From positions 248,001 through 312,000 of the forward strand of contig JAHBXN010000003.1 in the NCBI GenBank assembly GCA_019636475.1: a stretch of 64,000 bases of DNA, given 5' to 3'. This document shows positions 1 to 64,000 of the stretch, in pieces (the stretch's first letter is position 1; each line of letters begins with the position of its first letter). This stretch comes from Phycisphaerae bacterium (GTDB lineage Bacteria > Planctomycetota > Phycisphaerae > UBA1845 > UTPLA1). The notes beneath the pieces are model-generated. The model saw nothing but the letters and a program-made list of their open reading frames with translations, ran no database searches and was not told the DNA's origin. The position numbers were made by a program, and so were the translations under genes.

Positions 1-325
1 GTGCATCCACCAAGAGAAACGTGATCCGTTCGCAATCCGATAAACGTTCTTGAGCGATTTCCAAGACGTCCGGATCGACCTCGACAGTTACGACATTCGC
101 ACCGGTCGCGGCCACCAGTCCGGTGAGGCTCCCCGTGCCTGTGCCGACCTCCAGCACGCAATCCGTCGATTGCAGATCGGCCGACAACAGTAGCTTGTGC
201 ATGAGGTTGCGATCGATAAGAAAGCACTGACCGAAGCGCTTTTTGGGATGTCCGCCGTGCGCATCGAGCAGCGCTCGAATCTCGGACTGCGTCTGGAATG
301 CCGTTTCAAGCTGACGAGGGTCCAA
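1..325 (-). CDS. rsmA: Ribosomal RNA small subunit methyltransferase A (KsgA), N-terminal part
   Basis: This is the first 108 codons of the 16S rRNA adenine N6,N6-dimethyltransferase, which dimethylates two adjacent adenines near the 3' end of 16S rRNA during 30S maturation. The visible protein has the family hallmark PKKRFGQCFLIDRN (about residues 27-40), the SAM-binding motif I EVGTGTGSLT (about 62-71) and the acidic VEVDPD motif that binds the SAM ribose. The gene runs off the left edge, so the catalytic NxxY-type motif is not seen. The only sensible start in this frame is TTG at 325, with GGAG eight bases upstream. It diverges from the operon starting at 442. Confidence 0.93.
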   Translation of the reverse strand, partial: MDPRQLETAFQTQSEIRALLDAHGGHPKKRFGQCFLIDRNLMHKLLLSADLQSTDCVLEVGTGTGSLTGLVAATGANVVTVEVDPDVLEIAQERLSDCERITFLLVDA

Positions 326-351
326 CGTGCACGCTCCAATTCAGAAACCGA

Positions 352-359
352 ATTATAAT
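352..359. promoter_or_regulatory. Candidate shared -10 element between divergent genes
   Basis: The palindrome ATTATAAT lies in the 116-base gap between the divergent rsmA and HTH-like genes and reads as a TATAAT-type -10 box on both strands. No convincing -35 box is visible at 16-18 bases on either strand, so this is a weak call based on one element and its position. Confidence 0.3.
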
Positions 360-441
360 AGATCGAACTGTCCTGCCGAGATGAAATGATCGGAGACATC
401 TGGAACCATGCGTCGAGTGCGTCAACTTGTGGAGCCGCATC

Positions 442-918
442 ATGAAGTCAAATGAAGTGCTCAGGGAAGCCGCGGAAATCGTCGGTGTCAAAGCCCTCGC
501 CAGCGAGTTGAAACTCAGCCCGGCGCTGATTTACAAATGGTGCCAGGAAGCCGATCCGAGCGACCCCGACCTCAGTGGAGCACGCAATCCGCTGGACCGC
601 CTCAAAGAAATTGTCGACCTTACCGGGCATACCGCGGTGGTGAGTTGGCTTTGCCACGAAGCAGGCGGTTTCTTCGTGCACAATCCGGAGGCAAACTGCA
701 AGAACATCGACCACGACCTGCTACAATCCACCCGTCGATTGGTGCGAGCGTTCAGCGAGTTGCTGAACCAAGTCAGTGACGCCGTCGCCGACGATGGCGC
801 GATCGAACCGACCGAAGCCGATAGAATTCGAATTGAATGGGAGCGGTTGAAGACGACCGCTGAGACTTTCGTGGTCGCTTGTGAGCGCGGAATCTATCGC
901 CAGCATGGACGAAAATGA
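442..918 (+). CDS. Small helix-turn-helix-like DNA-binding protein
   Basis: A 158-residue soluble protein. Residues 1-35 (MKSNEVLREAAEIVG, then VKALASELKLSPALIYKWCQ) look like a helix-turn-helix in which the second helix SPALIYKW would contact DNA, resembling phage CII-type or transposase-type HTH regions. The segment NPLDRLKEIVDLTG and a following WLCHEAGGFFVHNP stretch form a second conserved-looking block, followed by a helical C-terminus with acidic residues. The ATG at 442 has GGAG seven bases upstream; a TTG at 427 is in frame but less likely. It is first in an operon of overlapping genes. I cannot name a target or function; a transcriptional regulator is inference. Confidence 0.7.
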   Translation: MKSNEVLREAAEIVGVKALASELKLSPALIYKWCQEADPSDPDLSGARNPLDRLKEIVDLTGHTAVVSWLCHEAGGFFVHNPEANCKNIDHDLLQSTRRLVRAFSELLNQVSDAVADDGAIEPTEADRIRIEWERLKTTAETFVVACERGIYRQHGRK

Positions 919-1334
919 TTCAACCTCCACAAATTCATCCGCTGAATTCGCGGAGCCGCGATCGGGATTCGGACCTGCGGCCGCGATTGTTTCGATCGCG
1001 ACGTCATTTCGTCATCGCCATCGTCTGTGCGCTTGTCTCCGGCCTGGCATGCGGAGAGCGCAACAATCGCAACGAAAGTTCACCCAGTATGTTCGTCTCC
1101 GGCCCTGAATTTAATCGGGGGCGAAATGACGGCCGACGCGATGCGAAATGGTCGTTGACCGACAAAAACGCATCATGGCTGTGGACCTGGATGGCGGACC
1201 AGCAATACCGCCAGGGCTACAAGGTCGGCTGGACTGAAGGTCGCGCCGAGGTTAAGTTCAATGAGGAGCAGAAGCGCGCAAAGCACGACACAAAAAGTGA
1301 AGACAGCGGTCCGCCAGCGAGCGGCGGCCTCTAA
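915..1334 (+). CDS. Small membrane-anchored or lipoprotein-like protein of unknown function
   Basis: A 139-residue protein whose ATG overlaps the previous stop codon by four bases (ATGA), so translation is probably coupled. The first 32 residues are basic, then one hydrophobic stretch (FVIAIVCALVSGLAC, about 33-47) ends in a Cys that could be a loosely matching lipobox. The rest is polar and charged, with an FNRGRNDGRRDAKW segment and a WMADQQYRQGYKVGWTEGR segment that look like short glycine/aromatic repeats. No known domain is recognised. The stop overlaps the start of the STAS gene. Confidence 0.6.
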   Translation: MIQPPQIHPLNSRSRDRDSDLRPRLFRSRRHFVIAIVCALVSGLACGERNNRNESSPSMFVSGPEFNRGRNDGRRDAKWSLTDKNASWLWTWMADQQYRQGYKVGWTEGRAEVKFNEEQKRAKHDTKSEDSGPPASGGL

Positions 1335-1735
1335 TGCCCAGGCCCCCAATACCCCCCACCGGCAACCGCGACGACAGAGATGTCCGAGGGATCTCACAGC
1401 CTATGTCCACGCCCCACTCACGGATCGGTGATTGTTGGCTCTTTGAGCCGATTGGAACTATCGACCATGATTCGCCGCTCGCCGAAGAAATCGGCCGACT
1501 GCTTGACGAAGGACGCCCTCGTATCGTGCTCGATCTGTCGAGCGTTCAGATGATCACGTCGGCGGGACTGGGACTACTGGTTCAATTGACGGCTCGAGCC
1601 AACTCGCAGGGTGCCCGATTCGTGCTCACCTCACCATCGCCCTTCGTGCAGGGCGTGCTTCAGATAACACGGCTCATCCGATTCTTCGAGATTCACCCGT
1701 CGCGGGCGGACGCGATGTCGGCCGTCAACGCATGA
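1334..1735 (+). CDS. STAS-domain protein, anti-sigma-factor antagonist type
   Basis: A STAS fold protein of the SpoIIAA/RsbV family. Such proteins bind an anti-sigma factor kinase and release a sigma factor, and they are switched by phosphorylation of a Ser. The strand-loop-helix LDLSSVQMITSAGLGLL (about residues 66-82) holds the Ser (Ser76 counted from 1334) that aligns with the phosphorylated Ser of RsbV. The start at 1334 overlaps the previous stop; a second ATG at 1403 would remove a 23-residue non-conserved leader and is equally possible. No kinase or phosphatase partner lies next to it, so the regulated pathway is unknown. Confidence 0.8.
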   Translation: MPRPPIPPTGNRDDRDVRGISQPMSTPHSRIGDCWLFEPIGTIDHDSPLAEEIGRLLDEGRPRIVLDLSSVQMITSAGLGLLVQLTARANSQGARFVLTSPSPFVQGVLQITRLIRFFEIHPSRADAMSAVNA

Positions 1736-1807
1736 GCGGCAGCCAGCGTGCAGCCCATTCCGACATCGACGATTGCATGCCGAGCCTCCCCGCCGAAGGA
1801 AATTCCA

Positions 1808-2716
1808 ATGAAACACTCCAGCTTGGTTATCATCGGGTTCGTCTGCCTGATGATTTTGTCGTATTCCACGGGCTGCGCGCGTGAGCCCGTCCGCGCCTTC
1901 GACGTGGACTGGCGCAACAATGTCGAGTACCTGAATCGCGACAACGCGGCGCCACTCAGGATGGATATCGCGATGCCCCGGGGCAGTTCGAAGCCGGCTC
2001 CTGCGGTCGTCTGGATTCACGGCGGTGCATGGGCTTACGGTTCAAAAAACTTCATGCGGCCGCTGACCAAATTCACGGCATCGCTTGGATACGTTTCTGC
2101 AACTGTGCAGTACCGTCTCGTAAATAAGAAAACGGGCGTTCGATTTCCAGATCCCGTGCAGGATGTCGCGGCCGCCGTCCGATTTCTTCGAAAGAACGCG
2201 GCAGAGTACGGAATCGACCCGGATCGCATCGCGATCGGCGGCGAATCGGCTGGTGGTCATCTTGCGCTGATGGCCGGGTTGTGCCGCGATCAGGCGATCA
2301 TCGGCACGGAACCTTACCCGGATGTTTCGTCGAATGTCTCGGGCATCATCAACCTGTACGGACCGACGGATCTTCGATTGCTACTGACCGGAGCCTGGTG
2401 GGTGAAAATCGTCGCGCGTGACCTCGTCGGCTGCGAGATCGGCGAGGATCCATCAAAGTGGGACGCCGCATCGCCAATCACTCATGTGCGCGAGGACGGC
2501 CCGCCCATTCTCACGCTTCATGGCACGCTTGATAGCGTCGTTCCCTATTCGCAGGCGAAATCACTTGTGAGTGCATGCAATGAGAAACACGCTCGCCACA
2601 CGCTCGGCCGCGTACCCATTTCCGAGCATGCCTGGGTCGCAATTCCACGCGGCACCGTAAACACCAGCACCCTGCCGATCATCGCCAATTTCCTGGGACA
2701 GATATTCGGATTGTGA
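1808..2716 (+). CDS. Lipoprotein alpha/beta hydrolase (carboxylesterase-type)
   Basis: A 302-residue secreted esterase-like hydrolase. The N-terminus is a lipoprotein signal (hydrophobic residues 5-19, lipobox STGC, lipidated Cys23). The hydrolase domain shows the oxyanion-hole motif HGGAW (71-75), the nucleophile elbow GESAGGH (Ser147), an acid in the segment GTLDSVVPY and a final His in SEHAW, the order expected for the acetyl-esterase/feruloyl-esterase-like (BD-FAE, COG0657) group. ATG at 1808 is preceded by GAAGGA; an in-frame start at 1748 lies further upstream without a good ribosome site. The substrate is unknown. It ends facing the universal stress gene. Confidence 0.85.
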   Translation: MKHSSLVIIGFVCLMILSYSTGCAREPVRAFDVDWRNNVEYLNRDNAAPLRMDIAMPRGSSKPAPAVVWIHGGAWAYGSKNFMRPLTKFTASLGYVSATVQYRLVNKKTGVRFPDPVQDVAAAVRFLRKNAAEYGIDPDRIAIGGESAGGHLALMAGLCRDQAIIGTEPYPDVSSNVSGIINLYGPTDLRLLLTGAWWVKIVARDLVGCEIGEDPSKWDAASPITHVREDGPPILTLHGTLDSVVPYSQAKSLVSACNEKHARHTLGRVPISEHAWVAIPRGTVNTSTLPIIANFLGQIFGL

Positions 2717-2718
2717 AA

Positions 2719-2739
2719 AAACCGGATGCAGCTCGGTTT
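2719..2739 (-). terminator. Candidate intrinsic terminator after the universal stress gene
   Basis: Read on the minus strand, AAACCG and CGGTTT form a 6-bp stem with a 9-base loop, followed by a run of T (the A-run at 2716-2721 on the plus strand). It lies in the 33-base gap between two convergent genes and could stop transcription from the right; the stem is short. Confidence 0.5.
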
Positions 2740-2749
2740 AGGGAGACTA

Positions 2750-3220
2750 TCAAGGCATGACGAATTCGTGTTCCGGGTGCCGAATCGTCAGCACCGGACA
2801 AGGTGCCTTCCGCACAATTTTCTCGGCGACCGATCCGAGCAGGACGTGATGAAGCCCGCTCCGGCCATGCGTGCCGATGACGATTAAATCGATCGTTTTC
2901 TCCCTCGCATACCGGATGATCTCCATGAACGGGCGGCCAGACAGCACTTCCGTCACCATCGGCGCCTTCAGATCGGCCAGTTGTGCCTGAACGAATCTCT
3001 GCATCTCCGATTCGGCGATCTCCATCAGTTCATTGATGGACGGGCCGATCGGAACGGTATTCGGCGCGACTGCGGTCCAGTAGATCGACGCTTCATCCAC
3101 GATGTGCAGGACATGCAGTTCCGCCTTGAAACTCTCGGCGAACGACCGTGCATACTTCAACGCCTGAAGCGACAAATCAGAAAAATCGGTCGGAAACAGC
3201 ACGCGGGTCAGCGAAATCAT
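2750..3220 (-). CDS. Universal stress protein, UspA family
   Basis: A 156-residue single-domain Usp protein. It starts with the typical beta strand RVLFPTDFSDLSLQAL and ends with the ATP-binding signature GTHGRSGLHHVLLGSVAEKIV, matching the G-2x-G-9x-G-S pattern of ATP-binding Usp proteins, followed by PCPVLTIR. Members act as small stress-responsive nucleotide-binding proteins in the cytoplasm; their partners vary. It stands alone, convergent with the esterase and divergent from lipA. The start ATG at 3220 is preceded by GAAGGAGG on its strand. Confidence 0.92.
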   Translation of the reverse strand: MISLTRVLFPTDFSDLSLQALKYARSFAESFKAELHVLHIVDEASIYWTAVAPNTVPIGPSINELMEIAESEMQRFVQAQLADLKAPMVTEVLSGRPFMEIIRYAREKTIDLIVIGTHGRSGLHHVLLGSVAEKIVRKAPCPVLTIRHPEHEFVMP

Positions 3221-3404
3221 GGCCAGCCTCCTTCGACGCAGCAGCCGATTCCCTCTCCCCCGTTGTAACTTACGCTATTCGCACGAACTGGTAAACGGAA
3301 TATAATACCGGCATCCAGGATGGCTCCGGCTGCATCGCCGATCATGTCGGCTTTTGGGGCGGAAGCCGATCAGTTTCCACCAGTGCACGCGCGGATCCCG
3401 ACAC

Positions 3405-4310
3405 ATGCAGCTCAATGTCATCGAAAATCCCGAATACCCTGCACGCCGACTACCGCCATGGCTGAAACGGCCGTTGCCGACCGGCGATGTCCTGCTTAAC
3501 ACGCGCCGGATTGTGGAACGGAGTCGAGTCGCCACTGTCTGCGAAGAGGCACGCTGCCCGAACCTGTCTGAATGCTGGTCGCATCGCCATGCAACTTTCA
3601 TGATTCTGGGCGATCTGTGTACCCGGCGATGCCATTTCTGCTCGGTCGCGACGGCGAAACCTCTGCCTCCCGAAGCTGACGAGCCCGAACGTCTCGCCAC
3701 CGCGGTTGCCGAATTGGGCCTGAAGCATGTGGTGATTACCGCCGTGGCCCGTGACGACCTCGACGATGAAGGCGCAGGGCACTTCGCAGAGTGCATCCGC
3801 GCCATTCGACGAACTTCACCGGGCTGCGCAATCGAGATTCTGCCCGCCGATTTCCACGCGCGCGACGACTGCCTCCAAACGGTCTGCAATGCTGGGCCGG
3901 ATATTTATAATCACAACCAGGAAACAGTCGAGCGACTGTCGCCAGCCATTCGACCGGCCGCGCGATATCGGCGCACTCTCGACGTGCTGCGAAAGGCAAA
4001 AGAAATCCTTCCCCATGTCTTCACAAAAAGCGGCCTGATGGTGGGTCTCGGCGAAACGCGGGATGAGCTACACCAGGCAATGCGCGATCTGCGAGCCGTC
4101 GATGTCGATATTCTCACGGTTGGGCAGTATCTTCGGCCCTCTGTGAAACACGCGCCGGTCATCCGCTATTACCCACCCGATGAGTTCGACGAGATCGCCG
4201 CAGAAGCGCGGGACATCGGATTCAAGGCCGTTGCGTCTGGACCGTTCGTTCGCTCCAGCTACAATGCAGCCGAGGTTTACGAAGCCATTAATCAACGACG
4301 AGGACGATAG
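3405..4310 (+). CDS. lipA: Lipoyl synthase
   Basis: A radical-SAM enzyme that inserts two sulfur atoms into protein-bound octanoyl groups to give lipoate for 2-oxoacid dehydrogenases and the glycine cleavage system. Both [4Fe-4S] sites are present: the auxiliary cluster Cys46, Cys51 and Cys57 (CEEARCPNLSEC) and the radical-SAM triad Cys72, Cys76 and Cys79 (CTRRCHFC). The C-terminal RSSYNAAE supplies the Ser ligand typical of LipA. I chose ATG 3405 (301 residues), which is the usual family length; a TTG at 3354 is in frame but adds an unconserved leader. tmk follows with one base between stop and start. Confidence 0.96.
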   Translation: MQLNVIENPEYPARRLPPWLKRPLPTGDVLLNTRRIVERSRVATVCEEARCPNLSECWSHRHATFMILGDLCTRRCHFCSVATAKPLPPEADEPERLATAVAELGLKHVVITAVARDDLDDEGAGHFAECIRAIRRTSPGCAIEILPADFHARDDCLQTVCNAGPDIYNHNQETVERLSPAIRPAARYRRTLDVLRKAKEILPHVFTKSGLMVGLGETRDELHQAMRDLRAVDVDILTVGQYLRPSVKHAPVIRYYPPDEFDEIAAEARDIGFKAVASGPFVRSSYNAAEVYEAINQRRGR

Positions 4311-4311
4311 C

Positions 4312-5013
4312 TTGTCCACCAAGACCGCGTATGAACGACTTCGCGGAAGGTTTCTCGTACTAGACGGCGTAGACGGGGCCGGTAAGGGCGCACAACTCGA
4401 ACGAATTCAGGCGGGTCTGGAAGCGGCCGGCGTCGATTTCATCCGCACGCGCGATCCGGGCGGCACCGTGATCGGTGATCGCATAAGACACGTCCTTCTC
4501 GATTACGATCTTTCCGAAATGGACATCCATTGCGAGACGCTGCTGTTCATGGCGTCGCGCGCGCAGCTGGTGCGAGATGTCATTAGTCCGGCACTGGCCG
4601 AAGGTGTTACCGTGCTCGGCGATCGCTATGTGTCCGCCACATGCGCCTATCAGGGTGCCGCCGGCTACGACCCGAGGCGCGTCGTCGAACTGGCCCGGTT
4701 TGCCATCGACGATGTCTGGCCGCACCTCACGATCATTCTGGACATGCCGCCGGATGAGGCATTCAAACGCACGAATCGCAAGTCTCCGGCCCAGCGAAAA
4801 TCAGTCGCCGGACGCGGTCAGACGATGCTCTTTCACGATGTGCATACCGACGCAATGGAAGCCAGACCGATTGAATTCCACGAGCGCGTGCGATCGCTCT
4901 TCATCGAACTGCCCGCGATATACCCCGCGCCGGTCGTTGTTGTCGACGGCGTCGGCACGGTTGACGAAGTTCACAACCGGATTCTGGGTGCTCTCACGAA
5001 TGCAGCTCTCTGA
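4312..5013 (+). CDS. tmk: Thymidylate kinase
   Basis: A 233-residue dTMP kinase, which phosphorylates dTMP to dTDP for DNA synthesis. Motifs in order are the P-loop LDGVDGAGKGAQ (with Gly-Ala where many family members have Ser/Thr after the Lys), RDPGGT for the dTMP site, and the DRYVSATCAYQGAAG segment that contacts the base. The LID region carries basic residues (RKSPAQRKSVAGRG). TTG 4312 is preferred because lipA ends at 4310 and AGGA sits seven bases upstream; no ATG is better placed. The 3' end overlaps holB by 14 bases, so the two are probably translationally coupled. Confidence 0.93.
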   Translation: MSTKTAYERLRGRFLVLDGVDGAGKGAQLERIQAGLEAAGVDFIRTRDPGGTVIGDRIRHVLLDYDLSEMDIHCETLLFMASRAQLVRDVISPALAEGVTVLGDRYVSATCAYQGAAGYDPRRVVELARFAIDDVWPHLTIILDMPPDEAFKRTNRKSPAQRKSVAGRGQTMLFHDVHTDAMEARPIEFHERVRSLFIELPAIYPAPVVVVDGVGTVDEVHNRILGALTNAAL

Positions 5014-6154
5014 CGTCCTCCATCAAAACGCCGCGCACGGCCGGATTCAAAGGGCCATGTCCGCCCGGCGCATGCCCCATGCCTATCTTTTCACGGGTCC
5101 CGAAGGCATCGGCAAGGAAATGTTGGCTGTCCGCCTTGCGACTGTGCTGCTGTGCGAATCGCCTCGTCGGATTGAACCACCCGCCTCACTCGCCTTGCCG
5201 GATCTCAATTCATGGCAGGATGCCTGCGGTCGATGCGTCGACTGCGAGTTGATGCAGGCCGGCAATCACCCTGATTTCCATCGCATCCATCGAACGCTCA
5301 ACAGGCTGCATCCGGATCGAGAGGTTCAGAAACGCAAGGCGACCGAACTGGGAATCGACGTCATCCGCCACTTTCTCATCGACAAGGCCGGACTCAGTCC
5401 CAGCCGCGGCCGAGCCAAAATATTCGTCATCGTGGACGGCGATCGACTCAACGCAAACTCGCAGAACGCGATGCTGAAGACGCTTGAGGAACCGCCCGAA
5501 CACAGCTACATCATTCTCCTCTCGACCTCCGGCGATCTTCTCCTGGACACGACACGCTCGAGATGCCACCAGATCGGCTTCAGGAATCTGCCCACGCAAT
5601 TTGTTCGCGAGTTTCTGATGACCGAACACGGTGCGGACGCCGCAACGGCCAACTTCCTGGCCGAGCTCTCACAAGGCAGTCCCGGCCGCGCATCACAGCT
5701 GTTGAATCTGGGAATCGCCGAACATGTGGAGCCGGTGGTCGCCGCCATGGCAAATGCTCCGGGCGATCCGCTCGCGTTCGCATCGTTCCTGGTTGATCTT
5801 TCAAAGAAGCTCGCTGTCGCTTTTCGTTTGCTCGGCAAAGATGACGACGTCGACGACGATGAAACAGCCGACCTCAATACCAGCAGGCTCGGGCAGACAT
5901 ACACGCTGGCGATCGTTGGGTGCTTGCTGCGGGATGTCCAGCGAATGGCAATGGGTGTTGCGGCGGCCTCCCTGCCCGGGTCCGCCACGCTTCGATCCAT
6001 TGCCTCCCACCGCGATCCCCGCTCAATTCGAACGGCGATTCAGGCCGTCGCATCGGCCGAGTCTCAGATTCATCGCAATGCACAGGCGCAGTTGGTCTTC
6101 GATGTCGCATCACTCGCCACGGCGGATGCACTCGGCCCACCGGTTGGCGTCTGA
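5000..6154 (+). CDS. holB: DNA polymerase III delta-prime subunit
   Basis: A 384-residue clamp-loader subunit that helps open and load the sliding clamp at the replication fork. It has a decayed Walker A (GPEGIGKE), as usual for the non-ATP-binding delta-prime subunit, a zinc-module CGRCVDC with neighbouring Cys residues, and the highly conserved block NAMLKTLEEPPEHSYIILLS followed by a TRSRCHQIGF segment. A C-terminal helical part follows. ATG 5000 lies inside the 3' end of tmk. The tmk-holB pairing is common across bacteria and supports the call. Confidence 0.93.
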   Translation: MQLSDVLHQNAAHGRIQRAMSARRMPHAYLFTGPEGIGKEMLAVRLATVLLCESPRRIEPPASLALPDLNSWQDACGRCVDCELMQAGNHPDFHRIHRTLNRLHPDREVQKRKATELGIDVIRHFLIDKAGLSPSRGRAKIFVIVDGDRLNANSQNAMLKTLEEPPEHSYIILLSTSGDLLLDTTRSRCHQIGFRNLPTQFVREFLMTEHGADAATANFLAELSQGSPGRASQLLNLGIAEHVEPVVAAMANAPGDPLAFASFLVDLSKKLAVAFRLLGKDDDVDDDETADLNTSRLGQTYTLAIVGCLLRDVQRMAMGVAAASLPGSATLRSIASHRDPRSIRTAIQAVASAESQIHRNAQAQLVFDVASLATADALGPPVGV

Positions 6155-6246
6155 CCTCCCGCGGCAATCTGAATTCGGGAACTCTGCACTTTCCAAATCC
6201 GGCTGAATTCTACTGGGGATTGATTATCATGGAGGGGGAGTAGCCT

Positions 6247-7158
6247 ATGCCGGAGCCAGGTCAAGAACTCTCTGCCTCGCTTTCGTTCGACCTTTCACGC
6301 GCGTCACTGTTTAATCATGATGTCTTTCGGCCGTTCCGCGTAAGCAGTTATCAGCCACTAAGTGATGCCATCACGACCCGGTTGCTGACACCGGATACGC
6401 CGGTACTTGTGTCAGAGATCTCTCCAACTCCCGTCGCGTTAATCACGACACAGATGGCATACCACCACGTCGCACAAGGAGAAATCGCCGGCCACCCCTG
6501 GCTGGTGTCTTTCTGAGTGGTTTGCAATTCCGGGGTCAGTATGATCCCTCTCATTGACGGCCGAATTCATCACTTCGGGCATCGTGGACTTTACAATGGT
6601 CTCTCAATTCTGGGGGACCATCGCACCGGGTCCTACTGGGATCATATCACCGGCGAGTGCGTCCACGGGCCGCTTCAAGGACATCGGATGCAGACCGGCC
6701 CGCTGATACACACCACCGCCGGACGAGCAGTCGACGACAATTACAAAACAGTGCTTGCCGTCTCGCGGCCCGGACTATTCGGGCGATGCATGGGTCGAAT
6801 TGCTGAATGGACGAGGCTCACTCGCCGAGGCTTTCTGCCGCCAGGCTTCCGCCGGACGATGGGGCCGGTCGATGCGCGTCTACCTGAAATGCAACTCGGA
6901 CTGGGAGTCTGGACTGATCGCGTCCAACGCTTCTATCCAATCGAAGACATTGCGTCGCATCCGGATGGAGCATTAGCCGATTTCGTGGACCCTCATGATA
7001 TCATCGTTGGAATAGACCTTCGCACACGCATCCCCTATGCGGAGTACGCGAATCATCGAACCGACTCCACCGGACCTCGACGACGACCGATGCAACTCAT
7101 GACCCGCTGGTACGGCTTCTGCCTTACATTTCCGGATTGCGAAATTTACCGGCGGTGA
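6247..7158 (+). CDS. DUF3179 family protein with in-frame UGA, candidate selenoprotein
   Basis: One continuous 303-codon frame interrupted by a single TGA (6514-6516, codon 90). Both halves match DUF3179: before the stop AYHHVAQGEIAGHPWLVSF, after it VVCNSG, then DGRIHHFGHRGLYNG, HRTGSYWDHITGECVHGPL and the closing WYGFCLTFPDCEIY. In the family the position of the TGA is the first Cys of a CxxC (typical form TYCPLC), so the product would read UxxC. ATG 6247 has GGGGGAG just upstream. A SECIS-like hairpin follows the TGA. DUF3179 has no assigned biochemical role; a redox role for the CxxC/UxxC is inference. If UGA is not read as selenocysteine, the product would be a useless 89-residue fragment. 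Confidence 0.8.
6525..6556 (+). promoter_or_regulatory. Candidate bacterial SECIS hairpin downstream of the in-frame UGA
   Basis: The transcript can fold as follows: lower stem 6525-6528 with 6553-6556 (CAAU/AUUG), an internal loop 6529-6531/6549-6552, an upper stem of seven pairs 6532-6538 with 6542-6548 (GGGGUCA/UGAUCCC, one G-U), and an apical loop GUA at 6539-6541. The loop starts with G and lies 22 bases after the UGA. This fits the published general model of bacterial SECIS elements (short apical loop with an early G, roughly 16-37 bases from UGA). The folding was done by eye. Confidence 0.6.
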
Positions 7159-7270
7159 GTTCAGGATGCGGAGTTCGCGCCTGTTCCCATGAAGGCCGTT
7201 CAAAGCAGCGGGGGCGAGTGCCAATTGCACCCGCCCCCGTGAGTCAATTCAATTGGCTGTCGGTTCGAGC

Positions 7271-10200
7271 CTACTCGAGCCGGCAGTTCTGATCACAACC
7301 GTCGCCGGCAGCCTGATTGCCGTCGTCGCACTGCTCACCCGGTTCGACGATTCCGTTTCCGCAAACGGCCTGCGGGCACGGCTGCTTGTCCAGAATCGCG
7401 TGAACGAAGAACGGGATATCGCTCAAGCCCGGACCATCGCCGTCAAAGTCAACGCACGCGCAATTGATCTGCGGATCCGGATTGGGAACACCCAGCAGGC
7501 AATTGACGAACGCCTGGATGTCCTTTCCGTTCAGCACGCCATCTGCAAAAACATCGCCGGGGCAATAGCAAACCGCTTCGCACACGCAGCAGAGATTGAT
7601 CGTGCCGTCCGAAAGAACCGTTCGGACCTCGCGGCAGACTGTGCCAGGCGGGCAGACGCCCTTACACGATGGACCATTGCCCGTCGCCATCCGGATCGTA
7701 CCTGTCGTTGAGCCGGACATTCCCGCGAGCGGGCCGCCCGGAGCGCCGACGAAGTCGATTCGGTACGTGATGTCGAAGAAGCTGTCCACCGCCCAGTTGC
7801 CACCAGGCAACTGTGTCAGCGTCGTATGACCCGGGCTTGGCAGACCGAAGTCCGTCCCGCCGACCACGCGGAGCAGGTCGAAGTCCGGATCACCCGTGAT
7901 CTGACCGAACATCCGGAACATGTCCGTATCAAACGACTGGACCGGATCGCCTGGCGAGCGTGGCGCGGTATGCGCTTCGCACGAGAGCGGAATCGAGATC
8001 GGTCGGCTGAAGGTGGACAATGCGCCCGTCCCTTGTGCCTGGAACTGGATGTCGGAGTTGAAGCAGTCCTTCTGACCGCCGAGACTGCCGCCCGCCACTT
8101 CGCAAATGTTCGGTGGAATCAGTTGCGAGCATACCGTCGGCGTGCCTGCGTTCTCGTTGCAGATGAAGTTCGTGTGGATCGGAGCCAGTTGAATCGACGT
8201 GCCCGGCGGCAGACCATCCAGAATCATGTGGACATCGCTCGGGCTGAGATAGGCGCATCCGGCCGGGGGCAGCACGACTGTGCCTCCCGCGTCTGCAACG
8301 ACGCACGGATTTCCGCCGCCACGCGGATCGGCTCCGTCACCCGGGTTCCCGTCGCCGCTTCCACCACCAGCGAGCTGAACGCGACAAGAGTCATCACGTC
8401 GGCACTCACAACTGGTCACGGTCGTCTGACCTGTGGCAGGGTCGAAATTAACGCATGTCGGAACGCAAGCATGACCCGGCACGTCGCAAGGAGCCGGATT
8501 GCAGCCTTGGCCGTCAGGCCTCGGACCGCATTCGGGGACCGGACAGGTCGTGGTCGCACAAGTCGTTCCGGGGCCTTGAGGAATGCCGCCGAACTCAACA
8601 TGGCAACTGAGCGGATCGAGATCCAGACAGGTGCCATTGGGCAGACAGCATGCCTGTGCAAACGATTCGCACTCGCAGCAGACATTGATCGAACCGTCGG
8701 CCAGAACCGTCCGCACTTCGCGGCAGACGGTACCCGGCGGGCAGGAGCCCTGGCAGGCCGGTCCGCCACCCGTCGCCATCCGGATCGTACCCGTCGTTGA
8801 GCCGGACATTCCCGCGAGCGGGCCACCCGGAGCGCCGACGAAGTCGATTCGGTACGTGATGTCGAAGAAGCTGTCCACCGCCCAGTTGCCGCCCGGCAAC
8901 TGTGTCAGCGTCGTATGACCCGGGCTTGGCAGACCGAAATCCGTTCCGCCGACCACGCGGAGCAGGGTGAAGTCCGGATCACCCGTGATCTGACCGAACA
9001 TCCGGAACATCGTCGTATCAAACGACTGAATCGGATCACCCGGTGTTCGGGGCGCCGTGTGGGTCTCGAAGCTCAACGGAATGGTCACGCCACGGTTGAA
9101 GCCCGCCAGCGCGCCAGTGCCGTTCAGCGTGCCGTGCAGATTGGAATCCGAGCACTCCTGCTCACCACCCAGCGTACCGCCCGGCTGATCGCAATCGACG
9201 CCCGGGAATGGAGGCGGGAACGAGCACACACCGGCGGGTTGATCGCCGCGACAGATGAAGTCGGTGTGAATCGGGGCAAACTGAATCGTGGTGCCCGGCG
9301 GTAGACCGTCCAGAATCATGTGGACATCGCTCGGGCTCAGGTAGGCGCATCCGGCCGGGGGCAGCGTGACCGTGCCGCCGCCGTTATCCGGCACGACACA
9401 GGGATTGCCGCCGCCGCGTGGATCCGCGCCGTCACCGCCGCCCGGTGTGCCGCCCTGAATCACGGCATGGCACTCAGGCAGATATCGGCACTCGCAGGCG
9501 ATGACCGTCGACTGGCCGGTCGTCGGGTCAAATCGAATGCAACTAGGCTGGCACTCCTGTCCGGCGAGGGGGCAGCTAGTCTGCGCGCAGCCCGTTCCAT
9601 TTGGAAGAGGAGCACATCCTCCGCCACCGCATGTCACGGTCGCACAACTGGTTCCCGGGCCTTGCGGCACTCCGCCACCCAGGTCGCACTCCCAGACTTC
9701 CAGATCGGCGCATCCCCCGGTCGGAAGGCAGCAGGCCTGCAACAAAGGAAAACAGTTTACATTCTGGCAGGTGCTGCCGGGGCCACCGGGAATACCTCCC
9801 TGAAGCTGGCAATCGGCAACGGGAACATTCTCAACGCACGCGCCGGACGGCAGACAGCATGCCTGGTTGACGTTAATCAGACAGTCAACCGTCAGGCAGC
9901 TCGAACCCGGCGCCTGGGCCGTGCCGCCAATCGACGCACATTCGGTGGTGCTCGACACATTAACGCACATGCCATTGGGCAGGCAGCAGGCCAGGCCGGT
10001 TCCCGGAGGAAGTCCCGCCACCATGTGAATCGTGCCCGTGGTACTGCCCGACATTCCGGCCAGCGGACCGCCCGGCGAACCGATGAAGTCGATGCGATAG
10101 GTGATGTCGAAGAAGCTGTCGACCGCCCAGTTGCCGCCCGGCAACTGCGTTAAGGTGGTGTGACCCGGGCTGGGCAGTCCGAAGCCAGAGCCGGCCGTGA

Positions 10201-10726
10201 TCCGAAGCAGATCGAAATCAGGATCACCGGGAGGCAACTGGCCCTGCATGAAAAACATGTCCGTGTCAAACGACTGCACCGGCTGACCCGGCGTTCGCGG
10301 CTGAGTGCGGACCTGACACTGGATCGGCATGGTCACCGGGCGAGAGAAACCGGCGAGAACGCCGGTCCCGTTCGCCACGAATTCACCCGTCGACTGGAAG
10401 CAGTCCACGTTGCCGCCGCCAGGAGCCGGGCCCTCGCAGACGCCGGGGGGCGGACAGAACGGGAATCCCTGCGAGCCGCCCTCGCAGATGAAGTTTCTGT
10501 GGATGGGAGCGAATTCGATCGTCGTTCCGGGCGGAAGGCCGTCGATGATCGCATGAACCTCAGAGGGTGAAAGATACGCGCATCCCGCCGGAGGCAGCGT
10601 CACGGTGCCTCCGCCATTATCGGGAACGACGCACTGCCCCGAAGTTGTCGAGGAAATGCCGAGCAAGACCGACACGCTACAAATACACAGCCAGTTACCT
10701 GCAACGAAACGCAATCTCAACGACAT
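7271..10726 (-). CDS. Large secreted Cys-rich protein with three repeated modules, dockerin-like region and C-terminal Cys-rich repeat
   Basis: A 1151-residue exported protein. Residues 1-31 form a signal peptide. Three copies of a ~205-residue module start with CVVPDNGGGTVTLPPAGC (or CVVADAGG) and end with TGTIxMA, at about 31-232, 436-648 and 799-1012; each carries GCAYLSPS, LPPGT and PGHTTLTQLPGGNWAVDSFF. Between them lie ~37-residue Cys-rich repeats beginning ACCLPxG (four copies) and segments such as TVCREVRTVL. Residues ~1053-1121 look like a dockerin-type Ca-binding pair (GVLNGKDIQAF, DFDGDG). The last 30 residues, CGNGIVEPGEQCDDGN onward, match the Myxococcus-type Cys-rich (DUF4215) repeat. 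GGGAG precedes the ATG. Function unknown; an extracellular or surface structural role is inference. Confidence 0.88.
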   Translation of the reverse strand: MSLRLRFVAGNWLCICSVSVLLGISSTTSGQCVVPDNGGGTVTLPPAGCAYLSPSEVHAIIDGLPPGTTIEFAPIHRNFICEGGSQGFPFCPPPGVCEGPAPGGGNVDCFQSTGEFVANGTGVLAGFSRPVTMPIQCQVRTQPRTPGQPVQSFDTDMFFMQGQLPPGDPDFDLLRITAGSGFGLPSPGHTTLTQLPGGNWAVDSFFDITYRIDFIGSPGGPLAGMSGSTTGTIHMVAGLPPGTGLACCLPNGMCVNVSSTTECASIGGTAQAPGSSCLTVDCLINVNQACCLPSGACVENVPVADCQLQGGIPGGPGSTCQNVNCFPLLQACCLPTGGCADLEVWECDLGGGVPQGPGTSCATVTCGGGGCAPLPNGTGCAQTSCPLAGQECQPSCIRFDPTTGQSTVIACECRYLPECHAVIQGGTPGGGDGADPRGGGNPCVVPDNGGGTVTLPPAGCAYLSPSDVHMILDGLPPGTTIQFAPIHTDFICRGDQPAGVCSFPPPFPGVDCDQPGGTLGGEQECSDSNLHGTLNGTGALAGFNRGVTIPLSFETHTAPRTPGDPIQSFDTTMFRMFGQITGDPDFTLLRVVGGTDFGLPSPGHTTLTQLPGGNWAVDSFFDITYRIDFVGAPGGPLAGMSGSTTGTIRMATGGGPACQGSCPPGTVCREVRTVLADGSINVCCECESFAQACCLPNGTCLDLDPLSCHVEFGGIPQGPGTTCATTTCPVPECGPRPDGQGCNPAPCDVPGHACVPTCVNFDPATGQTTVTSCECRRDDSCRVQLAGGGSGDGNPGDGADPRGGGNPCVVADAGGTVVLPPAGCAYLSPSDVHMILDGLPPGTSIQLAPIHTNFICNENAGTPTVCSQLIPPNICEVAGGSLGGQKDCFNSDIQFQAQGTGALSTFSRPISIPLSCEAHTAPRSPGDPVQSFDTDMFRMFGQITGDPDFDLLRVVGGTDFGLPSPGHTTLTQLPGGNWAVDSFFDITYRIDFVGAPGGPLAGMSGSTTGTIRMATGNGPSCKGVCPPGTVCREVRTVLSDGTINLCCVCEAVCYCPGDVFADGVLNGKDIQAFVNCLLGVPNPDPQINCACVDFDGDGPGLSDIPFFVHAILDKQPCPQAVCGNGIVEPGEQCDDGNQAAGDGCDQNCRLE
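7681..7980. repeat. Long direct repeat, copy 1 (within the modular protein gene)
   Basis: Near-identical to 8770-9069 with an offset of 1089 bases, exactly 363 codons, so the reading frame is kept. It encodes the end of the third protein module. The high identity suggests recent internal duplication or gene conversion. Confidence 0.85.
8770..9069. repeat. Long direct repeat, copy 2
   Basis: Near-identical to 7681-7980 over most of its length; it encodes the end of the second module. The two copies differ by scattered substitutions and diverge towards the right end, after about 9030. Confidence 0.85.
10018..10317. repeat. Long direct repeat, copy 3 (more diverged)
   Basis: Same module end as the copies at 7681 and 8770 but with many more substitutions, offset 1248 bases (416 codons) from copy 2. 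This suggests an older duplication than the one separating the first two copies. Confidence 0.75.
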
Positions 10727-11504
10727 AAATAATGCTCCCGATTTACTGTTCCCACCCTATCCAAAGGATTGGCTATCGATCTCACCGCGATGAAGACGTT
10801 CCACGCCGGTCATGCGGCTAGTCATACGGATTCGATGCGCGATTCTGCGCGCGGTCTGGAGGGATGAAGTCGCGTTTGCACTTTGAATCGTTCGGCGAAT
10901 TGTGGAGAGGCCGCTCCGATGAGCGCGGCATCTCCGCCACGCCATTTGATGGGGAAGCGCGCAAGAACGACGCGCGTCTATCGACCGAATTGCCGGCATT
11001 CTTCCCACCCAAACACCGATTACGCAACTAGAGCTCGGCCAACGTTTCGCCGTCGACCACCCTATCCCATGACTGCGTTCGGCACTTGCAAACCCACATG
11101 GCCCGACAACTTCGATCAATAGCTTGTGCACCCTATCCGCACAATCCACCGATCCTGTGAGCTGCATTAACCCGAAAAAGACCCGAACAGGTCATTTCCG
11201 ATAAATGCGAGAGTAACAAGATGGCCAGCCCGTCGTCAATGAGAAACTCAAACTGATTACCCTTCCGTATTGCTCACTGTTCCGTAACAAGCGCTTGTTC
11301 TGATTCATCAACCCGATCCCTTCAACAGCGTGTCAACTCCGGTTCTGGGTTACGAGATGCGTCAAAAACGGCATGAAAACACGTCGTCTTGACCGACTGA
11401 ATCAATGTCGACTAACTTTGTCGGGGCGAGTGGCGAGCCTGAAGTATCGATGGAACCCGATACAAGGGCCTTCCGGTGCTGCTTGGCTTCTTGGAACCGA
11501 CGAA
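10727..11504. other. Long intergenic region with repeated 10-mer and palindrome
   Basis: No convincing gene lies between the divergent modular-protein and amidohydrolase genes; the short frames here lack family signals. The stretch holds three identical copies of CACCCTATCC (10753-10762, 11058-11067, 11129-11138) and a perfect 14-base palindrome AACAAGCGCTTGTT (11286-11299). Both could be regulatory sites. An in-frame extension of the amidohydrolase from ATG 11373 is possible and would shorten this gap. Confidence 0.5.
11286..11299. promoter_or_regulatory. Perfect 14-base palindrome, possible operator
   Basis: AACAAGC followed directly by GCTTGTT, about 200 bases upstream of the amidohydrolase start. 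The form fits a dimeric repressor site, but no nearby regulator is identified and only one copy is seen. Confidence 0.3.
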
Positions 11505-12419
11505 GTGATTGTCGATTGTCATACCCATATCTGGGAATCCGCCGAGCAGGTTGGCACCGCTTCCCTAGGCGTATCCCAGCGGGCGGGCCACGGCTCCGAG
11601 CACAGCGGAAATGGGTGTCCGGACGCTTCGGTCGAGCATCATCGCAGGGCAACCGAGCCGGTTGATAAGACCTTCGTGATCGGCTTCAAGAGTCGCTATC
11701 TTGGCGTGTCGGTTTCGAGTGAATTCATCTTCAACTATGTCCGGCAATCACCGGATCGACTGATCGGCGTGGCCGGAATCGATCCGACGAACGTGGATGA
11801 AGCGCTCGACGAATTGCAGCAGGCCCACGCCGAATACGGCATGAAGGCGATCGCCGTCTCGCCCGCAGCGCAGGACTTTCATCCCTCCGACAGTCGCGCG
11901 ATGCAGGTTTTTTCCGAAGCGGCCCGCCTCCGGAAACCGGTTCTATTCCAACAGGGAATTCACTTCAATTGCGCCGCAAAGATGGAATTCGCGCGACCGT
12001 CGCTCCTCGACGAAGTTGCCCGCGATCTGCCGCAGTTACGCATGGTGATCGCGCACATGGGGTATCCATGGATCGACGAGTGCGTCGTCCTTCTTGGTAA
12101 ACATCCCAACGTTTATGCCGACATCGCGTCGCTGATTCAGCGTCCCTGGCAGGCTTATAACGCGCTGCTGGCGGCGTATCAGTACGGCGTGATCGACAAA
12201 CTTCTGTTCGGAAGCGATTTTCCGTTCGCCACGCCGACCAAGGCGATTGAGTCGCTCTACCGCATCAACCACCTTGTCACCGGCACGAATCTTCCGACGA
12301 TTCCGCGTCAGTCGCTCGTGTCCATCGTCGAACGCGACGCGCTTTCGATTCTCGGAATTGAACCGACCGGGTTCGTGTCGGCCAAATCAAGCCACGCGAT
12401 CCTCGATCAGGAGCCCTGA
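11505..12419 (+). CDS. Amidohydrolase-2 family metal-dependent hydrolase
   Basis: A TIM-barrel metal hydrolase of the COG2159 (amidohydrolase_2) type, about 304 residues. The start VIVDCHTHIW provides the first-strand HxH metal ligands. Later motifs are GVAGIDP, a QQGIHF segment, IAHMGYPW (metal His) and FGSDFPF (catalytic Asp). Relatives are decarboxylases or hydrolases of aromatic or lactone substrates; the substrate here cannot be told. GTG 11505 places the HxH at the usual distance from the N-terminus; ATG 11373 is in frame and would add 44 residues without recognisable signal. It is followed six bases later by the next gene. Confidence 0.85.
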   Translation: MIVDCHTHIWESAEQVGTASLGVSQRAGHGSEHSGNGCPDASVEHHRRATEPVDKTFVIGFKSRYLGVSVSSEFIFNYVRQSPDRLIGVAGIDPTNVDEALDELQQAHAEYGMKAIAVSPAAQDFHPSDSRAMQVFSEAARLRKPVLFQQGIHFNCAAKMEFARPSLLDEVARDLPQLRMVIAHMGYPWIDECVVLLGKHPNVYADIASLIQRPWQAYNALLAAYQYGVIDKLLFGSDFPFATPTKAIESLYRINHLVTGTNLPTIPRQSLVSIVERDALSILGIEPTGFVSAKSSHAILDQEP

Positions 12420-12425
12420 TCCCCG

Positions 12426-13193
12426 ATGTCGAGCTCACCCCGGCGACAATCAACCGGGCGTCCATGGCGATGTGAGGCCTCGCGCATCCGGCACGCCTTG
12501 GCAGCCGCGGCGGCTGTGGTGATGTCATGTGCGTGTCATCAGGAGACGACCCGAATCGAACTCGTCTCGTTTCGCGATGCCCAGAAAAACGACACATTCA
12601 CGGAAACCTTTCCGCGTGGTTATTTTCGGATGAACAGCGAGCAAAGCATCGAGATCGTTCTCGAACTTGAGCCGCGCATACTCGAAGTTCCGCACCTTGA
12701 GAAACAACGCGCATCCCGGCCGTCGAACGTCGATTCGTCCGACGGCGTTGACGGCATGGATCAAACGCCTGACGCCGACCCGGAACCATTGAATGATCTG
12801 GTCTGGACTTCGCAGCTTCTGCATATCCAACTTTTGTGGCATGCCCTACCCGGCAAGTCGTACGCGGAAAGCACGCAAACCAACGCCGCCATCACCTATT
12901 GTCTGGTCAACGGTGACAACGCGATCAGCTACGAAGGCGCCGGGTTCGTGTTCTTCAAACTCTCCCGCGACGGCGAGAAAATCTCCGGACGGATCGAGTC
13001 CGCATCGCTTCGCCCGACGCGATTCGGTCGCGATCCGATTGACCTCTTCGGCCCCTGCCGGATTACCGGTGAGTTTCACGCCTCGGTCGGCCACCGCGAA
13101 GTGGCATCGGTGCGTCAGCGATTGAGAAGACTGCTCGGCAAGCCGGCGGCGGGAGGCCGGCCTTCGACGGACAGACGAGGCAACAGACCGTGA
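12426..13193 (+). CDS. Putative lipoprotein of unknown function
   Basis: A 255-residue protein with a basic N-terminus followed by a hydrophobic stretch (HALAAAAAVVMSCAC, about 23-37) that could be a signal with a weak lipobox. The body has an acidic linker (SSDGVDGMDQTPDADPE) and a beta-rich region (LVNGDNAISYEGAGFVFFKL, then RESASLRPTRFG-like strands), ending in a basic Pro/Gly-rich tail. No known domain is recognised. Its stop overlaps the GTG start of the HIT gene by four bases, so the two are probably co-translated. Confidence 0.65.
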   Translation: MSSSPRRQSTGRPWRCEASRIRHALAAAAAVVMSCACHQETTRIELVSFRDAQKNDTFTETFPRGYFRMNSEQSIEIVLELEPRILEVPHLEKQRASRPSNVDSSDGVDGMDQTPDADPEPLNDLVWTSQLLHIQLLWHALPGKSYAESTQTNAAITYCLVNGDNAISYEGAGFVFFKLSRDGEKISGRIESASLRPTRFGRDPIDLFGPCRITGEFHASVGHREVASVRQRLRRLLGKPAAGGRPSTDRRGNRP

Positions 13194-13726
13194 GTGACTT
13201 CAGCAAGAACGTCTGGGCGCCGTGGCGAATGGAGTACATTCATTCGTTGCCGGGTATTGAGTCGCCCGCGGCGACCGCGCGAGAGGGGTGCTTCCTGTGC
13301 GACTACGCTGCCCAGCCCGAGCAGGACGCCGCCAATCTCGTCGTCGGACGGCGTGACTCGGCCTTAGTCGTCCTGAATCGGTACCCCTACACCAATGGAC
13401 ATCTGCTGATTGCGCTCAATGAACACAAAGCCGACCTCGCGGAGCTCAGCGATAGCCAGATGCTGGCAGTCTGGGGCCTGACGCGGGATGCGAAGCTGCT
13501 GCTTACCGAACTATTGCGGCCGGATGGCTTCAACATCGGCATCAACTTCGGCCGCTGTGCAGGCGCCGGCCTGCCGGGGCATCTTCATATTCATGTCGTG
13601 CCCCGTTGGAACGGTGATACCAACTTCATGGCGGTCGTCGGCGATGTTCGCGTCATTCCACAGGCCCTGGCGCAGGTTTGCGATCAACTTCGATTGATCG
13701 CGCCAAGATTCAATATCGGAACCTGA
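13190..13726 (+). CDS. HIT-family nucleotide hydrolase/transferase
   Basis: A 178-residue histidine-triad protein. The signature HLHIHVVPRW holds the catalytic His triad of nucleoside-phosphate hydrolases. The N-terminus NVWAPWRMEYI and the CFLCDY pair (a zinc-type CxxC) are typical of the branch related to diadenosine tetraphosphate phosphorylases/hydrolases. NRYPYTNGHLLIALNEHK is the conserved nucleotide-binding region. GTG 13190 is the start, sharing GTGA with the previous stop. Likely cleaves dinucleoside polyphosphates or AMP-linked substrates in the cytoplasm; the exact substrate is inference. Confidence 0.92.
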   Translation: MSDFSKNVWAPWRMEYIHSLPGIESPAATAREGCFLCDYAAQPEQDAANLVVGRRDSALVVLNRYPYTNGHLLIALNEHKADLAELSDSQMLAVWGLTRDAKLLLTELLRPDGFNIGINFGRCAGAGLPGHLHIHVVPRWNGDTNFMAVVGDVRVIPQALAQVCDQLRLIAPRFNIGT

Positions 13727-13740
13727 TACAATCCACCGCC

Positions 13741-14907
13741 ATGGCTGCCACCGCGCCGCGACAATCACCGCTCGCTGATTTCGCCGTTCATGACGATTCG
13801 TCGCGCGGCCGGGTTCACCCTCGCCCCGATGCAGCCGACGAACGCCCGTTTGACCTGGATCGCCACCGCATCATCAGTTGCATGGCCTTTCGCCGGCTGA
13901 TGTACAAGACGCAGGTTTTCATCACGGGTCAAACGGATCACTTCCGGACTCGACTCAGCCACACGCTCGAAGTCATGGCGCAGGCGGAGCGACTCGCTCG
14001 ATTGATCGGCGTCAATGATCGGCTCGCCGGCGCGGTCGCATTGGCTCACGACCTTGGACACTCGCCATTCGGACACGCGGGCGAGAAGGCGCTTTCCCAG
14101 TTGATGAAAGGTCACGGCGGATTCGAGCACAACGTCCAGTCATTGCGGGTCGTTGATTATCTCGAGCATCCCTACCCCGGATTTCGGGGGTTGAATCTTT
14201 CCTTTGAACTGCGGGAATCGCTTATCAAGCACCAGACTCGATTCGACCACCCGAGCGCGGCAGGATCGAAGGACAACCAAATCGCCGCACTCTTCGAAGT
14301 CGGGCCACGCTGTCCGATCGAAGGTCAGATTGCGAATGTCGCGGACCTGGTCGCTTACACCCTGCACGATATCGAGGACAGCCTCGGGCAAGGAATACTT
14401 ACTGAGACCACCCTGATGGGAAGCCGCCTTTGGAGGGAAGCGGCTGAGCCGATTCGGGCCGCCTACCCCGACAAGAATATTCACGCCCTCCGTCGCCCGA
14501 TCATTGACCGGCTGGCGTCGCGCCTGAACGAAGACGCCGATTGCAACACGCGGGAGCAGATCAAGGTGGCGCGGATTCGGAGCATCGAAGATGTGCGACG
14601 CCACCATTGCGATGTCGTGGGGTTTTCGAGCGCGATGCAGAAGGGCGTGGACGAGTTGCAGAAGATTCTCATGGAGTCCGTCTATCGACATCATCGCGTC
14701 GTCCGAATGGATTTGAAGGCCAAGCGACTGATTGCCGAATTATTTGAGGCATATCTCAACGAGCCGAAGCTGTTGCCGTCGAGATTCCGAAGCCGAATAC
14801 CCGATCAGACGGCGCACCGAGTGATCTGCGATTACATTGCCGGCATGACGGACCGCTTCTGCCAGCGCGAGCATCAGCGTCTGTTCGCGCCTTTCCACTT
14901 TGACTAG
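13741..14907 (+). CDS. dGTPase-like HD-domain deoxynucleoside triphosphohydrolase
   Basis: A 388-residue enzyme of the Dgt-like family, which removes triphosphate from dNTPs and so tunes the nucleotide pool. HD-domain metal ligands are visible: His74 in RLSHTLEV, His103-Asp104 in LAHDLGHSPFGH, and the later DLVAYTLHDIED Asp. SCMAFRRLMYKTQVF near residues 47-60 is also family-typical. ATG 13741 lies 14 bases after the HIT stop; an upstream in-frame ATG at 13678 would overlap the HIT gene and is less likely. The short form resembles the 'deoxyguanosinetriphosphate triphosphohydrolase-like protein' branch rather than E. coli Dgt. Confidence 0.92.
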   Translation: MAATAPRQSPLADFAVHDDSSRGRVHPRPDAADERPFDLDRHRIISCMAFRRLMYKTQVFITGQTDHFRTRLSHTLEVMAQAERLARLIGVNDRLAGAVALAHDLGHSPFGHAGEKALSQLMKGHGGFEHNVQSLRVVDYLEHPYPGFRGLNLSFELRESLIKHQTRFDHPSAAGSKDNQIAALFEVGPRCPIEGQIANVADLVAYTLHDIEDSLGQGILTETTLMGSRLWREAAEPIRAAYPDKNIHALRRPIIDRLASRLNEDADCNTREQIKVARIRSIEDVRRHHCDVVGFSSAMQKGVDELQKILMESVYRHHRVVRMDLKAKRLIAELFEAYLNEPKLLPSRFRSRIPDQTAHRVICDYIAGMTDRFCQREHQRLFAPFHFD

Positions 14908-14988
14908 GATCCGGGGCCCATCGAGGATTCAGCACGTGATGAGCCCCTCACCAAAGGCAAGTGTCACGCCTACAATTCCCGCACGAGC

Positions 14989-16536
14989 ATGACGAATCCT
15001 CGCCTTGAATCCGAACGCATCGGGTCGCTTCGCACCCGGATTGCGCATTTGCCGAAAGCACCGGGCGTCTATCTCATGAAGGATGCCAAGGGTCGCGTTC
15101 TCTATGTCGGGAAAGCAAAGGACCTCCGATCGCGGGTCGGATCCTATTTTCAGAATTCCGCGGACCTGCTTCGATCGCGCGGCCCTGAAATTGCGAAAAT
15201 GGCCGGCCTGGTGTGCGACTTTGACTTCCTTCTGTGCGATACGGAGGTTGACGCGCTCCTGCAGGAAAACCGGCTCATCAAGGACATCCAGCCGCCCTAC
15301 AACGAACTGCTGAAGGATGACAAGACATTCCCGTATCTGGAGATCACGACCGGCGATGACTTTCCCGCCGTGTTCATCACGCGCACGCCGCGCCGCAAAG
15401 GAACGAAACTCTACGGCCCTTTCACGAGCGTGAACGACCTTCGCGATGCGATCAACGCGTTGCAGAAGGTATTCAAGTTCCGGACGTGCGAGCTGGAAAT
15501 TCGCGATGACGACGACACCCGCCGTTTCTTCCGGCCCTGCCTCCTTTACCCGATCAAACAGTGCACGGCACCCTGCGGTGACCGCATCAGCCGGGAGGCG
15601 TATCGAGCGGACATCGAACGATTCAAGCGATTCCTGGGTTCCAAGCAGAGCGTCGTCATTCGCGAAATGCAGCGCGACATGGAGACCGCCGCCGCGGAGT
15701 TGAACTTCGAGGAAGCCGCGAAACTACGCGATCGGATCCGCGCGATACAAAAACTGCGATTGTCGGGGGATGCTCGAGTCGATGTGCAGCCCGAGTCGTT
15801 CTATGTCGATTCAACAGAGGGTCTCGCCCGCCTCGGAAAAATCCTCGAACTGGAGCACACGCCGCGCATCATCGAAGGCATCGATATCGCCAATCTGCAG
15901 GGCGAGGAAACCGTCGGCGCGCTGGTCTGCTTCATTGATGGCAAGCCGTTCAAGGGAGGCTATCGCCGATTTCAGATCAAGAGCGTCGAGGGGATTGACG
16001 ATTACGCCAGCATCCGGGAAGTCGTTCGGCGACGATATCGTCGAGCGGCCGAAGGGGAAGAGTTGTATCCGGATGTCGTTCTGATCGATGGTGGACTCGG
16101 GCAGCTTCACTCAGCATTGGAGGCGTGCGAAGAGGCGTTCGTCAAGCCGCCGATGGTGATTTCGCTGGCCAAGCGCGAGGAGGAAATCTTCATTCAATCG
16201 CGGAAGCAGCCGATCCGGCTGCCCCGGAACGACGCCGCCCTGCGACTTCTTCAACAGGTGCGCGACGAATCTCACCGGTTCGCACAGCATTATCATCATA
16301 TCCTGCGGACGAAGCGACAGTTTGATGAGGATATCAAGCTCGGTAAGCGCCCGCCGAAAAAAAACCGCGTCGCTCGCGACGGATCCAAGGCCCGCAAGCG
16401 ATCGGAACGAAAACGGCTGCGCGAACAGCGCGCTGATCGAGATGTGAATCGAACGCCGCTTGATATCATCCGCCCTTCGCCGCCTATCGACCCATTTCCG
16501 CCAGACGATATTCAGACTCATCCCCCGATCGACTGA
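14989..16536 (+). CDS. uvrC: UvrABC system protein C, lacking the HhH region
   Basis: The incision subunit of nucleotide excision repair. Domains in order: GIY-YIG nuclease (GVYLMKDAKGRVLYVGKAKD, 3' incision), Cys-rich patch, UVR domain (LNFEEAAKLRDRIRAIQKL, binds UvrB) and the RNase H-like 5' nuclease with its Asp (GIDIANLQGEE), Asp (IDGGLGQ) and His (RDESHRFA). At 515 residues it is about 90 shorter than E. coli UvrC: after HHILRTKRQ the usual double helix-hairpin-helix is missing and a basic, then Pro/Asp-rich tail follows. The domain order and other motifs are intact, so it is not simply broken. Confidence 0.93.
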   Translation: MTNPRLESERIGSLRTRIAHLPKAPGVYLMKDAKGRVLYVGKAKDLRSRVGSYFQNSADLLRSRGPEIAKMAGLVCDFDFLLCDTEVDALLQENRLIKDIQPPYNELLKDDKTFPYLEITTGDDFPAVFITRTPRRKGTKLYGPFTSVNDLRDAINALQKVFKFRTCELEIRDDDDTRRFFRPCLLYPIKQCTAPCGDRISREAYRADIERFKRFLGSKQSVVIREMQRDMETAAAELNFEEAAKLRDRIRAIQKLRLSGDARVDVQPESFYVDSTEGLARLGKILELEHTPRIIEGIDIANLQGEETVGALVCFIDGKPFKGGYRRFQIKSVEGIDDYASIREVVRRRYRRAAEGEELYPDVVLIDGGLGQLHSALEACEEAFVKPPMVISLAKREEEIFIQSRKQPIRLPRNDAALRLLQQVRDESHRFAQHYHHILRTKRQFDEDIKLGKRPPKKNRVARDGSKARKRSERKRLREQRADRDVNRTPLDIIRPSPPIDPFPPDDIQTHPPID

Positions 16537-16635
16537 TCCGCTTTTCTCTGCACAATCGCAAGCGATCGACACGCAACGTCCGCAGCGCCGGCCGGAGACC
16601 GCGTTCGAGGCCAAACGCGGGGAATCAACCGGCTC

Positions 16636-17586
16636 CTACTGCTCGAACAGTTTCGACACGCTTGTCTGTTTGTGAATGTTGTTGATTGCCTGGGCGAAGA
16701 GTCTGGCGGTAGAAACGACCCGCAGTTTCCGAGGCGGCGGTTCGAAGCGGTATTCGATGGTGTCGGTCACGATCATCTGCTTGATCGGACTCGAGTCGAT
16801 TCTTGCGGCCGAGCCGGGCGTCAGCACGCCATGCGCAACTGCGGCATAGACATCCTTGGCATTCTCTTCCTTGAGTTTCTGAGCGGTGGCGATCAAGGTG
16901 CCGCCCGTGATCGTGAAATCGTCAACAATCAGGGCATTGCGGCCGCTGACGTGGCCGATGATTCGCTTGACGACGGCTCTCTCGCGATGGTCGTCGCGTG
17001 TCTTTTCGGCGATGACGGTCTTTGCACCGAGCGCCCGGGCGTAGGCGTTGGCCATCTGCGCCGCGCCGACATCCGGAGCGACGACAACCCAGTCCTTCGT
17101 GACTTTGCGCCGGAAGTAGGAGGCAATAACGGGCAACGCGAAGAGGTGATCGACCGGCACCCGGAAGAAGCCCTGAATCTGCGGCGCGTGAAGGTCCATC
17201 GTCACAATGCGATCGACCCCGGCCGCCTCAAGACAATCAGCAACGACACGCGCTCGAATCGATACACGGGGTTCATCTTTCTTATCGCCCTTGCCGTAGC
17301 TGAAGAATGGAATCACAGCCGTGACATTGCGAGCCGATGCGCGCTTGAATGCGTCGGCATAAAAGAGAATCTCCGTGAAGTGATCATTCACCGGATAGGA
17401 GAGGGATTGCACAAAGAAAACATCTCGGCCGCGAACATTCTCGAGCACGCGGACGAAGGTATTTCCCTCTGAGAAATGCTTTGCTTCGCATTTACCGGAT
17501 CGGACGCGCAGATGTCGACAAATGGCTTCGGTGAACTTTCGACTGCCGGAGCCCGGGAAGATCAGGAGTTTTGCACGTTCGCTCAT
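16636..17586 (-). CDS. Ribose-phosphate pyrophosphokinase-like protein, divergent subgroup
   Basis: A 316-residue PRPP synthetase homologue, which would make PRPP from ribose 5-phosphate and ATP for nucleotide, His and Trp synthesis. Motifs seen: FPGSGSRKFTEAI, PFFSYGKGDKKDEPRVSI at the flexible ATP loop, TMDLHAPQIQGFF and the PRPP loop VDDFTITGGT. The loop lacks the usual second acidic residue (DDxxDTGGT becomes DDFTITGGT) and the ATP loop differs from the common ARQDRK form. ATG 17586 is chosen over a start at 17622. A second, canonical synthetase may exist elsewhere in the genome. It lies downstream of kbl, 134 bases away. Confidence 0.82.
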   Translation of the reverse strand: MSERAKLLIFPGSGSRKFTEAICRHLRVRSGKCEAKHFSEGNTFVRVLENVRGRDVFFVQSLSYPVNDHFTEILFYADAFKRASARNVTAVIPFFSYGKGDKKDEPRVSIRARVVADCLEAAGVDRIVTMDLHAPQIQGFFRVPVDHLFALPVIASYFRRKVTKDWVVVAPDVGAAQMANAYARALGAKTVIAEKTRDDHRERAVVKRIIGHVSGRNALIVDDFTITGGTLIATAQKLKEENAKDVYAAVAHGVLTPGSAARIDSSPIKQMIVTDTIEYRFEPPPRKLRVVSTARLFAQAINNIHKQTSVSKLFEQ

Positions 17587-17720
17587 GGCTGTGTTTCGGG
17601 TAGTTCGGTTTGAAAGTCTCAAAGGCGTTTTACGGGTCGCGAGGATCCGATCCGGCGACGGCAGTCCTCGTTCATTTGTGTGGCGTTTGCGGCCAGATCA
17701 CACCTGCGAGTCCCAGTTCA

Positions 17721-18908
17721 TCAAAGCTTCGCGAACGCTCCCAACGCACGATCGAGATGCGCCTGTTCGTGCGCCGCCGAGATTTGCACGCGCAATCGAG
17801 CGGTGCCCTCCGGGACGACAGGGTACCCGAATCCGATCACGAAGACGCCCAGCTCAAGCAGCCGTTTGCTTGCGGCGATGGCCTTGGCGGTCTCACCGAG
17901 AATGATTGGTGTGATCGCACTGGGCCCTTCGATCGCTTCGAATCCAAGCTTCTTCAGGCCGCCGCGAATATACCGCACGTTCGCCCTCAATCTCTCGACG
18001 CGCGTCGGATCGCGCAGCACGATGTCAATCGCCCGGGCTGCGGCTCCGGCTGTCGCAGGAGGCAGCGCATTGGAGAAAAGTTGCGGACGGGACTTCTGCA
18101 CCATCAGGTCGATCAGGTTTTTTCGGGAACCGATGTAACCACCCGCCGCGCCGCCGAGCGCCTTGCCAAGCGTGCCGGTCATTACGTCGATTTTTCCGAA
18201 TAGACCGTAGTGTTCAGCCACTCCCTTTCCCGTGGGACCGCATACGCCGACGCCGTGCGAGTCATCCACGACGAGGATCGCACCGTGTTCGCGGCAAAGC
18301 CGATGGATGACGTCGAGCCTGGCGATGTCGCCCTCCATGCTGAACACACCGTCAGTCACGACAATCTTGTTCCGTATGGCCGAATGCTCTTTCAACAACG
18401 CCTCAAGTCCGGCCATATCGCTATGCTTGTACACCTTTGACTGCGAAGACTTATTGATCTGTCTGCCGAGGCGAATGGCATCAATAATCGAGGCGTGATT
18501 AAGTTCGTCGCTGATGACGATTACGGAATCCCCGCCGGCCGCCATCAGTGTGGGCAACACCGCCTCGTTGGCATTCCAGCATGAAACATAGGTCGTGGCG
18601 TCCTCCGTCCCGGAGAGTTCTGCAATTCTCCGCTCCAGATCGCGATGATATTCAAACGTGCCACAGATGAATCGCACGGACCCGGTCCCAGCCCCCCACT
18701 TCTCCTGAGCCTCGACGCCGGCAGCGACGACCTCTGGATCGTTGGCAAGGCCGAGATAGTCATTCGAGCACATTACCACCACTTCGCCGACGCCTTCGAT
18801 CTGCGACACCGGTCCCATGGGTCGGGTGAGGTACTTGAGCTGTTTGTATTGCCCGGCCTTGCGAAGGCCGTCGAGTTCGTGATCGATTGATTGCCAGACC
18901 TGGGACAT
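17721..18908 (-). CDS. kbl: Glycine C-acetyltransferase (2-amino-3-ketobutyrate CoA ligase)
   Basis: A 395-residue PLP enzyme of the alpha-oxoamine synthase family. It cleaves 2-amino-3-oxobutyrate with CoA to glycine and acetyl-CoA, the second step of threonine degradation. CSNDYLGLA (47-55), ELNHAS (His138), VVDDSHGVG (Asp215/216) and TGTLGKALGG (PLP Lys249) are all present. Other family members (8-amino-7-oxononanoate synthase, 5-aminolevulinate synthase) share these motifs, but the immediately upstream threonine-dehydrogenase-type epimerase supports kbl. ATG 18908 gives the usual length. Confidence 0.92.
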   Translation of the reverse strand: MSQVWQSIDHELDGLRKAGQYKQLKYLTRPMGPVSQIEGVGEVVVMCSNDYLGLANDPEVVAAGVEAQEKWGAGTGSVRFICGTFEYHRDLERRIAELSGTEDATTYVSCWNANEAVLPTLMAAGGDSVIVISDELNHASIIDAIRLGRQINKSSQSKVYKHSDMAGLEALLKEHSAIRNKIVVTDGVFSMEGDIARLDVIHRLCREHGAILVVDDSHGVGVCGPTGKGVAEHYGLFGKIDVMTGTLGKALGGAAGGYIGSRKNLIDLMVQKSRPQLFSNALPPATAGAAARAIDIVLRDPTRVERLRANVRYIRGGLKKLGFEAIEGPSAITPIILGETAKAIAASKRLLELGVFVIGFGYPVVPEGTARLRVQISAAHEQAHLDRALGAFAKL

Positions 18909-18999
18909 GCTTGTTTCCGGATTACAGGTGTCGAGTTCCGATTCACAGATTCATTGAGCAAGTCAACGTGTCAGACGTATCTTGTCGAGGCTGGGAAAT

Positions 19000-20022
19000 T
19001 CATGGCGTCCGGTATCTCCGCGTGATCTGCGGGATGAGATATTCATTGAACGCGCGGTCGACGTCGTACTCATTTCTCCATCCCCAGTCATGGCGCGCCG
19101 CTGAATCATCCACATCCGCCGGCCATGTATCAACTATCCGCGCCCGTGCCAAGTGGGGCTCAAAGGTGATTCGGGCATTGGGAAACGCACTCAGCACTTT
19201 GTCGCGAAGTTGAGCCGCGCTCAGCGAGAAGGCCCCGACATTATAAACGCGCTGGGTCAACCGGTCGGCAGGCGCCTCGGCCACCTCGATCAGCGAGCGG
19301 ATTGCATCGGGCATCACCATGAACGGCAGCCGTGCGGTCGGCGGAACGAAGCAGGCATACGGCAGACCTTGAGCCGCCGCGTGAATCATCTCGGCCGCAT
19401 AATCGCTCGTGCCGCCGGTCGGCAGCGTGCTGGCGCTGATCAATCCCGGAAATCGCAACGATCGAAAGTCGATTCGGCGATCATCCGTCTCGGCGGCGAG
19501 CTGTCGATAATGCAGTGAGTAATATCGCCCGAGCATCTCGCAATACGCCTTATTGCATCCGTACATCGTCGTCGGAAAGTTCCAGTCAGACTCCTTGACC
19601 CGGCCCGCGCGTTCCTTCGTTTGAATATCCGGCAAGCCGTATATCGCGATCGAGCTTGGGAAGGCGAATGTAACGGAATGGCCGTGCCAGCGCGTCTGCT
19701 CATGAGCGAGCTTCAGCAGATTCAGCGTGCCCTCGACATTGACGCGGTGTGCCGTGTCCGGCGTATATTCCGCGCGGGTACTCAGCAGTGCCGCCAGGTG
19801 ATAAATGGAGTGAATCTCGAATTCGCTGACGAGCCGCTGTAGCAGATTTTCATCGAGGATGTCGCCGACAATTGATGCACTGCATTGCTGACCTAATTCG
19901 GCCGGCAAAGGCTTGATATCTAGGGCAATGATTTGCGAATGATCTCGCTTGGCAAACTGTTCAATCAGCCCGAAGCCGACTTCGCCTCCGGCACCCGTGA
20001 TCAAGACCGCTGGCTTTCGCAA
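19000..20022 (-). CDS. Short-chain (epimerase-type) L-threonine 3-dehydrogenase candidate
   Basis: A 340-residue extended short-chain dehydrogenase with the NAD-binding GAGGEVGFG (10-18) and the catalytic Tyr154-x3-Lys158 in TMYGCNKAY. The sequence LRFPGLIS and the helix around it resemble the GalE-like bacterial threonine dehydrogenases, which oxidise threonine to 2-amino-3-oxobutyrate. kbl lies 91 bases downstream on the same strand, forming a two-step threonine-to-glycine pathway. Other NAD-dependent epimerases/dehydratases share the fold, so the substrate rests on the family resemblance and on context. Confidence 0.85.
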   Translation of the reverse strand: MRKPAVLITGAGGEVGFGLIEQFAKRDHSQIIALDIKPLPAELGQQCSASIVGDILDENLLQRLVSEFEIHSIYHLAALLSTRAEYTPDTAHRVNVEGTLNLLKLAHEQTRWHGHSVTFAFPSSIAIYGLPDIQTKERAGRVKESDWNFPTTMYGCNKAYCEMLGRYYSLHYRQLAAETDDRRIDFRSLRFPGLISASTLPTGGTSDYAAEMIHAAAQGLPYACFVPPTARLPFMVMPDAIRSLIEVAEAPADRLTQRVYNVGAFSLSAAQLRDKVLSAFPNARITFEPHLARARIVDTWPADVDDSAARHDWGWRNEYDVDRAFNEYLIPQITRRYRTP

Positions 20023-20066
20023 TGAAATCTCTCCCGCCGACGAAAAAGCCGGCGATGCTGAAGCAC

Positions 20067-21167
20067 TTAATTGGACTCGGCCGTTCTATCGCGCTGCGCC
20101 GCCCTGTTTCGCTGTTCGACGGAGGCGACGGCCTCGATGCGGCTGCACATTTCGCTGAAAATCCTGTCGGCTTCCTTTGTCAGTGTTCGAAGCGCCTTCG
20201 CTCTCGAAGCTTCGTCCGGGATGGACTCGGCCTTCTCTATGTCCGCATGTTTCGCCTCAAGCGCACGCTGCGCCCGCGATTGGCAGCTTTCGAATATCGA
20301 CTCCGCGACGGACCGCTGGTCATCCGTGAGTTCATACCGGGCGATCATCGATTCCAGACGCGACTTCCACTGATCGATCGGCGGCGCAGGTTCCAACGGC
20401 GCGGAAGATGCCGATATCTCCGGCGCGGAGGGCGGCGGCGGTTTCTTCATTACCGGCGAATCTTCTGCTGCTCGGGGATCAGGCTTCAATTTGTTGGACG
20501 CAGGATAGGCTTCGGCGCCACTCGATCGTGCCTCTTTTGTGGCATTGGCTCGAAGTGTATCCGCCGCTGCGGTGGAAGCGCGTGCCGGAAAGACCACTTC
20601 ACCGCTGCCGACCCTCACGGGCTCGACAAGAAGCCGATCAAGCCGGGCGATATCAACCGGCCCAACCCCGAGCTTGTCAGCGTGGCGATTCTGTATCATC
20701 TTCCGCCCCAATTCGACCATGTCGGGGGAAAGGATGCTTTCGGTGTACCTGGCCGTGTTCGCAAGACTAAGCGGCGCCTTGGAGTAGATGTCGTAAATCT
20801 GCTCCTGCATCCGGCGAGCAACTTCGTCCCGCGTGGCGTCCGAAATGTCCCGCATCTTCGTAATGAGCGACGTGAGTGCGACCTCGCGGCGGCGGAGCGT
20901 CAATTCGCGCTCCGCCATGTAGCTTTGATGAGCGGCAGCCTGCGATTCCATCCACGCTTCAACATTGCTCGCCTGTCCGCCATCCAAGGCATAGAGATCC
21001 TTCACAAAAGCCAGCCGGGCCGATTTGAAGCGCCTCAGAGCTTCAGCCTTTCGCTGTGCATCAGTGGGTGTTGCGCCGGCCGGGCCTGAATCAGCGGCCA
21101 AAGGTGTGGCGACGGCCCCCAGCACCATCAAAAATGCGATATATGCTGATAGGTAATACCTGCTCAT
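20067..21167 (-). CDS. Secreted alpha-helical protein of unknown function
   Basis: A 366-residue protein with a signal peptide (hydrophobic residues 5-22, cleavage likely near PLAADS). The mature protein is strongly helical and charged (RRFKSARLAFVKDLYAL, ERELTLRRREVALTSLITK) with a Pro-rich low-complexity linker near the middle (KKPPPPSAPEISASSAPLEP) and a second helical part (AESIFESCQSRAQRALEAKH). Coiled-coil character is likely. No family is recognised. It is transcribed in the same direction as the threonine genes, 44 bases upstream of them, so it may share their operon. A role in the envelope is inference. Confidence 0.75.
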   Translation of the reverse strand: MSRYYLSAYIAFLMVLGAVATPLAADSGPAGATPTDAQRKAEALRRFKSARLAFVKDLYALDGGQASNVEAWMESQAAAHQSYMAERELTLRRREVALTSLITKMRDISDATRDEVARRMQEQIYDIYSKAPLSLANTARYTESILSPDMVELGRKMIQNRHADKLGVGPVDIARLDRLLVEPVRVGSGEVVFPARASTAAADTLRANATKEARSSGAEAYPASNKLKPDPRAAEDSPVMKKPPPPSAPEISASSAPLEPAPPIDQWKSRLESMIARYELTDDQRSVAESIFESCQSRAQRALEAKHADIEKAESIPDEASRAKALRTLTKEADRIFSEMCSRIEAVASVEQRNRAAQRDRTAESN

Positions 21168-21980
21168 GAGCGACCTCTTCTATCCAAATTCAGGCAGATT
21201 TCCCGTGCGGCGAATCGGCGATTTCGATCTTATTCTCCGGCCGGTCCTTATTAGCGTCAACCGTGCCAAGCCGGGGGGCGCACAACCTTGGTCAACAAGT
21301 GTAAAGGTGGCGACAAACCGGCGAACTATCGCAGCGTCCGCAAACGTTTCCAACAAATTGCGAAAACTCGCAATCGGCCGTTCACCTTTGATAGGATGGA
21401 GCGAGTCGGCCTCATGCGTCCCTGTAGGCCGCTCGACCGACGAACCTTCCACGTTACCTCACCGTTACACGGGGAAGTTAGCCGATGGTCTCCGCCATTC
21501 GACCGATCTCCGTTTCGCCGATTCGCGCGTGGGCGTACACGGCTTGTGTGCCACGCATAAGGCACTGCCGCCTCATGGCCGGCAACGGTTCTGCGGCGAG
21601 AGGCTGCACCATTGATCGCGTTGAATTCGAATGCCAGAACGTCAGCTTCGGCTTCCCGAACTGTGGGATTTCAATCTCTGAATGCGTTCCACCGGCGGTG
21701 TTCTTCGCGCTCCGTGCGCTCAAACTTGCCGCGCAGGCTGCCTTGCATTCTTCATACGCTTCAGCGGACGAAACGTCTGCCGACACACCCAAACGCTTGT
21801 GGCCGTTTCGAACAGCCATCGAACGACCAGATGTTCTAGATCCACCCGCCGTGAAGGACATCGAAATCGAGATTCAACCGGCGCAACGCGGGCTGGACCT
21901 GTTTTCCTGAATGCCGCCGCAGTCTCACCCGGGCCGCAGTCTCGCCCGGACCGCCAACCCACAAGGCCATCCACCGCGAA
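21168..21980. other. Gap of about 0.8 kb without recognisable gene
   Basis: Several short frames exist on both strands but none has a clear ribosome site, signal peptide or recognisable family, and they overlap each other. No RNA gene or repeat was recognised by eye. It may be regulatory or decayed sequence. Confidence 0.4.
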
Positions 21981-23645
21981 CTACTTCAAGACCTGCATTC
22001 CCTGTTCGAACACCACATCAACCGGAATTCCCGCTTTCGACAACCGATCGAGATCACTCTGCAGGGCCGGCCTGATCATGCCCATGTCATCCATCAGCTT
22101 TTTTACGCCATCGTAGTCACCATCGCCCTGAAGCGTGAGAATCCGTTTTGAAAGCGCGTTCATTGCATTCTGCATTCGATCGAAATCAACGCGATATTTG
22201 CCGGTCTTCGCGTCGCGCGAGAACGCCCCTTCCAGTTCAAAGAAATTGAACCGGATCATGTTTGCCCGTCCGTGCGCGCTGGCGGCTCCGAATCGCACCG
22301 ATCGGAAGATGCCGGCGAGGAACGTGACGTAGTTATCCATGAGCGTGCCGTCAGTGATTTCCTTCTGCTCAAACAGTCGCGTGACCATGTACAAACCGAG
22401 GATGTCCGCTTTTCCCTCCTCGAGTGCCGAGCCGAGTTCCTTCAGGGCATCCCGAACCGTACCCTTGCCGTCGACCGTATTCTTGATTCCCAGCCCGTGC
22501 GCGACTTCATGGAACATAACGTTGCCAAAGAAGGCATCGAATGTGATGTGCTTCTGCTGTTCATCCACGATCAACTCACGCGCAATCGGCACGAGAATCT
22601 TGTCGAATTTGGCGCGCATCGCGTTTTTCAGCTGGAGACGCCGTGTGCCCTTGCGGAGCTGGACCTCTTCGTCGTTGGGCAGATTGATGGCGATGGTTTT
22701 TGAACCCGCGTTGCAATCTCCGGCGTAATAAATCACGTCATAGGCGTTAAGGTCGGAGTCCGTTCCCGGCATTTCCTTCTTGTACTTCTCGTCGACCGGC
22801 AGTCCTCGCTGGAGGTCGGGCAGGAGCCTGGCGTATTTTGCAAGGCGCGCGCTCCACTGCTTGTCCTTGACCAATACGTATGCTTCGAAGGCCGCCTTGT
22901 AGTTAAACAACGCGTCCTCATACACCTCGATCGGACCGATCACAATGTCGACCGTGTTGTTCTTCATGTCCAGCCATGCCATATCGCTGGCACGATACTG
23001 GCTGCTCATCAATGCCACCGCCCGGGAGAGCAGGTATTCCCGTAAATCGGAATCCTCCGCCAGTTCGGCCGCTTCCTTCAGCTTCAGGGCCGCACCGCGG
23101 ACGATGTCCTCATAGAACTCGTGATAATCGACGGCAATGAGTTTACGATCCTTGTCGCGCCGGATGACGGTGTATTCATTTTTGAAGCGGGCGGCATCGG
23201 ACGGATGTTCCACCAGATGCCTCTCAAATTCCTCCCTGGACATGTCGGTTGGATAAAATGTCGCACCCAATGGCTTGTCACCGTAACCTTCAACAAACGG
23301 CTTGTTGCCATCGAGCCGGTCCCAGGGGCCGTAGTTGATCTCAGCATAGCGCCGCAGCGCTGGTGACTTGATTGACCCGAGCAACTCTCCCTTGTCGCCA
23401 TACGCCTGACGCCAGAAACCGGCATCCATGTATTGTGCCGCCTCAATCAGCAACGGAATCATCTTCTGTTCTTTCGGAGACAGCACGGACAAATCCGTCG
23501 TCAGCCTGACTGTTGCATACTTTGCTTCCATGCGATCCCCTTCGTCGGCCCATGCCATGCCTGAGTCGCCTGCCGCGCCGGCAAAAATGGCCGTACATGC
23601 CACAACGCGCATCGCGGCCAGTCCGAACCTCGTCAACTTGTTCAT
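21981..23645 (-). CDS. Secreted M49-like zinc metallopeptidase
   Basis: A 554-residue exported protein. After a signal peptide (about residues 1-33) the chain reaches the zinc motif MFHEVAHGLG (HEVAH) and, about 30 residues on, ALEEGKADILGLY (EExxAD), the pattern of dipeptidyl-peptidase III relatives and the Nudix-linked peptidase-like family. KTIAINLPNDEEV and HITFDAFFGNV upstream of the zinc motif are also typical. The classical M49 motif is six residues (HELLGH); this one is the five-residue version. ATG 23645 has GGAGA seven to eight bases upstream; an earlier in-frame start is unlikely. The substrate is unknown. Confidence 0.82.
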   Translation of the reverse strand: MNKLTRFGLAAMRVVACTAIFAGAAGDSGMAWADEGDRMEAKYATVRLTTDLSVLSPKEQKMIPLLIEAAQYMDAGFWRQAYGDKGELLGSIKSPALRRYAEINYGPWDRLDGNKPFVEGYGDKPLGATFYPTDMSREEFERHLVEHPSDAARFKNEYTVIRRDKDRKLIAVDYHEFYEDIVRGAALKLKEAAELAEDSDLREYLLSRAVALMSSQYRASDMAWLDMKNNTVDIVIGPIEVYEDALFNYKAAFEAYVLVKDKQWSARLAKYARLLPDLQRGLPVDEKYKKEMPGTDSDLNAYDVIYYAGDCNAGSKTIAINLPNDEEVQLRKGTRRLQLKNAMRAKFDKILVPIARELIVDEQQKHITFDAFFGNVMFHEVAHGLGIKNTVDGKGTVRDALKELGSALEEGKADILGLYMVTRLFEQKEITDGTLMDNYVTFLAGIFRSVRFGAASAHGRANMIRFNFFELEGAFSRDAKTGKYRVDFDRMQNAMNALSKRILTLQGDGDYDGVKKLMDDMGMIRPALQSDLDRLSKAGIPVDVVFEQGMQVLK

Positions 23646-23891
23646 GATGGAATCTCCCTGGATTCTACATTGACCGGAAATTGTAGACTGCCTGACAAAC
23701 CCCATGATAGTATGCAGCAAAAGCCGGGCAATGCCCATCGGATCGTCGGTCGACGGTGGTCGCAGGCGATCCATCGTAGATCCGAATCAGCCTGCGGGGC
23801 CGCACCGCCTGAATTGAAAAGGTTAACTCTCGATCTGAATTGTGAATAATGCGTTGACTGCCGTCTGTGGTGCCATCGACCGGAGATTTAC

Positions 23892-25253
23892 ATGAGCACA
23901 ATCGTTCGCGTGATGATGGCGGTTATATCGATCGGATCACCGGCACTCGCCGACGAGAAAATGGTCATCCCCCGATGGCCGCAGTTTCGCGGAGAAGCCG
24001 CCCGCGGAATCGCCGACGAAATTCCGGCGCCGATTGACTGGAATGTTGATGACGGAACGCGAATTCGCTGGAAGACGCCAATTCCGGGACTCGGATACTC
24101 ATCGCCGGTCATCTGGGGCGATCGGCTCTTCATCACAACGGCCGTGAACACGAAGGATGATCGCCCCGAAGTGAAGGTAGGACTCTACGGCAATATCGAA
24201 TCAATTGATGAACCGGAAGAACACAGCTTTCGAGTGCTCTGTCTCGATCGTGGCACCGGACGTATTCTCTGGGACCAGGAAGCCTGCAGAGCAATCCCGC
24301 GCGTGAAGCGCCATCGAAAAAGCAGTCATGCCAATTCAACACCCGCGACGGATGGCACACACCTTCTCGCATTCTTCGGAAGCGAAGGCATGTACTGTTA
24401 CAACATGGAAGGCAAGCTCCTGTGGAAGAAGGATTTCGGCCTGCTGGATTCCGGCTACTTCGCCGTGCCTGATGCGCAGTGGGGATTCGGAAGCTCCCCT
24501 GTCATCCACGATGGGCGAGTGATTATTCAATGCGACGTTCAGCAGAATTCCTTTCTGGCGGCCTTTGATGTCCGGACCGGCGCGGAATTGTGGCGCTCGC
24601 AGCGAAAGGACGTCCCTACATGGAGCACACCCACCGTCTACGTCGGCGAACCGCGATCGCAGGTCGTCGTGAACGGGTTGAAACACATCGGCGGCTATGA
24701 TCTGGCTACCGGCAAGGAAATCTGGCGATTGCGGGGAGGCGGTGACATCCCTGTGCCCACACCCGTCGTTGCCGGAGAACTTATATACATCACCAACGCA
24801 CACGGATCCATGGCCCCGATCTACGCCATCAAAACCGGCGCCAAAGGCCGCATTAAGCTGAATTCCACAGAGGCAACCCATCCGCAGGTTGCGTGGTGGA
24901 ACGATCGGGGCGGCAACTATATGCAGACGCCGATCGTCTATCGCCGCCTGCTCTATTGCTGCCGCGACAACGGAGTCCTTTCTTGTTTTGACGCGGTTAC
25001 GGGCGAGACCAAGTATCGGGAACGTCTCGTGAGCGGCACAGGCTTCACAGCGTCCGGTGTCGCCTCCGCAGGTAGGCTCTACTTCACGAGCGAGGAAGGC
25101 GAGGTGTTTGTCGTTCGCGCCGGACCGGAGTTTGAACGACTCGCCATGAATAACCTGAACGAGGTCTGCATGGCGACGCCGGCAGTCGTCGATGGCCATC
25201 TTTATTTCCGAACGGTCGGCCACGTGATCGCGGTCGGCGGTGAAAATAGGTGA
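23892..25253 (+). CDS. Exported PQQ-like beta-propeller protein
   Basis: A 453-residue protein with a short signal peptide (MSTIVRVMMAVISIGSPALA) and repeats of the PQQ/BamB propeller type, for example VLCLDRGTGRILWDQE, LAAFDVRTGAELWRS, IGGYDLATGKEIWRL and SCFDAVTGETKYRE. The RWPQFRGEAARGI opening is widespread in planctomycetal propeller proteins. Fold is clear, but no catalytic residues can be assigned and PQQ binding is not implied. It diverges from the peptidase gene and is followed by a 290-base gap before tpiA. Confidence 0.9.
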   Translation: MSTIVRVMMAVISIGSPALADEKMVIPRWPQFRGEAARGIADEIPAPIDWNVDDGTRIRWKTPIPGLGYSSPVIWGDRLFITTAVNTKDDRPEVKVGLYGNIESIDEPEEHSFRVLCLDRGTGRILWDQEACRAIPRVKRHRKSSHANSTPATDGTHLLAFFGSEGMYCYNMEGKLLWKKDFGLLDSGYFAVPDAQWGFGSSPVIHDGRVIIQCDVQQNSFLAAFDVRTGAELWRSQRKDVPTWSTPTVYVGEPRSQVVVNGLKHIGGYDLATGKEIWRLRGGGDIPVPTPVVAGELIYITNAHGSMAPIYAIKTGAKGRIKLNSTEATHPQVAWWNDRGGNYMQTPIVYRRLLYCCRDNGVLSCFDAVTGETKYRERLVSGTGFTASGVASAGRLYFTSEEGEVFVVRAGPEFERLAMNNLNEVCMATPAVVDGHLYFRTVGHVIAVGGENR

Positions 25254-25453
25254 ACTGCCGAACCGCAAAGATTTAGGGAAGGGCCGGCAACATATTCGTA
25301 TCTTATTGAGCAGTATCATGTTAGATGCATGGGCGACGGGATTTGATTGCGCAACCCTCCGAGTGAACTTGTGCCTCGGTCTATTTGTATTTGCGGCATA
25401 ACGACCGATGCCCTGCTTGTCGGCGGCAGCCACGGTCGGTTCCGCGCAAGTCC

Positions 25454-25482
25454 TTGACAGTGCAATAGCTATCAGTTCTCAT
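25454..25482 (+). promoter_or_regulatory. Candidate sigma-70 promoter of tpiA
   Basis: TTGACA (25454-25459), a 17-base spacer and TCTCAT (25477-25482), about 60 bases before the tpiA start. The -35 box is perfect and the -10 box matches four of six positions. Position supports a tpiA-secG-yicC promoter; it is untested. Confidence 0.4.
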
Positions 25483-25545
25483 ACAGGGCTTGACCAAGTT
25501 GGCAGTTTTCGGGTGGAAGCGCGCGCTTTGCGAGGTTTCACGTCC

Positions 25546-26346
25546 ATGAAACGGCGACCATTTGTCGCAGGAAACTGGAAGATGAATCTCGATCTTGCCT
25601 CGGCAAGATCGCTCGTGCAGGAACTCTGCGCCCGCCTCGGCAGCCAGTCACTGATCGATCTCGCAATCTTTCCTGCCTCAGCCTATTTGTTCCCGATGGC
25701 GAAGGCCGTTGCCGGATCGCCACTGGCGCTTGGCGCGCAGAATTGTCACCACGAAACGTCGGGCGCGTTCACTGGCGAAATTTCGCCGGCGATGGTCAAG
25801 GAAACCGGCTGCAAATACGTCATCCTCGGGCACAGTGAACGACGGCACACCATCGGCCCGAAGGATGCTGATGGGCGTGTGCATGGCGAAACCGACGAAA
25901 TGATCGCGCTGAAGGCGCGTGCAGTAATTGCGGCGGACCTGACCCCGATTGTCTGCATCGGTGAAACGCTCGCCGAGCGCGACTCCGGCAAGACGGAGTC
26001 CGTGCTGACTCGGCAGGTTCATGGCAGCCTGTCGGGAATCGCTTCGGCGGCTGTGACCTCTCTGGTCATTGCGTACGAACCGGTGTGGGCCATCGGCACC
26101 GGGCGTAATGCGACGCCTGAACAGGCCCAGGAGGCGCATTCCCACATTCGATCGGTCCTTGCCGAGAAATTTGGCGGAGCAACGGCCTCTCAGATCAGAA
26201 TTCAGTACGGCGGCAGCGTAAAGCCCGACAATGCCGCGGAATTAATGGCATGCCCAGATGTGGACGGCGCGCTCGTCGGCGGTGCGAGTCTCAAGGCGGC
26301 AGATTTTGCGGCGATAATCGACGCGGCCATCGCCGCTAAGACCTGA
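25546..26346 (+). CDS. tpiA: Triosephosphate isomerase
   Basis: A 266-residue glycolytic enzyme that interconverts dihydroxyacetone phosphate and glyceraldehyde 3-phosphate. Catalytic residues are Lys12 (AGNWKMN), His96 (LGHSERR) and Glu178 (AYEPVWAIGTG); the phosphate-binding QYGGSVKP and GALVGGASL loops are also present. ATG 25546 with GAGG upstream gives the family length; an in-frame ATG at 25408 would add 46 unconserved residues. secG follows about 100 bases downstream. Confidence 0.97.
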   Translation: MKRRPFVAGNWKMNLDLASARSLVQELCARLGSQSLIDLAIFPASAYLFPMAKAVAGSPLALGAQNCHHETSGAFTGEISPAMVKETGCKYVILGHSERRHTIGPKDADGRVHGETDEMIALKARAVIAADLTPIVCIGETLAERDSGKTESVLTRQVHGSLSGIASAAVTSLVIAYEPVWAIGTGRNATPEQAQEAHSHIRSVLAEKFGGATASQIRIQYGGSVKPDNAAELMACPDVDGALVGGASLKAADFAAIIDAAIAAKT

Positions 26347-26442
26347 ATGATCGGAGCATGATGGTTCATCCGCGCGAGCCGGCGAAAACGACGTTCGGCC
26401 GAGCGGTAATTGATGAACTTGGCGAAAATGAGGATGGAATTC

Positions 26443-26871
26443 ATGTTGGCATTTGGATATCTCGGCTTCTTCGTGAGCATGGCGATTGTCGGTGTTTCGC
26501 TGCTGCTCATCGGCTTGATTCTGCTTCAGAAGAACCGCGGCGCCGGACTTTCCGGCGCTTTCGGCGGCGTTGGCGGACACTCCGCATTCGGCACCAAAAC
26601 GGGCGACTTCCTCACCTGGGTGACCGTCGGACTGGTGAGCGTTTTTCTGCTGCTCAATATCGCGGGAAACTTTATCTTCGCGCCGGAGAAACTGGCCAAG
26701 GTGCAGCCCGCGCCCGCGAAGACGGAATCGACCGATCTCGGCGGTGCGGCTGATCTTCCGATCAGTCCCGCATCGCAGTCGCCGGTCGCAGCACCCGTTT
26801 CCGACACGCCGACGTCTCCGCCAGCCAATTCGACACCCGCGAATTCCGGCACGACTGAGCCGGGCAACTGA
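26443..26871 (+). CDS. secG: Protein-export membrane protein SecG
   Basis: A small SecYEG translocon subunit that assists SecA-driven export. Two membrane helices (about 4-25 and 55-75) flank the cytoplasmic loop ILLQKNRGAGLSGAFGG, the family signature. A Pro/Ala/Thr-rich tail of about 65 residues follows, longer than in E. coli but common in other phyla. Several ATGs are in frame (26413, 26428, 26434, 26443); I take 26443 because GAGG sits about nine bases upstream. The tpiA-secG order is common in bacteria. Confidence 0.92.
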   Translation: MLAFGYLGFFVSMAIVGVSLLLIGLILLQKNRGAGLSGAFGGVGGHSAFGTKTGDFLTWVTVGLVSVFLLLNIAGNFIFAPEKLAKVQPAPAKTESTDLGGAADLPISPASQSPVAAPVSDTPTSPPANSTPANSGTTEPGN

Positions 26872-26909
26872 CACACAGCGACTCAGCGGATTGGTCGAGG
26901 ACGCGGCGA

Positions 26910-27800
26910 ATGATTCAGAGCATGACCGGTTATGGCGAGGTACGATGGTCCGCCGATGGTGTCACATACCGGGTCGAAATTCGCTGCGTGAACAATCGTT
27001 ACTTCAAAGCCTCGATCAAGCTTCCGGAGCCATTTGGCCGCTATGAGGCGGATATCGACCGCTTGCTGCGTGAGCGCCTCGGCCGCGGAAGCATCACGTT
27101 TTCGCTGCGTATCGCCGATGAATCGCCCTCTTCGGCCTGCCGGATCAATACGGACGTACTCGACGATTACGTTCGGCAATTGACGGAAGTGGGCAAAAGG
27201 TATGGCTTGGCTCGCATTGACTTTTCGCGACTGCTCGACGCGCCTGGAATCATGCAGGTTGCGGACATTGATGACGAACGACTGGCATCACAGTTCAAGA
27301 TTGTGCAAACGCTTGCTGATCGCGCGATCAACGGCGTGATCGGAATGCGAAAAGCCGAAGGCGAGGCGATGCTGCGTGACCTTCGCGAACACATCGGGGA
27401 AATTCGTTCGAGGCTTGAAGAGGTTCGCCGTCGATCGCCGTCCGTCGTGCTTGAGTATCAAAAGCGGCTCCAGTCGCGGGTGCAGCAGCTGCTTGACGGA
27501 ATGGAGGGTCTCAATGTCCAGCTGCACGAGGATGCGCTGGCCCGGGAGGTTGCCATTTTTGCGGAGCGATGCGACGTGAACGAAGAGGTGTCTCGACTCT
27601 CGAGCCATCTCGATCAGTTTGACACGTTATGCGAAGCCCCCGAGGAGGCCGGACGAAAGATGGACTTTTTATCGCAGGAGATGCTTCGCGAAGCGAATAC
27701 CATAGGCAGCAAGTCGAACGACGCAGAGCTTTCAAAGCACGTCGTGGCGATCAAGGCCAGTGTCGATCGGATCAAGGAGCAGGTACAGAACGTGGCTTGA
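26910..27800 (+). CDS. yicC: YicC family endoribonuclease
   Basis: A 296-residue protein beginning MIQSMTGYGEVRWSADG and with the conserved block VEIRCVNNRYFKASIKLPEPF, both signatures of YicC. The C-terminal DUF1732 part contains CDVNEEVSRLSSHLDQF and ends EANTIGSKSNDAELSKHVVAIKASVDRIKEQVQN-like helices. YicC-type proteins have been reported to act on RNA, for example in small-RNA decay in E. coli; the target here is unknown. Its placement directly before gmk is the usual arrangement. Confidence 0.95.
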   Translation: MIQSMTGYGEVRWSADGVTYRVEIRCVNNRYFKASIKLPEPFGRYEADIDRLLRERLGRGSITFSLRIADESPSSACRINTDVLDDYVRQLTEVGKRYGLARIDFSRLLDAPGIMQVADIDDERLASQFKIVQTLADRAINGVIGMRKAEGEAMLRDLREHIGEIRSRLEEVRRRSPSVVLEYQKRLQSRVQQLLDGMEGLNVQLHEDALAREVAIFAERCDVNEEVSRLSSHLDQFDTLCEAPEEAGRKMDFLSQEMLREANTIGSKSNDAELSKHVVAIKASVDRIKEQVQNVA

Positions 27801-27859
27801 GAGCGATGACGGATCGATATCAAACTGCTTAGGAAGCGGGCAGGAGGCCGGCGAGCGTC

Positions 27860-28444
27860 ATGACATCGGCGGGAATGGAGCGACAGGGCAAGGTCATCGT
27901 GGTGAGTGGTCCCAGCGGCGTCGGCAAATCCACGATCTGCCACCGGCTGTGCGACGAGTTGCCCGCGGAGTTCAGCGTATCCGTGACGACCCGCACGCCG
28001 CGCCCCGGAGAACAGCACGATCGGGATTATCGCTATGTATCGCCGGAAGAATTTCAACAGCTGCGGAACGCCGGAGAATTGCTTGAATTCGCCGAGGTAT
28101 ACGGTCATTACTACGGCACGCCGCTCGCTGCGGTGCGGGAGGCTGTGTCGGCAGGACGCGCCATTATCCTCGAAATTGATATCAACGGCTGCATTCAGGT
28201 TCGCCGGAAAATGCCCGATGCCGTGTGCTTCTTCATCCTCCCACCCAATCCGGAGGAGCAGGCTCGTCGGATCATCGGCCGCAACACCGACCCTGAGGAT
28301 GTGATACGCCGCCGGCTCGAGAAGGCGGATGGCGAAATTCGCTACGCCAACGAGGCCGGATGCTATGATTACTTCGTCGTGAATGATCAGATCGACGACA
28401 CCCTGGCGCGCATCAAATCGCTCATCGCCGCGAAAGCCGGTTGA
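27860..28444 (+). CDS. gmk: Guanylate kinase
   Basis: A 194-residue GMP kinase that makes GDP from GMP and ATP. The P-loop GPSGVGKST (17-25), the GMP-binding TTRTPRPGE and DYRYVS segments, and EFAEVYGHYYGT are as expected. A later ATG (the M in GMERQ) six codons on is also possible. It sits between yicC and rpoZ, the order seen in many bacteria. Confidence 0.96.
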   Translation: MTSAGMERQGKVIVVSGPSGVGKSTICHRLCDELPAEFSVSVTTRTPRPGEQHDRDYRYVSPEEFQQLRNAGELLEFAEVYGHYYGTPLAAVREAVSAGRAIILEIDINGCIQVRRKMPDAVCFFILPPNPEEQARRIIGRNTDPEDVIRRRLEKADGEIRYANEAGCYDYFVVNDQIDDTLARIKSLIAAKAG

Positions 28445-28506
28445 GGAGCGCTGACGACTATATACAAAAGAGGTACAGCGTAACCTGAATTTTGAGGTAG
28501 ACCCGA

Positions 28507-28725
28507 ATGATCGAAGAACTCAAGAATGACGACTTGATTAACCGCATCGGCGGCCGGTTCAAATTCACCGCCATGATACAGAAGCGATGGCGAGAGCTGA
28601 TGTTTGGGGCGCGCCCGATGATTGAACCCGGTCGGCTCTCCCCGCTGGAAATTGCCATCAAGGAAATCGCCGAAGGCAAGATCCAGGCCGAGGCCGGCGA
28701 ATTCGACGGCCACCGCAATGTCTGA
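28507..28725 (+). CDS. rpoZ: DNA-directed RNA polymerase omega subunit
   Basis: A 72-residue omega subunit that aids RNA polymerase assembly. The core NRIGGRFKFTAMIQKRWREL resembles the conserved helices of omega, and the ending EIAIKEIAEGKI is the family's C-terminal helix. Context (gmk upstream, coaC downstream) supports it strongly. A good AGG-rich ribosome site precedes ATG 28507. Its stop overlaps the coaC start by eight bases. Confidence 0.9.
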   Translation: MIEELKNDDLINRIGGRFKFTAMIQKRWRELMFGARPMIEPGRLSPLEIAIKEIAEGKIQAEAGEFDGHRNV

Positions 28726-29329
28726 CAGGAATCCGCCTTCTGAAGACTCGGCTCTCGACAATCTCTCGGGGTATGAGGTCGTCGTTGCGGTTTGCGGCGG
28801 CATCGCGGCATACAAGACGGCGATGCTGGTTTCACGGCTCGTTCAAAGGGGCGCAGGTGTTTCGGTCGCAATGACGACGGCGGCAACGAAGTTCATCACT
28901 CCGCTGACATTTCAGTCGCTTACCGCGCGCCAGGTCTTCACGAGTCCTTGGGAAGCTCAGAATTACCACGATCCTCAGCACCTTCGGCTCACCGAAGCCG
29001 CGGATCTCTTCATCATCGCGCCGGCGACCGCCAACATGATCGGCAAGATAGCGTGTGGAATTGCCGACGACCTGATCTCAACTATGGTCATGTCGACGGA
29101 TTGTCCCGTGCTGCTGGCCCCGGCGATGAATACGCGGATGTGGGAGAATCCGATCGTCAAACGTAACCTTCAGGCGCTTCGCGACCTGGGCTATCACGAA
29201 GCGCCGCCGGGAGAAGGCTGGCTCGCGTGCAGAACCATCGGCGCGGGCCGGATGTCGGAGCCGGGCGTCATTTTGGAATGCGCTGCCCGCCTGCTCACCG
29301 CCAAACCGCCGCGCTCGCGAATCGCCTGA
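28718..29329 (+). CDS. coaC: Phosphopantothenoylcysteine decarboxylase (CoaC, stand-alone)
   Basis: A 203-residue flavoprotein of the HFCD family that decarboxylates 4'-phosphopantothenoylcysteine in CoA synthesis. Seen are CGGIAAYK near the N-terminus (FMN site), the His-bearing HLRLTEAADLFIIAPATANMI, PAMNTRMW and the substrate-clamp region EGWLACRTIGAGRM with its Cys. In most bacteria this domain is fused to CoaB; here it ends and the ligase follows as its own gene. ATG 28718 overlaps rpoZ. Confidence 0.93.
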   Translation: MSDRNPPSEDSALDNLSGYEVVVAVCGGIAAYKTAMLVSRLVQRGAGVSVAMTTAATKFITPLTFQSLTARQVFTSPWEAQNYHDPQHLRLTEAADLFIIAPATANMIGKIACGIADDLISTMVMSTDCPVLLAPAMNTRMWENPIVKRNLQALRDLGYHEAPPGEGWLACRTIGAGRMSEPGVILECAARLLTAKPPRSRIA

Positions 29330-29331
29330 GT

Positions 29332-29997
29332 ATGTCGCCGAAGCCGCTGCACATTCTCATAACCGCCGGACCCACGCGCGAATATCTCGATTCAGTTCGT
29401 TATATATCGAACCCATCGTCCGGAAAGATGGGATTCGCCATCGCGGCCGTAGCGGCACGTCGCGGCCACCATGTCACTCTGGTCTCCGGGCCCATGGAAC
29501 TGAAACCACCCGCGAGCGTGAATACAGTTCGAGTCGAGACCGCCGCAGAGATGCTGGCAGCCGCCAGACGTGCGTTCCGCTGCGCGGATGCGGCAGTCTT
29601 CTGCGCCGCCGTGTGCGACTATCGACCGCTCAATCGCGCGCGACGCAAGCTGCCAAAATCCCAAGCCGCACTGACCTTGAAACTCACGCCGACCCCCGAC
29701 ATCGCGGCGACACTCGGCCGCGTCAAAGGTCGGCGCATCTCAATCGCTTTCGCGCTCGAGGATCACGACGGCCGACGAAAAGCCGAAGCAAAAATGATCG
29801 CGAAACACGCGGACGCCATCGTCCTGAATGGCCCAATCAACATCGGATCGGACCGAGCGACCGTCGAGATATTGCGACACGGCGGCGACTGGACGGCACT
29901 CCCTTCGGCGACAAAACCACTTATCGCAAAAAGACTTATAGAATTAGTAGAGCAAATCGCCGGGGAATGTGGGCGGGCTGCCCCGTCGCGACGATGA
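29332..29997 (+). CDS. coaB: Phosphopantothenate-cysteine ligase (CoaB, stand-alone)
   Basis: A 221-residue ligase that joins 4'-phosphopantothenate to cysteine. It starts with ITAGPTREYLDSVRYISN and SSGKMGFAIA, the CoaB hallmark, and has AAVCDYRP and KLTPTPDIAATLG further on. The nucleotide-binding VLNGPINIGSD follows, with an Asn at the place typical for the acyl intermediate site. It starts two bases after the coaC stop, so the two are co-translated although not fused. AT-rich 3' region ends the housekeeping run. Confidence 0.93.
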   Translation: MSPKPLHILITAGPTREYLDSVRYISNPSSGKMGFAIAAVAARRGHHVTLVSGPMELKPPASVNTVRVETAAEMLAAARRAFRCADAAVFCAAVCDYRPLNRARRKLPKSQAALTLKLTPTPDIAATLGRVKGRRISIAFALEDHDGRRKAEAKMIAKHADAIVLNGPINIGSDRATVEILRHGGDWTALPSATKPLIAKRLIELVEQIAGECGRAAPSRR

Positions 29998-30113
29998 CGG
30001 CGATTCTTCGAAACGCGCTAAGGGAAACTCACAAAAGGATCATCGAAAAGCATGCCGAAGATCGTTGTAAATCCGGAGCGGGTTGTTTAGTATAAGACTT
30101 CAGGAGGTGGAAG

Positions 30114-30142
30114 AGGGCACACGCCTTCGAGCGTCCCTTTTT
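30114..30142 (+). terminator. Candidate terminator of the tpiA-coaB run
   Basis: AGGG (30114-30117) can pair with CCCT (30135-30138), with inner CGC/GCG pairs, and is followed by five T residues. It sits in the 289-base gap between coaB and the PEP-CTERM gene, which otherwise shows nothing recognisable. The internal loop makes the stem imperfect. Confidence 0.45.
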
Positions 30143-30286
30143 CACATGGCAATTCGAATGTGTCATCGTGATGATCACGGCATGGTCGTGACGCATCGAT
30201 AGCATCGTGTCGGACGAATTGCTCGGCCAACCCAGTCAGGACGACTCAAGGCACCGAGTGATTCCGAGGAGAAAAGGAGCAATATA

Positions 30287-31078
30287 ATGAAGAAGGCAGG
30301 ATTTCTGGCGTTGGCGTTGGCAGTGATCTGCGCAAACGCCGTGACGGCGCGGGCCTCGATTCTGGTTAACGAGAATTTCAACCGGGACGACGGTGATCTG
30401 GTTGGAACCAATCCGACGCCAGGCCCCGGCGGCACATGGGCAGCTCACAGCGGCGCAAACGGACCGGTCCAGATTAACGGCAATTCGATCCAGATTGTGC
30501 AGGCTGCTTCTGGCACTGCCGCTCAGGATGTCAACGTGCCGGCTGGTGGTCCGATGGTCGCGGGCGATCGATGGTACGCATCCTTCGATGTCGTCGTTGA
30601 GCAGCCTGGCGCATCTCTGACCAGCGTCTATTTCGCGCACTTCCTTCAGGGTACTTCAAATTTCACTTCGCGACTGTGGGTGACTGCCGGTTCGCAGAGC
30701 GGCTTCAGATTCGCGCTCAGCAACGACAGCAGCATTACCAACGCTAACGGCGAAGTTTTCTCCGGCGATCTGGTGCTCGGTCAGAGCTACCGCGTCGTTG
30801 TGTCATATGACTTCACAGGTCAGAACGGCAGCCTGTGGATCGATCAGGCGCTCGAATCCGGCACTTCAATCAGTGCAACGGATCCCGGCTTCAGCAATGG
30901 CGTGACTGCCTTTGCATTCCGGCAGGGAAGCCCGAGCGGCTCGCTCTCGACGACTCAGACCATCGACAACCTTTGCGTGGCGACCACCTACAACGAGGCA
31001 TACAACTGCGTTCCGGAGCCCGGAACGATCGGCCTCGTGGGCTTGGCCGCGATGGCGTTGATCCGCCGCCGACGCTGA
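30287..31078 (+). CDS. PEP-CTERM sorted exported protein
   Basis: A 263-residue protein with a signal peptide (MKKAGFLALALAVICANAVTA) and a C-terminal VPEPGTIGLVGLAAMALIRRRR-type sorting tail (about 242-263): PEP motif, hydrophobic helix and arginine cluster. Such tails are cut by an exosortase, and the proteins are often surface or matrix components. The middle is beta-rich with low charge, like a concanavalin-type jelly-roll, but no domain can be named. GGAG precedes the ATG. No exosortase is in this window. Confidence 0.92.
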   Translation: MKKAGFLALALAVICANAVTARASILVNENFNRDDGDLVGTNPTPGPGGTWAAHSGANGPVQINGNSIQIVQAASGTAAQDVNVPAGGPMVAGDRWYASFDVVVEQPGASLTSVYFAHFLQGTSNFTSRLWVTAGSQSGFRFALSNDSSITNANGEVFSGDLVLGQSYRVVVSYDFTGQNGSLWIDQALESGTSISATDPGFSNGVTAFAFRQGSPSGSLSTTQTIDNLCVATTYNEAYNCVPEPGTIGLVGLAAMALIRRRR

Positions 31079-31108
31079 TTCCTGATTCGATACGGAATTG
31101 TTGAAATC

Positions 31109-31147
31109 ACGGGCCGTGAGTACGATGGGTGCTCACGGCCCGTTCCA
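31109..31147 (+). terminator. Strong intrinsic hairpin after the PEP-CTERM gene
   Basis: Perfect 12-bp stem ACGGGCCGTGAG (31109-31120) with CTCACGGCCCGT (31132-31143) and an 11-base loop, followed by a weak T-rich stretch. It lies 30 bases after the stop codon, so it is a good terminator candidate. Confidence 0.7.
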
Positions 31148-31284
31148 TTTTCCAGCGAGCTGCTTTTGTTCACACGGTGCCGCGTACTCAACCCGGCAAC
31201 TCGTCAAAAACGAAGTCCACAACAAGTCGTGGGCTGCTCGAACGTCGAAGCGGCCTGGGGCGATTTGGTGGAGGAGGGAAAACT

Positions 31285-33459
31285 ATGGCACCGGCATTTG
31301 CAGACGCTCCACGGTCTCGTCGAACGCGACAACAGGTATTCTGCGCGGTACTGCTCGTTCACTTGATTTTCCCCGGATTGATTCATGCCCAGACTTCCCA
31401 GCCAGCCGACGGTTCAATTGACCACGACGCGCTCGTAGCGCGGTCCAAACAGGATCCGCTGTACATCCCACCCCTGATCGGCCGAAGCGGCAAAAAACTC
31501 ACGGAGCCGGAAACCGCTCGAATCGACGAATCCCGGCTGCAATTTGACGACGCGATGAAAGCGAGAAATCGCGGCGAATTTGCTGCAGGAATCGCCCCTG
31601 CAGAATCGGCCCACAAAACGCGTGAAGCCCTGCTCGGACCCAAACACCATCTTTCGATCTCCGCAAGCAATCTCCTGAAGTCCCTGCAATTCCGCTCCGT
31701 TCTGCCGAAGGAGAAGCAGGACGCCCTGCGTGCAGCCGACGCCGCGCTCGCCGATGCGGAGCGGCTCCAGGCGGCCGGGGACTATGCAAAGGCCGTGGCG
31801 GCAGCAAAGACGGCGCTACAAACGTATGAGGTGACGCTCGCTGAGTCAGACCCGGATCGTGGTCTGGCACTGGTGGCGATTGGTGCTGCACAGGTTGATC
31901 TGGGCTGGTTTGACGAAGCGGAACTCGCGCTGGGACGCGCGCAGTCAAACCTTGAATCCGAACTCGGGCCGGATCACCCGTTGCTCGCGCGCGTGCATGA
32001 CCGTCTCGGGTGGTTGAAGATTTATCAGTCCGGCAACGAAGGATTCGTCGGGCCGAAGGCGCGCAGCGCCGTCGATCACTTTCGGAGGGCGATCCAGATT
32101 CTGCTGAAGTCAGTCGGCGAAACACTCGAGATGGCCGAATCGCTCGACAATCGCGGTACGATTCAAGTCTACCTCGGTAATGAAAAAGAAGCGCTCAACG
32201 ACAAAATTCGAGCATACGTGATTCGCGAGACGCTGCAAGGTCCGAACGGCCGCGAGACCGGCGTCTCAGTCAGCAATCTGGCGTGGCTGTATGAAAGGCT
32301 TGGGCAGGATCGGTACGTCATCCCGTTTCGGCGCCACGCACTGGAGATCTTCAGCACGCAGTTGTCCGAGGAGCATCCGTTTACATTCATCGAAAAAGGG
32401 AATCTGGCTCGTGCGTATGTCAAAGCCGGAAAGCTCGATGACGGCATTCGATTGATCACCGAAATGCGTCAGCTGGATGCAAAGCAAAACGACCCGCTTG
32501 ATATCGGTGCCGTGGATCGTACGGTGGAGTTGGCCGGCATGGTACTCCGAACCGGTCGCGGGAGCGACGCCATCAAGCTCCTGGACGAAGCAATGGGGCG
32601 ATGTGAGCAGATCCGCGAGCGTGCGCGGAAACAGGATGCAACCAATATCCTCGCCCGGGTGTTCAAGCTCTGCCAGGCCAATCGTATGTTCGTCGACGGT
32701 GCTCGCTACTGCGCAAAACTCGTGGCATGGGATGACGAGGACCGAGAACGCACGGATACGCTCGAATTGGCCGGTCGGGCAGCATCATTGGGTGCGCTCC
32801 AGCTTCAGGCGGGCAAGACAGACGACGCCAAGCGAACGCTGACGAGCGCAATCAACCGAATCTCCAAGCTCACTTCCGATCGCAGCATCGAAATGGGGCC
32901 CCCTCTGCTGAACTTGGCATTTGCCTATTCAATTTCCGGTGAATTGGACAAAGCCGAAAAGAATTGCGAGAAAGTGCTGGCGCTGAGCGAGGAACTGTTC
33001 GGATCGGAGTCACTCGGCACGGCGCTGGCTATGATGTGGCTCGGACGCGTTCAAACGCTTCAGAAGCGGTATTCGGATGCAGAATTTCATCTGAGCGAAT
33101 CCCAGAACATCTACTCGAAATACATTGACGACGATCCGACCGGCGTCATTCGCGTGCTCGTGGAGCGGGCGAAGTGCTCGGCCGCCCAAGGTCGGAATGA
33201 TGAGGCTCTCGCCCTGCTGAAGGATGCGCTGACACAATGCCGGAAATGGGCGTCTGGCGATGTCGGCCCGTTTACGCGGGCAAATCAGCTTGAAATTCTG
33301 AAGTACCTGATCGAATATTCATCGGATTCGTCGTCCGCCGAGGTCAAATCCGAGCGTGATATGTGGATCGCGGACTTCCAGAAGATCTTCGCGGAGCTTG
33401 AACGGCTGAGAGCGCTTTCCACTGACGAACAGGAATGGCCCCGAATCATTGAGAAGTAA
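31285..33459 (+). CDS. Exported tetratricopeptide-repeat protein
   Basis: A 724-residue protein with a signal peptide ([18 protein letters not shown]) and many TPR-type helix pairs of the kinesin-light-chain kind, e.g. [64 protein letters not shown] and [20 protein letters not shown]. TPRs usually bind partner proteins. ATG 31285 has GGAGGG upstream; the long in-frame extension towards 31129 overlaps the terminator and is rejected. It ends 14 bases inside the convergent macro-domain gene. No partner is identified. Confidence 0.88.
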
Positions 33460-34030
33460 GTCTACCGCCTGCATTACCTATCAGTGACTCGCGCGTTTCA
33501 TGAAACGCGTTCAATGCTGAATCGCCGAACAAAATGAATGTGATGCTTTCGATCAGCTGATTCGGTCCCCCGCCACCTCCTGCGATCTGCTCAGATAGAA
33601 AATCCGCAGCCGCCCCCAATGCGATCGGCGCCGCTTCACTGAGCGGATACCCGTACACGCCGCAACTGATTGCTGGGAAAGCGATGGTCCTCACGCTATT
33701 TGAGGCCGCAAGACGGAGAGATTCCATATGACACGATCGCAACTGCTCCGCTTCACCGTGCATCCCATCTTCATAAATCGGCCCCACGGTGTGAATGACG
33801 AACTTCGCAGGCAGATCGAAGCCGGGCGTGATGACAGCCGAGCCCGTCGGGCAACCGCCAAGCTTCCGACAAGCGGCAAGCAATCGAGGCCCGGCCGCGC
33901 GATGAATTGCACCATCTACACCGCCCCCGCCAAGCAGTGACGAATTGGCGGCATTGACTATCGCGTCACCATCAAATTCGGTGATGTCACCGAGCCGGAT
34001 CGTAATTCGGGTCCAGACTCGCTCCGCCAT
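33446..34030 (-). CDS. Macro-domain ADP-ribose-binding hydrolase
   Basis: A 194-residue macro domain of the YmdB/O-acetyl-ADP-ribose deacetylase type. Seen are [30 protein letters not shown] (ADP-ribose-binding loop 1, Asn and Asp ligands), [14 protein letters not shown], and [13 protein letters not shown] (loop 2). Such enzymes remove ADP-ribose or acetyl groups from ADP-ribosylated or metabolic substrates in the cytoplasm. The stop overlaps the end of the TPR gene by 14 bases; the anti-sigma-type protein lies 19 bases upstream, in the same direction. The true target is unknown. Confidence 0.93.
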
Positions 34031-34048
34031 CGATGGATCCCATGCGAT

Positions 34049-35068
34049 TCAGGGCACGAGAAACGCATCCTCGATCGCCCGCGGACGTTCCTTGCCGGTG
34101 TATTCGTTCACGCCCTGGACGCGATAAATATCGTCGTTGAAGAGGCCACAATTCGGAGTATTGAAGAACTGAACCGAGACATTGGCTCGCAACACGTTCT
34201 GACCGGCGGTTCGGCCGTGGTTCATCGAATTCAGACGAATCGAATCCGCCGGCAGCAGCCGTCGGTTCTGGTCCACCAGCGGCGTCATGCAGGCGGCCAT
34301 CGGCATGGCCGGGAGAAAATCACCGTGGGCAAACGGCTGGGTGGTGAAGTTGGTTGCGTAGCTGTTATTGCGTGGATCGAGAAAATCGTCGTAGTCCTCA
34401 AACGATGGGACGTTCATCGGTCGATCGCTCTCAACCCCGGCACACACGAAGGCTTCGGGTGGAACCAACTGTCCAAGAACGAGCCGATACAAATGTCGCG
34501 AGTTTCTGACGGGCTGCGCGGATTCCGATGCCGCCGCCCACCGAGCATCCGCCGGTATCGGGCCGGCGAAAGGCAGTGTGTTGTCGAACATCTGAGCGTA
34601 GCTTTCCGCACCGCCGCCGATCATCCGAAGGTTGTTTGCGCAAGCGACGCGCTGTGCCGTTTGTCGCGCCGTGTAGAATCCGGGAACGAGAATGCCCGCG
34701 AACATCACGATCGCAGCCGCAAGCCCCGTCAATTCGCGTATCGAAAACAGTGAGCTGCCTGACGAAGTCACCGCCTGACCGGGGGGAACCGCAAGCGCGT
34801 TTTTCGGAAACGGCAGCGTGGTCGCGCCAGCATTGCATGCATCATCAATGTTGCGAATCAGACGGTTAATCCAGTCGCCGTCGGGTGAATCGACTCGGTC
34901 CAGTTTCAGTGGTTCCAGCAGTCGTTCCAGGCGCGAGCAATCGGCCGAGAGCTGCGCCCTGCCGCCGCGACGGTCTTCAAAACCGCATCGCTCGTTCTCA
35001 TCCATCAGTCCGAGGTGATAGCCGATTAGATCGGCCTGGTATTCAGAACTGTCTCGCTGATCGTTCAT
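34049..35068 (-). CDS. Membrane protein: anti-sigma-like N-terminus with DUF1559-like segment
   Basis: A 339-residue protein. Residues 1-70 are soluble with the pattern ADLIGYHLGLMDENER seen in planctomycetal anti-sigma-type proteins. One membrane helix follows near 113-131 (LTGLAAAIVMFAGILVPGF). The exported part begins YTARQTAQRVACANNLRMIGGGAESYAQM, which resembles the start of DUF1559 pilin-like proteins, and later holds segments such as MNHGRTAGQNVL. It lies 75 bases downstream of an ECF sigma factor, so a sigma/anti-sigma pair is a reasonable inference. ATG 35068 is preferred to an upstream GTG at 35092. Confidence 0.72.
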   Translation of the reverse strand: MNDQRDSSEYQADLIGYHLGLMDENERCGFEDRRGGRAQLSADCSRLERLLEPLKLDRVDSPDGDWINRLIRNIDDACNAGATTLPFPKNALAVPPGQAVTSSGSSLFSIRELTGLAAAIVMFAGILVPGFYTARQTAQRVACANNLRMIGGGAESYAQMFDNTLPFAGPIPADARWAAASESAQPVRNSRHLYRLVLGQLVPPEAFVCAGVESDRPMNVPSFEDYDDFLDPRNNSYATNFTTQPFAHGDFLPAMPMAACMTPLVDQNRRLLPADSIRLNSMNHGRTAGQNVLRANVSVQFFNTPNCGLFNDDIYRVQGVNEYTGKERPRAIEDAFLVP

Positions 35069-35142
35069 ACACCCGCACACCCCACGTTTCACTGAAAAAC
35101 TTCACTACTCACACATTCCCGACACGAACTTCATCGCGCCGG

Positions 35143-35790
35143 TCAATCCAGGTCCTTGTCCATCCCCTTCGTCCCGCACGATCGGATCTCAATTTCTCTC
35201 CGATACGCTGCCGCGAACGCAGTCACTGCCGCATGAAGCCGGCTTTTCACAGTGCCAAGCGGGATACCCAGCACTTCCGCGATTTCCTTGTACGGAAATC
35301 GCTGATAATACCCCAGTATCAGCACCTCGCGCAAATGAGTCGGCATCCTCGAAATCACCTCATTTACAATCGCCTTCTGCTCGTTCGCTTCGATGATCTC
35401 ATCGGGCGAATCGGACGGATCCGATCGAAAATCGAGGTAGCTCACCTGTTCCGAATCACTCCCTTCCGCACTGATGGAGAGCGGAATCTCCCGTTTGCGG
35501 GCCCGGCCGCGAATCGTGTCTCGCGCCTTATTGGCCGCGATCGTAAACAACCAGGGCCGAAACCTGCGCTGCGGATCAAACCCGCTGGCGGACTGGTGAA
35601 TCTGAATGAACGTCTCCTGGACAATGTCCTCCGCAACGGCACTATTCCGCACAAACCGGCTGACAAACTGGAGTAGTTCGTTGGCGTAGCGGCGGACAAG
35701 TACCGGGAACGCCGACTCGTCGCCAGCGAGGAAGCCCGCGAGCACTTGCTCATCGGGAATCTGGTCCTCGGAGCCGGATCTGTGTTCCAC
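35143..35790 (-). CDS. ECF-type RNA polymerase sigma-70 factor
   Basis: A 215-residue sigma factor. Region 2 is clear (GDESAFPVLVRRYANELLQF, AEDIVQETFIQIHQ, RFRPWLFTIAANKARDTIR), a linker rich in Ser/Asp follows, and region 4 is the C-terminal HTH (MPTHLREVLILGYYQRFPYKEIAEVLGIPLGTVKSRL). It directs RNA polymerase to a specific promoter set; which set is unknown. GTG 35790 is preceded by CAGG. A membrane protein of anti-sigma type follows on the same strand. The divergent sigma-54 activator starts to the right. Confidence 0.92.
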   Translation of the reverse strand: MEHRSGSEDQIPDEQVLAGFLAGDESAFPVLVRRYANELLQFVSRFVRNSAVAEDIVQETFIQIHQSASGFDPQRRFRPWLFTIAANKARDTIRGRARKREIPLSISAEGSDSEQVSYLDFRSDPSDSPDEIIEANEQKAIVNEVISRMPTHLREVLILGYYQRFPYKEIAEVLGIPLGTVKSRLHAAVTAFAAAYRREIEIRSCGTKGMDKDLD

Positions 35791-35920
35791 TCGTAACCTG
35801 CCGTTAATACGCCGCTTAGTTCCAGGGGGTTCAAGGAAAACACAAAGGAGAATGAAGCGATTTCACTCGCCGAGGCATCTGGAAAACGTTCCGCGACGCG
35901 ATCGCTGGGCTAATTTACCC

Positions 35921-35949
35921 TTGACACCCCAATCGGTCAAAACTAATGT
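35921..35949 (+). promoter_or_regulatory. Candidate promoter of the sigma-54 activator gene
   Basis: TTGACA (35921-35926), a 17-base spacer and TAATGT (35944-35949) about 80 bases before the start of the activator gene. The -35 box is perfect but the -10 matches only three of six positions. It is a plain sigma-70 layout, not a -24/-12 site. Confidence 0.4.
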
Positions 35950-36028
35950 TGAGTAAAAGGGTTAGGATCGATCGTGTCGCACGTCAGACCGATATCCTCA
36001 CCGCCGCTTCGGGTTCTCGGACGAGAAA

Positions 36029-37591
36029 TTGGGAAAAGATTCCCAGTTTCTGCTTCTGACTCCAGCCCCGAGGGATCGAGAGCCTCCATTGCCCGACTAC
36101 AGTTCGTACCGAGCGATTCCACCGCGTACCGCCACAGCGCTGGTCGAAGCGACTGCCGCCATCAATGCATCCCTGAATGTCGGCGATGTGCTGCAAGCCA
36201 TCGCCCATTCTTCGGCAGCTGTGCTTCGGTCCGAAGCCTCCAGCGTCCTGATGCTGGACCAGCGCCGCAATAAGCTGGTCTTCATGGCTGCTGTCGGTGA
36301 CCGAGGCCCGTCACTGATCGGCGAAGAATTCGATGCCAATCTCGGCATCGCGGGCCGCGTCGCGGCGACCGGCAAAGGCGTAATCGTCCCCGATGTCCAC
36401 GAGCACAACGACTTTTTCCGGGGCATCGACGCCAAAAGCAGCTTCCAGACGCGCGGATTGATCGCTGCACCGCTCATCTGGAAGGGCGAAACGATCGGCG
36501 TCGTCGAGGTTCTTAACAAGATCGGCGGCGGATCCTACAACGACGACGACCTGACGCTGCTTCAGATCTTCGCAAATCTGGCTGCGGCCGGCGCCCATAA
36601 CGCCGTTCAACACGATAACGTCGTTCGCGAGAACCGAGGATTGCGCGAGACGCTCCGCGTCAAACCGCCAATTATTGGAAATTCGCAGGCCCTGCGGCAG
36701 GTCATGGACATGGTCAATCGCGTCGCGGGCAGTAATGCCACCGTCCTGCTCCTCGGCGAAACCGGCACCGGCAAGGAAGTCACCGCGCGCTCCACCCACG
36801 CGGCCAGTCCGCGATCGGAGCGAGCTTTCATTGCCATTAACTGTGCCGCCCTGCCGGAAACCCTCCTGGAGAGCGAACTGTTCGGCCACGAAAAAGGCGC
36901 GTTCACCGGCGCCGTCGCGGAGAAGATGGGCCGGTTCGAAATGGCGGACGGCGGCACGCTCTTTCTTGATGAAATCGGCGACATTTCGCCGAGCACGCAA
37001 GTCAAGTTACTCCGCGTTTTACAGGAAAAGGAATTCGTCCGCGTCGGGGGCACGCGGACATTTGCGACGGATGTCCGCATCATCGCCGCGACCAATCGAG
37101 ACCTGCGCGAGGCGATGGAGAAAGGCGAATTCCGCGAGGATCTCTATTATCGCCTGAACGTATTCCCGATTCATCTGCCGCCATTGCGCCAGCGCCGCGA
37201 GGACATTCCCGCGCTCGTGGAACATTTCATCAATATCTCCGCGACGGCGCTGGGATGCGGTCGACCGACGGTGAGCGACGAAGCCATGGCACACCTTGCC
37301 GGATACAGTTGGCCCGGCAATATCCGCGAGCTTCAGAATATCGTTGAACGCGCGGTTCTGCTCGCCGACGGCGGAACAATCAGCCTTGCGCACCTCCCAC
37401 GCGAAGTGGTGGGCGAGGAGGCGCCCAAGGACGTCAAGTCCGAATCGTCACTCTGGGGATATGAAAAGGCGCTTATCATTAAAGCGCTGCGTGAGAACGG
37501 CTGGAACCAGTCGAAGGCCGCGCGAACACTCGGAATCAGCAGGGACAATCTTCGATATCGAGTAAAGAAGTACGAGATTGAGAAGAGTTAG
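36029..37591 (+). CDS. Sigma-54-dependent transcriptional activator (GAF-AAA-Fis)
   Basis: A 520-residue bacterial enhancer-binding protein. An N-terminal GAF domain (about 40-190) senses a small ligand. The AAA+ domain holds Walker A GETGTGKE, the sigma-54-contacting GAFTGA loop and Walker B GGTLFLDEIGD. The C-terminal helix-turn-helix (NQSKAARTLGISRDNLRYRVKKY) is Fis-type. With sigma-54 RNA polymerase it opens promoters by ATP hydrolysis. No response-regulator receiver is present, so control is probably through the GAF domain. TTG 36029 is the first possible start after the in-frame stop at 35963; the true start is uncertain by some residues. Confidence 0.92.
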   Translation: MGKDSQFLLLTPAPRDREPPLPDYSSYRAIPPRTATALVEATAAINASLNVGDVLQAIAHSSAAVLRSEASSVLMLDQRRNKLVFMAAVGDRGPSLIGEEFDANLGIAGRVAATGKGVIVPDVHEHNDFFRGIDAKSSFQTRGLIAAPLIWKGETIGVVEVLNKIGGGSYNDDDLTLLQIFANLAAAGAHNAVQHDNVVRENRGLRETLRVKPPIIGNSQALRQVMDMVNRVAGSNATVLLLGETGTGKEVTARSTHAASPRSERAFIAINCAALPETLLESELFGHEKGAFTGAVAEKMGRFEMADGGTLFLDEIGDISPSTQVKLLRVLQEKEFVRVGGTRTFATDVRIIAATNRDLREAMEKGEFREDLYYRLNVFPIHLPPLRQRREDIPALVEHFINISATALGCGRPTVSDEAMAHLAGYSWPGNIRELQNIVERAVLLADGGTISLAHLPREVVGEEAPKDVKSESSLWGYEKALIIKALRENGWNQSKAARTLGISRDNLRYRVKKYEIEKS

Positions 37592-37624
37592 ACCATTTGC
37601 GCAGCCGACATCGCGAATGCGACC

Positions 37625-39364
37625 TCAGAACTCCTGGCGCTCGAAACTTCGCACCCCGATCCACATCGCCACAACAAACGTGATGAAGTTCAATAGAAGA
37701 ACCGCTGCCGTACAGATGACTGACCGAGTGGTAGTCAGTACCATTTGCTCCGATTCGGCCATGTCCCAGCACGTGATTCCAAACAGCGCAACGCTGGTGG
37801 CCACCAGTCCCACCGAGGCGATGAGATTCACGGTTCCGCCCAGTCCGGAAGATATCCGCGCAGCACTCAATTCAGTGAAATTCGGCATTCTCGCTCCGAG
37901 CCCGATTGCCAGACCGCAAAGTCCGGCGCATGAGACCAGCGTGCACGCAGCCTGAATTGCCGCAAGCATCGGCGGCAGATTGAGTGCTCGAATCGACAAC
38001 CATGTGACCGGCATCGCTGTTCCGGCAGTCACCGTCATCGCAAAATAGAATTTCGCCCACACCACGCTTCCCCGCTCTATCGGCCACAACGCGACGAGCC
38101 AGATTTGTCGGCCTTCCAGCGAAATGAGCGGGAAAACAAAACGGCTTGTAAACGTTGAGAGAATCAGCGTGATCGCGCCATAGTTGAGAAAACAGATCAG
38201 TGCCTGCCATCGTACGGTGAATCCTTCAGGCCGGCTTCGTGGCAAGTAGAACAGATACATCGAGAGCAGGCCGAAGAGAATCAGTAATTGTGACCATTGA
38301 ACCGGATCGCGAAGGAAGTTACGCACGTCCTTAAGGATCAGCTCGCGTGACTTCGCCGGCAGGTAGAAAAAGGCCACTCGTGTCACGACGGCCGATGTCA
38401 CAGCGGCGGCTGGACGCGGTCGATAAGGCGACGCATGCGCCCGGCCGATCGCCGGCAATAGCCGGGAAGCCACGAACAAATGGCCCCACCAGCTCAGGAA
38501 CAATGCTGTTGAAATGGTCACGAGCAGGTAGAATGCGGCGTCCCACGGACGATCTGCAATTGACATGTCAATCGCCTTGGCCACCCAGCTCGACGGTAAC
38601 AACGATCCCCTTAAATAACCCAGCTCGCTGAGCAGGTCATCCAGGAATCGCCGTGACGCGCCGTGAGCCGAGAAATTCCATAACCGCCCCCACCACAGCA
38701 CGACAACCGTGACCACCACGACCGTGGCATAGGTCGCGACGCGCCGGGCCATCCGCGGCAGGTGAAGCGCCACGAACAACGCGACCGTCATTCCAATTGC
38801 GCCGGGAATCGGCACAAATCCGAGAAATGCAATCAGAAAAACCGGATAGAAATGCCAGGGTAGCCCCTGTACCTGCCCGATCGCCGCCATGAGCGGTAAC
38901 CCAAGCAGCACGAGAGACCAACTCGAGAAGAAAATGGCTTCGGCGTACAGAATGGCGACGATATTGCGCGGAGCGTTGGGCGCGGCAAGCAAAAAAATCG
39001 CCTCCTCGCGACTGAAAAGCGCCCCATACATGAGTATGGCCGTTGAGAACGACAAAAGAATCAGCATCGAGAAGAAGAAGAGATGGAATACGATGGGCAA
39101 CGCGATGATGGCCTCTTCCTCGAACTTGCGGATATAGATCAGGACATAATCAAATACGAGGTACAAACCCGCCCATATCGTCGCGATGAAGACGATCACC
39201 AGCACCAATTGCAGCGGGCTTTGATCCACCAGCTGCCGCAGGCGATTGCGCAGCAAGGTCAGCTTCAGATGCACGAGCAATCCCGCAGAGGGCGGCGCGG
39301 GATTACACGCTGGAACCGAGGCATCAACCGGTATCTGACTTGAGGTGAGCCGTGAACTGGTCAT
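37625..39364 (-). CDS. ABC transporter permease, large multi-pass protein
   Basis: A 579-residue membrane protein with about 12 hydrophobic segments, including LVLVIVFIATIWAGLYLVF, LFFFSMLILLSFSTAILMYG and LLILFGLLSMYLFYL. The layout, with membrane segments in two groups around a soluble stretch (SPYRPRPAAAV, SRELILKDVRNFLRDPVQW), resembles permeases of ABC-2-type exporters. Its start overlaps the stop of the ATPase gene by one base (position 39364). The transported substrate is not known. No signal for secretion is needed because the first helix anchors it. Confidence 0.85.
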   Translation of the reverse strand: MTSSRLTSSQIPVDASVPACNPAPPSAGLLVHLKLTLLRNRLRQLVDQSPLQLVLVIVFIATIWAGLYLVFDYVLIYIRKFEEEAIIALPIVFHLFFFSMLILLSFSTAILMYGALFSREEAIFLLAAPNAPRNIVAILYAEAIFFSSWSLVLLGLPLMAAIGQVQGLPWHFYPVFLIAFLGFVPIPGAIGMTVALFVALHLPRMARRVATYATVVVVTVVVLWWGRLWNFSAHGASRRFLDDLLSELGYLRGSLLPSSWVAKAIDMSIADRPWDAAFYLLVTISTALFLSWWGHLFVASRLLPAIGRAHASPYRPRPAAAVTSAVVTRVAFFYLPAKSRELILKDVRNFLRDPVQWSQLLILFGLLSMYLFYLPRSRPEGFTVRWQALICFLNYGAITLILSTFTSRFVFPLISLEGRQIWLVALWPIERGSVVWAKFYFAMTVTAGTAMPVTWLSIRALNLPPMLAAIQAACTLVSCAGLCGLAIGLGARMPNFTELSAARISSGLGGTVNLIASVGLVATSVALFGITCWDMAESEQMVLTTTRSVICTAAVLLLNFITFVVAMWIGVRSFERQEF

Positions 39365-40122
39365 CAGGCGACCGCGACCTCCTGCCGCTCCGGTGGTTCC
39401 TGCGGATTCGTGAGATCGAGAAAAATGTCCTCCAGCCGCTGCTCGCTTGCAGCTTTTGCCTTCAACTCCGCCAGCGTGCCGCTGGCGACGATCCGTCCAT
39501 GATGGATGATGCCAATTCGATCGGCGATGGCCTCGGCCACATCCAGCGTGTGGGTCGACATGAACACCGATCGGCCGTCATCCGCCCATTCGCGGAAGAG
39601 GTCCTTGACCGAACGCGCGGTGCGCGGATCCAATCCGACCATCGGCTCGTCGACCACCAACACTTCAGGCTGATGCAGCAATGCCGCGGCCAGCACGACG
39701 CGTTGTTTCATGCCGTGCGAGAAGCCTTCCGCAAGTTGATCCGCAAAAGAAGTGACCGACAACCGCGCCATGTACTCGTCAACCCGCGATCGAAGAATCT
39801 TCCGATCGATCGAGTACATCTGTCCGACGAAGGTAATGAACTCGCGCGCGGTCAGTTTCCCGTACAAAAAGGGCTGATCCGGCACGAACGACATGTGCGA
39901 CTTGGCCTGCTGAGCTTCCTTCGACATCGGATGTCCGCAGACCGTTATGGAACCGCTGTCGGGAGAAAGCAGCCCGGTGATCATCTTGATGGTGGTGGTC
40001 TTGCCGGCGCCGTTCGGACCAAGAAAGGCGAACACCTCGCCGGCATTCACAGTCAGCGAAACGCCATCAACCGCTCGAAGTCGGCCGTAGCACTTTGTCA
40101 CGTTGTCAACGATGACCGACAT
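39364..40122 (-). CDS. ABC transporter ATP-binding protein
   Basis: A 252-residue ATPase. Walker A GPNGAGKTT, Q-loop VPDQPFLYG, signature FSHGMKQR (a variant of LSGGQ common in ABC-2 exporters), Walker B VLVVDEPMVGLDP and the H-loop STHTLDVAE are all in order. It pairs with the permease just downstream on the same strand and probably powers export of a drug, lipid or polymer; the substrate is unknown. The membrane-anchored protein upstream ends 21 bases before this start. Confidence 0.94.
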   Translation of the reverse strand: MSVIVDNVTKCYGRLRAVDGVSLTVNAGEVFAFLGPNGAGKTTTIKMITGLLSPDSGSITVCGHPMSKEAQQAKSHMSFVPDQPFLYGKLTAREFITFVGQMYSIDRKILRSRVDEYMARLSVTSFADQLAEGFSHGMKQRVVLAAALLHQPEVLVVDEPMVGLDPRTARSVKDLFREWADDGRSVFMSTHTLDVAEAIADRIGIIHHGRIVASGTLAELKAKAASEQRLEDIFLDLTNPQEPPERQEVAVA

Positions 40123-40143
40123 TCCGATCCATCCTGAGCGCGT

Positions 40144-41004
40144 TCACTCTTTTTCGGTCTGGCTGCTTCCGAAATTGCGCGAATCGCGCAGCTGCCTCAC
40201 TTCCCGTTTTGCCTCGAGCCGGGCACGATCGCTGTATGGTTCGTCCGCGAGCATCCATTTCCCCAGCAGCGGCACTTGAACCTCCTGCAAGATGACTCGC
40301 CCCGAATCTGTCGCCCACGCCACTGTTCCATCCGTTTCGATTCGGAAACACTCGACGGCCATCCCGCCATGATCGATCGATTCCCTTGCCGTGACGCGAA
40401 CAAGCCTTGTCGTGAACTCCACCGACGAGCGGCTCAATAGTGCAATCGGATCAAGCAATCGCAATCGCCACGTCTGCCCGATTCTCAGCCCCTGCAGGTG
40501 CGTGAACGGTCGCAGAGAATCGCCAAGATACTTCGACAAATCCGCGTCGATCGCCATCGACTGCTTGACCGTCCCGATCCGGGCTTCACAGGCGAATTGC
40601 TGACCGAATCGAACTCCCCGAACTCGCGCAGTCACGAGCGCCGTTTCCAGTCGGAACAGAAATTCCTCCAGATGCTGGCTGTGGTCGTAGCTCAGATCGC
40701 TTTCGACAAACAGCGGACCCGCGACCGGCAGCACGGCGGAAATTGCTCCGAGATCTAGTTGCGTGAGACTATGGACATTTACGTTCGTCCCGGTGTGAAA
40801 TGTCGTAATCCAGGTCGTGCCCAATCGTCGGCCGGAACCGTTGGTCATCGCAACCTGGTAGGCACCGTCGGGAATCTGCTGTGACGGGGGATCCTGTGCT
40901 CGCCAATAGGGCACGATATCGCGTTGAAACAAGGCCACCATGCAGCCAAGCCATACGACCGTAATCAGAATTCCGATCGCTCGGGTCATGGCCCACATGC
41001 CCAT
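40144..41004 (-). CDS. Membrane-anchored protein linked to the ABC exporter
   Basis: A 286-residue protein with one N-terminal membrane helix (IGILITVVWLGCMVALF, about 9-27) and a largely beta-strand exterior (e.g. WITTFHTGTNVNVHSL, LRVTARESI-type strands). No family is recognised. Its stop is 21 bases from the ATPase start, so it is the first gene of a three-gene unit with the exporter, perhaps a periplasmic helper. Start could be ATG 41004 or 40989. Confidence 0.68.
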   Translation of the reverse strand: MGMWAMTRAIGILITVVWLGCMVALFQRDIVPYWRAQDPPSQQIPDGAYQVAMTNGSGRRLGTTWITTFHTGTNVNVHSLTQLDLGAISAVLPVAGPLFVESDLSYDHSQHLEEFLFRLETALVTARVRGVRFGQQFACEARIGTVKQSMAIDADLSKYLGDSLRPFTHLQGLRIGQTWRLRLLDPIALLSRSSVEFTTRLVRVTARESIDHGGMAVECFRIETDGTVAWATDSGRVILQEVQVPLLGKWMLADEPYSDRARLEAKREVRQLRDSRNFGSSQTEKE

Positions 41005-41187
41005 TCAGAACTGGATCACCGCCAGATCCGGGTTCACCACTCAGAAGTTCGTGCCGTGCATCAGATTACGACTTCCTCTCCGGATTTTAGGTTCAATCGG
41101 CTTCACGGGTCAAACGGACGATGCGCGGCTTTGCTTGCATTTTCCACGAATTGATACGACCATCCTCCTCACGGAGAATCCGCGATC

Positions 41188-41916
41188 GTGAATTCAGCCA
41201 CGACTTTTGCTCCCGCGCCTCGGCTCGCATCCCGGCATCGTCCGCGCAGGCTGGGACCACGAATCCTGTTGGTGGCCATCGGACTGTTCATTGTTGCTAT
41301 CGTCTATTGCGGTTCCGCGCTCATAAAGACGCCCGGATGGTATCGGCCGCCGATGATTCCGCCGGAGTCTCAACAGAAGGTCCGCAACAGCCTGATCGCC
41401 GCGGAACAGGCATTCACGCGAAATGTCGCTGCCGGACATTCGTTTATTTACCACTTGTATCAGGAGGATCTGAATCGGTGGCTCGCAATGCGGCGCGAGA
41501 TTTATCCGCGCGTGGATGAGTTATTTCCGCCCGGCGTCTCCGATCCATTCGTTGTGATTTCACCCGAAAGCGTCACGCTCGCAATTCGGTATCAGACAGC
41601 CTGGCATTCGACTGTCGTATCCATGGAGTTCGACGTCGTATTCCGTGATGATGCGATCGAACTGGCCGCCAAATCGGTGCGGTGCGGAAATCTTCGTCTG
41701 CCTAAGAATCTGGAAGCGTTGAAATTGGATCGGCGAATCGTTCTGGATCGAAACGGCGCGTGGCCTGGCAGCCCGCAAATGCAAGGCGACCTGCTGAGCG
41801 GACTGCGGCTGGATTCAAGGTCCCGCTGGAAAAATGGCGGCGTGGAGTACCGAGTCACCAACCTTTCCCTTCTGCCCGGCCGCATTGATTTCTCGATTGA
41901 ACCGCTTGGCCGTTAG
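41188..41916 (+). CDS. Single-pass membrane protein of unknown function
   Basis: A 242-residue protein starting at GTG 41188, with GGAG upstream. Residues 1-24 are basic, followed by one membrane helix (ILLVAIGLFIVAIVYCGSAL, about 26-45) and a Pro-rich stretch, then a soluble domain with strands such as DPFVVISPESVTLAIRY, VSMEFDVVFRDDAIELAA and a last VTNLSLLPGRIDFSIEPL. The type is common in planctomycetes but unnamed to me. It diverges from the ABC unit, and its end overlaps that of the LigD-like gene by four bases. Confidence 0.65.
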   Translation: MNSATTFAPAPRLASRHRPRRLGPRILLVAIGLFIVAIVYCGSALIKTPGWYRPPMIPPESQQKVRNSLIAAEQAFTRNVAAGHSFIYHLYQEDLNRWLAMRREIYPRVDELFPPGVSDPFVVISPESVTLAIRYQTAWHSTVVSMEFDVVFRDDAIELAAKSVRCGNLRLPKNLEALKLDRRIVLDRNGAWPGSPQMQGDLLSGLRLDSRSRWKNGGVEYRVTNLSLLPGRIDFSIEPLGR

Positions 41917-42383
41917 TCGGCAACCACACTGAGCACCCATTCGGCGTCTGAATCCGCTACATGCTCCAATTGAAATCGCCCATGAAGCCGCTGTCCGAAA
42001 AACCGTAGCAGAATGCAATCGCCGCTGACGAGCTTCTCAATCTCACATTGCCCCGAGTCATACCTCGTGACCGTTCCCCGATCGCCGCTAATCGGACCTT
42101 CGTAACTCAGGTAAACCGCGCGATGATCTGCAATCCGCTGGCAGGCGAGTGGTACGCCCCGTATCGAATCCGGCGGATCGGACATTTTCCATGTCGCGAG
42201 TCGTTCATCGGCGGAATCAACCACGGCCTCGCCGGGCCCGGATGGATCGCCCCGTCGCTCCTGATGCAGAGCAGCAGCCTGAATCATCAGGTCGTAATGG
42301 TCGCCACGGGGATCGCGATGGAACAGCAGCACGAACCGGCATGCCGTTCCGATCGATTCAGATCGTTGCGGAGGAGGCTTCAT
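41913..42383 (-). CDS. Stand-alone LigD-type 3'-phosphoesterase-like domain protein
   Basis: A 156-residue protein. FVLLFHRDPRGDHYDLMIQ and, later, LATWKMSDPPDS, YLSYEGPISGDRGTVTRYDSG resemble the phosphoesterase (LigD_N) domain that trims 3' ends in bacterial non-homologous end joining, where the typical form is RHDARRLHYDLRL and YADFEGVIPEGEYGAG. Here it is alone, with no ligase or polymerase domain attached. ATG 42383 has AGGA six bases upstream. Nuclease activity is inference; the fold could have another role. Confidence 0.72.
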   Translation of the reverse strand: MKPPPQRSESIGTACRFVLLFHRDPRGDHYDLMIQAAALHQERRGDPSGPGEAVVDSADERLATWKMSDPPDSIRGVPLACQRIADHRAVYLSYEGPISGDRGTVTRYDSGQCEIEKLVSGDCILLRFFGQRLHGRFQLEHVADSDAEWVLSVVAD

Positions 42384-42654
42384 AGGAATTCCTGTCATTC
42401 GTCCCGACTGTGGCATCCTAGCGTTGATGCCACCTTGCCGGTACGCCGGGACCCGGCCGCGCGGGGAGGAGCGCATTCGGCGACTTGTGAATCACGCGAT
42501 TCAGGATTAGCATTCCCTACGACCGTGGCAAGGATCAGATAGGACTCGTAATTCGATGGCGACCGAACTTGATTCGACGCTGCATCGCGACCGCCTCGCA
42601 ACTGAACCGCGATGCCATTCGAGCGCATGCCGGGCGTCATCCATCGGCGGCAGC

Positions 42655-43356
42655 ATGAACCGACATTCATTTCGCACCGTCGTACTCTCCTGCACGCTCG
42701 CAACTCTATGCCAATTCGCTGCGGGCTGCACCGAGCCCACCTTCGATCAGATGATTCGAGAGGGCGAACGAGAGCGCATGGATGGTAACTATGCCGAAGC
42801 CCTCGGCATGTTCCGAATGGCCTCCGAACGTGATGGCGAACGACCGGAGCCGTCTTTTCTGATCGGCAAATGTTATATGGGCATGGCCGACAAGCAGTTT
42901 CGCGAGGACGACCTCATCGGTGCCATTCGATATTGCGATCGCGCGATCGCTTCGTTTGATTCGGCCATTTCGGCATTTCCCGGCTACAGCAAAGCGGTTC
43001 AGGGCAAGGCCGACGCGCTCAAGCTGCGAGGAAAGCACCAGGCCGCCTATGACATCGCGCGGTGGGTTGCGGCACAGTCGGGGTACGAACCGAAGAAACT
43101 CATCATCGAGGCCCAGCAATACAGTTCGTCGGGTGATCTTGATAATGCCCAGCTCGCCCTCCAGAAGGCCGTCGCCGTCGATGAAAACAATCCGTTGCCT
43201 CATGCCGAGCTCGGACGCTTCTACATGCGGCTGGGTAATCGAGAGAAAGCGATCAACAGCCTCCGCCGCGCATACGACCTGAACCCCGGAATCCCCGGTG
43301 TTTTCGAGGCGCTGCTCGATCTGGGCGGAGTGACGCCCGAGATGAAGCGTTCCTGA
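42655..43356 (+). CDS. Tetratricopeptide-repeat lipoprotein
   Basis: A 233-residue protein with a signal ending in the lipobox AAGC (Cys at about 24). The rest consists of TPR helix pairs: REGERERMDGNYAEALGMFRM, AIRYCDRAIASFDSA, ALKLRGKHQAAYDIARW and HAELGRFYMRLGNREKAINSLRRAYDLNPG. Probably an outer-membrane or inner-membrane scaffold. ATG 42655 is chosen because the lipobox then sits where expected; ATG 42556 would add a non-signal leader. It is followed 29 bases later by the AMMECR1 gene. Confidence 0.82.
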   Translation: MNRHSFRTVVLSCTLATLCQFAAGCTEPTFDQMIREGERERMDGNYAEALGMFRMASERDGERPEPSFLIGKCYMGMADKQFREDDLIGAIRYCDRAIASFDSAISAFPGYSKAVQGKADALKLRGKHQAAYDIARWVAAQSGYEPKKLIIEAQQYSSSGDLDNAQLALQKAVAVDENNPLPHAELGRFYMRLGNREKAINSLRRAYDLNPGIPGVFEALLDLGGVTPEMKRS

Positions 43357-43385
43357 TTACGCGCGTCGCGCGGATCGCACCGAAC

Positions 43386-43991
43386 ATGTCAGAATGCCCT
43401 CAGCTCGATCAGCACGCCGGGCGAATGCTCCTGCGAATCGCTCGCCGCGAAATTGAAGCCGCGGTTCGCGGAATCTCCCACACCCTGGAGGATGCCGGTA
43501 CGTCAGGAGAGGAGTCACCGAGTTCGCTCGCCGCATTCTGCCGGTGGGCCGCCGCAATTCCTCACGCAGGCGTCTTCGTCACGCTTCGAACCTTCGGACG
43601 GCTCCGCGGCTGCATCGGCACGTTTTCGGATGAGGCGGATCTCGTTTCAACCATCATCGAAATGGCGCGTGCATCGCTAAGCGATCCAAGATTCCACGCG
43701 ATGCGAATCACCGAATCCGAATTGGCCGACCTTGGAATTGAAGTGTCTATTCTCTCACCGCGCACCCGGCTTACCGATCCGCTTCAGTTCGAGTTGGGTC
43801 GCGACGGCATCTACATAAAGTCCGGAAGCCGCGCCGGGTGCTTTCTGCCGGATGTCGCGACTGATGCCGGATGGAACCGTGAGCAGTTCCTGTCGGCGCT
43901 CTGCCGGGAAAAAGCGCACCTGTCGCCCGATGCATGGCGCGATCCCGACACAGAGGTCTACGCATTCACCGTCCGTAAGTTTAGAGAATGA
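43386..43991 (+). CDS. AMMECR1-domain protein
   Basis: A 201-residue AMMECR1 protein. The core GVFVTLRTFGRLRGCIGTF is the family hallmark (LRGCIG), with DPRFHAMRITESELADLGIEVSILSP and AGCFLPDVATDAGWNREQFL further on. In many genomes this domain sits beside a Memo-like protein and a radical-SAM protein (the AmmeMemoRadiSam system A component). Neither partner is in this window. The molecular role is unknown. It is convergent with the HtrA set. Confidence 0.92.
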   Translation: MSECPQLDQHAGRMLLRIARREIEAAVRGISHTLEDAGTSGEESPSSLAAFCRWAAAIPHAGVFVTLRTFGRLRGCIGTFSDEADLVSTIIEMARASLSDPRFHAMRITESELADLGIEVSILSPRTRLTDPLQFELGRDGIYIKSGSRAGCFLPDVATDAGWNREQFLSALCREKAHLSPDAWRDPDTEVYAFTVRKFRE

Positions 43992-44034
43992 CGGACAGAA
44001 GGCCGCGAGTGCTTCACTTCAACCGGTGCGCAGG

Positions 44035-45186
44035 CTAATCAGCAACAGGCTGTGTGGTTGTATCATCCCCGGTGGACGACTCGCGAGCTTCCGTCGATTC
44101 TGCCTTCAGCGGTTTGCCGATGTCACTCGCCCGAGCCAGTGTGAGCTTCACGTCCATTGACCGCCAGCGACGTTTGATTGTAAGTCGAACGGACTCGCCG
44201 GCCGCCCTGTCGGACAAGCGACGCTGGAGTTCCGGCATGTCCCCGGTCGGCTGCCCATCCAGTGCAACAATCTTGTCACCGGCCTTAAGCTTGGCCCTGG
44301 AAGCCGGTGATCGCCTCGCGACTTCCTTGATCCTCACGCCCTTTGATTGGGGCAGCAGATTGTCCAGGAATGGAAACAGACTCGGCTCGTCCTCCTCCAG
44401 CGCAACGCCGATCTTGCCCGGCTCAATGGACTCGCCTGCCGCCAGCCGATCAAACACGAACTCGATGCGATCACGAAGTATCGCGAAGCCGATGCCACTG
44501 TCATTCCATTCGGCGCCTGCCAGCGCCCCCCCGAGACCTGCCATCGGCACAATGAGCCCGATGACACGACCGTCGATGTCGAGCAGCGGTCCGCCATAGT
44601 TCATCGGCGAGATCTTGGCATCCGTCTGGACGGCATTCCCATTTCGACGGCCCAGCGCGCTGATGATGCCGAGCGAGATCGACGGTCTCTCCCCGCCGAG
44701 GGCCCGACCACACGCAATGCCATATTGGCCGACACGAAGCTCGGCGCGTCCAGACCATTCAGCGGGTTTCAAACCGTCCGCGTCAACCTTCAACAGAGCG
44801 ATCCGACGAATGTGATCACGCCCGAGCAGTTTTGCCACCATCCGACGACCGTCGTGCAGCGTCACGGTGATGATCGATGGATCTCTCGCAAAATTGAAGC
44901 TGCTGGAGAGGATGTAGCCGTCGCTTGACCAGATCAGCCCGGTCGACGGTCCATCTGCAAGACGGAACGACTCCTCCAGGATGCGCCCCGGTCCACCCTC
45001 GACGACAGGCTGTGCGCCGCCGATCGTCTCAATCATCACGATCGACGGTGCGACGCTCTCGACTGCCGCGCGAACCACCGCCGCGCGAGCCCGCTCCAGT
45101 TCGTACGGATCAGGACCGTCTTTTGCCCGCTCGTCAGAATTCAACAGAGCGATACAGACTAGGGCAACGCCAAGCGTTGGGGTCAT
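44035..45186 (-). CDS. HtrA-like protein without catalytic triad, with PDZ domain (paralog 3)
   Basis: A 383-residue exported trypsin-fold protein with a PDZ domain (about 275-345, KEVARRSPASRAKLKAGDK). The protease fold is plain from SSDGYILSSSFNF, GRDHIRRIALLKVD and SPMNYGGPLLDIDGRVIG. However, the His is Phe97, the Asp is Arg128 and the Ser is Tyr197, so it should be inactive. A short signal-like N-terminus (LGVALVCIALL) is seen. It overlaps the gene before it by four bases (ATGA). It could act as a substrate-binding or regulatory partner of the intact protease upstream; that is inference. Confidence 0.85.
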   Translation of the reverse strand: MTPTLGVALVCIALLNSDERAKDGPDPYELERARAAVVRAAVESVAPSIVMIETIGGAQPVVEGGPGRILEESFRLADGPSTGLIWSSDGYILSSSFNFARDPSIITVTLHDGRRMVAKLLGRDHIRRIALLKVDADGLKPAEWSGRAELRVGQYGIACGRALGGERPSISLGIISALGRRNGNAVQTDAKISPMNYGGPLLDIDGRVIGLIVPMAGLGGALAGAEWNDSGIGFAILRDRIEFVFDRLAAGESIEPGKIGVALEEDEPSLFPFLDNLLPQSKGVRIKEVARRSPASRAKLKAGDKIVALDGQPTGDMPELQRRLSDRAAGESVRLTIKRRWRSMDVKLTLARASDIGKPLKAESTEARESSTGDDTTTQPVAD

Positions 45187-46244
45187 TCTTTCGCTCCAAC
45201 AACGAAGTCAATCCGCAACAACTGCGAGCCTCGCTTCACCACAATCTGCACGGGCTGTCCTGGCGTCAGACGCAATACGAGCGCATCAAAGTCCCCCGCA
45301 TCCGCAATACGCTTTCCGTTGACCGAGAGAATCAAGTCATCCTTCTTGACGCCCGCCTCAGCCGCAGGCGAGCCGTCAGCAACCCGCTCCACATAAGCCG
45401 TCACCTGCCGAAATCCAAGTCTGGACAACTTGATTCCCAGGAACGGTTCTCGCCCGCCTTTGGGATCCATCGAGGGTAGCGTGGTGGGCTGCGCCGCATC
45501 GCCGCCGAGAAACGCGAGCAGTTCCTCCGAGGGCAGCGCATAGTTCAACCGCGTGTTGGTCGCCGAAGCCTCAACGATCACTCCGATCATACCGACGCAT
45601 CGACCCTCAATGTCGAGCAGCGGGCCGCCAGGCGCGCCCGGGTTCGCCGTGATCGCATCGTACACAAGAACCGGTCCGCGATAGTCGAATTCTTGTGCCA
45701 GCCGGTTGGCATCAAGCGTCGTCCGCATCGAAAGGATGCCTCGCGTAACCGACACTGGCTCATTGCCGTCCGCAACCCTGAACCAGTTACCCATTGCAAT
45801 GATGCTATCGCCCGGCTCGATCGTCGTGCTCGATTCCACCGATATAAAGGGAAGATTCTCCGCCTCGATCTTCAACTCGGCGAGTTGCCGACCTTCGTCC
45901 ACTCGCTTGACGACAGCCTCAAAACGACGCCCATCCGAAAGCACCGCGCGAAGCGATTGGCCGGACAACAGAAGCGATTTGGTCGTCAGAATCCGGCCGT
46001 CCGACGAGATAAGAAAACCGGTGCCATAACCGTGAACTCGGCCGATCTTGCCGCCATAGAGCTTTACCACGGCGGATTCCGCAGCCCGAATCGCTTTCGC
46101 GGCCGTATTCGGCGCGATCGTCGGCAGAATGCCCGCCTGGGTTCGGTCCGCCACGACGGCAGCCAACGGCCGATCCATCATTCCGACGGCTAAACCCGCC
46201 AGCATCAGAACCCGCACGCGCGATTTGAAGTGTGTCCGGGTCAT
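45183..46244 (-). CDS. HtrA-like protein without catalytic triad, with PDZ domain (paralog 2)
   Basis: A 353-residue exported trypsin-fold protein with a C-terminal PDZ domain (VERVADGSPAAEAGVKKDDLILSV, about 270-340). The positions of the triad have changed: Ser90 for His (TTKSLLL), Gln120 for Asp (EGRQLAELKI) and Pro205 for Ser (NPGAPGGPL). The surrounding fold, including GTGFLISSDGRIL and GGPLLDIEGRCVGMIG, is intact. It overlaps both neighbours by ATGA, so all three proteins are likely made together. A signal peptide (VLMLAGLAVGMM) is visible. Confidence 0.86.
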   Translation of the reverse strand: MTRTHFKSRVRVLMLAGLAVGMMDRPLAAVVADRTQAGILPTIAPNTAAKAIRAAESAVVKLYGGKIGRVHGYGTGFLISSDGRILTTKSLLLSGQSLRAVLSDGRRFEAVVKRVDEGRQLAELKIEAENLPFISVESSTTIEPGDSIIAMGNWFRVADGNEPVSVTRGILSMRTTLDANRLAQEFDYRGPVLVYDAITANPGAPGGPLLDIEGRCVGMIGVIVEASATNTRLNYALPSEELLAFLGGDAAQPTTLPSMDPKGGREPFLGIKLSRLGFRQVTAYVERVADGSPAAEAGVKKDDLILSVNGKRIADAGDFDALVLRLTPGQPVQIVVKRGSQLLRIDFVVGAKE

Positions 46245-47947
46245 CCCTTCGGCACCACAAGATCGAATTCGTCGATCGAATAAAGGCGTTCATCCTGATA
46301 CGTCATCCGGCGGTACGGCCATCGAATGCGGCCCACGCGGCGCCAGTCGTCGTAGCGATATTGCGCGCGCATGCCGGTCAGTGAATCCTTGAACTCCAGC
46401 CGGAGCAGTTCGCCTGTGTCATCGTCGAACGCAGCTTGATAGCTGATGCCCGACTCGATCGATTCCTCGATGACCACCGCAATGCGTCCATCGATTTCGT
46501 CGGCCGCGATCACCCTACACGCGCCGTCAGCCGACGGATCTTCTTCAGCCATCCACCGCCATCGAATTGCTCGTTCAATCTCAGCCGGGGTCATCGTTGC
46601 CGAGGGTGCCGAAACGCTGGCTCGAATTTCAGTATTTTCGAACGTCTTCACAGTCGGCATCCCACCATCGACAACCGCGCGACGACCGCTCATTTCGATC
46701 GCAGTGACTCTGTTTATTGATGCCAATCCACCCAAGGCCGTATGAAATCTGCTCCGAGCGCGGCGCACAGCCCGCCGGTTGGCAGAATCCATCAGCCGGT
46801 GCTTTTCAAACGGATTGCTCCCGCCGAAAAGCCCCGCTTCCCCCTGTGGCTGCTTCGGCAAAGGCAGATCCTCCAGACGGAACCGGATCGTCTGAATGAC
46901 ACCTTCGCGGCAATACGCCACATCGACCGGCCAGTTCGCCGGGAAAATCCCGAGATGCGAAATGAACTGATTGGTACTGGTGACCGGCCGGGACACAAAA
47001 CTCACGATCTCGTCGCCGAGTCGAAGGCCGAGCTTGTAAGGCGGCGAATCCTCCAGGATTTGATTCACGACAACCTTTCGGCCCCGATCAAATACCGTGA
47101 AGCCGGCCGTCGCATGCTTCGCTGTGATGCCCGCGCGCAACATTGGGATGAAACGCTTGATCTGATTGATCGAAATTGCATACCCAACCCCAACGTTCAC
47201 ACGACTTCTTTCCTCGATGGAGACCCGGCCGTTGATTCCGACCAAGCGCCCCCCCAGGTCAAATAGTGGACCGCCTGAATTTCCCGGGTTGATGGAGGTA
47301 TCGACTTGAATGCAATCGGTGTATCGAAGCGCGCGTCCCTGTTCACCGGCACCCGACTGATACCGATGAAGGCCGGCCACAATGCCGAGCGTCACTGTGG
47401 GTGCGTAGTCCTCCGCCAGTAGAAACGGATTGCCCATCGCCAGGGTGTAATCTCCGACTTGAAGTTGATCCGAATCCCCCAGCTCTGCGACCGCAAAGGG
47501 CTCGTCGCGAACCACCTTGAACATCGCAACATCACCGGTCACATCCACTCCGAGCACTTCAATCGGATAGATTCGCCCGTCGCTCAGGCCCGCATCGCCC
47601 ACGCGATCTTCCAGCATGGATGCAATCACGTGAAAATTTGTCAGTCCGTAGCCTTCGGCATCGATGATCACGCCCGAGCCGCCGCCCGCCCGATTGCCTC
47701 GATTGAAAAGACATGCGACGGTCGGTTCGAGTCGATGAATCACTTCAATTCGTGCATGCTCATACGCCCTCACACGGGCCAGCGCGGCGGGATCAGCCGC
47801 CGTGCGCCCGACAGTGCCCAGATCGACCGATCCAACGGCATCTTCGCTGTCCGCCCACACCGAACCGCTTAAAATTGCCGTCGCCGCGCAGCCAATGAGC
47901 GTGATCAGCAGGGTTCGAGTCAACGGGCTGGCAGTTCCTTGTTTCAT
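46241..47947 (-). CDS. Intact HtrA/DegP-like serine protease with PDZ and C-terminal extension (paralog 1)
   Basis: A 568-residue exported protease with a signal peptide (LLITLIGCAATAIL). The catalytic triad is complete: His106 (LTNFHVI), Asp139 (TGDVAMFKV) and Ser224 (NPGNSGGPL). A PDZ region follows (VVNQILEDSPPYKLGLRLGDEIVSF, about 310-380), then about 190 residues without known family (RWRWMAEEDPSADGAC, AAFDDDTGELLRLEF). HtrA proteases degrade misfolded envelope proteins. ATG 47947 is preferred over a TTG at 47980. It heads the three-gene overlapping set and follows the NPCBM gene with 60 bases between. Confidence 0.9.
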   Translation of the reverse strand: MKQGTASPLTRTLLITLIGCAATAILSGSVWADSEDAVGSVDLGTVGRTAADPAALARVRAYEHARIEVIHRLEPTVACLFNRGNRAGGGSGVIIDAEGYGLTNFHVIASMLEDRVGDAGLSDGRIYPIEVLGVDVTGDVAMFKVVRDEPFAVAELGDSDQLQVGDYTLAMGNPFLLAEDYAPTVTLGIVAGLHRYQSGAGEQGRALRYTDCIQVDTSINPGNSGGPLFDLGGRLVGINGRVSIEERSRVNVGVGYAISINQIKRFIPMLRAGITAKHATAGFTVFDRGRKVVVNQILEDSPPYKLGLRLGDEIVSFVSRPVTSTNQFISHLGIFPANWPVDVAYCREGVIQTIRFRLEDLPLPKQPQGEAGLFGGSNPFEKHRLMDSANRRAVRRARSRFHTALGGLASINRVTAIEMSGRRAVVDGGMPTVKTFENTEIRASVSAPSATMTPAEIERAIRWRWMAEEDPSADGACRVIAADEIDGRIAVVIEESIESGISYQAAFDDDTGELLRLEFKDSLTGMRAQYRYDDWRRVGRIRWPYRRMTYQDERLYSIDEFDLVVPKG

Positions 47948-48006
47948 CGCTTCGTACTCTCTATACGAACCCGATCGCAACTCACCAGTTCATGTGGCAT
48001 CTGCCG

Positions 48007-49293
48007 CTATTGTTTGCTCGCTCGTGATGGCCGCACGAGCATGGCATTGGCCCAGACCGCATGATCCGCCAGATCGAGGTTGTCTGCTTCCTCGCAGAGC
48101 AGGATCAGTGTCTTTGCGTCGGAAACATCCACTGAAATCAAGGCCGGCGCAGCCCCGCCACGCTGTACGCTCGATTCGAACAGGAGTTTGTCATCCGCGA
48201 ACACCCGAAACACCACGCTCCCTGCATCGCCGGTCGAATCGTCGATCCCGACGACTGCGGAGAAACGTTCAAACTGACCATCAAGCTCAAACATCATGCG
48301 ATTTTTCGCATGAACTCCGATCCCTTTGCCGTAGACCTTGCCGCCCAGCCGAATCGGCTTGCCTGTCACGGTCGCGTTCATTCGCGGCTTCCAATCGGCG
48401 CCGGGCATCGATTGCTGCTCAAATCGACTTGGCGTCAGATCCGAAAGGAACTTGACTCGATCGCTTTGAAGGTCGACGCTCCGAATGACGCGCCACGGAA
48501 ACAGAGCGGTTCCGAAGACCGTGCAATCAAATGCCATGGCCTCGGCATCCGCAGAGACAATCCTACCGCTGAATCGACCGCCATCACTCGTGATGAGCGC
48601 TACCGGCGAAGGGGCCGGCGATGAGGCCGGCGCGCCGAATACGACGCCATAGGCCTGCCCAAAGTCGCCCGATCGAAGCTTGCCGGAGAAGGAGAACTCC
48701 CAGCCCGCGGCAGTCAGTTTCTCGAGCGAACCTTGCACCGCAACCGGCTTGCCGCCCTGAATCAAAACCAGCGTATCGCGTCCAGCCTGCCGGCTCCGCA
48801 GGCGTGCGGCGAAATCCTCTCGCATTTCAACGGCAGCATTCGAATCAAATACGATACCCGAGAGTGCCGCAAACGCGACATCTACAGGCCGTTCCAGTCC
48901 CAGATCAACTCGGACACAATTCAGCGAGTTCGGCGGTTCATGGGCTGGCGTGCCGCGAAAAAAGCCGCCGCTGCCCGAGTGGAATTCAAAACGAGTGGCG
49001 TCAGAAAGCGGGACCGTGCCTCTCGTCTCGCCGGACTCCGGTGCGATTCGCATCACGTCGGCCAGCGGGATTGATACCTCGCGCCCGTCCGCCTCCCCGG
49101 CAATGACCGAGTTGGAAATTCGCGAGAGCGTAAGGAGCATCTGATCGCCATCTACACGATGGATCCGAAGCTGACGACGAACCACCTCCGGCTGTACGCC
49201 CGGAGTTGCCCCGGTCGGACCATCGGCGCGGGCTCTGACAGCGCCCATGATTGCAAGCAGAACAACGGCCCAAAGCGGCACCGGCGCGCCCAT
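48007..49293 (-). CDS. Exported NPCBM-domain protein
   Basis: A 428-residue protein. The signal peptide is VPLWAVVLLAIMGAVRARA. The C-terminus (about 310-420) is an NPCBM (novel putative carbohydrate-binding module) domain: KPIRLGGKVYGKGIGVHAKN, FERFSAVVGIDDSTG and FRVFADDKLLFES. The N-terminal half shows beta-rich repeats (SRISNSVIAGEADGREVSIPL, VALITSDGGRFSGRIVS) that resemble small beta-sandwich segments; the family is not named. ATG 49293 is chosen because a start at 49485 would overlap the upstream gene. Carbohydrate binding is inferred from the domain name only. Confidence 0.84.
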   Translation of the reverse strand: MGAPVPLWAVVLLAIMGAVRARADGPTGATPGVQPEVVRRQLRIHRVDGDQMLLTLSRISNSVIAGEADGREVSIPLADVMRIAPESGETRGTVPLSDATRFEFHSGSGGFFRGTPAHEPPNSLNCVRVDLGLERPVDVAFAALSGIVFDSNAAVEMREDFAARLRSRQAGRDTLVLIQGGKPVAVQGSLEKLTAAGWEFSFSGKLRSGDFGQAYGVVFGAPASSPAPSPVALITSDGGRFSGRIVSADAEAMAFDCTVFGTALFPWRVIRSVDLQSDRVKFLSDLTPSRFEQQSMPGADWKPRMNATVTGKPIRLGGKVYGKGIGVHAKNRMMFELDGQFERFSAVVGIDDSTGDAGSVVFRVFADDKLLFESSVQRGGAAPALISVDVSDAKTLILLCEEADNLDLADHAVWANAMLVRPSRASKQ

Positions 49294-49361
49294 GCGACCG
49301 CTGCTTCCGTCGCAGTGCACCGCGCGCTTTGACTGCGGCCTCACTTTGAACGAAGCACGAG

Positions 49362-50456
49362 TCAAGGTGACTCCTTTGAAAGCTCTCGATAGTACTGCTC
49401 CAGCAACTCGCGATACTGACTGGGAAACTGCTTTTGGAGCGTTTGTAGAATCTGCTCGCGCTCGCGCGGCGGCATTTTCCCCCACGTTTCGCCTGGTTTC
49501 GCGGTAGACGCGCGAAGCCGCGTCTCGCCCGGTGTCCCCGTCGGGAGTGTCGATTCCGTGGCGCCACCACCCGGATTCTTACCGCTTGATCGGCCACGGC
49601 CGCCGCGGCCCTCTCCCTCTCCGTTCTGGTTTGACTGCTCCTGCTGTTCAGCTTCCTCGATCAACGCCGCTAACAATTCGACGGCCTCATCCTGCCGATT
49701 GAGAGTCGTGTCATCGGTGTAGCCGGTCTTCAATTTGCGTTTCGCAAAGGTCAGCAGATCACGAACATCCCCAATCTGGCCCGGCGCACGTCGGGAAAGT
49801 TCCGTCATGATCTGCACGGCCGTTGTCCGCAGCCGCTCGGGAGCGTTCGGATAATTCTTCAGAAAATCCTCAAACGTCCCGTATGCGAGTTCATACTCCA
49901 GATTGTGAACCTGGCAATATCCGAGCATGAATCGGAAGTGATCAGATGCGGTCGTGTACTTCTCGATCGGCCGATGACGGTCGCGGACGTCACACAACAT
50001 CGCCTCGCATCGATCGATCAGTTCGAGATCGATCAGCGCCGTTGCACCGAGGTTTGCGGATGCCGTCGCAAGGTACGGATCATCCGACTGCGCCAGCCGC
50101 TCGAAGACAACCGCCGCATCGTTCGACTTGTCCGCATCGAGCAGCGCGAGCCCCTCCTTGAATTCAGGCGACAGGACTGCATAAGCCAGATTGATGAAAT
50201 CAACCAGCTCGCTCTCGGGCATTTTCTCACGCTGAGTTGTTACGAACCTCACGGCATCTGGCGAGAGCGTTGGGGCCGATGCGATGTATTTGAGGAATCC
50301 GGCGATGACTTCAGAGGCGGGCAACGGCGGCGGAGCGGCCTCGCCGATTCGCTTTGGCGGCGCCATCCAGTCATATCCCGGAACCGGCGGCAGCGGTTTC
50401 TTGGGTGGAAGCGCTGGCACTGAAGCAAATAGCCAGACTGCCATCACGGTCATCAT
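49362..50456 (-). CDS. Exported alpha-helical protein of unknown function
   Basis: A 364-residue protein with a short signal peptide, then Pro-rich segment (PPKKPLPPVPGYDWMAPPKR), TPR-like helices (NLAYAVLSPEFKEGLALLDADKSNDAAVVFERLAQ and HFRFMLGYCQVHNLEYELAYGTFEDFL as separated parts) and a low-complexity, basic and Gly-rich linker (GEGRGGRGRSSGKNPGGG). The C-terminus MPPREREQILQTLQKQFPSQ is a short helical motif seen in planctomycetal proteins of this locus type. GGAGG sits eight bases before ATG 50456. It follows the coiled-coil gene by 24 bases. Confidence 0.72.
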   Translation of the reverse strand: MMTVMAVWLFASVPALPPKKPLPPVPGYDWMAPPKRIGEAAPPPLPASEVIAGFLKYIASAPTLSPDAVRFVTTQREKMPESELVDFINLAYAVLSPEFKEGLALLDADKSNDAAVVFERLAQSDDPYLATASANLGATALIDLELIDRCEAMLCDVRDRHRPIEKYTTASDHFRFMLGYCQVHNLEYELAYGTFEDFLKNYPNAPERLRTTAVQIMTELSRRAPGQIGDVRDLLTFAKRKLKTGYTDDTTLNRQDEAVELLAALIEEAEQQEQSNQNGEGEGRGGRGRSSGKNPGGGATESTLPTGTPGETRLRASTAKPGETWGKMPPREREQILQTLQKQFPSQYRELLEQYYRELSKESP

Positions 50457-50480
50457 CTTGCAGACCTCCGTCACCGACGC

Positions 50481-52535
50481 CTATTGTGCCCGGCGCAAGG
50501 ATTCATGCATCGCCTTGGCCATGTCCGCCACCGATTGCTGCTTCTCAGCGAGCCGCCTCAGCCGCTTCGCAAGGTCGTCGGCGGGAATCTCGGACCGCTC
50601 GCGGTCGGCCTTCAGTTGTTGTGTCGCCCGGTTCACCCGAATCTGGCACGATCGCAATAGTTTCAATTCGGCCGAGCCGGGCAGCAGCGGCTGACTGCCG
50701 TCGCCGCTCTGACCGGAATCAGCCTGATCGGCAAGTTCCTCCTGCTTGCGTTCGATCGCTTCGATCATGTCACGCAGCATGGATTCGATGTCGGATTGTG
50801 TTATGCGAACGGATTCGCCCGCGTCGGCCGCCGCAAGCCGGTCGGCCACGTCCCGGGCATCGTCACGAATTTCTTCAATCATGGTTGGCAGGATCACTGT
50901 CGAACCGTCTTCCTTCAGGAGCAACAGCGTTTCTTCAGCTTGATCTCCAACCCACCGCTGCCGTTGTGATACATCCGCCAGTTCCAACTGGTCGGACCGC
51001 TTCCAGTTTGCCGCGCCGAGTTCGCCCAGCCGCGTCGTCACTTTGTTGCACTCCAGTTGACGGCTAAGCATCGCTCTGAACCGAGACTCCAGCGCCGCGA
51101 GCATCTCCTCCTGTTGCTCCTTGCGAAGCTGATCCATGCGATCTTCCAACTCCTCCTGAGCCTTCTTCAATTTCTCAACGGCCTTTTCCTGCTGTTCGAT
51201 CGCCTTGTCGGCGTTCTTTTTCTCAAGCTGATCGGCCGCGTCGCGCTGAAACGGAACCGCCTGCTGCACATCCTGCTGCCCCGGCGTGGCTTCATTCTCT
51301 CCGCCGCCATTGTCCGAATCGCCCGATTCCCGTTCCGGTGATTCGCCGGACTCCCGGCCGTCCCGACCCTGCTGACCGGCTCCGCTTTCCGCGGCCGCGC
51401 CCTTGCCACTCATTTGTTCGCCGAGTTCGGCCGTCTTCTCGGCAGTCTGGCGCTGCTCTTCCGCCTGCTCCTCCAATTGCAGCTTCCGGCGAATCTGATC
51501 GGCTCGTTGTGTCAGTTCCTCTCGTGCCGCGTTCAATGCCTCTTCCGCTTTTGATTGGGACGCCTGCGCCTCCGTTCGCGAGTTGCCACGCATAGACTTT
51601 TCAGCGGATTCCATCGCGTCGGACGCCCGTCCAAGCGATTCCGCAGCTTTCGACGCTGATGGTTCGTTTGCCGGAAAATCGTTGGAAGAACTAGCGGATT
51701 CGCTGGTTTCCGTGTCTCCCGGACGGTCCGCGCCACTGCCGACGGAGTCCACTTCCGCCAAAGACGCAACTGCCTCCGCGACTGCCTCCGTCTCGCCACG
51801 AAGCCTGGCCTGCTCCATTGCCTCGGTCGCCAGATCGCCTTCGGCTGCGGTTCGCGCGCTCGAGTCGCGTTGTCTTTTCAGCAAGTCGTCAATGCGCTGA
51901 GCGGCCGCTTCCAGTGCTTCGGCTCGTCGCTGCGCCGCGCGGACTGATTCGGCCTTTTGAATCGCCTCTTCCTGTTCCTTGATCAGCGATTCCAGCGACC
52001 GCCGGATCGCCTCCACTCGCTCGATGTCATCCTTGCGTTCATCCAGTTGACTCGGCTCCTCAACCAGCTCTTTCAAGAGCGACTGAAGCTTTGATATGAC
52101 CTCCTGTTGATCATTCGCGGCATCGGAAAGCTGGTTACTCTCGAGCTCTTTCACAATTTTCGCAATCGTGTCGCGAACCTGATCACCGCGCAGTCGACCG
52201 AGTCCGTCCAATAGGCGCGCGGCTTTATCCGGTTCGGACTTACGAAGTGCCTGGCTCAATTGGAACATCCGATCTTCAAGTCGAGTGACGCGGTCACGAA
52301 CGAGCGACTGTCTCTCAGCGAGTGACCCGGCCACGGGTTGCGATGCCGGTGCATCATCTCCGGCCGCCGGCGAAATCGGAGCGGCCAGCACCGCGAAGAC
52401 TATCAGCACTGACGACACGGCACACCCTGACCAGGACCGCACATCAGGCAACCATGCGTTGCTCCTTTGCGACCACCACTCGGCGCGCCTCAAGCGCTCC
52501 CCCTCCACCATCGTTTCGATGCCCCGCGAGATCAT
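50481..52535 (-). CDS. Exported long coiled-coil protein
   Basis: A 684-residue protein with a membrane segment near residues 38-57 (CAVSSVLIVFAVLAAPISPA), then long charged heptad-rich regions (RVTRLEDRMFQLSQALRKS, AEALEAAAQRIDDLLKRQRD, EKLKKAQEELEDRMDQLRKE) and a central acidic Ser/Gly-rich stretch (GQQGRDGRESGESPERESGD). It is likely an elongated envelope scaffold. No enzyme motif is seen. AAGGA precedes ATG 52535 by six bases, and it starts two bases after the stop of the DUF4175-like gene, so the two are coupled. Confidence 0.78.
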   Translation of the reverse strand: MISRGIETMVEGERLRRAEWWSQRSNAWLPDVRSWSGCAVSSVLIVFAVLAAPISPAAGDDAPASQPVAGSLAERQSLVRDRVTRLEDRMFQLSQALRKSEPDKAARLLDGLGRLRGDQVRDTIAKIVKELESNQLSDAANDQQEVISKLQSLLKELVEEPSQLDERKDDIERVEAIRRSLESLIKEQEEAIQKAESVRAAQRRAEALEAAAQRIDDLLKRQRDSSARTAAEGDLATEAMEQARLRGETEAVAEAVASLAEVDSVGSGADRPGDTETSESASSSNDFPANEPSASKAAESLGRASDAMESAEKSMRGNSRTEAQASQSKAEEALNAAREELTQRADQIRRKLQLEEQAEEQRQTAEKTAELGEQMSGKGAAAESGAGQQGRDGRESGESPERESGDSDNGGGENEATPGQQDVQQAVPFQRDAADQLEKKNADKAIEQQEKAVEKLKKAQEELEDRMDQLRKEQQEEMLAALESRFRAMLSRQLECNKVTTRLGELGAANWKRSDQLELADVSQRQRWVGDQAEETLLLLKEDGSTVILPTMIEEIRDDARDVADRLAAADAGESVRITQSDIESMLRDMIEAIERKQEELADQADSGQSGDGSQPLLPGSAELKLLRSCQIRVNRATQQLKADRERSEIPADDLAKRLRRLAEKQQSVADMAKAMHESLRRAQ

Positions 52536-52537
52536 GT

Positions 52538-54802
52538 CTATTCCTTTCCGGCCGGCAGAGTGGTCGAATGCCCCTCGCCGCCGAATAGCCGCTCAATTTC
52601 CCGATCCAGCGTGAGCTTGGTGTCCTCGTTGACCTCTTGTTGCAGCCGCACGACTTCCCGCAGCAGTGCGATTGCCTCATTGTATCCTTCCCATTTCAAC
52701 ATGTCGGCCAAAATGGTGTACATGCTTCGAATGATCCGGGTTTGTGCCGCCTCCACCGCCCTGGATGTTTCATCATCAAACGCATCTCGAAGGCGCTCGA
52801 GTAGCTCGGCAGCCTCGCCAATTTCAGACGTCGCCAGCGATCGCAACGGCGCGAGCACGCCGTTTTGCAGTCGCCGGCGCACCTGCGGAGTCGCGAGGCC
52901 GTTGATATCCAACTCGTCAAATATCTGCTGAAACTGCCTCGCAACGGTGCGAACGCGGTTGATCTGCTGCCGCTGAGTTCTCGCCTCCTGGCCATATCGA
53001 AGCGAACGCTCCGCCGATAACGCATCGGCCCCCGCGACATCGCGCAGATCCATGACGCGCCGATTTAGCTGCTCCTGCGCCTTGATGATCTGCTCGAACT
53101 CACGGCGCCACTCATTCTCCCGGCGGCCTAATTCGGCCAGTAACTCCTCCGCCGTCACGACGCGCAGCGTATAACGGACCGATTCACCCAGATTCGCTGC
53201 TGCGGCCGGGTCGGTCGCGTCAGAATGTTCGCCCGGCGTGACTGTGGCATCACGGCTCGCGTCCGGATTGGCGACCGGCGTCGGTGGCTGATAATCGCGG
53301 CCCCGCGCATACAGTGTGATCTGATCGCCTGGCGACAATGTCAACGGCGCCAGCGGAAGTTCATGCCGCACTTCGTACCGCGTCTGCCGAGCCGTGAATC
53401 GGGGTAGCGACTCCGCCGTTTCAGAATTCGAGATGTCTTTTCCATTCGGTCGCACGACTTGAACAAGTTCCACTGACTCAATGCCGAGGTTGTCCTCGCA
53501 CTCCACTCGAATCGGCAACTGTGCGCCACTCACGACCATCTCGCCGACCCCCGGCATCGTCATCCGCACTTTCGGAGGAGAATCTGCCGTCGGATTGATT
53601 GAGAAAGTCACGGGCGACCGATCGTCGAGACCATCCATATCCAGCAGATCGAAGTAATAGGTCGCGCGTCGCTCGGGCTCAAACCGCGCTTCAAGGCTTG
53701 TGCCTTCGGTCAGGTTCACCGTCGCCACCGGTTGATCATCCGAGCGGCTCTTCAATACCGCTCGCGCCAGCGGCTTGTTCGCTACGGCTTCAATCCGAAC
53801 AGCCGACCCGCGCAGCACATCCGCGGTTGACTGGCTCGCTTCCAGAACAAAAGGCGCCTGCTCCGAATAGGCCGGCGGAACAATCTCGACGCGCGCCGAG
53901 CGAATCGAAGGTCGAATCACCGCATCAACCGTGTACCATTCTGTTCGATCATCGACTCCCCATTGATCGACTACAAACCGGAATCGCATCGCCTGAGTAA
54001 GCGAGCCGAAGTCAAGAATGAAACGGTCTTCACCCAGCCGGTCCATGTCCCGTTCGCTTCGAGCGCCGGACGCCAGTTCGAATTCGGCCAGCAGCCTGCT
54101 CGGCCGGCCTTCGAGTGCTCGCGCCACGATCCGCAACTCATCGCCGATGGGCCATCGAAGGTGCCCGCTTTCGGAAAACCCTTCCGCCACAATCCGTGTT
54201 GTCACCGGCCACGGCGTATCACGAAGAAGCCAGTTCCGTTGGAGATAGACCGACATCAAACCCGGCATCAGCGAGAACGCGGCCGTCGCCGCGAGGAGCG
54301 TCGCCATCGCCAGAGCCAAGCGCCGTCGAAACTGCGTCCGCTCTAGAATTTGATCGAAGCGAATACCCTCGAAGGTTGCGAGGCTTTCGCGAAACAGCTC
54401 TGCGACCAGCGCCGGTGAATTGCGATGGGGGTTGATCGCCGACCCCGTGGCGAACGCGACCGCCGAAACTATCCGATCCGCATAGGCCCTGTGCTTCCGT
54501 TCGACAACCGCCGCCACCTCATTGACATCGATCCTCCGCCGGAACGGTCGAATCACAAGCCGCCCGAATTGGTGGACCACGACCCCGAGCACGATGGCAA
54601 GAAGCGCCACTCTCGGACCAAACCCAAGCGCCAGAATTCGATCAAGGACAAACTGCACGGTGCATAGGGCGACGAGCCCGCCGAAACAGAGCGCCGCCCC
54701 CTCAAACAGCACACGCCGTCGAATCGCAGAGCCCAGCCGATCCAGCGGCGCGACGATCTTCCGTCGAACGTTCGTGCTCAGTTGTTCGAGGCTCTCATTC
54801 AC
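52538..54802 (-). CDS. DUF4175-like large membrane protein
   Basis: A 754-residue protein. Two membrane helices near the N-terminus (LFEGAALCFGGLVALCTVQF, VALLAIVLGVVVHQFGRLVI) and one later (LALAMATLLAATAAFSLMPG, about 170-190) precede a beta-rich exterior (RVEIVPPAYSEQ, VTFSINPTADSPPKVRM, QLPIRVECEDNLGIESVELV). The C-terminal third is coiled-coil (EFEQIIKAQEQLNRRVMDLR). This domain order matches what I know of DUF4175-type proteins, whose role is unclear. It directly precedes the coiled-coil gene, and may form a complex with it. Confidence 0.8.
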   Translation of the reverse strand: MNESLEQLSTNVRRKIVAPLDRLGSAIRRRVLFEGAALCFGGLVALCTVQFVLDRILALGFGPRVALLAIVLGVVVHQFGRLVIRPFRRRIDVNEVAAVVERKHRAYADRIVSAVAFATGSAINPHRNSPALVAELFRESLATFEGIRFDQILERTQFRRRLALAMATLLAATAAFSLMPGLMSVYLQRNWLLRDTPWPVTTRIVAEGFSESGHLRWPIGDELRIVARALEGRPSRLLAEFELASGARSERDMDRLGEDRFILDFGSLTQAMRFRFVVDQWGVDDRTEWYTVDAVIRPSIRSARVEIVPPAYSEQAPFVLEASQSTADVLRGSAVRIEAVANKPLARAVLKSRSDDQPVATVNLTEGTSLEARFEPERRATYYFDLLDMDGLDDRSPVTFSINPTADSPPKVRMTMPGVGEMVVSGAQLPIRVECEDNLGIESVELVQVVRPNGKDISNSETAESLPRFTARQTRYEVRHELPLAPLTLSPGDQITLYARGRDYQPPTPVANPDASRDATVTPGEHSDATDPAAAANLGESVRYTLRVVTAEELLAELGRRENEWRREFEQIIKAQEQLNRRVMDLRDVAGADALSAERSLRYGQEARTQRQQINRVRTVARQFQQIFDELDINGLATPQVRRRLQNGVLAPLRSLATSEIGEAAELLERLRDAFDDETSRAVEAAQTRIIRSMYTILADMLKWEGYNEAIALLREVVRLQQEVNEDTKLTLDREIERLFGGEGHSTTLPAGKE

Positions 54803-54889
54803 GTCAATAATCGTCCCTTCAGGCTCAGCACGAGCCGCCCGACCGTCGCGAGCTGTCGAGCCGGCAATTCGCCGGGTAATCGCGCTGTC

Positions 54890-57424
54890 TCATAGCAAAC
54901 GGGCTTTCTTTCGCAATGCCCACTCGACCAGCAGCAGACCGACCAGGACGGACATGACCGTCGAGTTATCCCACAACGGGCGCGGACGGCCGCGCACCGT
55001 GAATGTGCGGCCCATGTCCGGAAGCAGCTTTGGAAGCGAGCCTGTCTCGTCGACCTCGTAAAACCCGCTTCGCCCGCCGACCGCTGACACCAGTTCCTGT
55101 ATCGCCGACCGATCTAACGCCGTTTCTCGCAATTCAATATCCGACGGCGACACGGTGATCTCACGTTCAATCGTCCGATCGGCGTCCGATGCAGCGCCCC
55201 CGATCGAGCCGGGCAGTTTTACCGCCAACCTGTGCATGCCCACTGAGTCCGCTGCGAAGCGGCCCTCGTAAAAGCCTTCGCGACCGACAATCGGTGATAG
55301 CTCGATTGTCCGAGACGTCAGCGATGAATCTGCCGCGCCATTCACTCTTTCCGATTCGGGTGTCGTCGTGCGGCTCGATGCGGCCGACACCTCCAACTCC
55401 AGCTCCGGCACGAGCAACGGCTTGAACTGCTCATCGAGCGCGCGGAGCGTTACCACGACGGTCTCGCCCTGCTCGAATTCCTCTTTCGTCGTCAGAAGCT
55501 GACCCCGGGCGCGCCCGCCGAGAAGTTTCCCTTCGACGAGAAATCGAAGCGTCTGAATCCAGAAACGGTTGAAATGCCGCTCGTTCGCACGGCGCCATCG
55601 CCACGTTGAATTGATGCCGAGCCATGCGGTCCGCCCCGTTCCGACATACTGCGTCGCGAACAACACATGCTGTCCAAAGGCGTTTGCCATGCGTGGATTT
55701 GAGTGTCTCATCAATACGCGGGCGACTGATTTTTCGCGTCGAACCGGATAATGCCAGTAGACTTGTCCCAGAGACGACCAGATCGATCGGGTTTCCAGCG
55801 GGCTGTCGGATTGCCGCAGGATCGGATCGCCGATCGCGTCGTCGGGGATCAGAATGGGCCAGGCTCGCGATTGATAATGCCCCAGTTCGTTGATGACCAG
55901 TTCCGCCTCTGGATCGACCGCTACCGGCAACGTCTCGATCAACGATCGGAGATTCTCATTCTTCAGAAACCGGCCAGTGAACTTGTTCCCCGCCGCATAA
56001 AGAAGGCCACCGCCATAATCCGAGACATAGGCCGCAACCAAACTGCCCCAGGTCGGTCCGAACTCCGTCGGATCGCAATCCATCATGATGATTGCATCGT
56101 AAAGATTCAGTTCCTCCGGCGTCTCCGGCAATTGAGTGATCACTGAATTGCCATCACGCACCGCCTTGGAATCTGCCGACTGAAGCCAGGACGACAAATT
56201 AACCGTTGGGTCCCGCTCAAACATGCGAGAAAGAAACCGGTAGTCATAGCTCGGCGAACCGGCGATAAGCAGCACGCGCATCTGGTCGTCGAGAATCCGA
56301 ACCGCGGGTGAGAGTTCGCGCTCATTGTCGGACGTCACCGATTCGTACGCCAATGGTTCGATTCGGGCGATATAGCGCACCGTTCCGGGGTCCTTGACCT
56401 TTCGTTCAAAAACCGCCGGGGCGAACTTCCCGTCCGCGCCAGGCACGAGCGTCCGCGTTTCAACCAGTTCGCGGCTCTTGCCGTCCAGCTGCTCGAAGAG
56501 CTCCAGGCGAATTTGCTGATCATTCACGCCGCGCGCATCGACTCGCACCGTTACATCAAACGGATCGTTCTTGAACGCCGACCGCGCTGCCGCAATCTGC
56601 ACTACCCGTGCATTGACCGGCTCCGCCGGATCGCCAATTCCCACCGCGTACAACGGAATATCGCGCCCGGCGAGAAATCGACCGACGTTGCCCGTCCACT
56701 CGCCGTGATTGAACCGGCCGTCCGTCAGGAGCACGATGCCCGCAATCGGCGCTCCCGCGCACGCATCGACCGCCCCGCGAATGGCTGCGCCGACGTCGGT
56801 CGCAGGTTCGGCCGCCGTCAGCTTCAATGCGCCGGAGGTCAGAGATTCACGCCGAGAACCGGCCGCTGCGTCTCCACCGTCGGGCTGAGCCGTCGCACGC
56901 CGAATCTCTCCGCGATAGGTCAGCGAATCTCCGAAGGAAAAGAGTTTGACCGAGTTTTCGGCGGCCAGCAGGCGCAACAGCCCCCGGCTGCCGCTCGTCA
57001 GAAGTCGCTCTCCGACCGCGCTTCTCAAAATCCCGTCGTCCGCGATCTCCCCGACCACTCGCACGACGCGACGGGCGTCAGCATCGTTTCGATACGAATC
57101 GTGCAGCGACATGCTTGCCGAGTCGTCGATCAGCACGATGGTCTGCGCATCGATTCGCCGATGTTCGTATCGAACGATGACCGGCTCGAGTCCGATTAAC
57201 CCCAGCATCAGCAACACGATCACCCGCGCCGCCGCTAGACTCCAACGCATGCCCTTCGAGAGTGTCCCACGCGCTTCGCGCCGATACATCCACCAAACGG
57301 CGTAAATCGCAAGTGCCGAGAGGATTCCGCCGATAAGCAGCGCGTTGTCCGCTGACCATCGCGCCAGTTCAATGCGCGATTCAGAAGACACCGTCGAGAC
57401 TTCCTGTGCGAACATCAATCCCAT
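54890..57424 (-). CDS. Large vWA-domain membrane protein
   Basis: An 844-residue protein with two N-terminal membrane helices (NALLIGGILSALAIYAVWWM, ARVIVLLMLGLIGLEPVIV), then a vWA domain whose metal site (MIDAS) begins VLIDDSASMSL (DxSxS). GIVLLTDGRFNHGEW and PLYAVGIGDP belong to the same fold. A central glutamine-amidotransferase-like part (RVLLIAGSPSYDYRFLSR, GGGLLYAAGNKF) and a membrane segment near the end (WDNSTVMSVLVGLLLVEWAL) complete it. Members occur beside MoxR and DUF58 genes. Function is unknown; a metal-dependent adhesion or scaffold role is inferred. Confidence 0.83.
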   Translation of the reverse strand: MGLMFAQEVSTVSSESRIELARWSADNALLIGGILSALAIYAVWWMYRREARGTLSKGMRWSLAAARVIVLLMLGLIGLEPVIVRYEHRRIDAQTIVLIDDSASMSLHDSYRNDADARRVVRVVGEIADDGILRSAVGERLLTSGSRGLLRLLAAENSVKLFSFGDSLTYRGEIRRATAQPDGGDAAAGSRRESLTSGALKLTAAEPATDVGAAIRGAVDACAGAPIAGIVLLTDGRFNHGEWTGNVGRFLAGRDIPLYAVGIGDPAEPVNARVVQIAAARSAFKNDPFDVTVRVDARGVNDQQIRLELFEQLDGKSRELVETRTLVPGADGKFAPAVFERKVKDPGTVRYIARIEPLAYESVTSDNERELSPAVRILDDQMRVLLIAGSPSYDYRFLSRMFERDPTVNLSSWLQSADSKAVRDGNSVITQLPETPEELNLYDAIIMMDCDPTEFGPTWGSLVAAYVSDYGGGLLYAAGNKFTGRFLKNENLRSLIETLPVAVDPEAELVINELGHYQSRAWPILIPDDAIGDPILRQSDSPLETRSIWSSLGQVYWHYPVRREKSVARVLMRHSNPRMANAFGQHVLFATQYVGTGRTAWLGINSTWRWRRANERHFNRFWIQTLRFLVEGKLLGGRARGQLLTTKEEFEQGETVVVTLRALDEQFKPLLVPELELEVSAASSRTTTPESERVNGAADSSLTSRTIELSPIVGREGFYEGRFAADSVGMHRLAVKLPGSIGGAASDADRTIEREITVSPSDIELRETALDRSAIQELVSAVGGRSGFYEVDETGSLPKLLPDMGRTFTVRGRPRPLWDNSTVMSVLVGLLLVEWALRKKARLL

Positions 57425-57486
57425 GAAACCAACTATTCCCTAAGCACGCCGGATCCCATCGTGAAACGCCCGTTGGATCAAGCGAT

Positions 57487-59853
57487 TCAACCGCGCGTCC
57501 CGAACCACCACGCCAACCCCTGTTCGAACATCAACACAATTCCCGCCGCCAGCAACAGCGGCCACCAGTATTCGATCCGACTCGTGGCGGACTGACTTTC
57601 CAGTGCCGACAGGTCGCCCACATACTCAAACGGAAGCTCTTCAACCAGAGCGGACTGTAGCTCGGACCGGCTCGCCATGCCCAGATTCGATTCGGCGGGG
57701 TCCGGATTCACTGCCGCATAATGGATCGAAGCCGGGCCACTGCCGCTCGGCGTCAGCAGAATCCGACAAAGCCCAGGCTCGTCCGTTTCGCGAAACTCGA
57801 AATTACGTCCCGATCCGGCGCTCGTGGCCGTTAGCGTGACCGCGGGCCGCATCGGATAGCTCGGCGGCTCAAGAATTGAGCGATCCTCAAATCGCCCCGC
57901 GTCCAGCTCGAACGTTACCGGCTGCCCCACCGTAACCTGGCCGGCGGCCGTCGCCGTTTTTGCACAGTACTGAACAAGTTCCAACATCATCGGCAGATAG
58001 CTGAAATTCGAGGCCCAGTCATTCCAGTCCTGGTCAACCGTCGTCGCGATAAACACCGTGATTCCGCGACCAAGGCGCCGCTGGACGATCGCCGGCGACT
58101 CATCCGGATCACTGAATCGGGCCAGAACCCGAACCGGCGAAGCCGCACCGGCTCGATCAAGTGTGCCGTCATTGGCGGATTCCTCGGTCGCCGTTGCGGT
58201 CCCGTGGACAGGTTGGCTGCTCGGCGAAGTGTCTGATTCGTCGTTTGCCGCGCTCGACAGGAAGGCTCGCACCTTCACCTGTCGAAGCAATGATGCCAGC
58301 GGCCCGTCAAACGCCCGCAGCATTGGATTGTTGACGTTCCACCGTCCGAATGTCACCGGTTCGACACCTGCCGGAGCCTGCGTCGTATCGAGCAGCCTCA
58401 CCGGCATCAACCCATCGCCACTGCGATATAGTGCGTCGTTGTAGTAATCGATATCAATCTGTGCGCCGCCGAATATCGCCAGCCCGCCGCCGCCGCGCAC
58501 ATATTCCTCCAGCATGCGCGCCGCGGATGGCGTCATCCTCGCGACATTGGCCAGCACGACGACGTGGTAGCGAGACAGATCGGCTGAGTCGAGTTCCGGC
58601 TCTTCGATGATGGTCAGGTCATTGCCGCTGGCCGCACGCCCCGCCGGGCGGAGCGCCGTCCGCAGAAGATAGACCTCGTCTCGAAAGCTGTCGCTGCTGG
58701 GCTCTCCGTTGACGATCAGAATCTGGATCGCCGGGAGCACTTCGAGCGCCACCGCCCGGCGATCGTCGATCCGAACACCGTTGCCGAATCGCTCGGCGCC
58801 AGCCAGCTCGACCTGAACGTAGTTCGCGCCATCGTTCGGAAACGTGACCTCAAAGGGTTCGCGCACCACCTGGCCGGCCGGCACGCGACCGACGATGACG
58901 GGCGGCAGCCGGCTGTCCGCAATCGAGATGTTTAACTCCACCTGCTCAATTGCGTCGGACGAATAGTTCGCGACAGCCGCCTCAAACCGCGTCGGCACGC
59001 CTGCCACCGTCTGGGGCCTGAGTGGCCTCAAATCCAGCAAGGCTGCGTTCTCCGCCGAGGCGTCGCCAACATTCACTAGAACGAGATTGATCGGGACGCC
59101 GCCACGTGACAGTGCCGTGAGCGGAGCAGTGATGTTTACAGGCTTGTCCTGGGCATCGTCCGGGGCCGGAGGCAGAATCCAGTCCACTCGCTGAAAATCG
59201 CTGATGACGTAGATGGCGTGATTCGCCTCGGTCGGCGTACGCGCGATCACATCCGCCACTGCCGCGAGCGCGACATCCATCTGCGACCGACGCGCCGAGG
59301 GTCGAGCGCCGTTCAGACGGTTTCGAAGCTGATCCAGCGAATCGTCGCTCAGGGACGCGAGCGCCACCAGAGGCTCGCGCGGAGCGCTCGTCAGATAGAG
59401 CGTCAGCGGATCCCGCGGCGATTCACTCGCAAACCACCTGGCAAGCTGCAATGCGGCATCACATGCCTGATCGAAGACTGCGCGGCTGTCCCCTGTCGAA
59501 CTTCCCCTGGACTGATAGCCCATCGAGAAAGAGTCATCCACCACGATGATGCGCTCCGTACGACCGGACGCGCCAATCATCCCCGCGACAAACCCCGGCC
59601 GCACGAACGGACGCATCATCATGAAGGCGATCAGAAAAACGGCCAGGCAACGAAGCGCGAGCAACAGCCATTGCTCCAACCGGACCCGGCGACGATTCTG
59701 CCGCTCTGCGTCCAGCAGAAAATCCATCGCCGCCCAGCGAATCCGGCGAAACCGTCGCTTTGCAAGAATATGAATCAGGATGGGGCCGGCCACTGCACCG
59801 GCGCCGGCCGCCATCGTCGGATTCATCAGGAAGCTGGACAACCACCCAATCAA
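57487..59853 (-). CDS. BatA-type vWA membrane protein
   Basis: A 788-residue protein. The N-terminal BatA signature is clear: PILIHILAKRRFRRIRWAAM and RRVRLEQWLLLALRCLAVFL, with two membrane helices. The vWA MIDAS loop follows (VVDDSFSMGYQSR). Later regions hold a GATase1-like section (GGGLAIFGGAQIDIDYYN) and a C-terminal membrane helix (WWPLLLAAGIVLMFEQGL). The Bat proteins were named for Bacteroides aerotolerance; the general role is thought to involve complexes assembled with MoxR ATPases. It overlaps nothing and lies 62 bases upstream of the second vWA gene. Confidence 0.87.
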   Translation of the reverse strand: MIGWLSSFLMNPTMAAGAGAVAGPILIHILAKRRFRRIRWAAMDFLLDAERQNRRRVRLEQWLLLALRCLAVFLIAFMMMRPFVRPGFVAGMIGASGRTERIIVVDDSFSMGYQSRGSSTGDSRAVFDQACDAALQLARWFASESPRDPLTLYLTSAPREPLVALASLSDDSLDQLRNRLNGARPSARRSQMDVALAAVADVIARTPTEANHAIYVISDFQRVDWILPPAPDDAQDKPVNITAPLTALSRGGVPINLVLVNVGDASAENAALLDLRPLRPQTVAGVPTRFEAAVANYSSDAIEQVELNISIADSRLPPVIVGRVPAGQVVREPFEVTFPNDGANYVQVELAGAERFGNGVRIDDRRAVALEVLPAIQILIVNGEPSSDSFRDEVYLLRTALRPAGRAASGNDLTIIEEPELDSADLSRYHVVVLANVARMTPSAARMLEEYVRGGGGLAIFGGAQIDIDYYNDALYRSGDGLMPVRLLDTTQAPAGVEPVTFGRWNVNNPMLRAFDGPLASLLRQVKVRAFLSSAANDESDTSPSSQPVHGTATATEESANDGTLDRAGAASPVRVLARFSDPDESPAIVQRRLGRGITVFIATTVDQDWNDWASNFSYLPMMLELVQYCAKTATAAGQVTVGQPVTFELDAGRFEDRSILEPPSYPMRPAVTLTATSAGSGRNFEFRETDEPGLCRILLTPSGSGPASIHYAAVNPDPAESNLGMASRSELQSALVEELPFEYVGDLSALESQSATSRIEYWWPLLLAAGIVLMFEQGLAWWFGTRG

Positions 59854-59956
59854 GGATCGCGCTCCTTCGCCATTTACGTTCTCTCCGGCAGGTCGATCGT
59901 GCCGGTCGAGTCATTGGACGCACTGATTTAAGCGCGTACCGTGTCGCGGCGCATTC

Positions 59957-60943
59957 TCAATTTTTCGTCTTCATCCGCTTCATCCGCGCCGCGAGGAATC
60001 CGCGCAGCGCCACATCCAGGGGATCCATCGTCGAGAGTTCCACGAATTCGATTCTGCTGTTCGTACAGCGTGACCGCAATCGTGAAATATGGGCATCAAG
60101 CGCCGACAAATAGCCGCGTCGAAGTGTCTGCGGATCGACGAGCGTATGCAGGTCGGGGGATTCAATGCCCTCGAACAGCGTGTTATCCTGAAAGGGAAAC
60201 TCCCTTTCGTCATAATCGAGGACATGAAGGACCAGCACTTCATGATTTGCGAACCGAATGCGCTCCAGCGCCGACGCGATGTCCTCGGCATCAGCCAGAA
60301 GGTCGGAAATGACGATGACCAGACTTCGACGAGCCAGCTTTCCAGTGAGATCGGCGAACAGCCGTTTTCCGTTGGTCCCGTGCTCGAGCCGCGCACGGTC
60401 GATTTGATCGATCAACTCTCTGAGGTGCACCTGATTCGAAAGTGCCGGCATGTTGACACGTACTTCATCGTCAAACAGAACGAGTCCCGCGGCATCCTGC
60501 TGATGCACCATCAGGTATCCGAGCGAGGCCGCCAGCGTCGCGGCATACTCAAACTTGGTCATTCGGCCTTCCGACAGGTCCTGCTCCGGATAACGCATTG
60601 AAGCCGAGCAATCGAGCAGAAGGTGCGCGCGCAGGTTCGTTTCCTCTTCGTATTGCTTCACGAAGAACCGATCAGAGCGGCCGTACACGCGCCAGTCGAG
60701 ATGCCGCAGGTCGTCGCCGGGAGAGTATTCCTTGTACTGCGCGAATTCGACTGAATAGCCCTGATACGGGCTGCGATGCATGCCGCTGATGAAACCTTCC
60801 ACCACATGGCGCGCGCGAAGCTCCAGATCGCCGATCCTCGCAAGCACATCAGGTCGAAGGTATTTCAGGGCGGTCGTTTCGTTCATTGTCTCACTCGCGG
60901 CTTCAACGTCGTCTGCATCCCATGTCGAATCCGACTGAGGCAT
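59957..60943 (-). CDS. DUF58-domain protein
   Basis: A 328-residue DUF58 protein with a vWA-like fold. Signatures are RHVVEGFISGMHRSPYQGYS, EYSPGDDLRHLDWRVYGRSD and the MIDAS-like LLDCSASMRYPEQ. DUF58 proteins are nearly always encoded beside MoxR AAA ATPases, as here, and are thought to be their substrate or partner in the cytoplasm. The start may be ATG 60943 or 60886. The gene lies 45 bases downstream of moxR. Confidence 0.92.
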   Translation of the reverse strand: MPQSDSTWDADDVEAASETMNETTALKYLRPDVLARIGDLELRARHVVEGFISGMHRSPYQGYSVEFAQYKEYSPGDDLRHLDWRVYGRSDRFFVKQYEEETNLRAHLLLDCSASMRYPEQDLSEGRMTKFEYAATLAASLGYLMVHQQDAAGLVLFDDEVRVNMPALSNQVHLRELIDQIDRARLEHGTNGKRLFADLTGKLARRSLVIVISDLLADAEDIASALERIRFANHEVLVLHVLDYDEREFPFQDNTLFEGIESPDLHTLVDPQTLRRGYLSALDAHISRLRSRCTNSRIEFVELSTMDPLDVALRGFLAARMKRMKTKN

Positions 60944-60988
60944 TCGCGCCCAAACGCGCCGATTCCCGTCAACTTGCTGGCGCGACGG

Positions 60989-62050
60989 TCAGCCCTGGAT
61001 TGCCTCCTTGAGGCGGGCGTCCGCAAGAAGACCGCCCTCGTGCGGCTGAAAGGTCTCCAGCAGGTCCGTGACAAAACGATCCGTCGTGTACCCTTCCGCC
61101 TGAGCCGCAAAGTTCATCACGACGCGGTGCCGCAGCACCGGCGCGGCCAGCGCCCGGATATCCTCCATCGCCACATGATTCTGTCCGCGAAGCGCCGCCC
61201 GCGCCTTCGCGCCGACAATCAGAAACTGCACGGCTCGCGGCCCCGCGCCCCATGCAACACGTTCCTTCACCCCGCGCACGGCGAGCGCCTCGCCGGGCCG
61301 TGTCGCACGAACAAGATCCAGGGCATACTTGATCACGGCCGGCGCGGCGGGAATGCGCCGGACCACGGATTGAAGAGCCTGAATCTCCGCGCCGCTGATG
61401 ATCGACTGCACGTCGGTGGTGTATTCACCCGATGTCTTCGTGGCGATCTCCAGTTCCTCCTCGTAGCTCGGATAGCCGATTTGCACCTTGAACATGAATC
61501 GATCCTGCTGCGCTTCCGGCAGCGGATAAGTGCCCTCCTGCTCAATCGGATTCTGTGTCGCCAGGACGTAGAACGGTGGTTTAAGCTCATGTCGCACGCC
61601 GCCCACGGTCACCTGTCTTTCCTGCATGCACTCGAGCATTGCGGCCTGAGTCTTCGGCGGCGTCCGATTGATTTCATCGGCCAGCACTACATTCGCGAAC
61701 ACCGGGCCCGGCAGAAATCGGAATACCCGACTACCGGTCGACTTGTCCTCAGTGATCACCTCCGTGCCCGTGATATCGCTCGGCATCAGGTCCGGCGTGA
61801 ACTGGATTCGGTTGAACGAAAGCGAAAGGCAGCGCGCAAGACTGGATATCATCAGTGTCTTCGCCAATCCGGGAACGCCTTCAAGAATGCAGTGACCTCC
61901 GGCAAACAGCGCGACCAGCAGTTGCTCGACCACGTCATCCTGGCCGACGATCACCTTTCGCAGTTCCTCGCGAAGGCGTTTGTATGAATCCCGTAGCTTC
62001 TCGACCGCGGCGACGTCGTTGCTCCAGTCCGTTGAATTCGGTTCAGCCAT
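60989..62050 (-). CDS. MoxR-family AAA+ ATPase
   Basis: A 353-residue MoxR-type ATPase. Walker A is LEGVPGLAKTL (Gly58-Thr65), Walker B VVLADEINRTPPKTQAAMLE, and QIQFTPDLMPSDITG-type and NPIEQEGTYPLPEAQQDRF segments are typical of the group. These AAA+ proteins act as chaperones that activate or mature partner complexes, commonly with vWA proteins such as those encoded next to it. ATG 62050 is preceded by AAGGA; an upstream in-frame ATG at 62128 adds an unconserved leader. Confidence 0.94.
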   Translation of the reverse strand: MAEPNSTDWSNDVAAVEKLRDSYKRLREELRKVIVGQDDVVEQLLVALFAGGHCILEGVPGLAKTLMISSLARCLSLSFNRIQFTPDLMPSDITGTEVITEDKSTGSRVFRFLPGPVFANVVLADEINRTPPKTQAAMLECMQERQVTVGGVRHELKPPFYVLATQNPIEQEGTYPLPEAQQDRFMFKVQIGYPSYEEELEIATKTSGEYTTDVQSIISGAEIQALQSVVRRIPAAPAVIKYALDLVRATRPGEALAVRGVKERVAWGAGPRAVQFLIVGAKARAALRGQNHVAMEDIRALAAPVLRHRVVMNFAAQAEGYTTDRFVTDLLETFQPHEGGLLADARLKEAIQG

Positions 62051-62198
62051 GCCAGTCCTTCTTTCTATGGATGTATTCCATCGCTGCCGCATCCGCGCGC
62101 CGCCAATGAAAAATCTCTGAACAGCCATTTCGCATTGAAGCGTATGTCAGGAGGATCGCTGGACGCACGGTATTAACAGCAAGCCGATCTGCGGTGTT

Positions 62199-63275
62199 TC
62201 ACCGCTGCATAATAGGTAGATTGTTGTAGGGGAGTTGCAGGATAATCAGTGCAATGGCCGTTCCATACACGGTCCCGACGGAATCACCATTCCACGATCC
62301 GTCGTCATCCTGGGTGGAAAGCAGAAAGTCCCTCATCTTCGGATAGTATTTGCTCCATTCCTTGTCTCCCGCAAGGTACATCACCTGCGACAGATAAAGG
62401 TGTGCATAAAAAAAGTGTCCCCACACGCCCTGTTGAGACTGGCCATAGCCGATCTCGCGTTTGCAGTAGCGAAGCGCCTTCAATGCCTTCGGATCGTCAT
62501 AAAGCCCCGCATTGAACCAGCATGCGACCGCGGCGGCCGTGATCGGCGGACGCGAACCCACCATCCCGACGCGATACGCGATCCCGCCGTCCGGCTGGAT
62601 GGACTTTTCGAGGTATTTCATCGCATTATTAATGACTTTCTTCGGCACTGCGACGCCCGCGTTTCGAGCGGCGCGAAGCGCCTGAACCTGCGTGACCGTC
62701 ACACTGCCTTCGTCACCGCCCATGTCGGGTGTGTACAGCCAGCCGCCAAGCCTGCTTTGCGACCGGTCCGTCAGTTCCACGCCTTTCTGCAGGACACGGC
62801 GAATCCGCTCCATCCGCTCCGGATCCTCTTCGGTTCCCATTACTTCGGAAAGAAACAACATCCCAAATCCATGCCCGTACATCGATCGTGTTTCTTCATC
62901 ATTGCCGGGACGACAGATCAGACCGTCGCGCTGAGCCGAATCGAGTACATAGGTGACGGCCTTTCTCAGATTCTTCGCATATTGGCCTTCGGTCGGAGTG
63001 CTTCCCGAAGCAAGAGTCGCCATGCCGGCAAGCGACGTCATCGTGACAGGATACGTACCCATCGTGCCGGAGTCTCGATATGATCCGTCGGAGCTTTGTC
63101 GCGAGGCAAGGTACTTCAGAGCCTTCTCGATCGCCTCTTCGGTCTTTTCCGTCACCATCGGGGGGCGTTGGGGCGGCATTTGAGCAATCGCCGTGACGCG
63201 CGTTCCCGTCAAAGCGACCAGCATCGCCGCCAGCCTCACGATGAAGATCCGCGTTCGCTTATGCCTCTCAGTCAT
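62199..63275 (-). CDS. Exported protein of the prenyltransferase/squalene-cyclase fold
   Basis: A 358-residue exported protein. A signal peptide (IFIVRLAAMLVALTG) is followed by repeats of the alpha/alpha-barrel cyclase type, for example ALKYLASRQSSDGSYRDSG, FLLSTQDDDGSWNGDS and AMKYLEKSIQPDGGIAYRV, each holding the QxxDGSW-like QW motif. The DxDD catalytic motif of squalene-hopene cyclases is not seen, so cyclase activity is doubtful. It overlaps the preceding propeller gene by four bases (ATGA). Similar proteins are abundant in planctomycetes; the function is unknown. Confidence 0.83.
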   Translation of the reverse strand: MTERHKRTRIFIVRLAAMLVALTGTRVTAIAQMPPQRPPMVTEKTEEAIEKALKYLASRQSSDGSYRDSGTMGTYPVTMTSLAGMATLASGSTPTEGQYAKNLRKAVTYVLDSAQRDGLICRPGNDEETRSMYGHGFGMLFLSEVMGTEEDPERMERIRRVLQKGVELTDRSQSRLGGWLYTPDMGGDEGSVTVTQVQALRAARNAGVAVPKKVINNAMKYLEKSIQPDGGIAYRVGMVGSRPPITAAAVACWFNAGLYDDPKALKALRYCKREIGYGQSQQGVWGHFFYAHLYLSQVMYLAGDKEWSKYYPKMRDFLLSTQDDDGSWNGDSVGTVYGTAIALIILQLPYNNLPIMQR

Positions 63276-64000
63276 TGATCTGCCCCATTCCGGGTTTCGT
63301 CCTTCGCCTTCGGAGCCATCATGCCGGCATCGCTCAGCACGAAAAATCCTTCCGGCGCGACACACACAATTCGATCATTCAACACAATGACATCAATCAA
63401 ACGGCGAGAGGCATTCAACGGCGACGTGGCCGCCAGACGCTCGTCACCCAACTGGCCCTCCGCAAATTCGTACGGCCTGATTGACAACAGTCGCCCTGTT
63501 GATTTATCGATGAGCTCCAGTTTGGGAGGCAGCATCGGATCGAACTCCGGCACGAACCGCTGAATCCGACGACCACCGAGGTCCGGCGGCATCGCATTTC
63601 GGACAGCGGCGACGAAATGTGGCGATGCCCGCAACATCTGACGGCTGATCGTCGCAAGCGGCCCCAGGTCACGCCGCCAGGGCAATTCGGCCGGATCGAG
63701 CGGAAACGACTCGAGCACAAATTCCGGTGGGCTCTCATCCTTTCGGGTGAACAATACCAACCGGCCGCCACCCGAACCCTGAGTCGAAGCGTCAAGCACC
63801 GCGTCGATCGGCGGCATGGACAATCCGGCTGTCGACCAGCGACGGGCAATTTCGCCCGTTTCAACCCGCACGAGCGCGAAACCGGCCGTCCCATGCGAAA
63901 CGCCCGCCCACTCGTGACCAAGTTCGAATACACCATTGATCATGTCGCCGAATTCGCGATCCGGCCAAACGCTCTTGCCGGTCTTTGAATCGACACCGAT
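63272..64000 (-). CDS. PQQ-like beta-propeller protein, C-terminal part
   Basis: A frame open to the right edge of the window, so the N-terminus is missing; it continues 19 codons beyond the first internal ATG at 63943. The first visible residues GVDSKTGKSVWPDREFG are a typical propeller repeat (DxxTGxxxW). Later parts (LELIDKSTGRLLSIRPYEF, RLIDVIVLNDRIVCVAPEGFFVL) show the same kind of blade pattern. It ends four bases inside the cyclase-fold gene and is the first gene seen of the long minus-strand locus. Enzymatic activity is not implied. Confidence 0.8.
   Translation of the reverse strand: MGVDSKTGKSVWPDREFGDMINGVFELGHEWAGVSHGTAGFALVRVETGEIARRWSTAGLSMPPIDAVLDASTQGSGGGRLVLFTRKDESPPEFVLESFPLDPAELPWRRDLGPLATISRQMLRASPHFVAAVRNAMPPDLGGRRIQRFVPEFDPMLPPKLELIDKSTGRLLSIRPYEFAEGQLGDERLAATSPLNASRRLIDVIVLNDRIVCVAPEGFFVLSDAGMMAPKAKDETRNGADQ

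Follow-up and report, generated by a model that had tools for sequence, protein, structure and literature searches.

Proteins of the DUF3179 family (PF11376), with the motif UxxC/T, are counted among the known selenoprotein families in two reviews, which credit them to Zhang & Gladyshev 2007 (PMC9312934, PMC13188914). The hairpin that directs bacterial selenocysteine (Sec) insertion, the bSECIS, is modeled with a loop of 3-9 nt that has a G within its first two positions, a stem of 4-16 bp, a distance of 16-37 nt from the UGA, and an MFE of at most -7.5 (PMC13188914). The gene described here, from a Phycisphaerae genome of 4.4 Mb in 18 contigs, shares with the known DUF3179 selenoproteins the family, the UxxC, and the Sec/Cys exchange but belongs to a different lineage; since the reviews already include DUF3179, it adds a new member to an established selenoprotein family, and the suggestion of the initial annotation that the family might be new in this respect falls away. 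To the described members we add an account of the Sec machinery, covariation in the SECIS, a domain duplication, and a fold comparison. The structural part, i.e., the duplication and a Rieske-like fold without its ligands, may be new; a narrow literature search returned no report of either for DUF3179. We infer that the TGA at 6514-6516 is very probably read as Sec, yielding a Sec-containing DUF3179 protein, as initially proposed, and this reading is backed by the machinery of the host, the TGA/Cys column among homologs, a SECIS-like hairpin, and an association with selA.

Within the window, the whole 64,000-nucleotide stretch of DNA that was analyzed, ATG 6247-6249, TGA 6514-6516, and the terminal TGA 7156-7158 share one frame that translates into 303 residues and contains no stop or frame break besides the TGA at 6514-6516 (see the table). 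Two codons ahead of the ATG, a TAG in the same frame (6241-6243) sets the 5' limit. Coordinates and translation agree with the initial annotation on the single in-frame TGA of a 303-codon frame, on the good ribosome site, 6 nt before the ATG, and on the placement of the TGA at the first Cys of CxxC, as the U of U90-V-V-C93. The read-through protein matches PF11376 (DUF3179) over residues 43-260 in a single alignment (67.3 bits, 2e-18; curated cut-off 27), so the claim that both halves match the family stands for the continuous alignment; taken separately, the 3' part scores 36.7 bits but the 5' part falls below detection. An NCBIfam search of the protein gave no match. The standard code splits the gene into two ORFs of 89 and 213 residues, and one intact selenoprotein gene thus appears as broken ORFs, as do dozens of DUF3179 genes in the phylum. 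The preceding ORFs on the same strand are, we presume, tmk-like and holB-like. Converging on the gene from the minus strand (7271-10726) is a frame for a Cys-rich protein of 1151 residues that contains three similar repeats (CVVPDNGGGTVTLPPAGCAYLSPS...) and ends in what we take to be a dockerin-like C terminus.

Table. Features of the DUF3179 gene and its product
Feature	Position	Strand	Description and basis
Ribosome-binding site	6231-6240	+	GGAGGGGGAG, 6 nt 5' of the ATG; from the sequence
Probable DUF3179 selenoprotein gene	6247-7158	+	303 codons, then stop TGA 7156-7158; PF11376 alignment of 67.3 bits spans the in-frame TGA
First core domain, residues 45-165	6379-6741	+	Contains UxxC and WDHITGE; beta fold predicted to be Rieske-like
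In-frame TGA, very probably read as Sec (U90)	6514-6516	+	102 related genes have TGA or a Cys codon here; the genome encodes Sec machinery
UVVC motif, residues 90-93	6514-6525	+	From the translation; C90 and C93 invariant in 25 close relatives
Predicted bacterial SECIS upper stem-loop	6532-6548	+	Stem 6532-6538/6542-6548, 7 bp; loop GTA 6539-6541
Conserved WDHITGE, residues 131-137	6637-6657	+	W131 present in every Sec and Cys row
Second, shortened core copy without UxxC, residues 190-303	6814-7155	+	hhalign to the second core of long members

A scan of genome contigs for DUF3179 yielded 24 loci from several phyla (Chloroflexota, Myxococcota, Planctomycetota, Desulfobacterota, Bacillota, Gemmatimonadota, Krumholzibacteriota, Pseudomonadota, Bacteroidota, and others), and the codon matching TGA 6514 in these loci is TGA, TGC, or TGT and nothing else. 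With loci of the gene's own phylum added, the relatives comprise 63 TGA and 39 TGC/TGT genes (64 TGA genes including that in the window), and the TGA/Cys pairs at the UxxC column that were to be expected of a selenoprotein family are found across phyla. The same column is Ser, Asp, or Asn in a few distant members (L050, L051, L055, L057), and its remaining non-Cys rows are second-core segments. A chance TGA is excluded because the same TGA occurs in 63 other genes; the UGA lies in frame, faces Cys, and recurs in homologs elsewhere, the pattern by which a bacterial selenoprotein is recognized. Genomes with TGA forms also carry selA more often (48 of 53) than those with only other forms (37 of 68; Fisher p 1.6e-5), in counts that are uncorrected for relatedness and refer to the gene's own phylum, the 68 being genomes with a listed selA status; selA is present in 145 of 255 genomes without DUF3179. 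The five TGA-form genomes in which selA was not detected are draft assemblies, 77-92% complete. On the tree, about eight Sec/Cys changes are needed, at least five of them on well-supported branches, with no direction assigned. Divergent TGA forms (UPLCL, UAACR, USMCR, and UPLTF in L089, L116, L124, and L126) sit on long branches and may represent separate subfamilies.

The protein would consist of two tandem copies of a beta domain that is Rieske-like but lacks the Rieske cluster ligands. Long DUF3179 members are tandem duplications of one domain (hhalign 99.7-99.8%; L058, L092, L100, L111, and others); the first core of the window protein aligns to their first core (hhalign 99.9%) and its C-terminal half to their second (97.5%, E 6e-12). 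A direct comparison of the two halves of the window protein gave no match, and the duplication is visible via the longer members only. The AF2 model (pLDDT 90.6) places the first core close to Rieske ferredoxins such as 2QPZ and 2DE5 in a fold search (VIA Z 6.9, rmsd 2.5, 91 residues), a Z that is weak alone, and the second core of a distant member comes closer still (Z 9.2, rmsd 2.8, 92 residues of a 103-residue chain); Foldseek E-values for the Rieske rows exceed 0.01 and are likewise weak. Unlike Rieske ferredoxins, DUF3179 has an extra UxxC hairpin and neither cluster ligand boxes nor detectable sequence kinship: none emerged when the core was compared by profile with 13 Rieske domains, the CxH...CxxH ligands are absent from the translation, and Pfam gave no Rieske match. 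Searches with the single protein or a profile as query found no relative of solved structure by sequence. Given the weak Foldseek E-values, the absence of sequence kinship, and the missing ligand motif, we refrain from classing it as a Rieske protein.

Within the first core, U/C90, D124, W131, and G141 show little or no variation. The UxxC is confined to this copy; the second core has Asp (usually), Ser, or Asn at the U90 position. H133 is found in 50 of the 64 Sec forms vs. 10 of the 39 Cys forms and T135 in 53 vs. 9, an association due in part to shared descent. C93 is present in 57 of the 64 Sec forms, with Ala or Thr in the other seven, which means that a UxxC disulfide cycle cannot operate in every member. 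This pattern points to a selenol partnered by His, with resolution usually by the Cys93 thiol. The presumed active site, found in the first copy only, would thus combine the U90 selenol, a usual but non-obligatory resolving Cys93, and the conserved Trp, His, and Glu of WxHxTGE. This candidate site is narrowed down by the comparison of Sec with Cys forms, by the duplicated fold, and by the Sec-tracking residues. We favor, with some reserve and in line with the redox suggestion of the initial annotation, selenol/thiol redox chemistry, e.g., reduction of a peroxide, a disulfide, or another small oxidant, which could proceed (i) through a U90-C93 selenenylsulfide or (ii) with an external thiol; the TGA/Cys exchange at U90 and the C93 of 57 of the 64 Sec forms count for such a role. 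The neighbors of 16 relatives offer no hint of a substrate, with no recurring family and at most two of 60 proteins in each.

Alternatively, the inserted Sec could serve in metal sensing or transfer rather than in thiol redox catalysis, with U90, C93, and the conserved His residues as ligands of a metal ion or cluster. The resemblance to Rieske iron-sulfur domains, with Z up to 9.2, and the location of most conserved His, Cys, and Glu residues in the first core would suit such a site, yet the Rieske CxH..CxxH ligands are missing, C93 is not obligatory, and the UxxC hairpin precedes the strand that leads toward the Rieske box 1 position, which by register would place it at the other end; judged by the register of the alignments, the UxxC hairpin and WDHITGE appear to be at the opposite end of the sandwich from the Rieske cluster loops. 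We consider metal binding unlikely and keep redox chemistry as the preferred role. A broader proposal, plausible but tentative, is that DUF3179 is a two-domain, horizontally spread relative of the Rieske fold that has no iron-sulfur cluster and carries a selenol/thiol active site, UxxC plus WxHxTGE, on another loop of its first domain. If true, it would be a redox enzyme class with an unrecognized fold.

For the insertion of Sec itself, SelB with Sec-tRNA(UCA) would recognize a hairpin just downstream as the ribosome reaches UGA 6514-6516, and Sec would then be placed at position 90, as sequence and comparison indicate. The candidate hairpin, GGGGTCA-GTA-TGATCCC, agrees with the bSECIS model in all four respects: its GTA loop starts with G and begins 22 nt 3' of the TGA, its stem has 7 bp, and its energy is -8.1 kcal/mol. 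At least six of the seven pairs form at register 46 or 48 in 46 of the 64 TGA genes vs. 5 of the 39 Cys genes (p 4e-9), and at register 49, with a 6-nt loop, the hairpin occurs in 11 TGA vs. 3 Cys genes. Among close relatives, all 18 of 18 TGA genes hold the stem in the same register with six or seven of seven pairs, and pair 18-30, which joins two third codon positions, changes in a compensatory manner (G-C, C-G, A-U, U-A, U-G, and G-U). When the window gene was recoded synonymously 1500 times, a hairpin of this kind survived in 64 cases. Single-sequence folding of 50 nt against dinucleotide shuffles was not significant (z -1.06); the case for the putative SECIS is carried by the comparative test, not by single-sequence folding. 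An Rfam search of the window found nothing, and we know of no general bSECIS model in Rfam.

The host genome encodes selA, selB, selD, and tRNA-Sec (selC), i.e., the full machinery looked for in a bacterium with selenoproteins, and the genes that the initial annotation had proposed to search for are all present. Its one tRNA-Sec (66.1 bits) has a long variable arm and a UCA anticodon and is confirmed by ARAGORN as SeC(tca); a second above-cut-off Rfam match for tRNA-Sec proved to be a tRNA-Leu. In this genome selB and selA adjoin. The selD gene (C2:328684-329607; L019:1501-2424, minus strand) is itself a UGA gene, with the UGA in CAGUAGKL, where SelD proteins usually have their Sec. With this second UGA gene in the same genome, the machinery hardly resembles a relic; SelD belongs to a family unrelated to DUF3179, and its likewise UGA-containing gene suggests that the machinery is in use.

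That the TGA is instead a true stop, leaving a fresh pseudogene or an 89-residue product only, is very improbable. TGA is a stop by default, and related genomes lack a close ortholog, but numerous genes from many phyla retain this TGA, always opposite Cys and with intact frames behind it, the 3' part remains alignable over its full length, and both the hairpin and the Sec machinery exist. Decay, moreover, would yield TGA, TAG, and TAA alike; among the DUF3179 matches listed from 392 genomes of the phylum, 62 have exactly one TGA, two TAG, and none TAA, a skew that speaks against it. A sequencing or assembly error for TGC or TGT, for which one base would suffice, has a negligible chance given that more than 60 other genes share TGA at this codon and that the SECIS-like hairpin is also present.

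No close ortholog of this very probable selenoprotein gene was found in 60 genomes of the same order, which makes it a sporadic gene, and its nearest relatives by tree path are in Chloroflexota. Sporadic horizontal transfer would be the simplest account of this distribution; a plasmid search returned one distant match, from Thiothrix, at 22% identity. In Thermoactinomycetaceae, tandem DUF3179 paralogs place Cys and Sec forms side by side (L030:2182-5064, L028:3001-4782). The Cys copy of Marinithermofilum (L030:2182, TGC) retains a full 7-bp SECIS-like hairpin beside its TGA paralog and looks like the product of a recent Sec-to-Cys change.

Follow-up and report, generated by a model that had tools for sequence, protein, structure and literature searches.

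Most work on HtrA proteases has concerned homotrimers whose subunits can all cut. The pairing of an active HtrA or other protease with a dead partner is already known from the MamO/MamE pair, plant Deg7 and the Csp system. According to the available text of the MamO study, MamO has no triad of its own yet is required for MamE proteolysis, and activation of MamE runs through the TauE domain of MamO, the protease domain alone being insufficient (PMC4794232). Because MamO acts through its TauE domain, this precedent does not prove contact between protease domains. In the consulted part of a review, the inactive domain of AtDeg7 is described as involved in trimerization (PMC3473262), and the accessible portion of a paper on Clostridioides difficile describes one active and two inactive proteases per locus, CspB, CspA and CspC, with the active member fused to an inactive one (PMC12880746).

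Within the window, a 64,000-nucleotide stretch of a Phycisphaerae bacterium genome, three overlapping HtrA-like genes lie at 44035-47947, and the coordinates, strand and residues given for them in the original prediction all agree with our analysis:

46241..47947, minus strand: gene 1 (P0003), 568 aa, with H106/D139/S224, one PDZ domain and a C-terminal LolA/LolB-like domain
46244..46837, minus strand: LolA/LolB-like domain of gene 1, residues ~371-568, a predicted fold
46241..46244, minus strand: ATGA overlap of gene 1 and gene 2, read on the coding strand
45183..46244, minus strand: gene 2 (P0002), 353 aa, pseudoprotease HtrA plus PDZ, with Ser90/Gln120/Pro205 at the triad places
45183..45186, minus strand: ATGA overlap of gene 2 and gene 3, read on the coding strand
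44035..45186, minus strand: gene 3 (P0001), 383 aa, pseudoprotease HtrA plus PDZ, with Phe97/Arg128/Tyr197 at the triad places

Pfam finds Trypsin_2 and PDZ domains, both full-length and above gathering cut-offs, in all three proteins, so the fold and PDZ domains of the dead copies are intact, as had been claimed. Judged by fold, PDZ domain and His-Asp-Ser triad, gene 1 is classed as an HtrA/Deg (S1C) protease; genes 2 and 3, which have the chymotrypsin-like domain and PDZ but lack the triad, are classed by sequence as pseudoprotease homologues of the same family.

The gene 2 and gene 3 profiles match DegP/DegQ across ~270-330 residues, and profile alignment to the solved structures places S90/Q120/P205 of gene 2 and F97/R128/Y197 of gene 3 opposite His, Asp and Ser. 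This alignment, a test set beforehand, thus restores no triad in either dead copy and rules out one hidden by a shifted alignment. The same dead positions recur in the three-gene set of relatives, for which residues were counted in 83 fetched stretches, our own copy excluded. His, Asp and Ser are kept in gene 1 of 71/71 relatives, the serine is gone from gene 2 in 73/73, and both histidine and serine are gone from gene 3 in 77/77, so that a full triad occurs in 0 of the 73 gene 2 and 0 of the 77 gene 3 relatives; a smaller first set of relatives gave the same pattern for all three genes. At the nucleophile place the two pseudoprotease genes carry proline/alanine or tyrosine/phenylalanine. One cell of the gene 2 comparison, at locus L119, differs between MAFFT and HMM alignments (N vs H), with the serine lost in both. 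Elsewhere in this genome there are ten other Trypsin_2 matches, five of which align across the triad and keep all three residues (5/5), the other five aligning too poorly to judge; two dead copies side by side are therefore beyond chance.

In a tree built from 34 of the 83 stretches, genes 1, 2 and 3 each form one clade, with branch supports of 100/100, 100/98 and 100/99. Among comparisons of pairs picked by kinship, dN/dS was 0.03-0.17 in the 13 of 24 that yielded a YN00 value, and NG86 ratios were below 0.3 in all, for dead and active genes alike. All three genes are thus under purifying selection, the active gene and the two dead ones having similarly low dN/dS. In raw counts that ignore kinship, the same genomes carry each gene: all three genes are present in 43 of 60 close relatives and none in the other 17, and the trio is co-retained in five genomes (G003, G027, G029, G058 and G042) despite lying on different contigs. 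A scan of named genomes found it at only two planctomycete loci (L118 and L119). The trio is old, conserved across the phylum and kept by many planctomycetes; in some lineages gene 3 has acquired extra sequence at the C-terminus. The reading frames are open in nearly all relatives, the exception being an in-frame TAG in gene 3 of one (G009, locus L110), and with the low dN/dS and the joint keeping or loss of the genes this speaks against decay of the downstream pair. Ancient loss of the triad combined with preservation by selection suggests that the dead pair are partners or regulators of a working protease.

In relatives, a conserved MoxR-DUF58-BatA operon often has the trio at its 3' end, and its complete 12-gene order was found in 21 of 51 stretches. 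The original prediction mentions neither the operon nor how deep the conservation goes, nor the domain at the C-terminus of gene 1. The remaining genes of this order, listed from the first gene down to the trio, are:

62199..63365, minus strand: repeat protein resembling squalene cyclase (SQHop_cyclase match), which opens the conserved order
60989..62128, minus strand: MoxR-type AAA+ ATPase (AAA_3), from domain match and conserved order
59957..60943, minus strand: DUF58 protein, from domain match and conserved order
57487..59853, minus strand: BatA N-terminal/VWA protein, from domain matches and conserved order
54890..57424, minus strand: VWA-like protein (weak VWA_2), conserved neighbour
52538..54802, minus strand: conserved neighbour, a large protein that weakly matches Big_7
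50481..52535, minus strand: coiled-coil-like protein, judged by eye, conserved neighbour
49362..50474, minus strand: TPR-type protein, conserved neighbour
48007..49485, minus strand: NPCBM-domain protein, start codon uncertain, conserved neighbour and next gene upstream of the trio

The VWA-like gene of the operon is present in 5 of the 17 relatives that lack the trio, and the MoxR/VWA module can therefore exist without it. MoxR itself occurs in several copies per genome and was not discriminating.

The coding-strand sequence bears out the four-base ATGA overlaps at both junctions. In relatives, such an overlap is found at 25/59 gene 1/gene 2 junctions and 29/69 gene 2/gene 3 junctions, so that translational coupling of this type is common but not general; the proposal of a translation-coupled set fits this genome and only part of the family. 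Genes 1 and 2 form a single open frame in 13 stretches, and fusions of gene 2 to gene 3 occur in none. These natural fusions favour physical association of the first two products. An AF2 model of one natural fusion (pLDDT 71.1, pTM 0.66, 7 sequences) does not fix the domain packing.

AF2 modelled the C-terminal domain of gene 1 with pLDDT 91.4 and pTM 0.85; for this model Foldseek returned E values of 6.5e-6 to 6.3e-5 over the top seven rows, and VIA-align returned Z scores of 13.1 (3bk5), 11.1 (LolA3) and 6.7 (RseB). The predicted structure thus has the half-barrel LolA/LolB/RseB fold. The assignment comes from this predicted fold, sequence searches being unconvincing: a profile search of the PDB had a designed SH3 as its best match (E 0.041), and Pfam gave a weak DUF4292 match in 7 of 25 sequences (best E 0.001). 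The probable ligand of such a tail would be a lipid, a lipoprotein or some other hydrophobic molecule of the envelope.

Taken together, we think it somewhat probable that the products of the three genes form a single HtrA system of the cell envelope whose roles are fixed, with two pseudoproteases that either assemble with one protease or regulate it. Gene 1, to judge by its triad, would be the catalytic subunit, and the products of genes 2 and 3 most likely co-assemble with it into a mixed HtrA oligomer, the simplest form of which would be a trimer with one of each subunit. The dead subunits may set the assembly of this oligomer, bind substrate tails through their PDZ domains and switch the single active subunit allosterically. 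Signal-peptide-like N-termini, recognized by eye, suggest export, and the MoxR/VWA envelope module, whose genes lie upstream, may be a working partner of the complex. The mixed complex, the central idea of the original prediction, is partly supported: neither a restored triad nor decay in relatives was found, and the 13 fusions favour association, while the fusion model leaves the packing open. A stricter version, which we regard as possible but doubtful, is an obligate, planctomycete-wide 1:1:1 heterotrimer, its single active site under allosteric control by two dead neighbours, with a LolA/LolB-like sensor of lipid or lipoprotein and coupling to the MoxR-VWA machine.

Other readings of the dead pair can be weighed against this evidence. 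That genes 2 and 3 are functionless, decaying duplicates has a negligible chance of being right: the loss of every triad residue and the one stop codon in gene 3 fit it, but phylum-wide conservation, low dN/dS and open frames do not, nor do the conserved replacement residues and invariant motifs outside the triad, and we reject it. It is very unlikely that they still work as hydrolases to some degree, using a non-standard catalytic site. The aspartate is indeed kept in 6/73 gene 2 and 2/77 gene 3 relatives, but no relative has the serine in either gene or the histidine in gene 3, and the gene 3 nucleophile loop mostly reads SPxN(Y/F)GG, in which the glycine usual before the Asn is also replaced.

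More serious, though unlikely, is the idea of a sensor apart from the gene 1 oligomer: the pseudoproteases of genes 2 and 3 would pair as a heterodimer, respond to a signal in the envelope and license gene 1 from outside, as CspC:CspA do for the active subtilisin CspB. The Csp locus follows the same logic in its described part (PMC12880746), and the all-or-none occurrence of the trio fits equally well; the fusions join gene 1 to gene 2 (13) and never gene 2 to gene 3 (0), an argument that is weak since the Csp fusion likewise joins an active and an inactive member. It seems quite improbable that genes 2 and 3 have taken on an independent new role, as PDZ/ligand or metal-binding scaffolds that serve the MoxR/VWA module or further clients in the envelope, with only the operon in common with gene 1. 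Their place inside the conserved operon, the gene 3 extension of some lineages and, in the available text on MamO, a protease domain repurposed for metal binding (PMC4794232) agree with such a role. Against it stand the 13 fusions and the joint presence or absence of the three HtrA genes in every relative compared, in contrast to the VWA-like gene, which five relatives have without them. Because natural fusions exist and the genes occur as a complete set or are wholly absent, the mixed-complex reading can be tested. If true, such a set, with its two dead members fixed by nature, would permit direct tests of HtrA allostery between subunits and would open a way into quality control of the planctomycete cell envelope, which is unusual.

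In the titles and abstract openings listed by our searches of open-access full text, we did not find a planctomycete HtrA trio described, and the main text of a Planctopirus limnophila essential-gene paper (PMC10632474), as available, mentions neither HtrA, DegP nor MoxR. Among known systems, MamO/MamE is similar in that an inactive HtrA paralogue adjoins an active one, as active and pseudo-HtrA are also encoded together here. MamO/MamE has one pseudoprotease and the trio two, and unlike MamO both dead copies have all three triad residues replaced. MamO additionally carries a TauE domain and a di-histidine site that binds metal, and its gene lies in a magnetosome gene island, whereas the trio belongs to a planctomycete MoxR/VWA operon; no TauE-like C-terminal domain was found in P0001 or P0002, where only Trypsin_2 and PDZ-type domains are above the Pfam cut-off. 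Scores against the NCBIfam equivalogs were far below the cut-off of 800, at 66.9-99 bits for MamE and 45.2, in P0003 only, for MamO. Arabidopsis Deg5 and Deg8, as described in the available part of PMC3640471, are likewise two HtrA proteins in one compartment, the thylakoid lumen; Deg5 is a trimer whose activity has never been detected and Deg8 a hexamer, and since their serines were mutated for crystallization, the natural triads are present, unlike in genes 2 and 3. MoxR-VWA-centred systems share the neighbourhood of a MoxR ATPase and VWA proteins, but the ternary ones described have VMAP, iSTAND or FtsH as third component, with 0 occurrences of HtrA or BatA in the text available. The Csp proteases resemble the trio in the number of active and inactive members; they differ in being subtilisin-like and serving spore germination, and to our knowledge their system has no PDZ domain and no MoxR operon. 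Plant Deg7 (clade III Deg/HtrA), as far as the available account describes it, has degenerate as well as active HtrA protease domains on the same chain, an arrangement that the fusions in the 13 related stretches outside the window resemble; it has four PDZ domains, unlike the trio proteins, which are usually encoded by separate genes, include a third HtrA that is also dead and belong to a bacterial envelope.

The three HtrA-type genes in the window are joined by four-base ATGA overlaps at both junctions; all lie on the minus strand, at the 3' end of a conserved operon:

46241-47947, minus strand: gene 1 (P0003), HtrA-type, with His106, Asp139 and Ser224
46244-46837, minus strand: predicted LolA/LolB-like domain, the last ~200 residues of gene 1 (structure prediction)
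45183-46244, minus strand: gene 2 (P0002), HtrA-type, with Ser90, Gln120 and Pro205 at the triad places
44035-45186, minus strand: gene 3 (P0001), HtrA-type, with Phe97, Arg128 and Tyr197 at the triad places
48007-63365, minus strand: strongly conserved nine-gene order upstream of the trio (Pfam matches, recurrence in relatives)

Each gene carries Trypsin_2 and PDZ domains above the Pfam cut-off, and signal-peptide-like N-termini were recognised by eye in all three proteins. The original prediction that genes 2 and 3 have lost the triad held when profiles of relatives were compared with solved structures, the replacements sitting opposite the DegP/DegQ triad. Across relatives (own copy excluded, rows below 100 bits removed), gene 1 kept His, Asp and Ser (HDS) in 71/71, gene 2 lacked Ser in 73/73, His in 72/73 and Asp in 67/73, and gene 3 lacked both His and Ser in 77/77 and Asp in 75/77. 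The one gene-2 exception at His is in the fetched stretch L119, where a second alignment gives N. The replacement residues are themselves conserved, mainly S-Q-(P/A) in gene 2 and F-(K/R)-Y in gene 3. Ten of the 13 Trypsin_2 matches in the own genome lie outside the trio; the five that align across the triad are all HDS, and the remaining five permit no triad call. One further locus there (L159, C7:116500-121800) has two Trypsin_2 matches ~2 kb apart, in a 754-aa frame with HDS and a 309-aa frame matching domain positions 33-144 only, the second of which may be a further degenerate copy.

Orthologue searches of 60 close relatives and the own genome found genes 1, 2 and 3 in the identical 43 relatives, and none of the three in the other 17. 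The weakest gene-2 orthologue, in genome G049, scored 115 bits vs 105.5 for the top non-orthologue and was confirmed by profile. Members are split over contigs, with none missing, in G003, G027, G029, G042 and G058; in G042 this may reflect a contig break. A by-eye count at class level gives 57 of 298 genomes, the own one among them, with gene-3 matches scoring 366 bits or more, the next-best match reaching 232 bits; at phylum level the count is 51 of 294 (own included) at E <= 1e-62, and many gene-3 frames there are 640-770 aa long. All three genes share a single stretch in 68 of the 83 examined (51, then 32 further, own copy included). Two planctomycete gene-3 records (L118 294-2330, L119 4359-6467) have an additional PDZ domain as well as a C-terminal extension, which in L119 gives weak alpha/beta-hydrolase matches below cut-off (Peptidase_S9 and DLH, each E 0.001). 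Stretches L149 and L150 (genomes G093 and G061), without the conserved operon neighbours, hold a diverged trio of one active and two inactive members, the latter with DGE/DKE and VDY/TDY at the triad places.

The nine upstream genes share this strand and encode, in order toward the trio, a squalene-cyclase-like repeat protein, a MoxR ATPase, DUF58, BatA/VWA and VWA-like proteins, a large protein that matches Big_7 weakly, and coiled-coil-like, TPR and NPCBM proteins. The full 12-gene order recurs in 21 of 51 stretches; in the rest, contig ends interrupt it or its genes are dispersed. Much of this order is found again in distant families. The VWA-like gene (at least 412 bits) is present in 41 of the 43 trio-bearing relatives and also in five of the 17 trio-less ones (G017, G024, G026, G028, G051); the trio is therefore dispensable to the MoxR part, and behaves as a module gained or lost as one unit.

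A tree was built from 108 protease and PDZ cores: 33 for each gene, taken from 34 selected stretches, and nine further HtrAs. In it each gene falls on one side of a branch, with support of 100/100, 100/98 and 100/99 for genes 1, 2 and 3. This separation places duplication and activity loss most likely before the split of the sampled planctomycete lineages, and the Asp retained in six of 73 gene-2 copies suggests that triad loss there was stepwise. Decay of genes 2 and 3 was considered and rejected, as mean pairwise identities in the window's family (0.647, 0.540 and 0.624 for genes 1, 2 and 3; 13 genomes) and low dN/dS are instead signs of use. Among close relatives dN/dS was 0.027-0.172 (YN00 values, 13 of 24 comparisons), with dead and active genes overlapping, and NG86 ratios were <0.3 in every comparison. 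An in-frame TAG splits gene 3 in genome G009 (L110 1460-2704, minus strand), where the rest of the operon is intact; an assembly error or a recent loss may account for it. Stops inside the matched span were counted in a few other rows of the class-level gene-3 search.

Genes 1 and 2 form a single open frame in 13 stretches; among unfused junctions the ATGA overlap occurs at 25 of the 59 between genes 1 and 2 and at 29 of the 69 between genes 2 and 3. Most fused proteins lack the LolA/LolB-like domain and run from PDZ through a short linker into the gene-2 domain; L088 and L090 instead carry a long insert. That domain matches no Pfam model above cut-off. Its high-confidence model (25 sequences; pLDDT 91.4, pTM 0.85) retrieved a DUF1329 protein (E 6.5e-6), LolA3 (1.7e-5) and 3bk5 (1.9e-5) with Foldseek, and VIA-align gave Z 13.1 against 3bk5 (rmsd 3.5 over 162 residues) and Z 6.7 against RseB, a described sensor for the periplasmic stress response. 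Though a fold alone shows no function, the modelled tail may make this HtrA a sensor of a hydrophobic ligand, lipids or lipoproteins.

From conservation, co-occurrence and fusion we infer that the trio proteins most likely combine into a mixed HtrA oligomer, where the two pseudoproteases would assemble with the single active subunit, present substrate to it, or switch it. The main rival takes genes 2 and 3 as a pseudoprotease sensor pair, as suggested by a precedent in Clostridioides difficile, where two inactive Csp subtilisins work with active CspB, one of them fused to it (PMC12880746).

Pseudo-HtrAs beside active HtrAs are already known, and the trio breaks no known kind. Among the precedents, MamE-dependent proteolysis needs MamO, which lacks a triad but acts through its TauE domain (PMC4794232), and in plant Deg7 the degenerate domain reportedly participates in trimerization (PMC3473262). 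Within the literature searched, what is new is the planctomycete-wide set with two pseudoproteases and an all-or-none distribution, its MoxR/VWA operon setting and its LolA/LolB-like tail.
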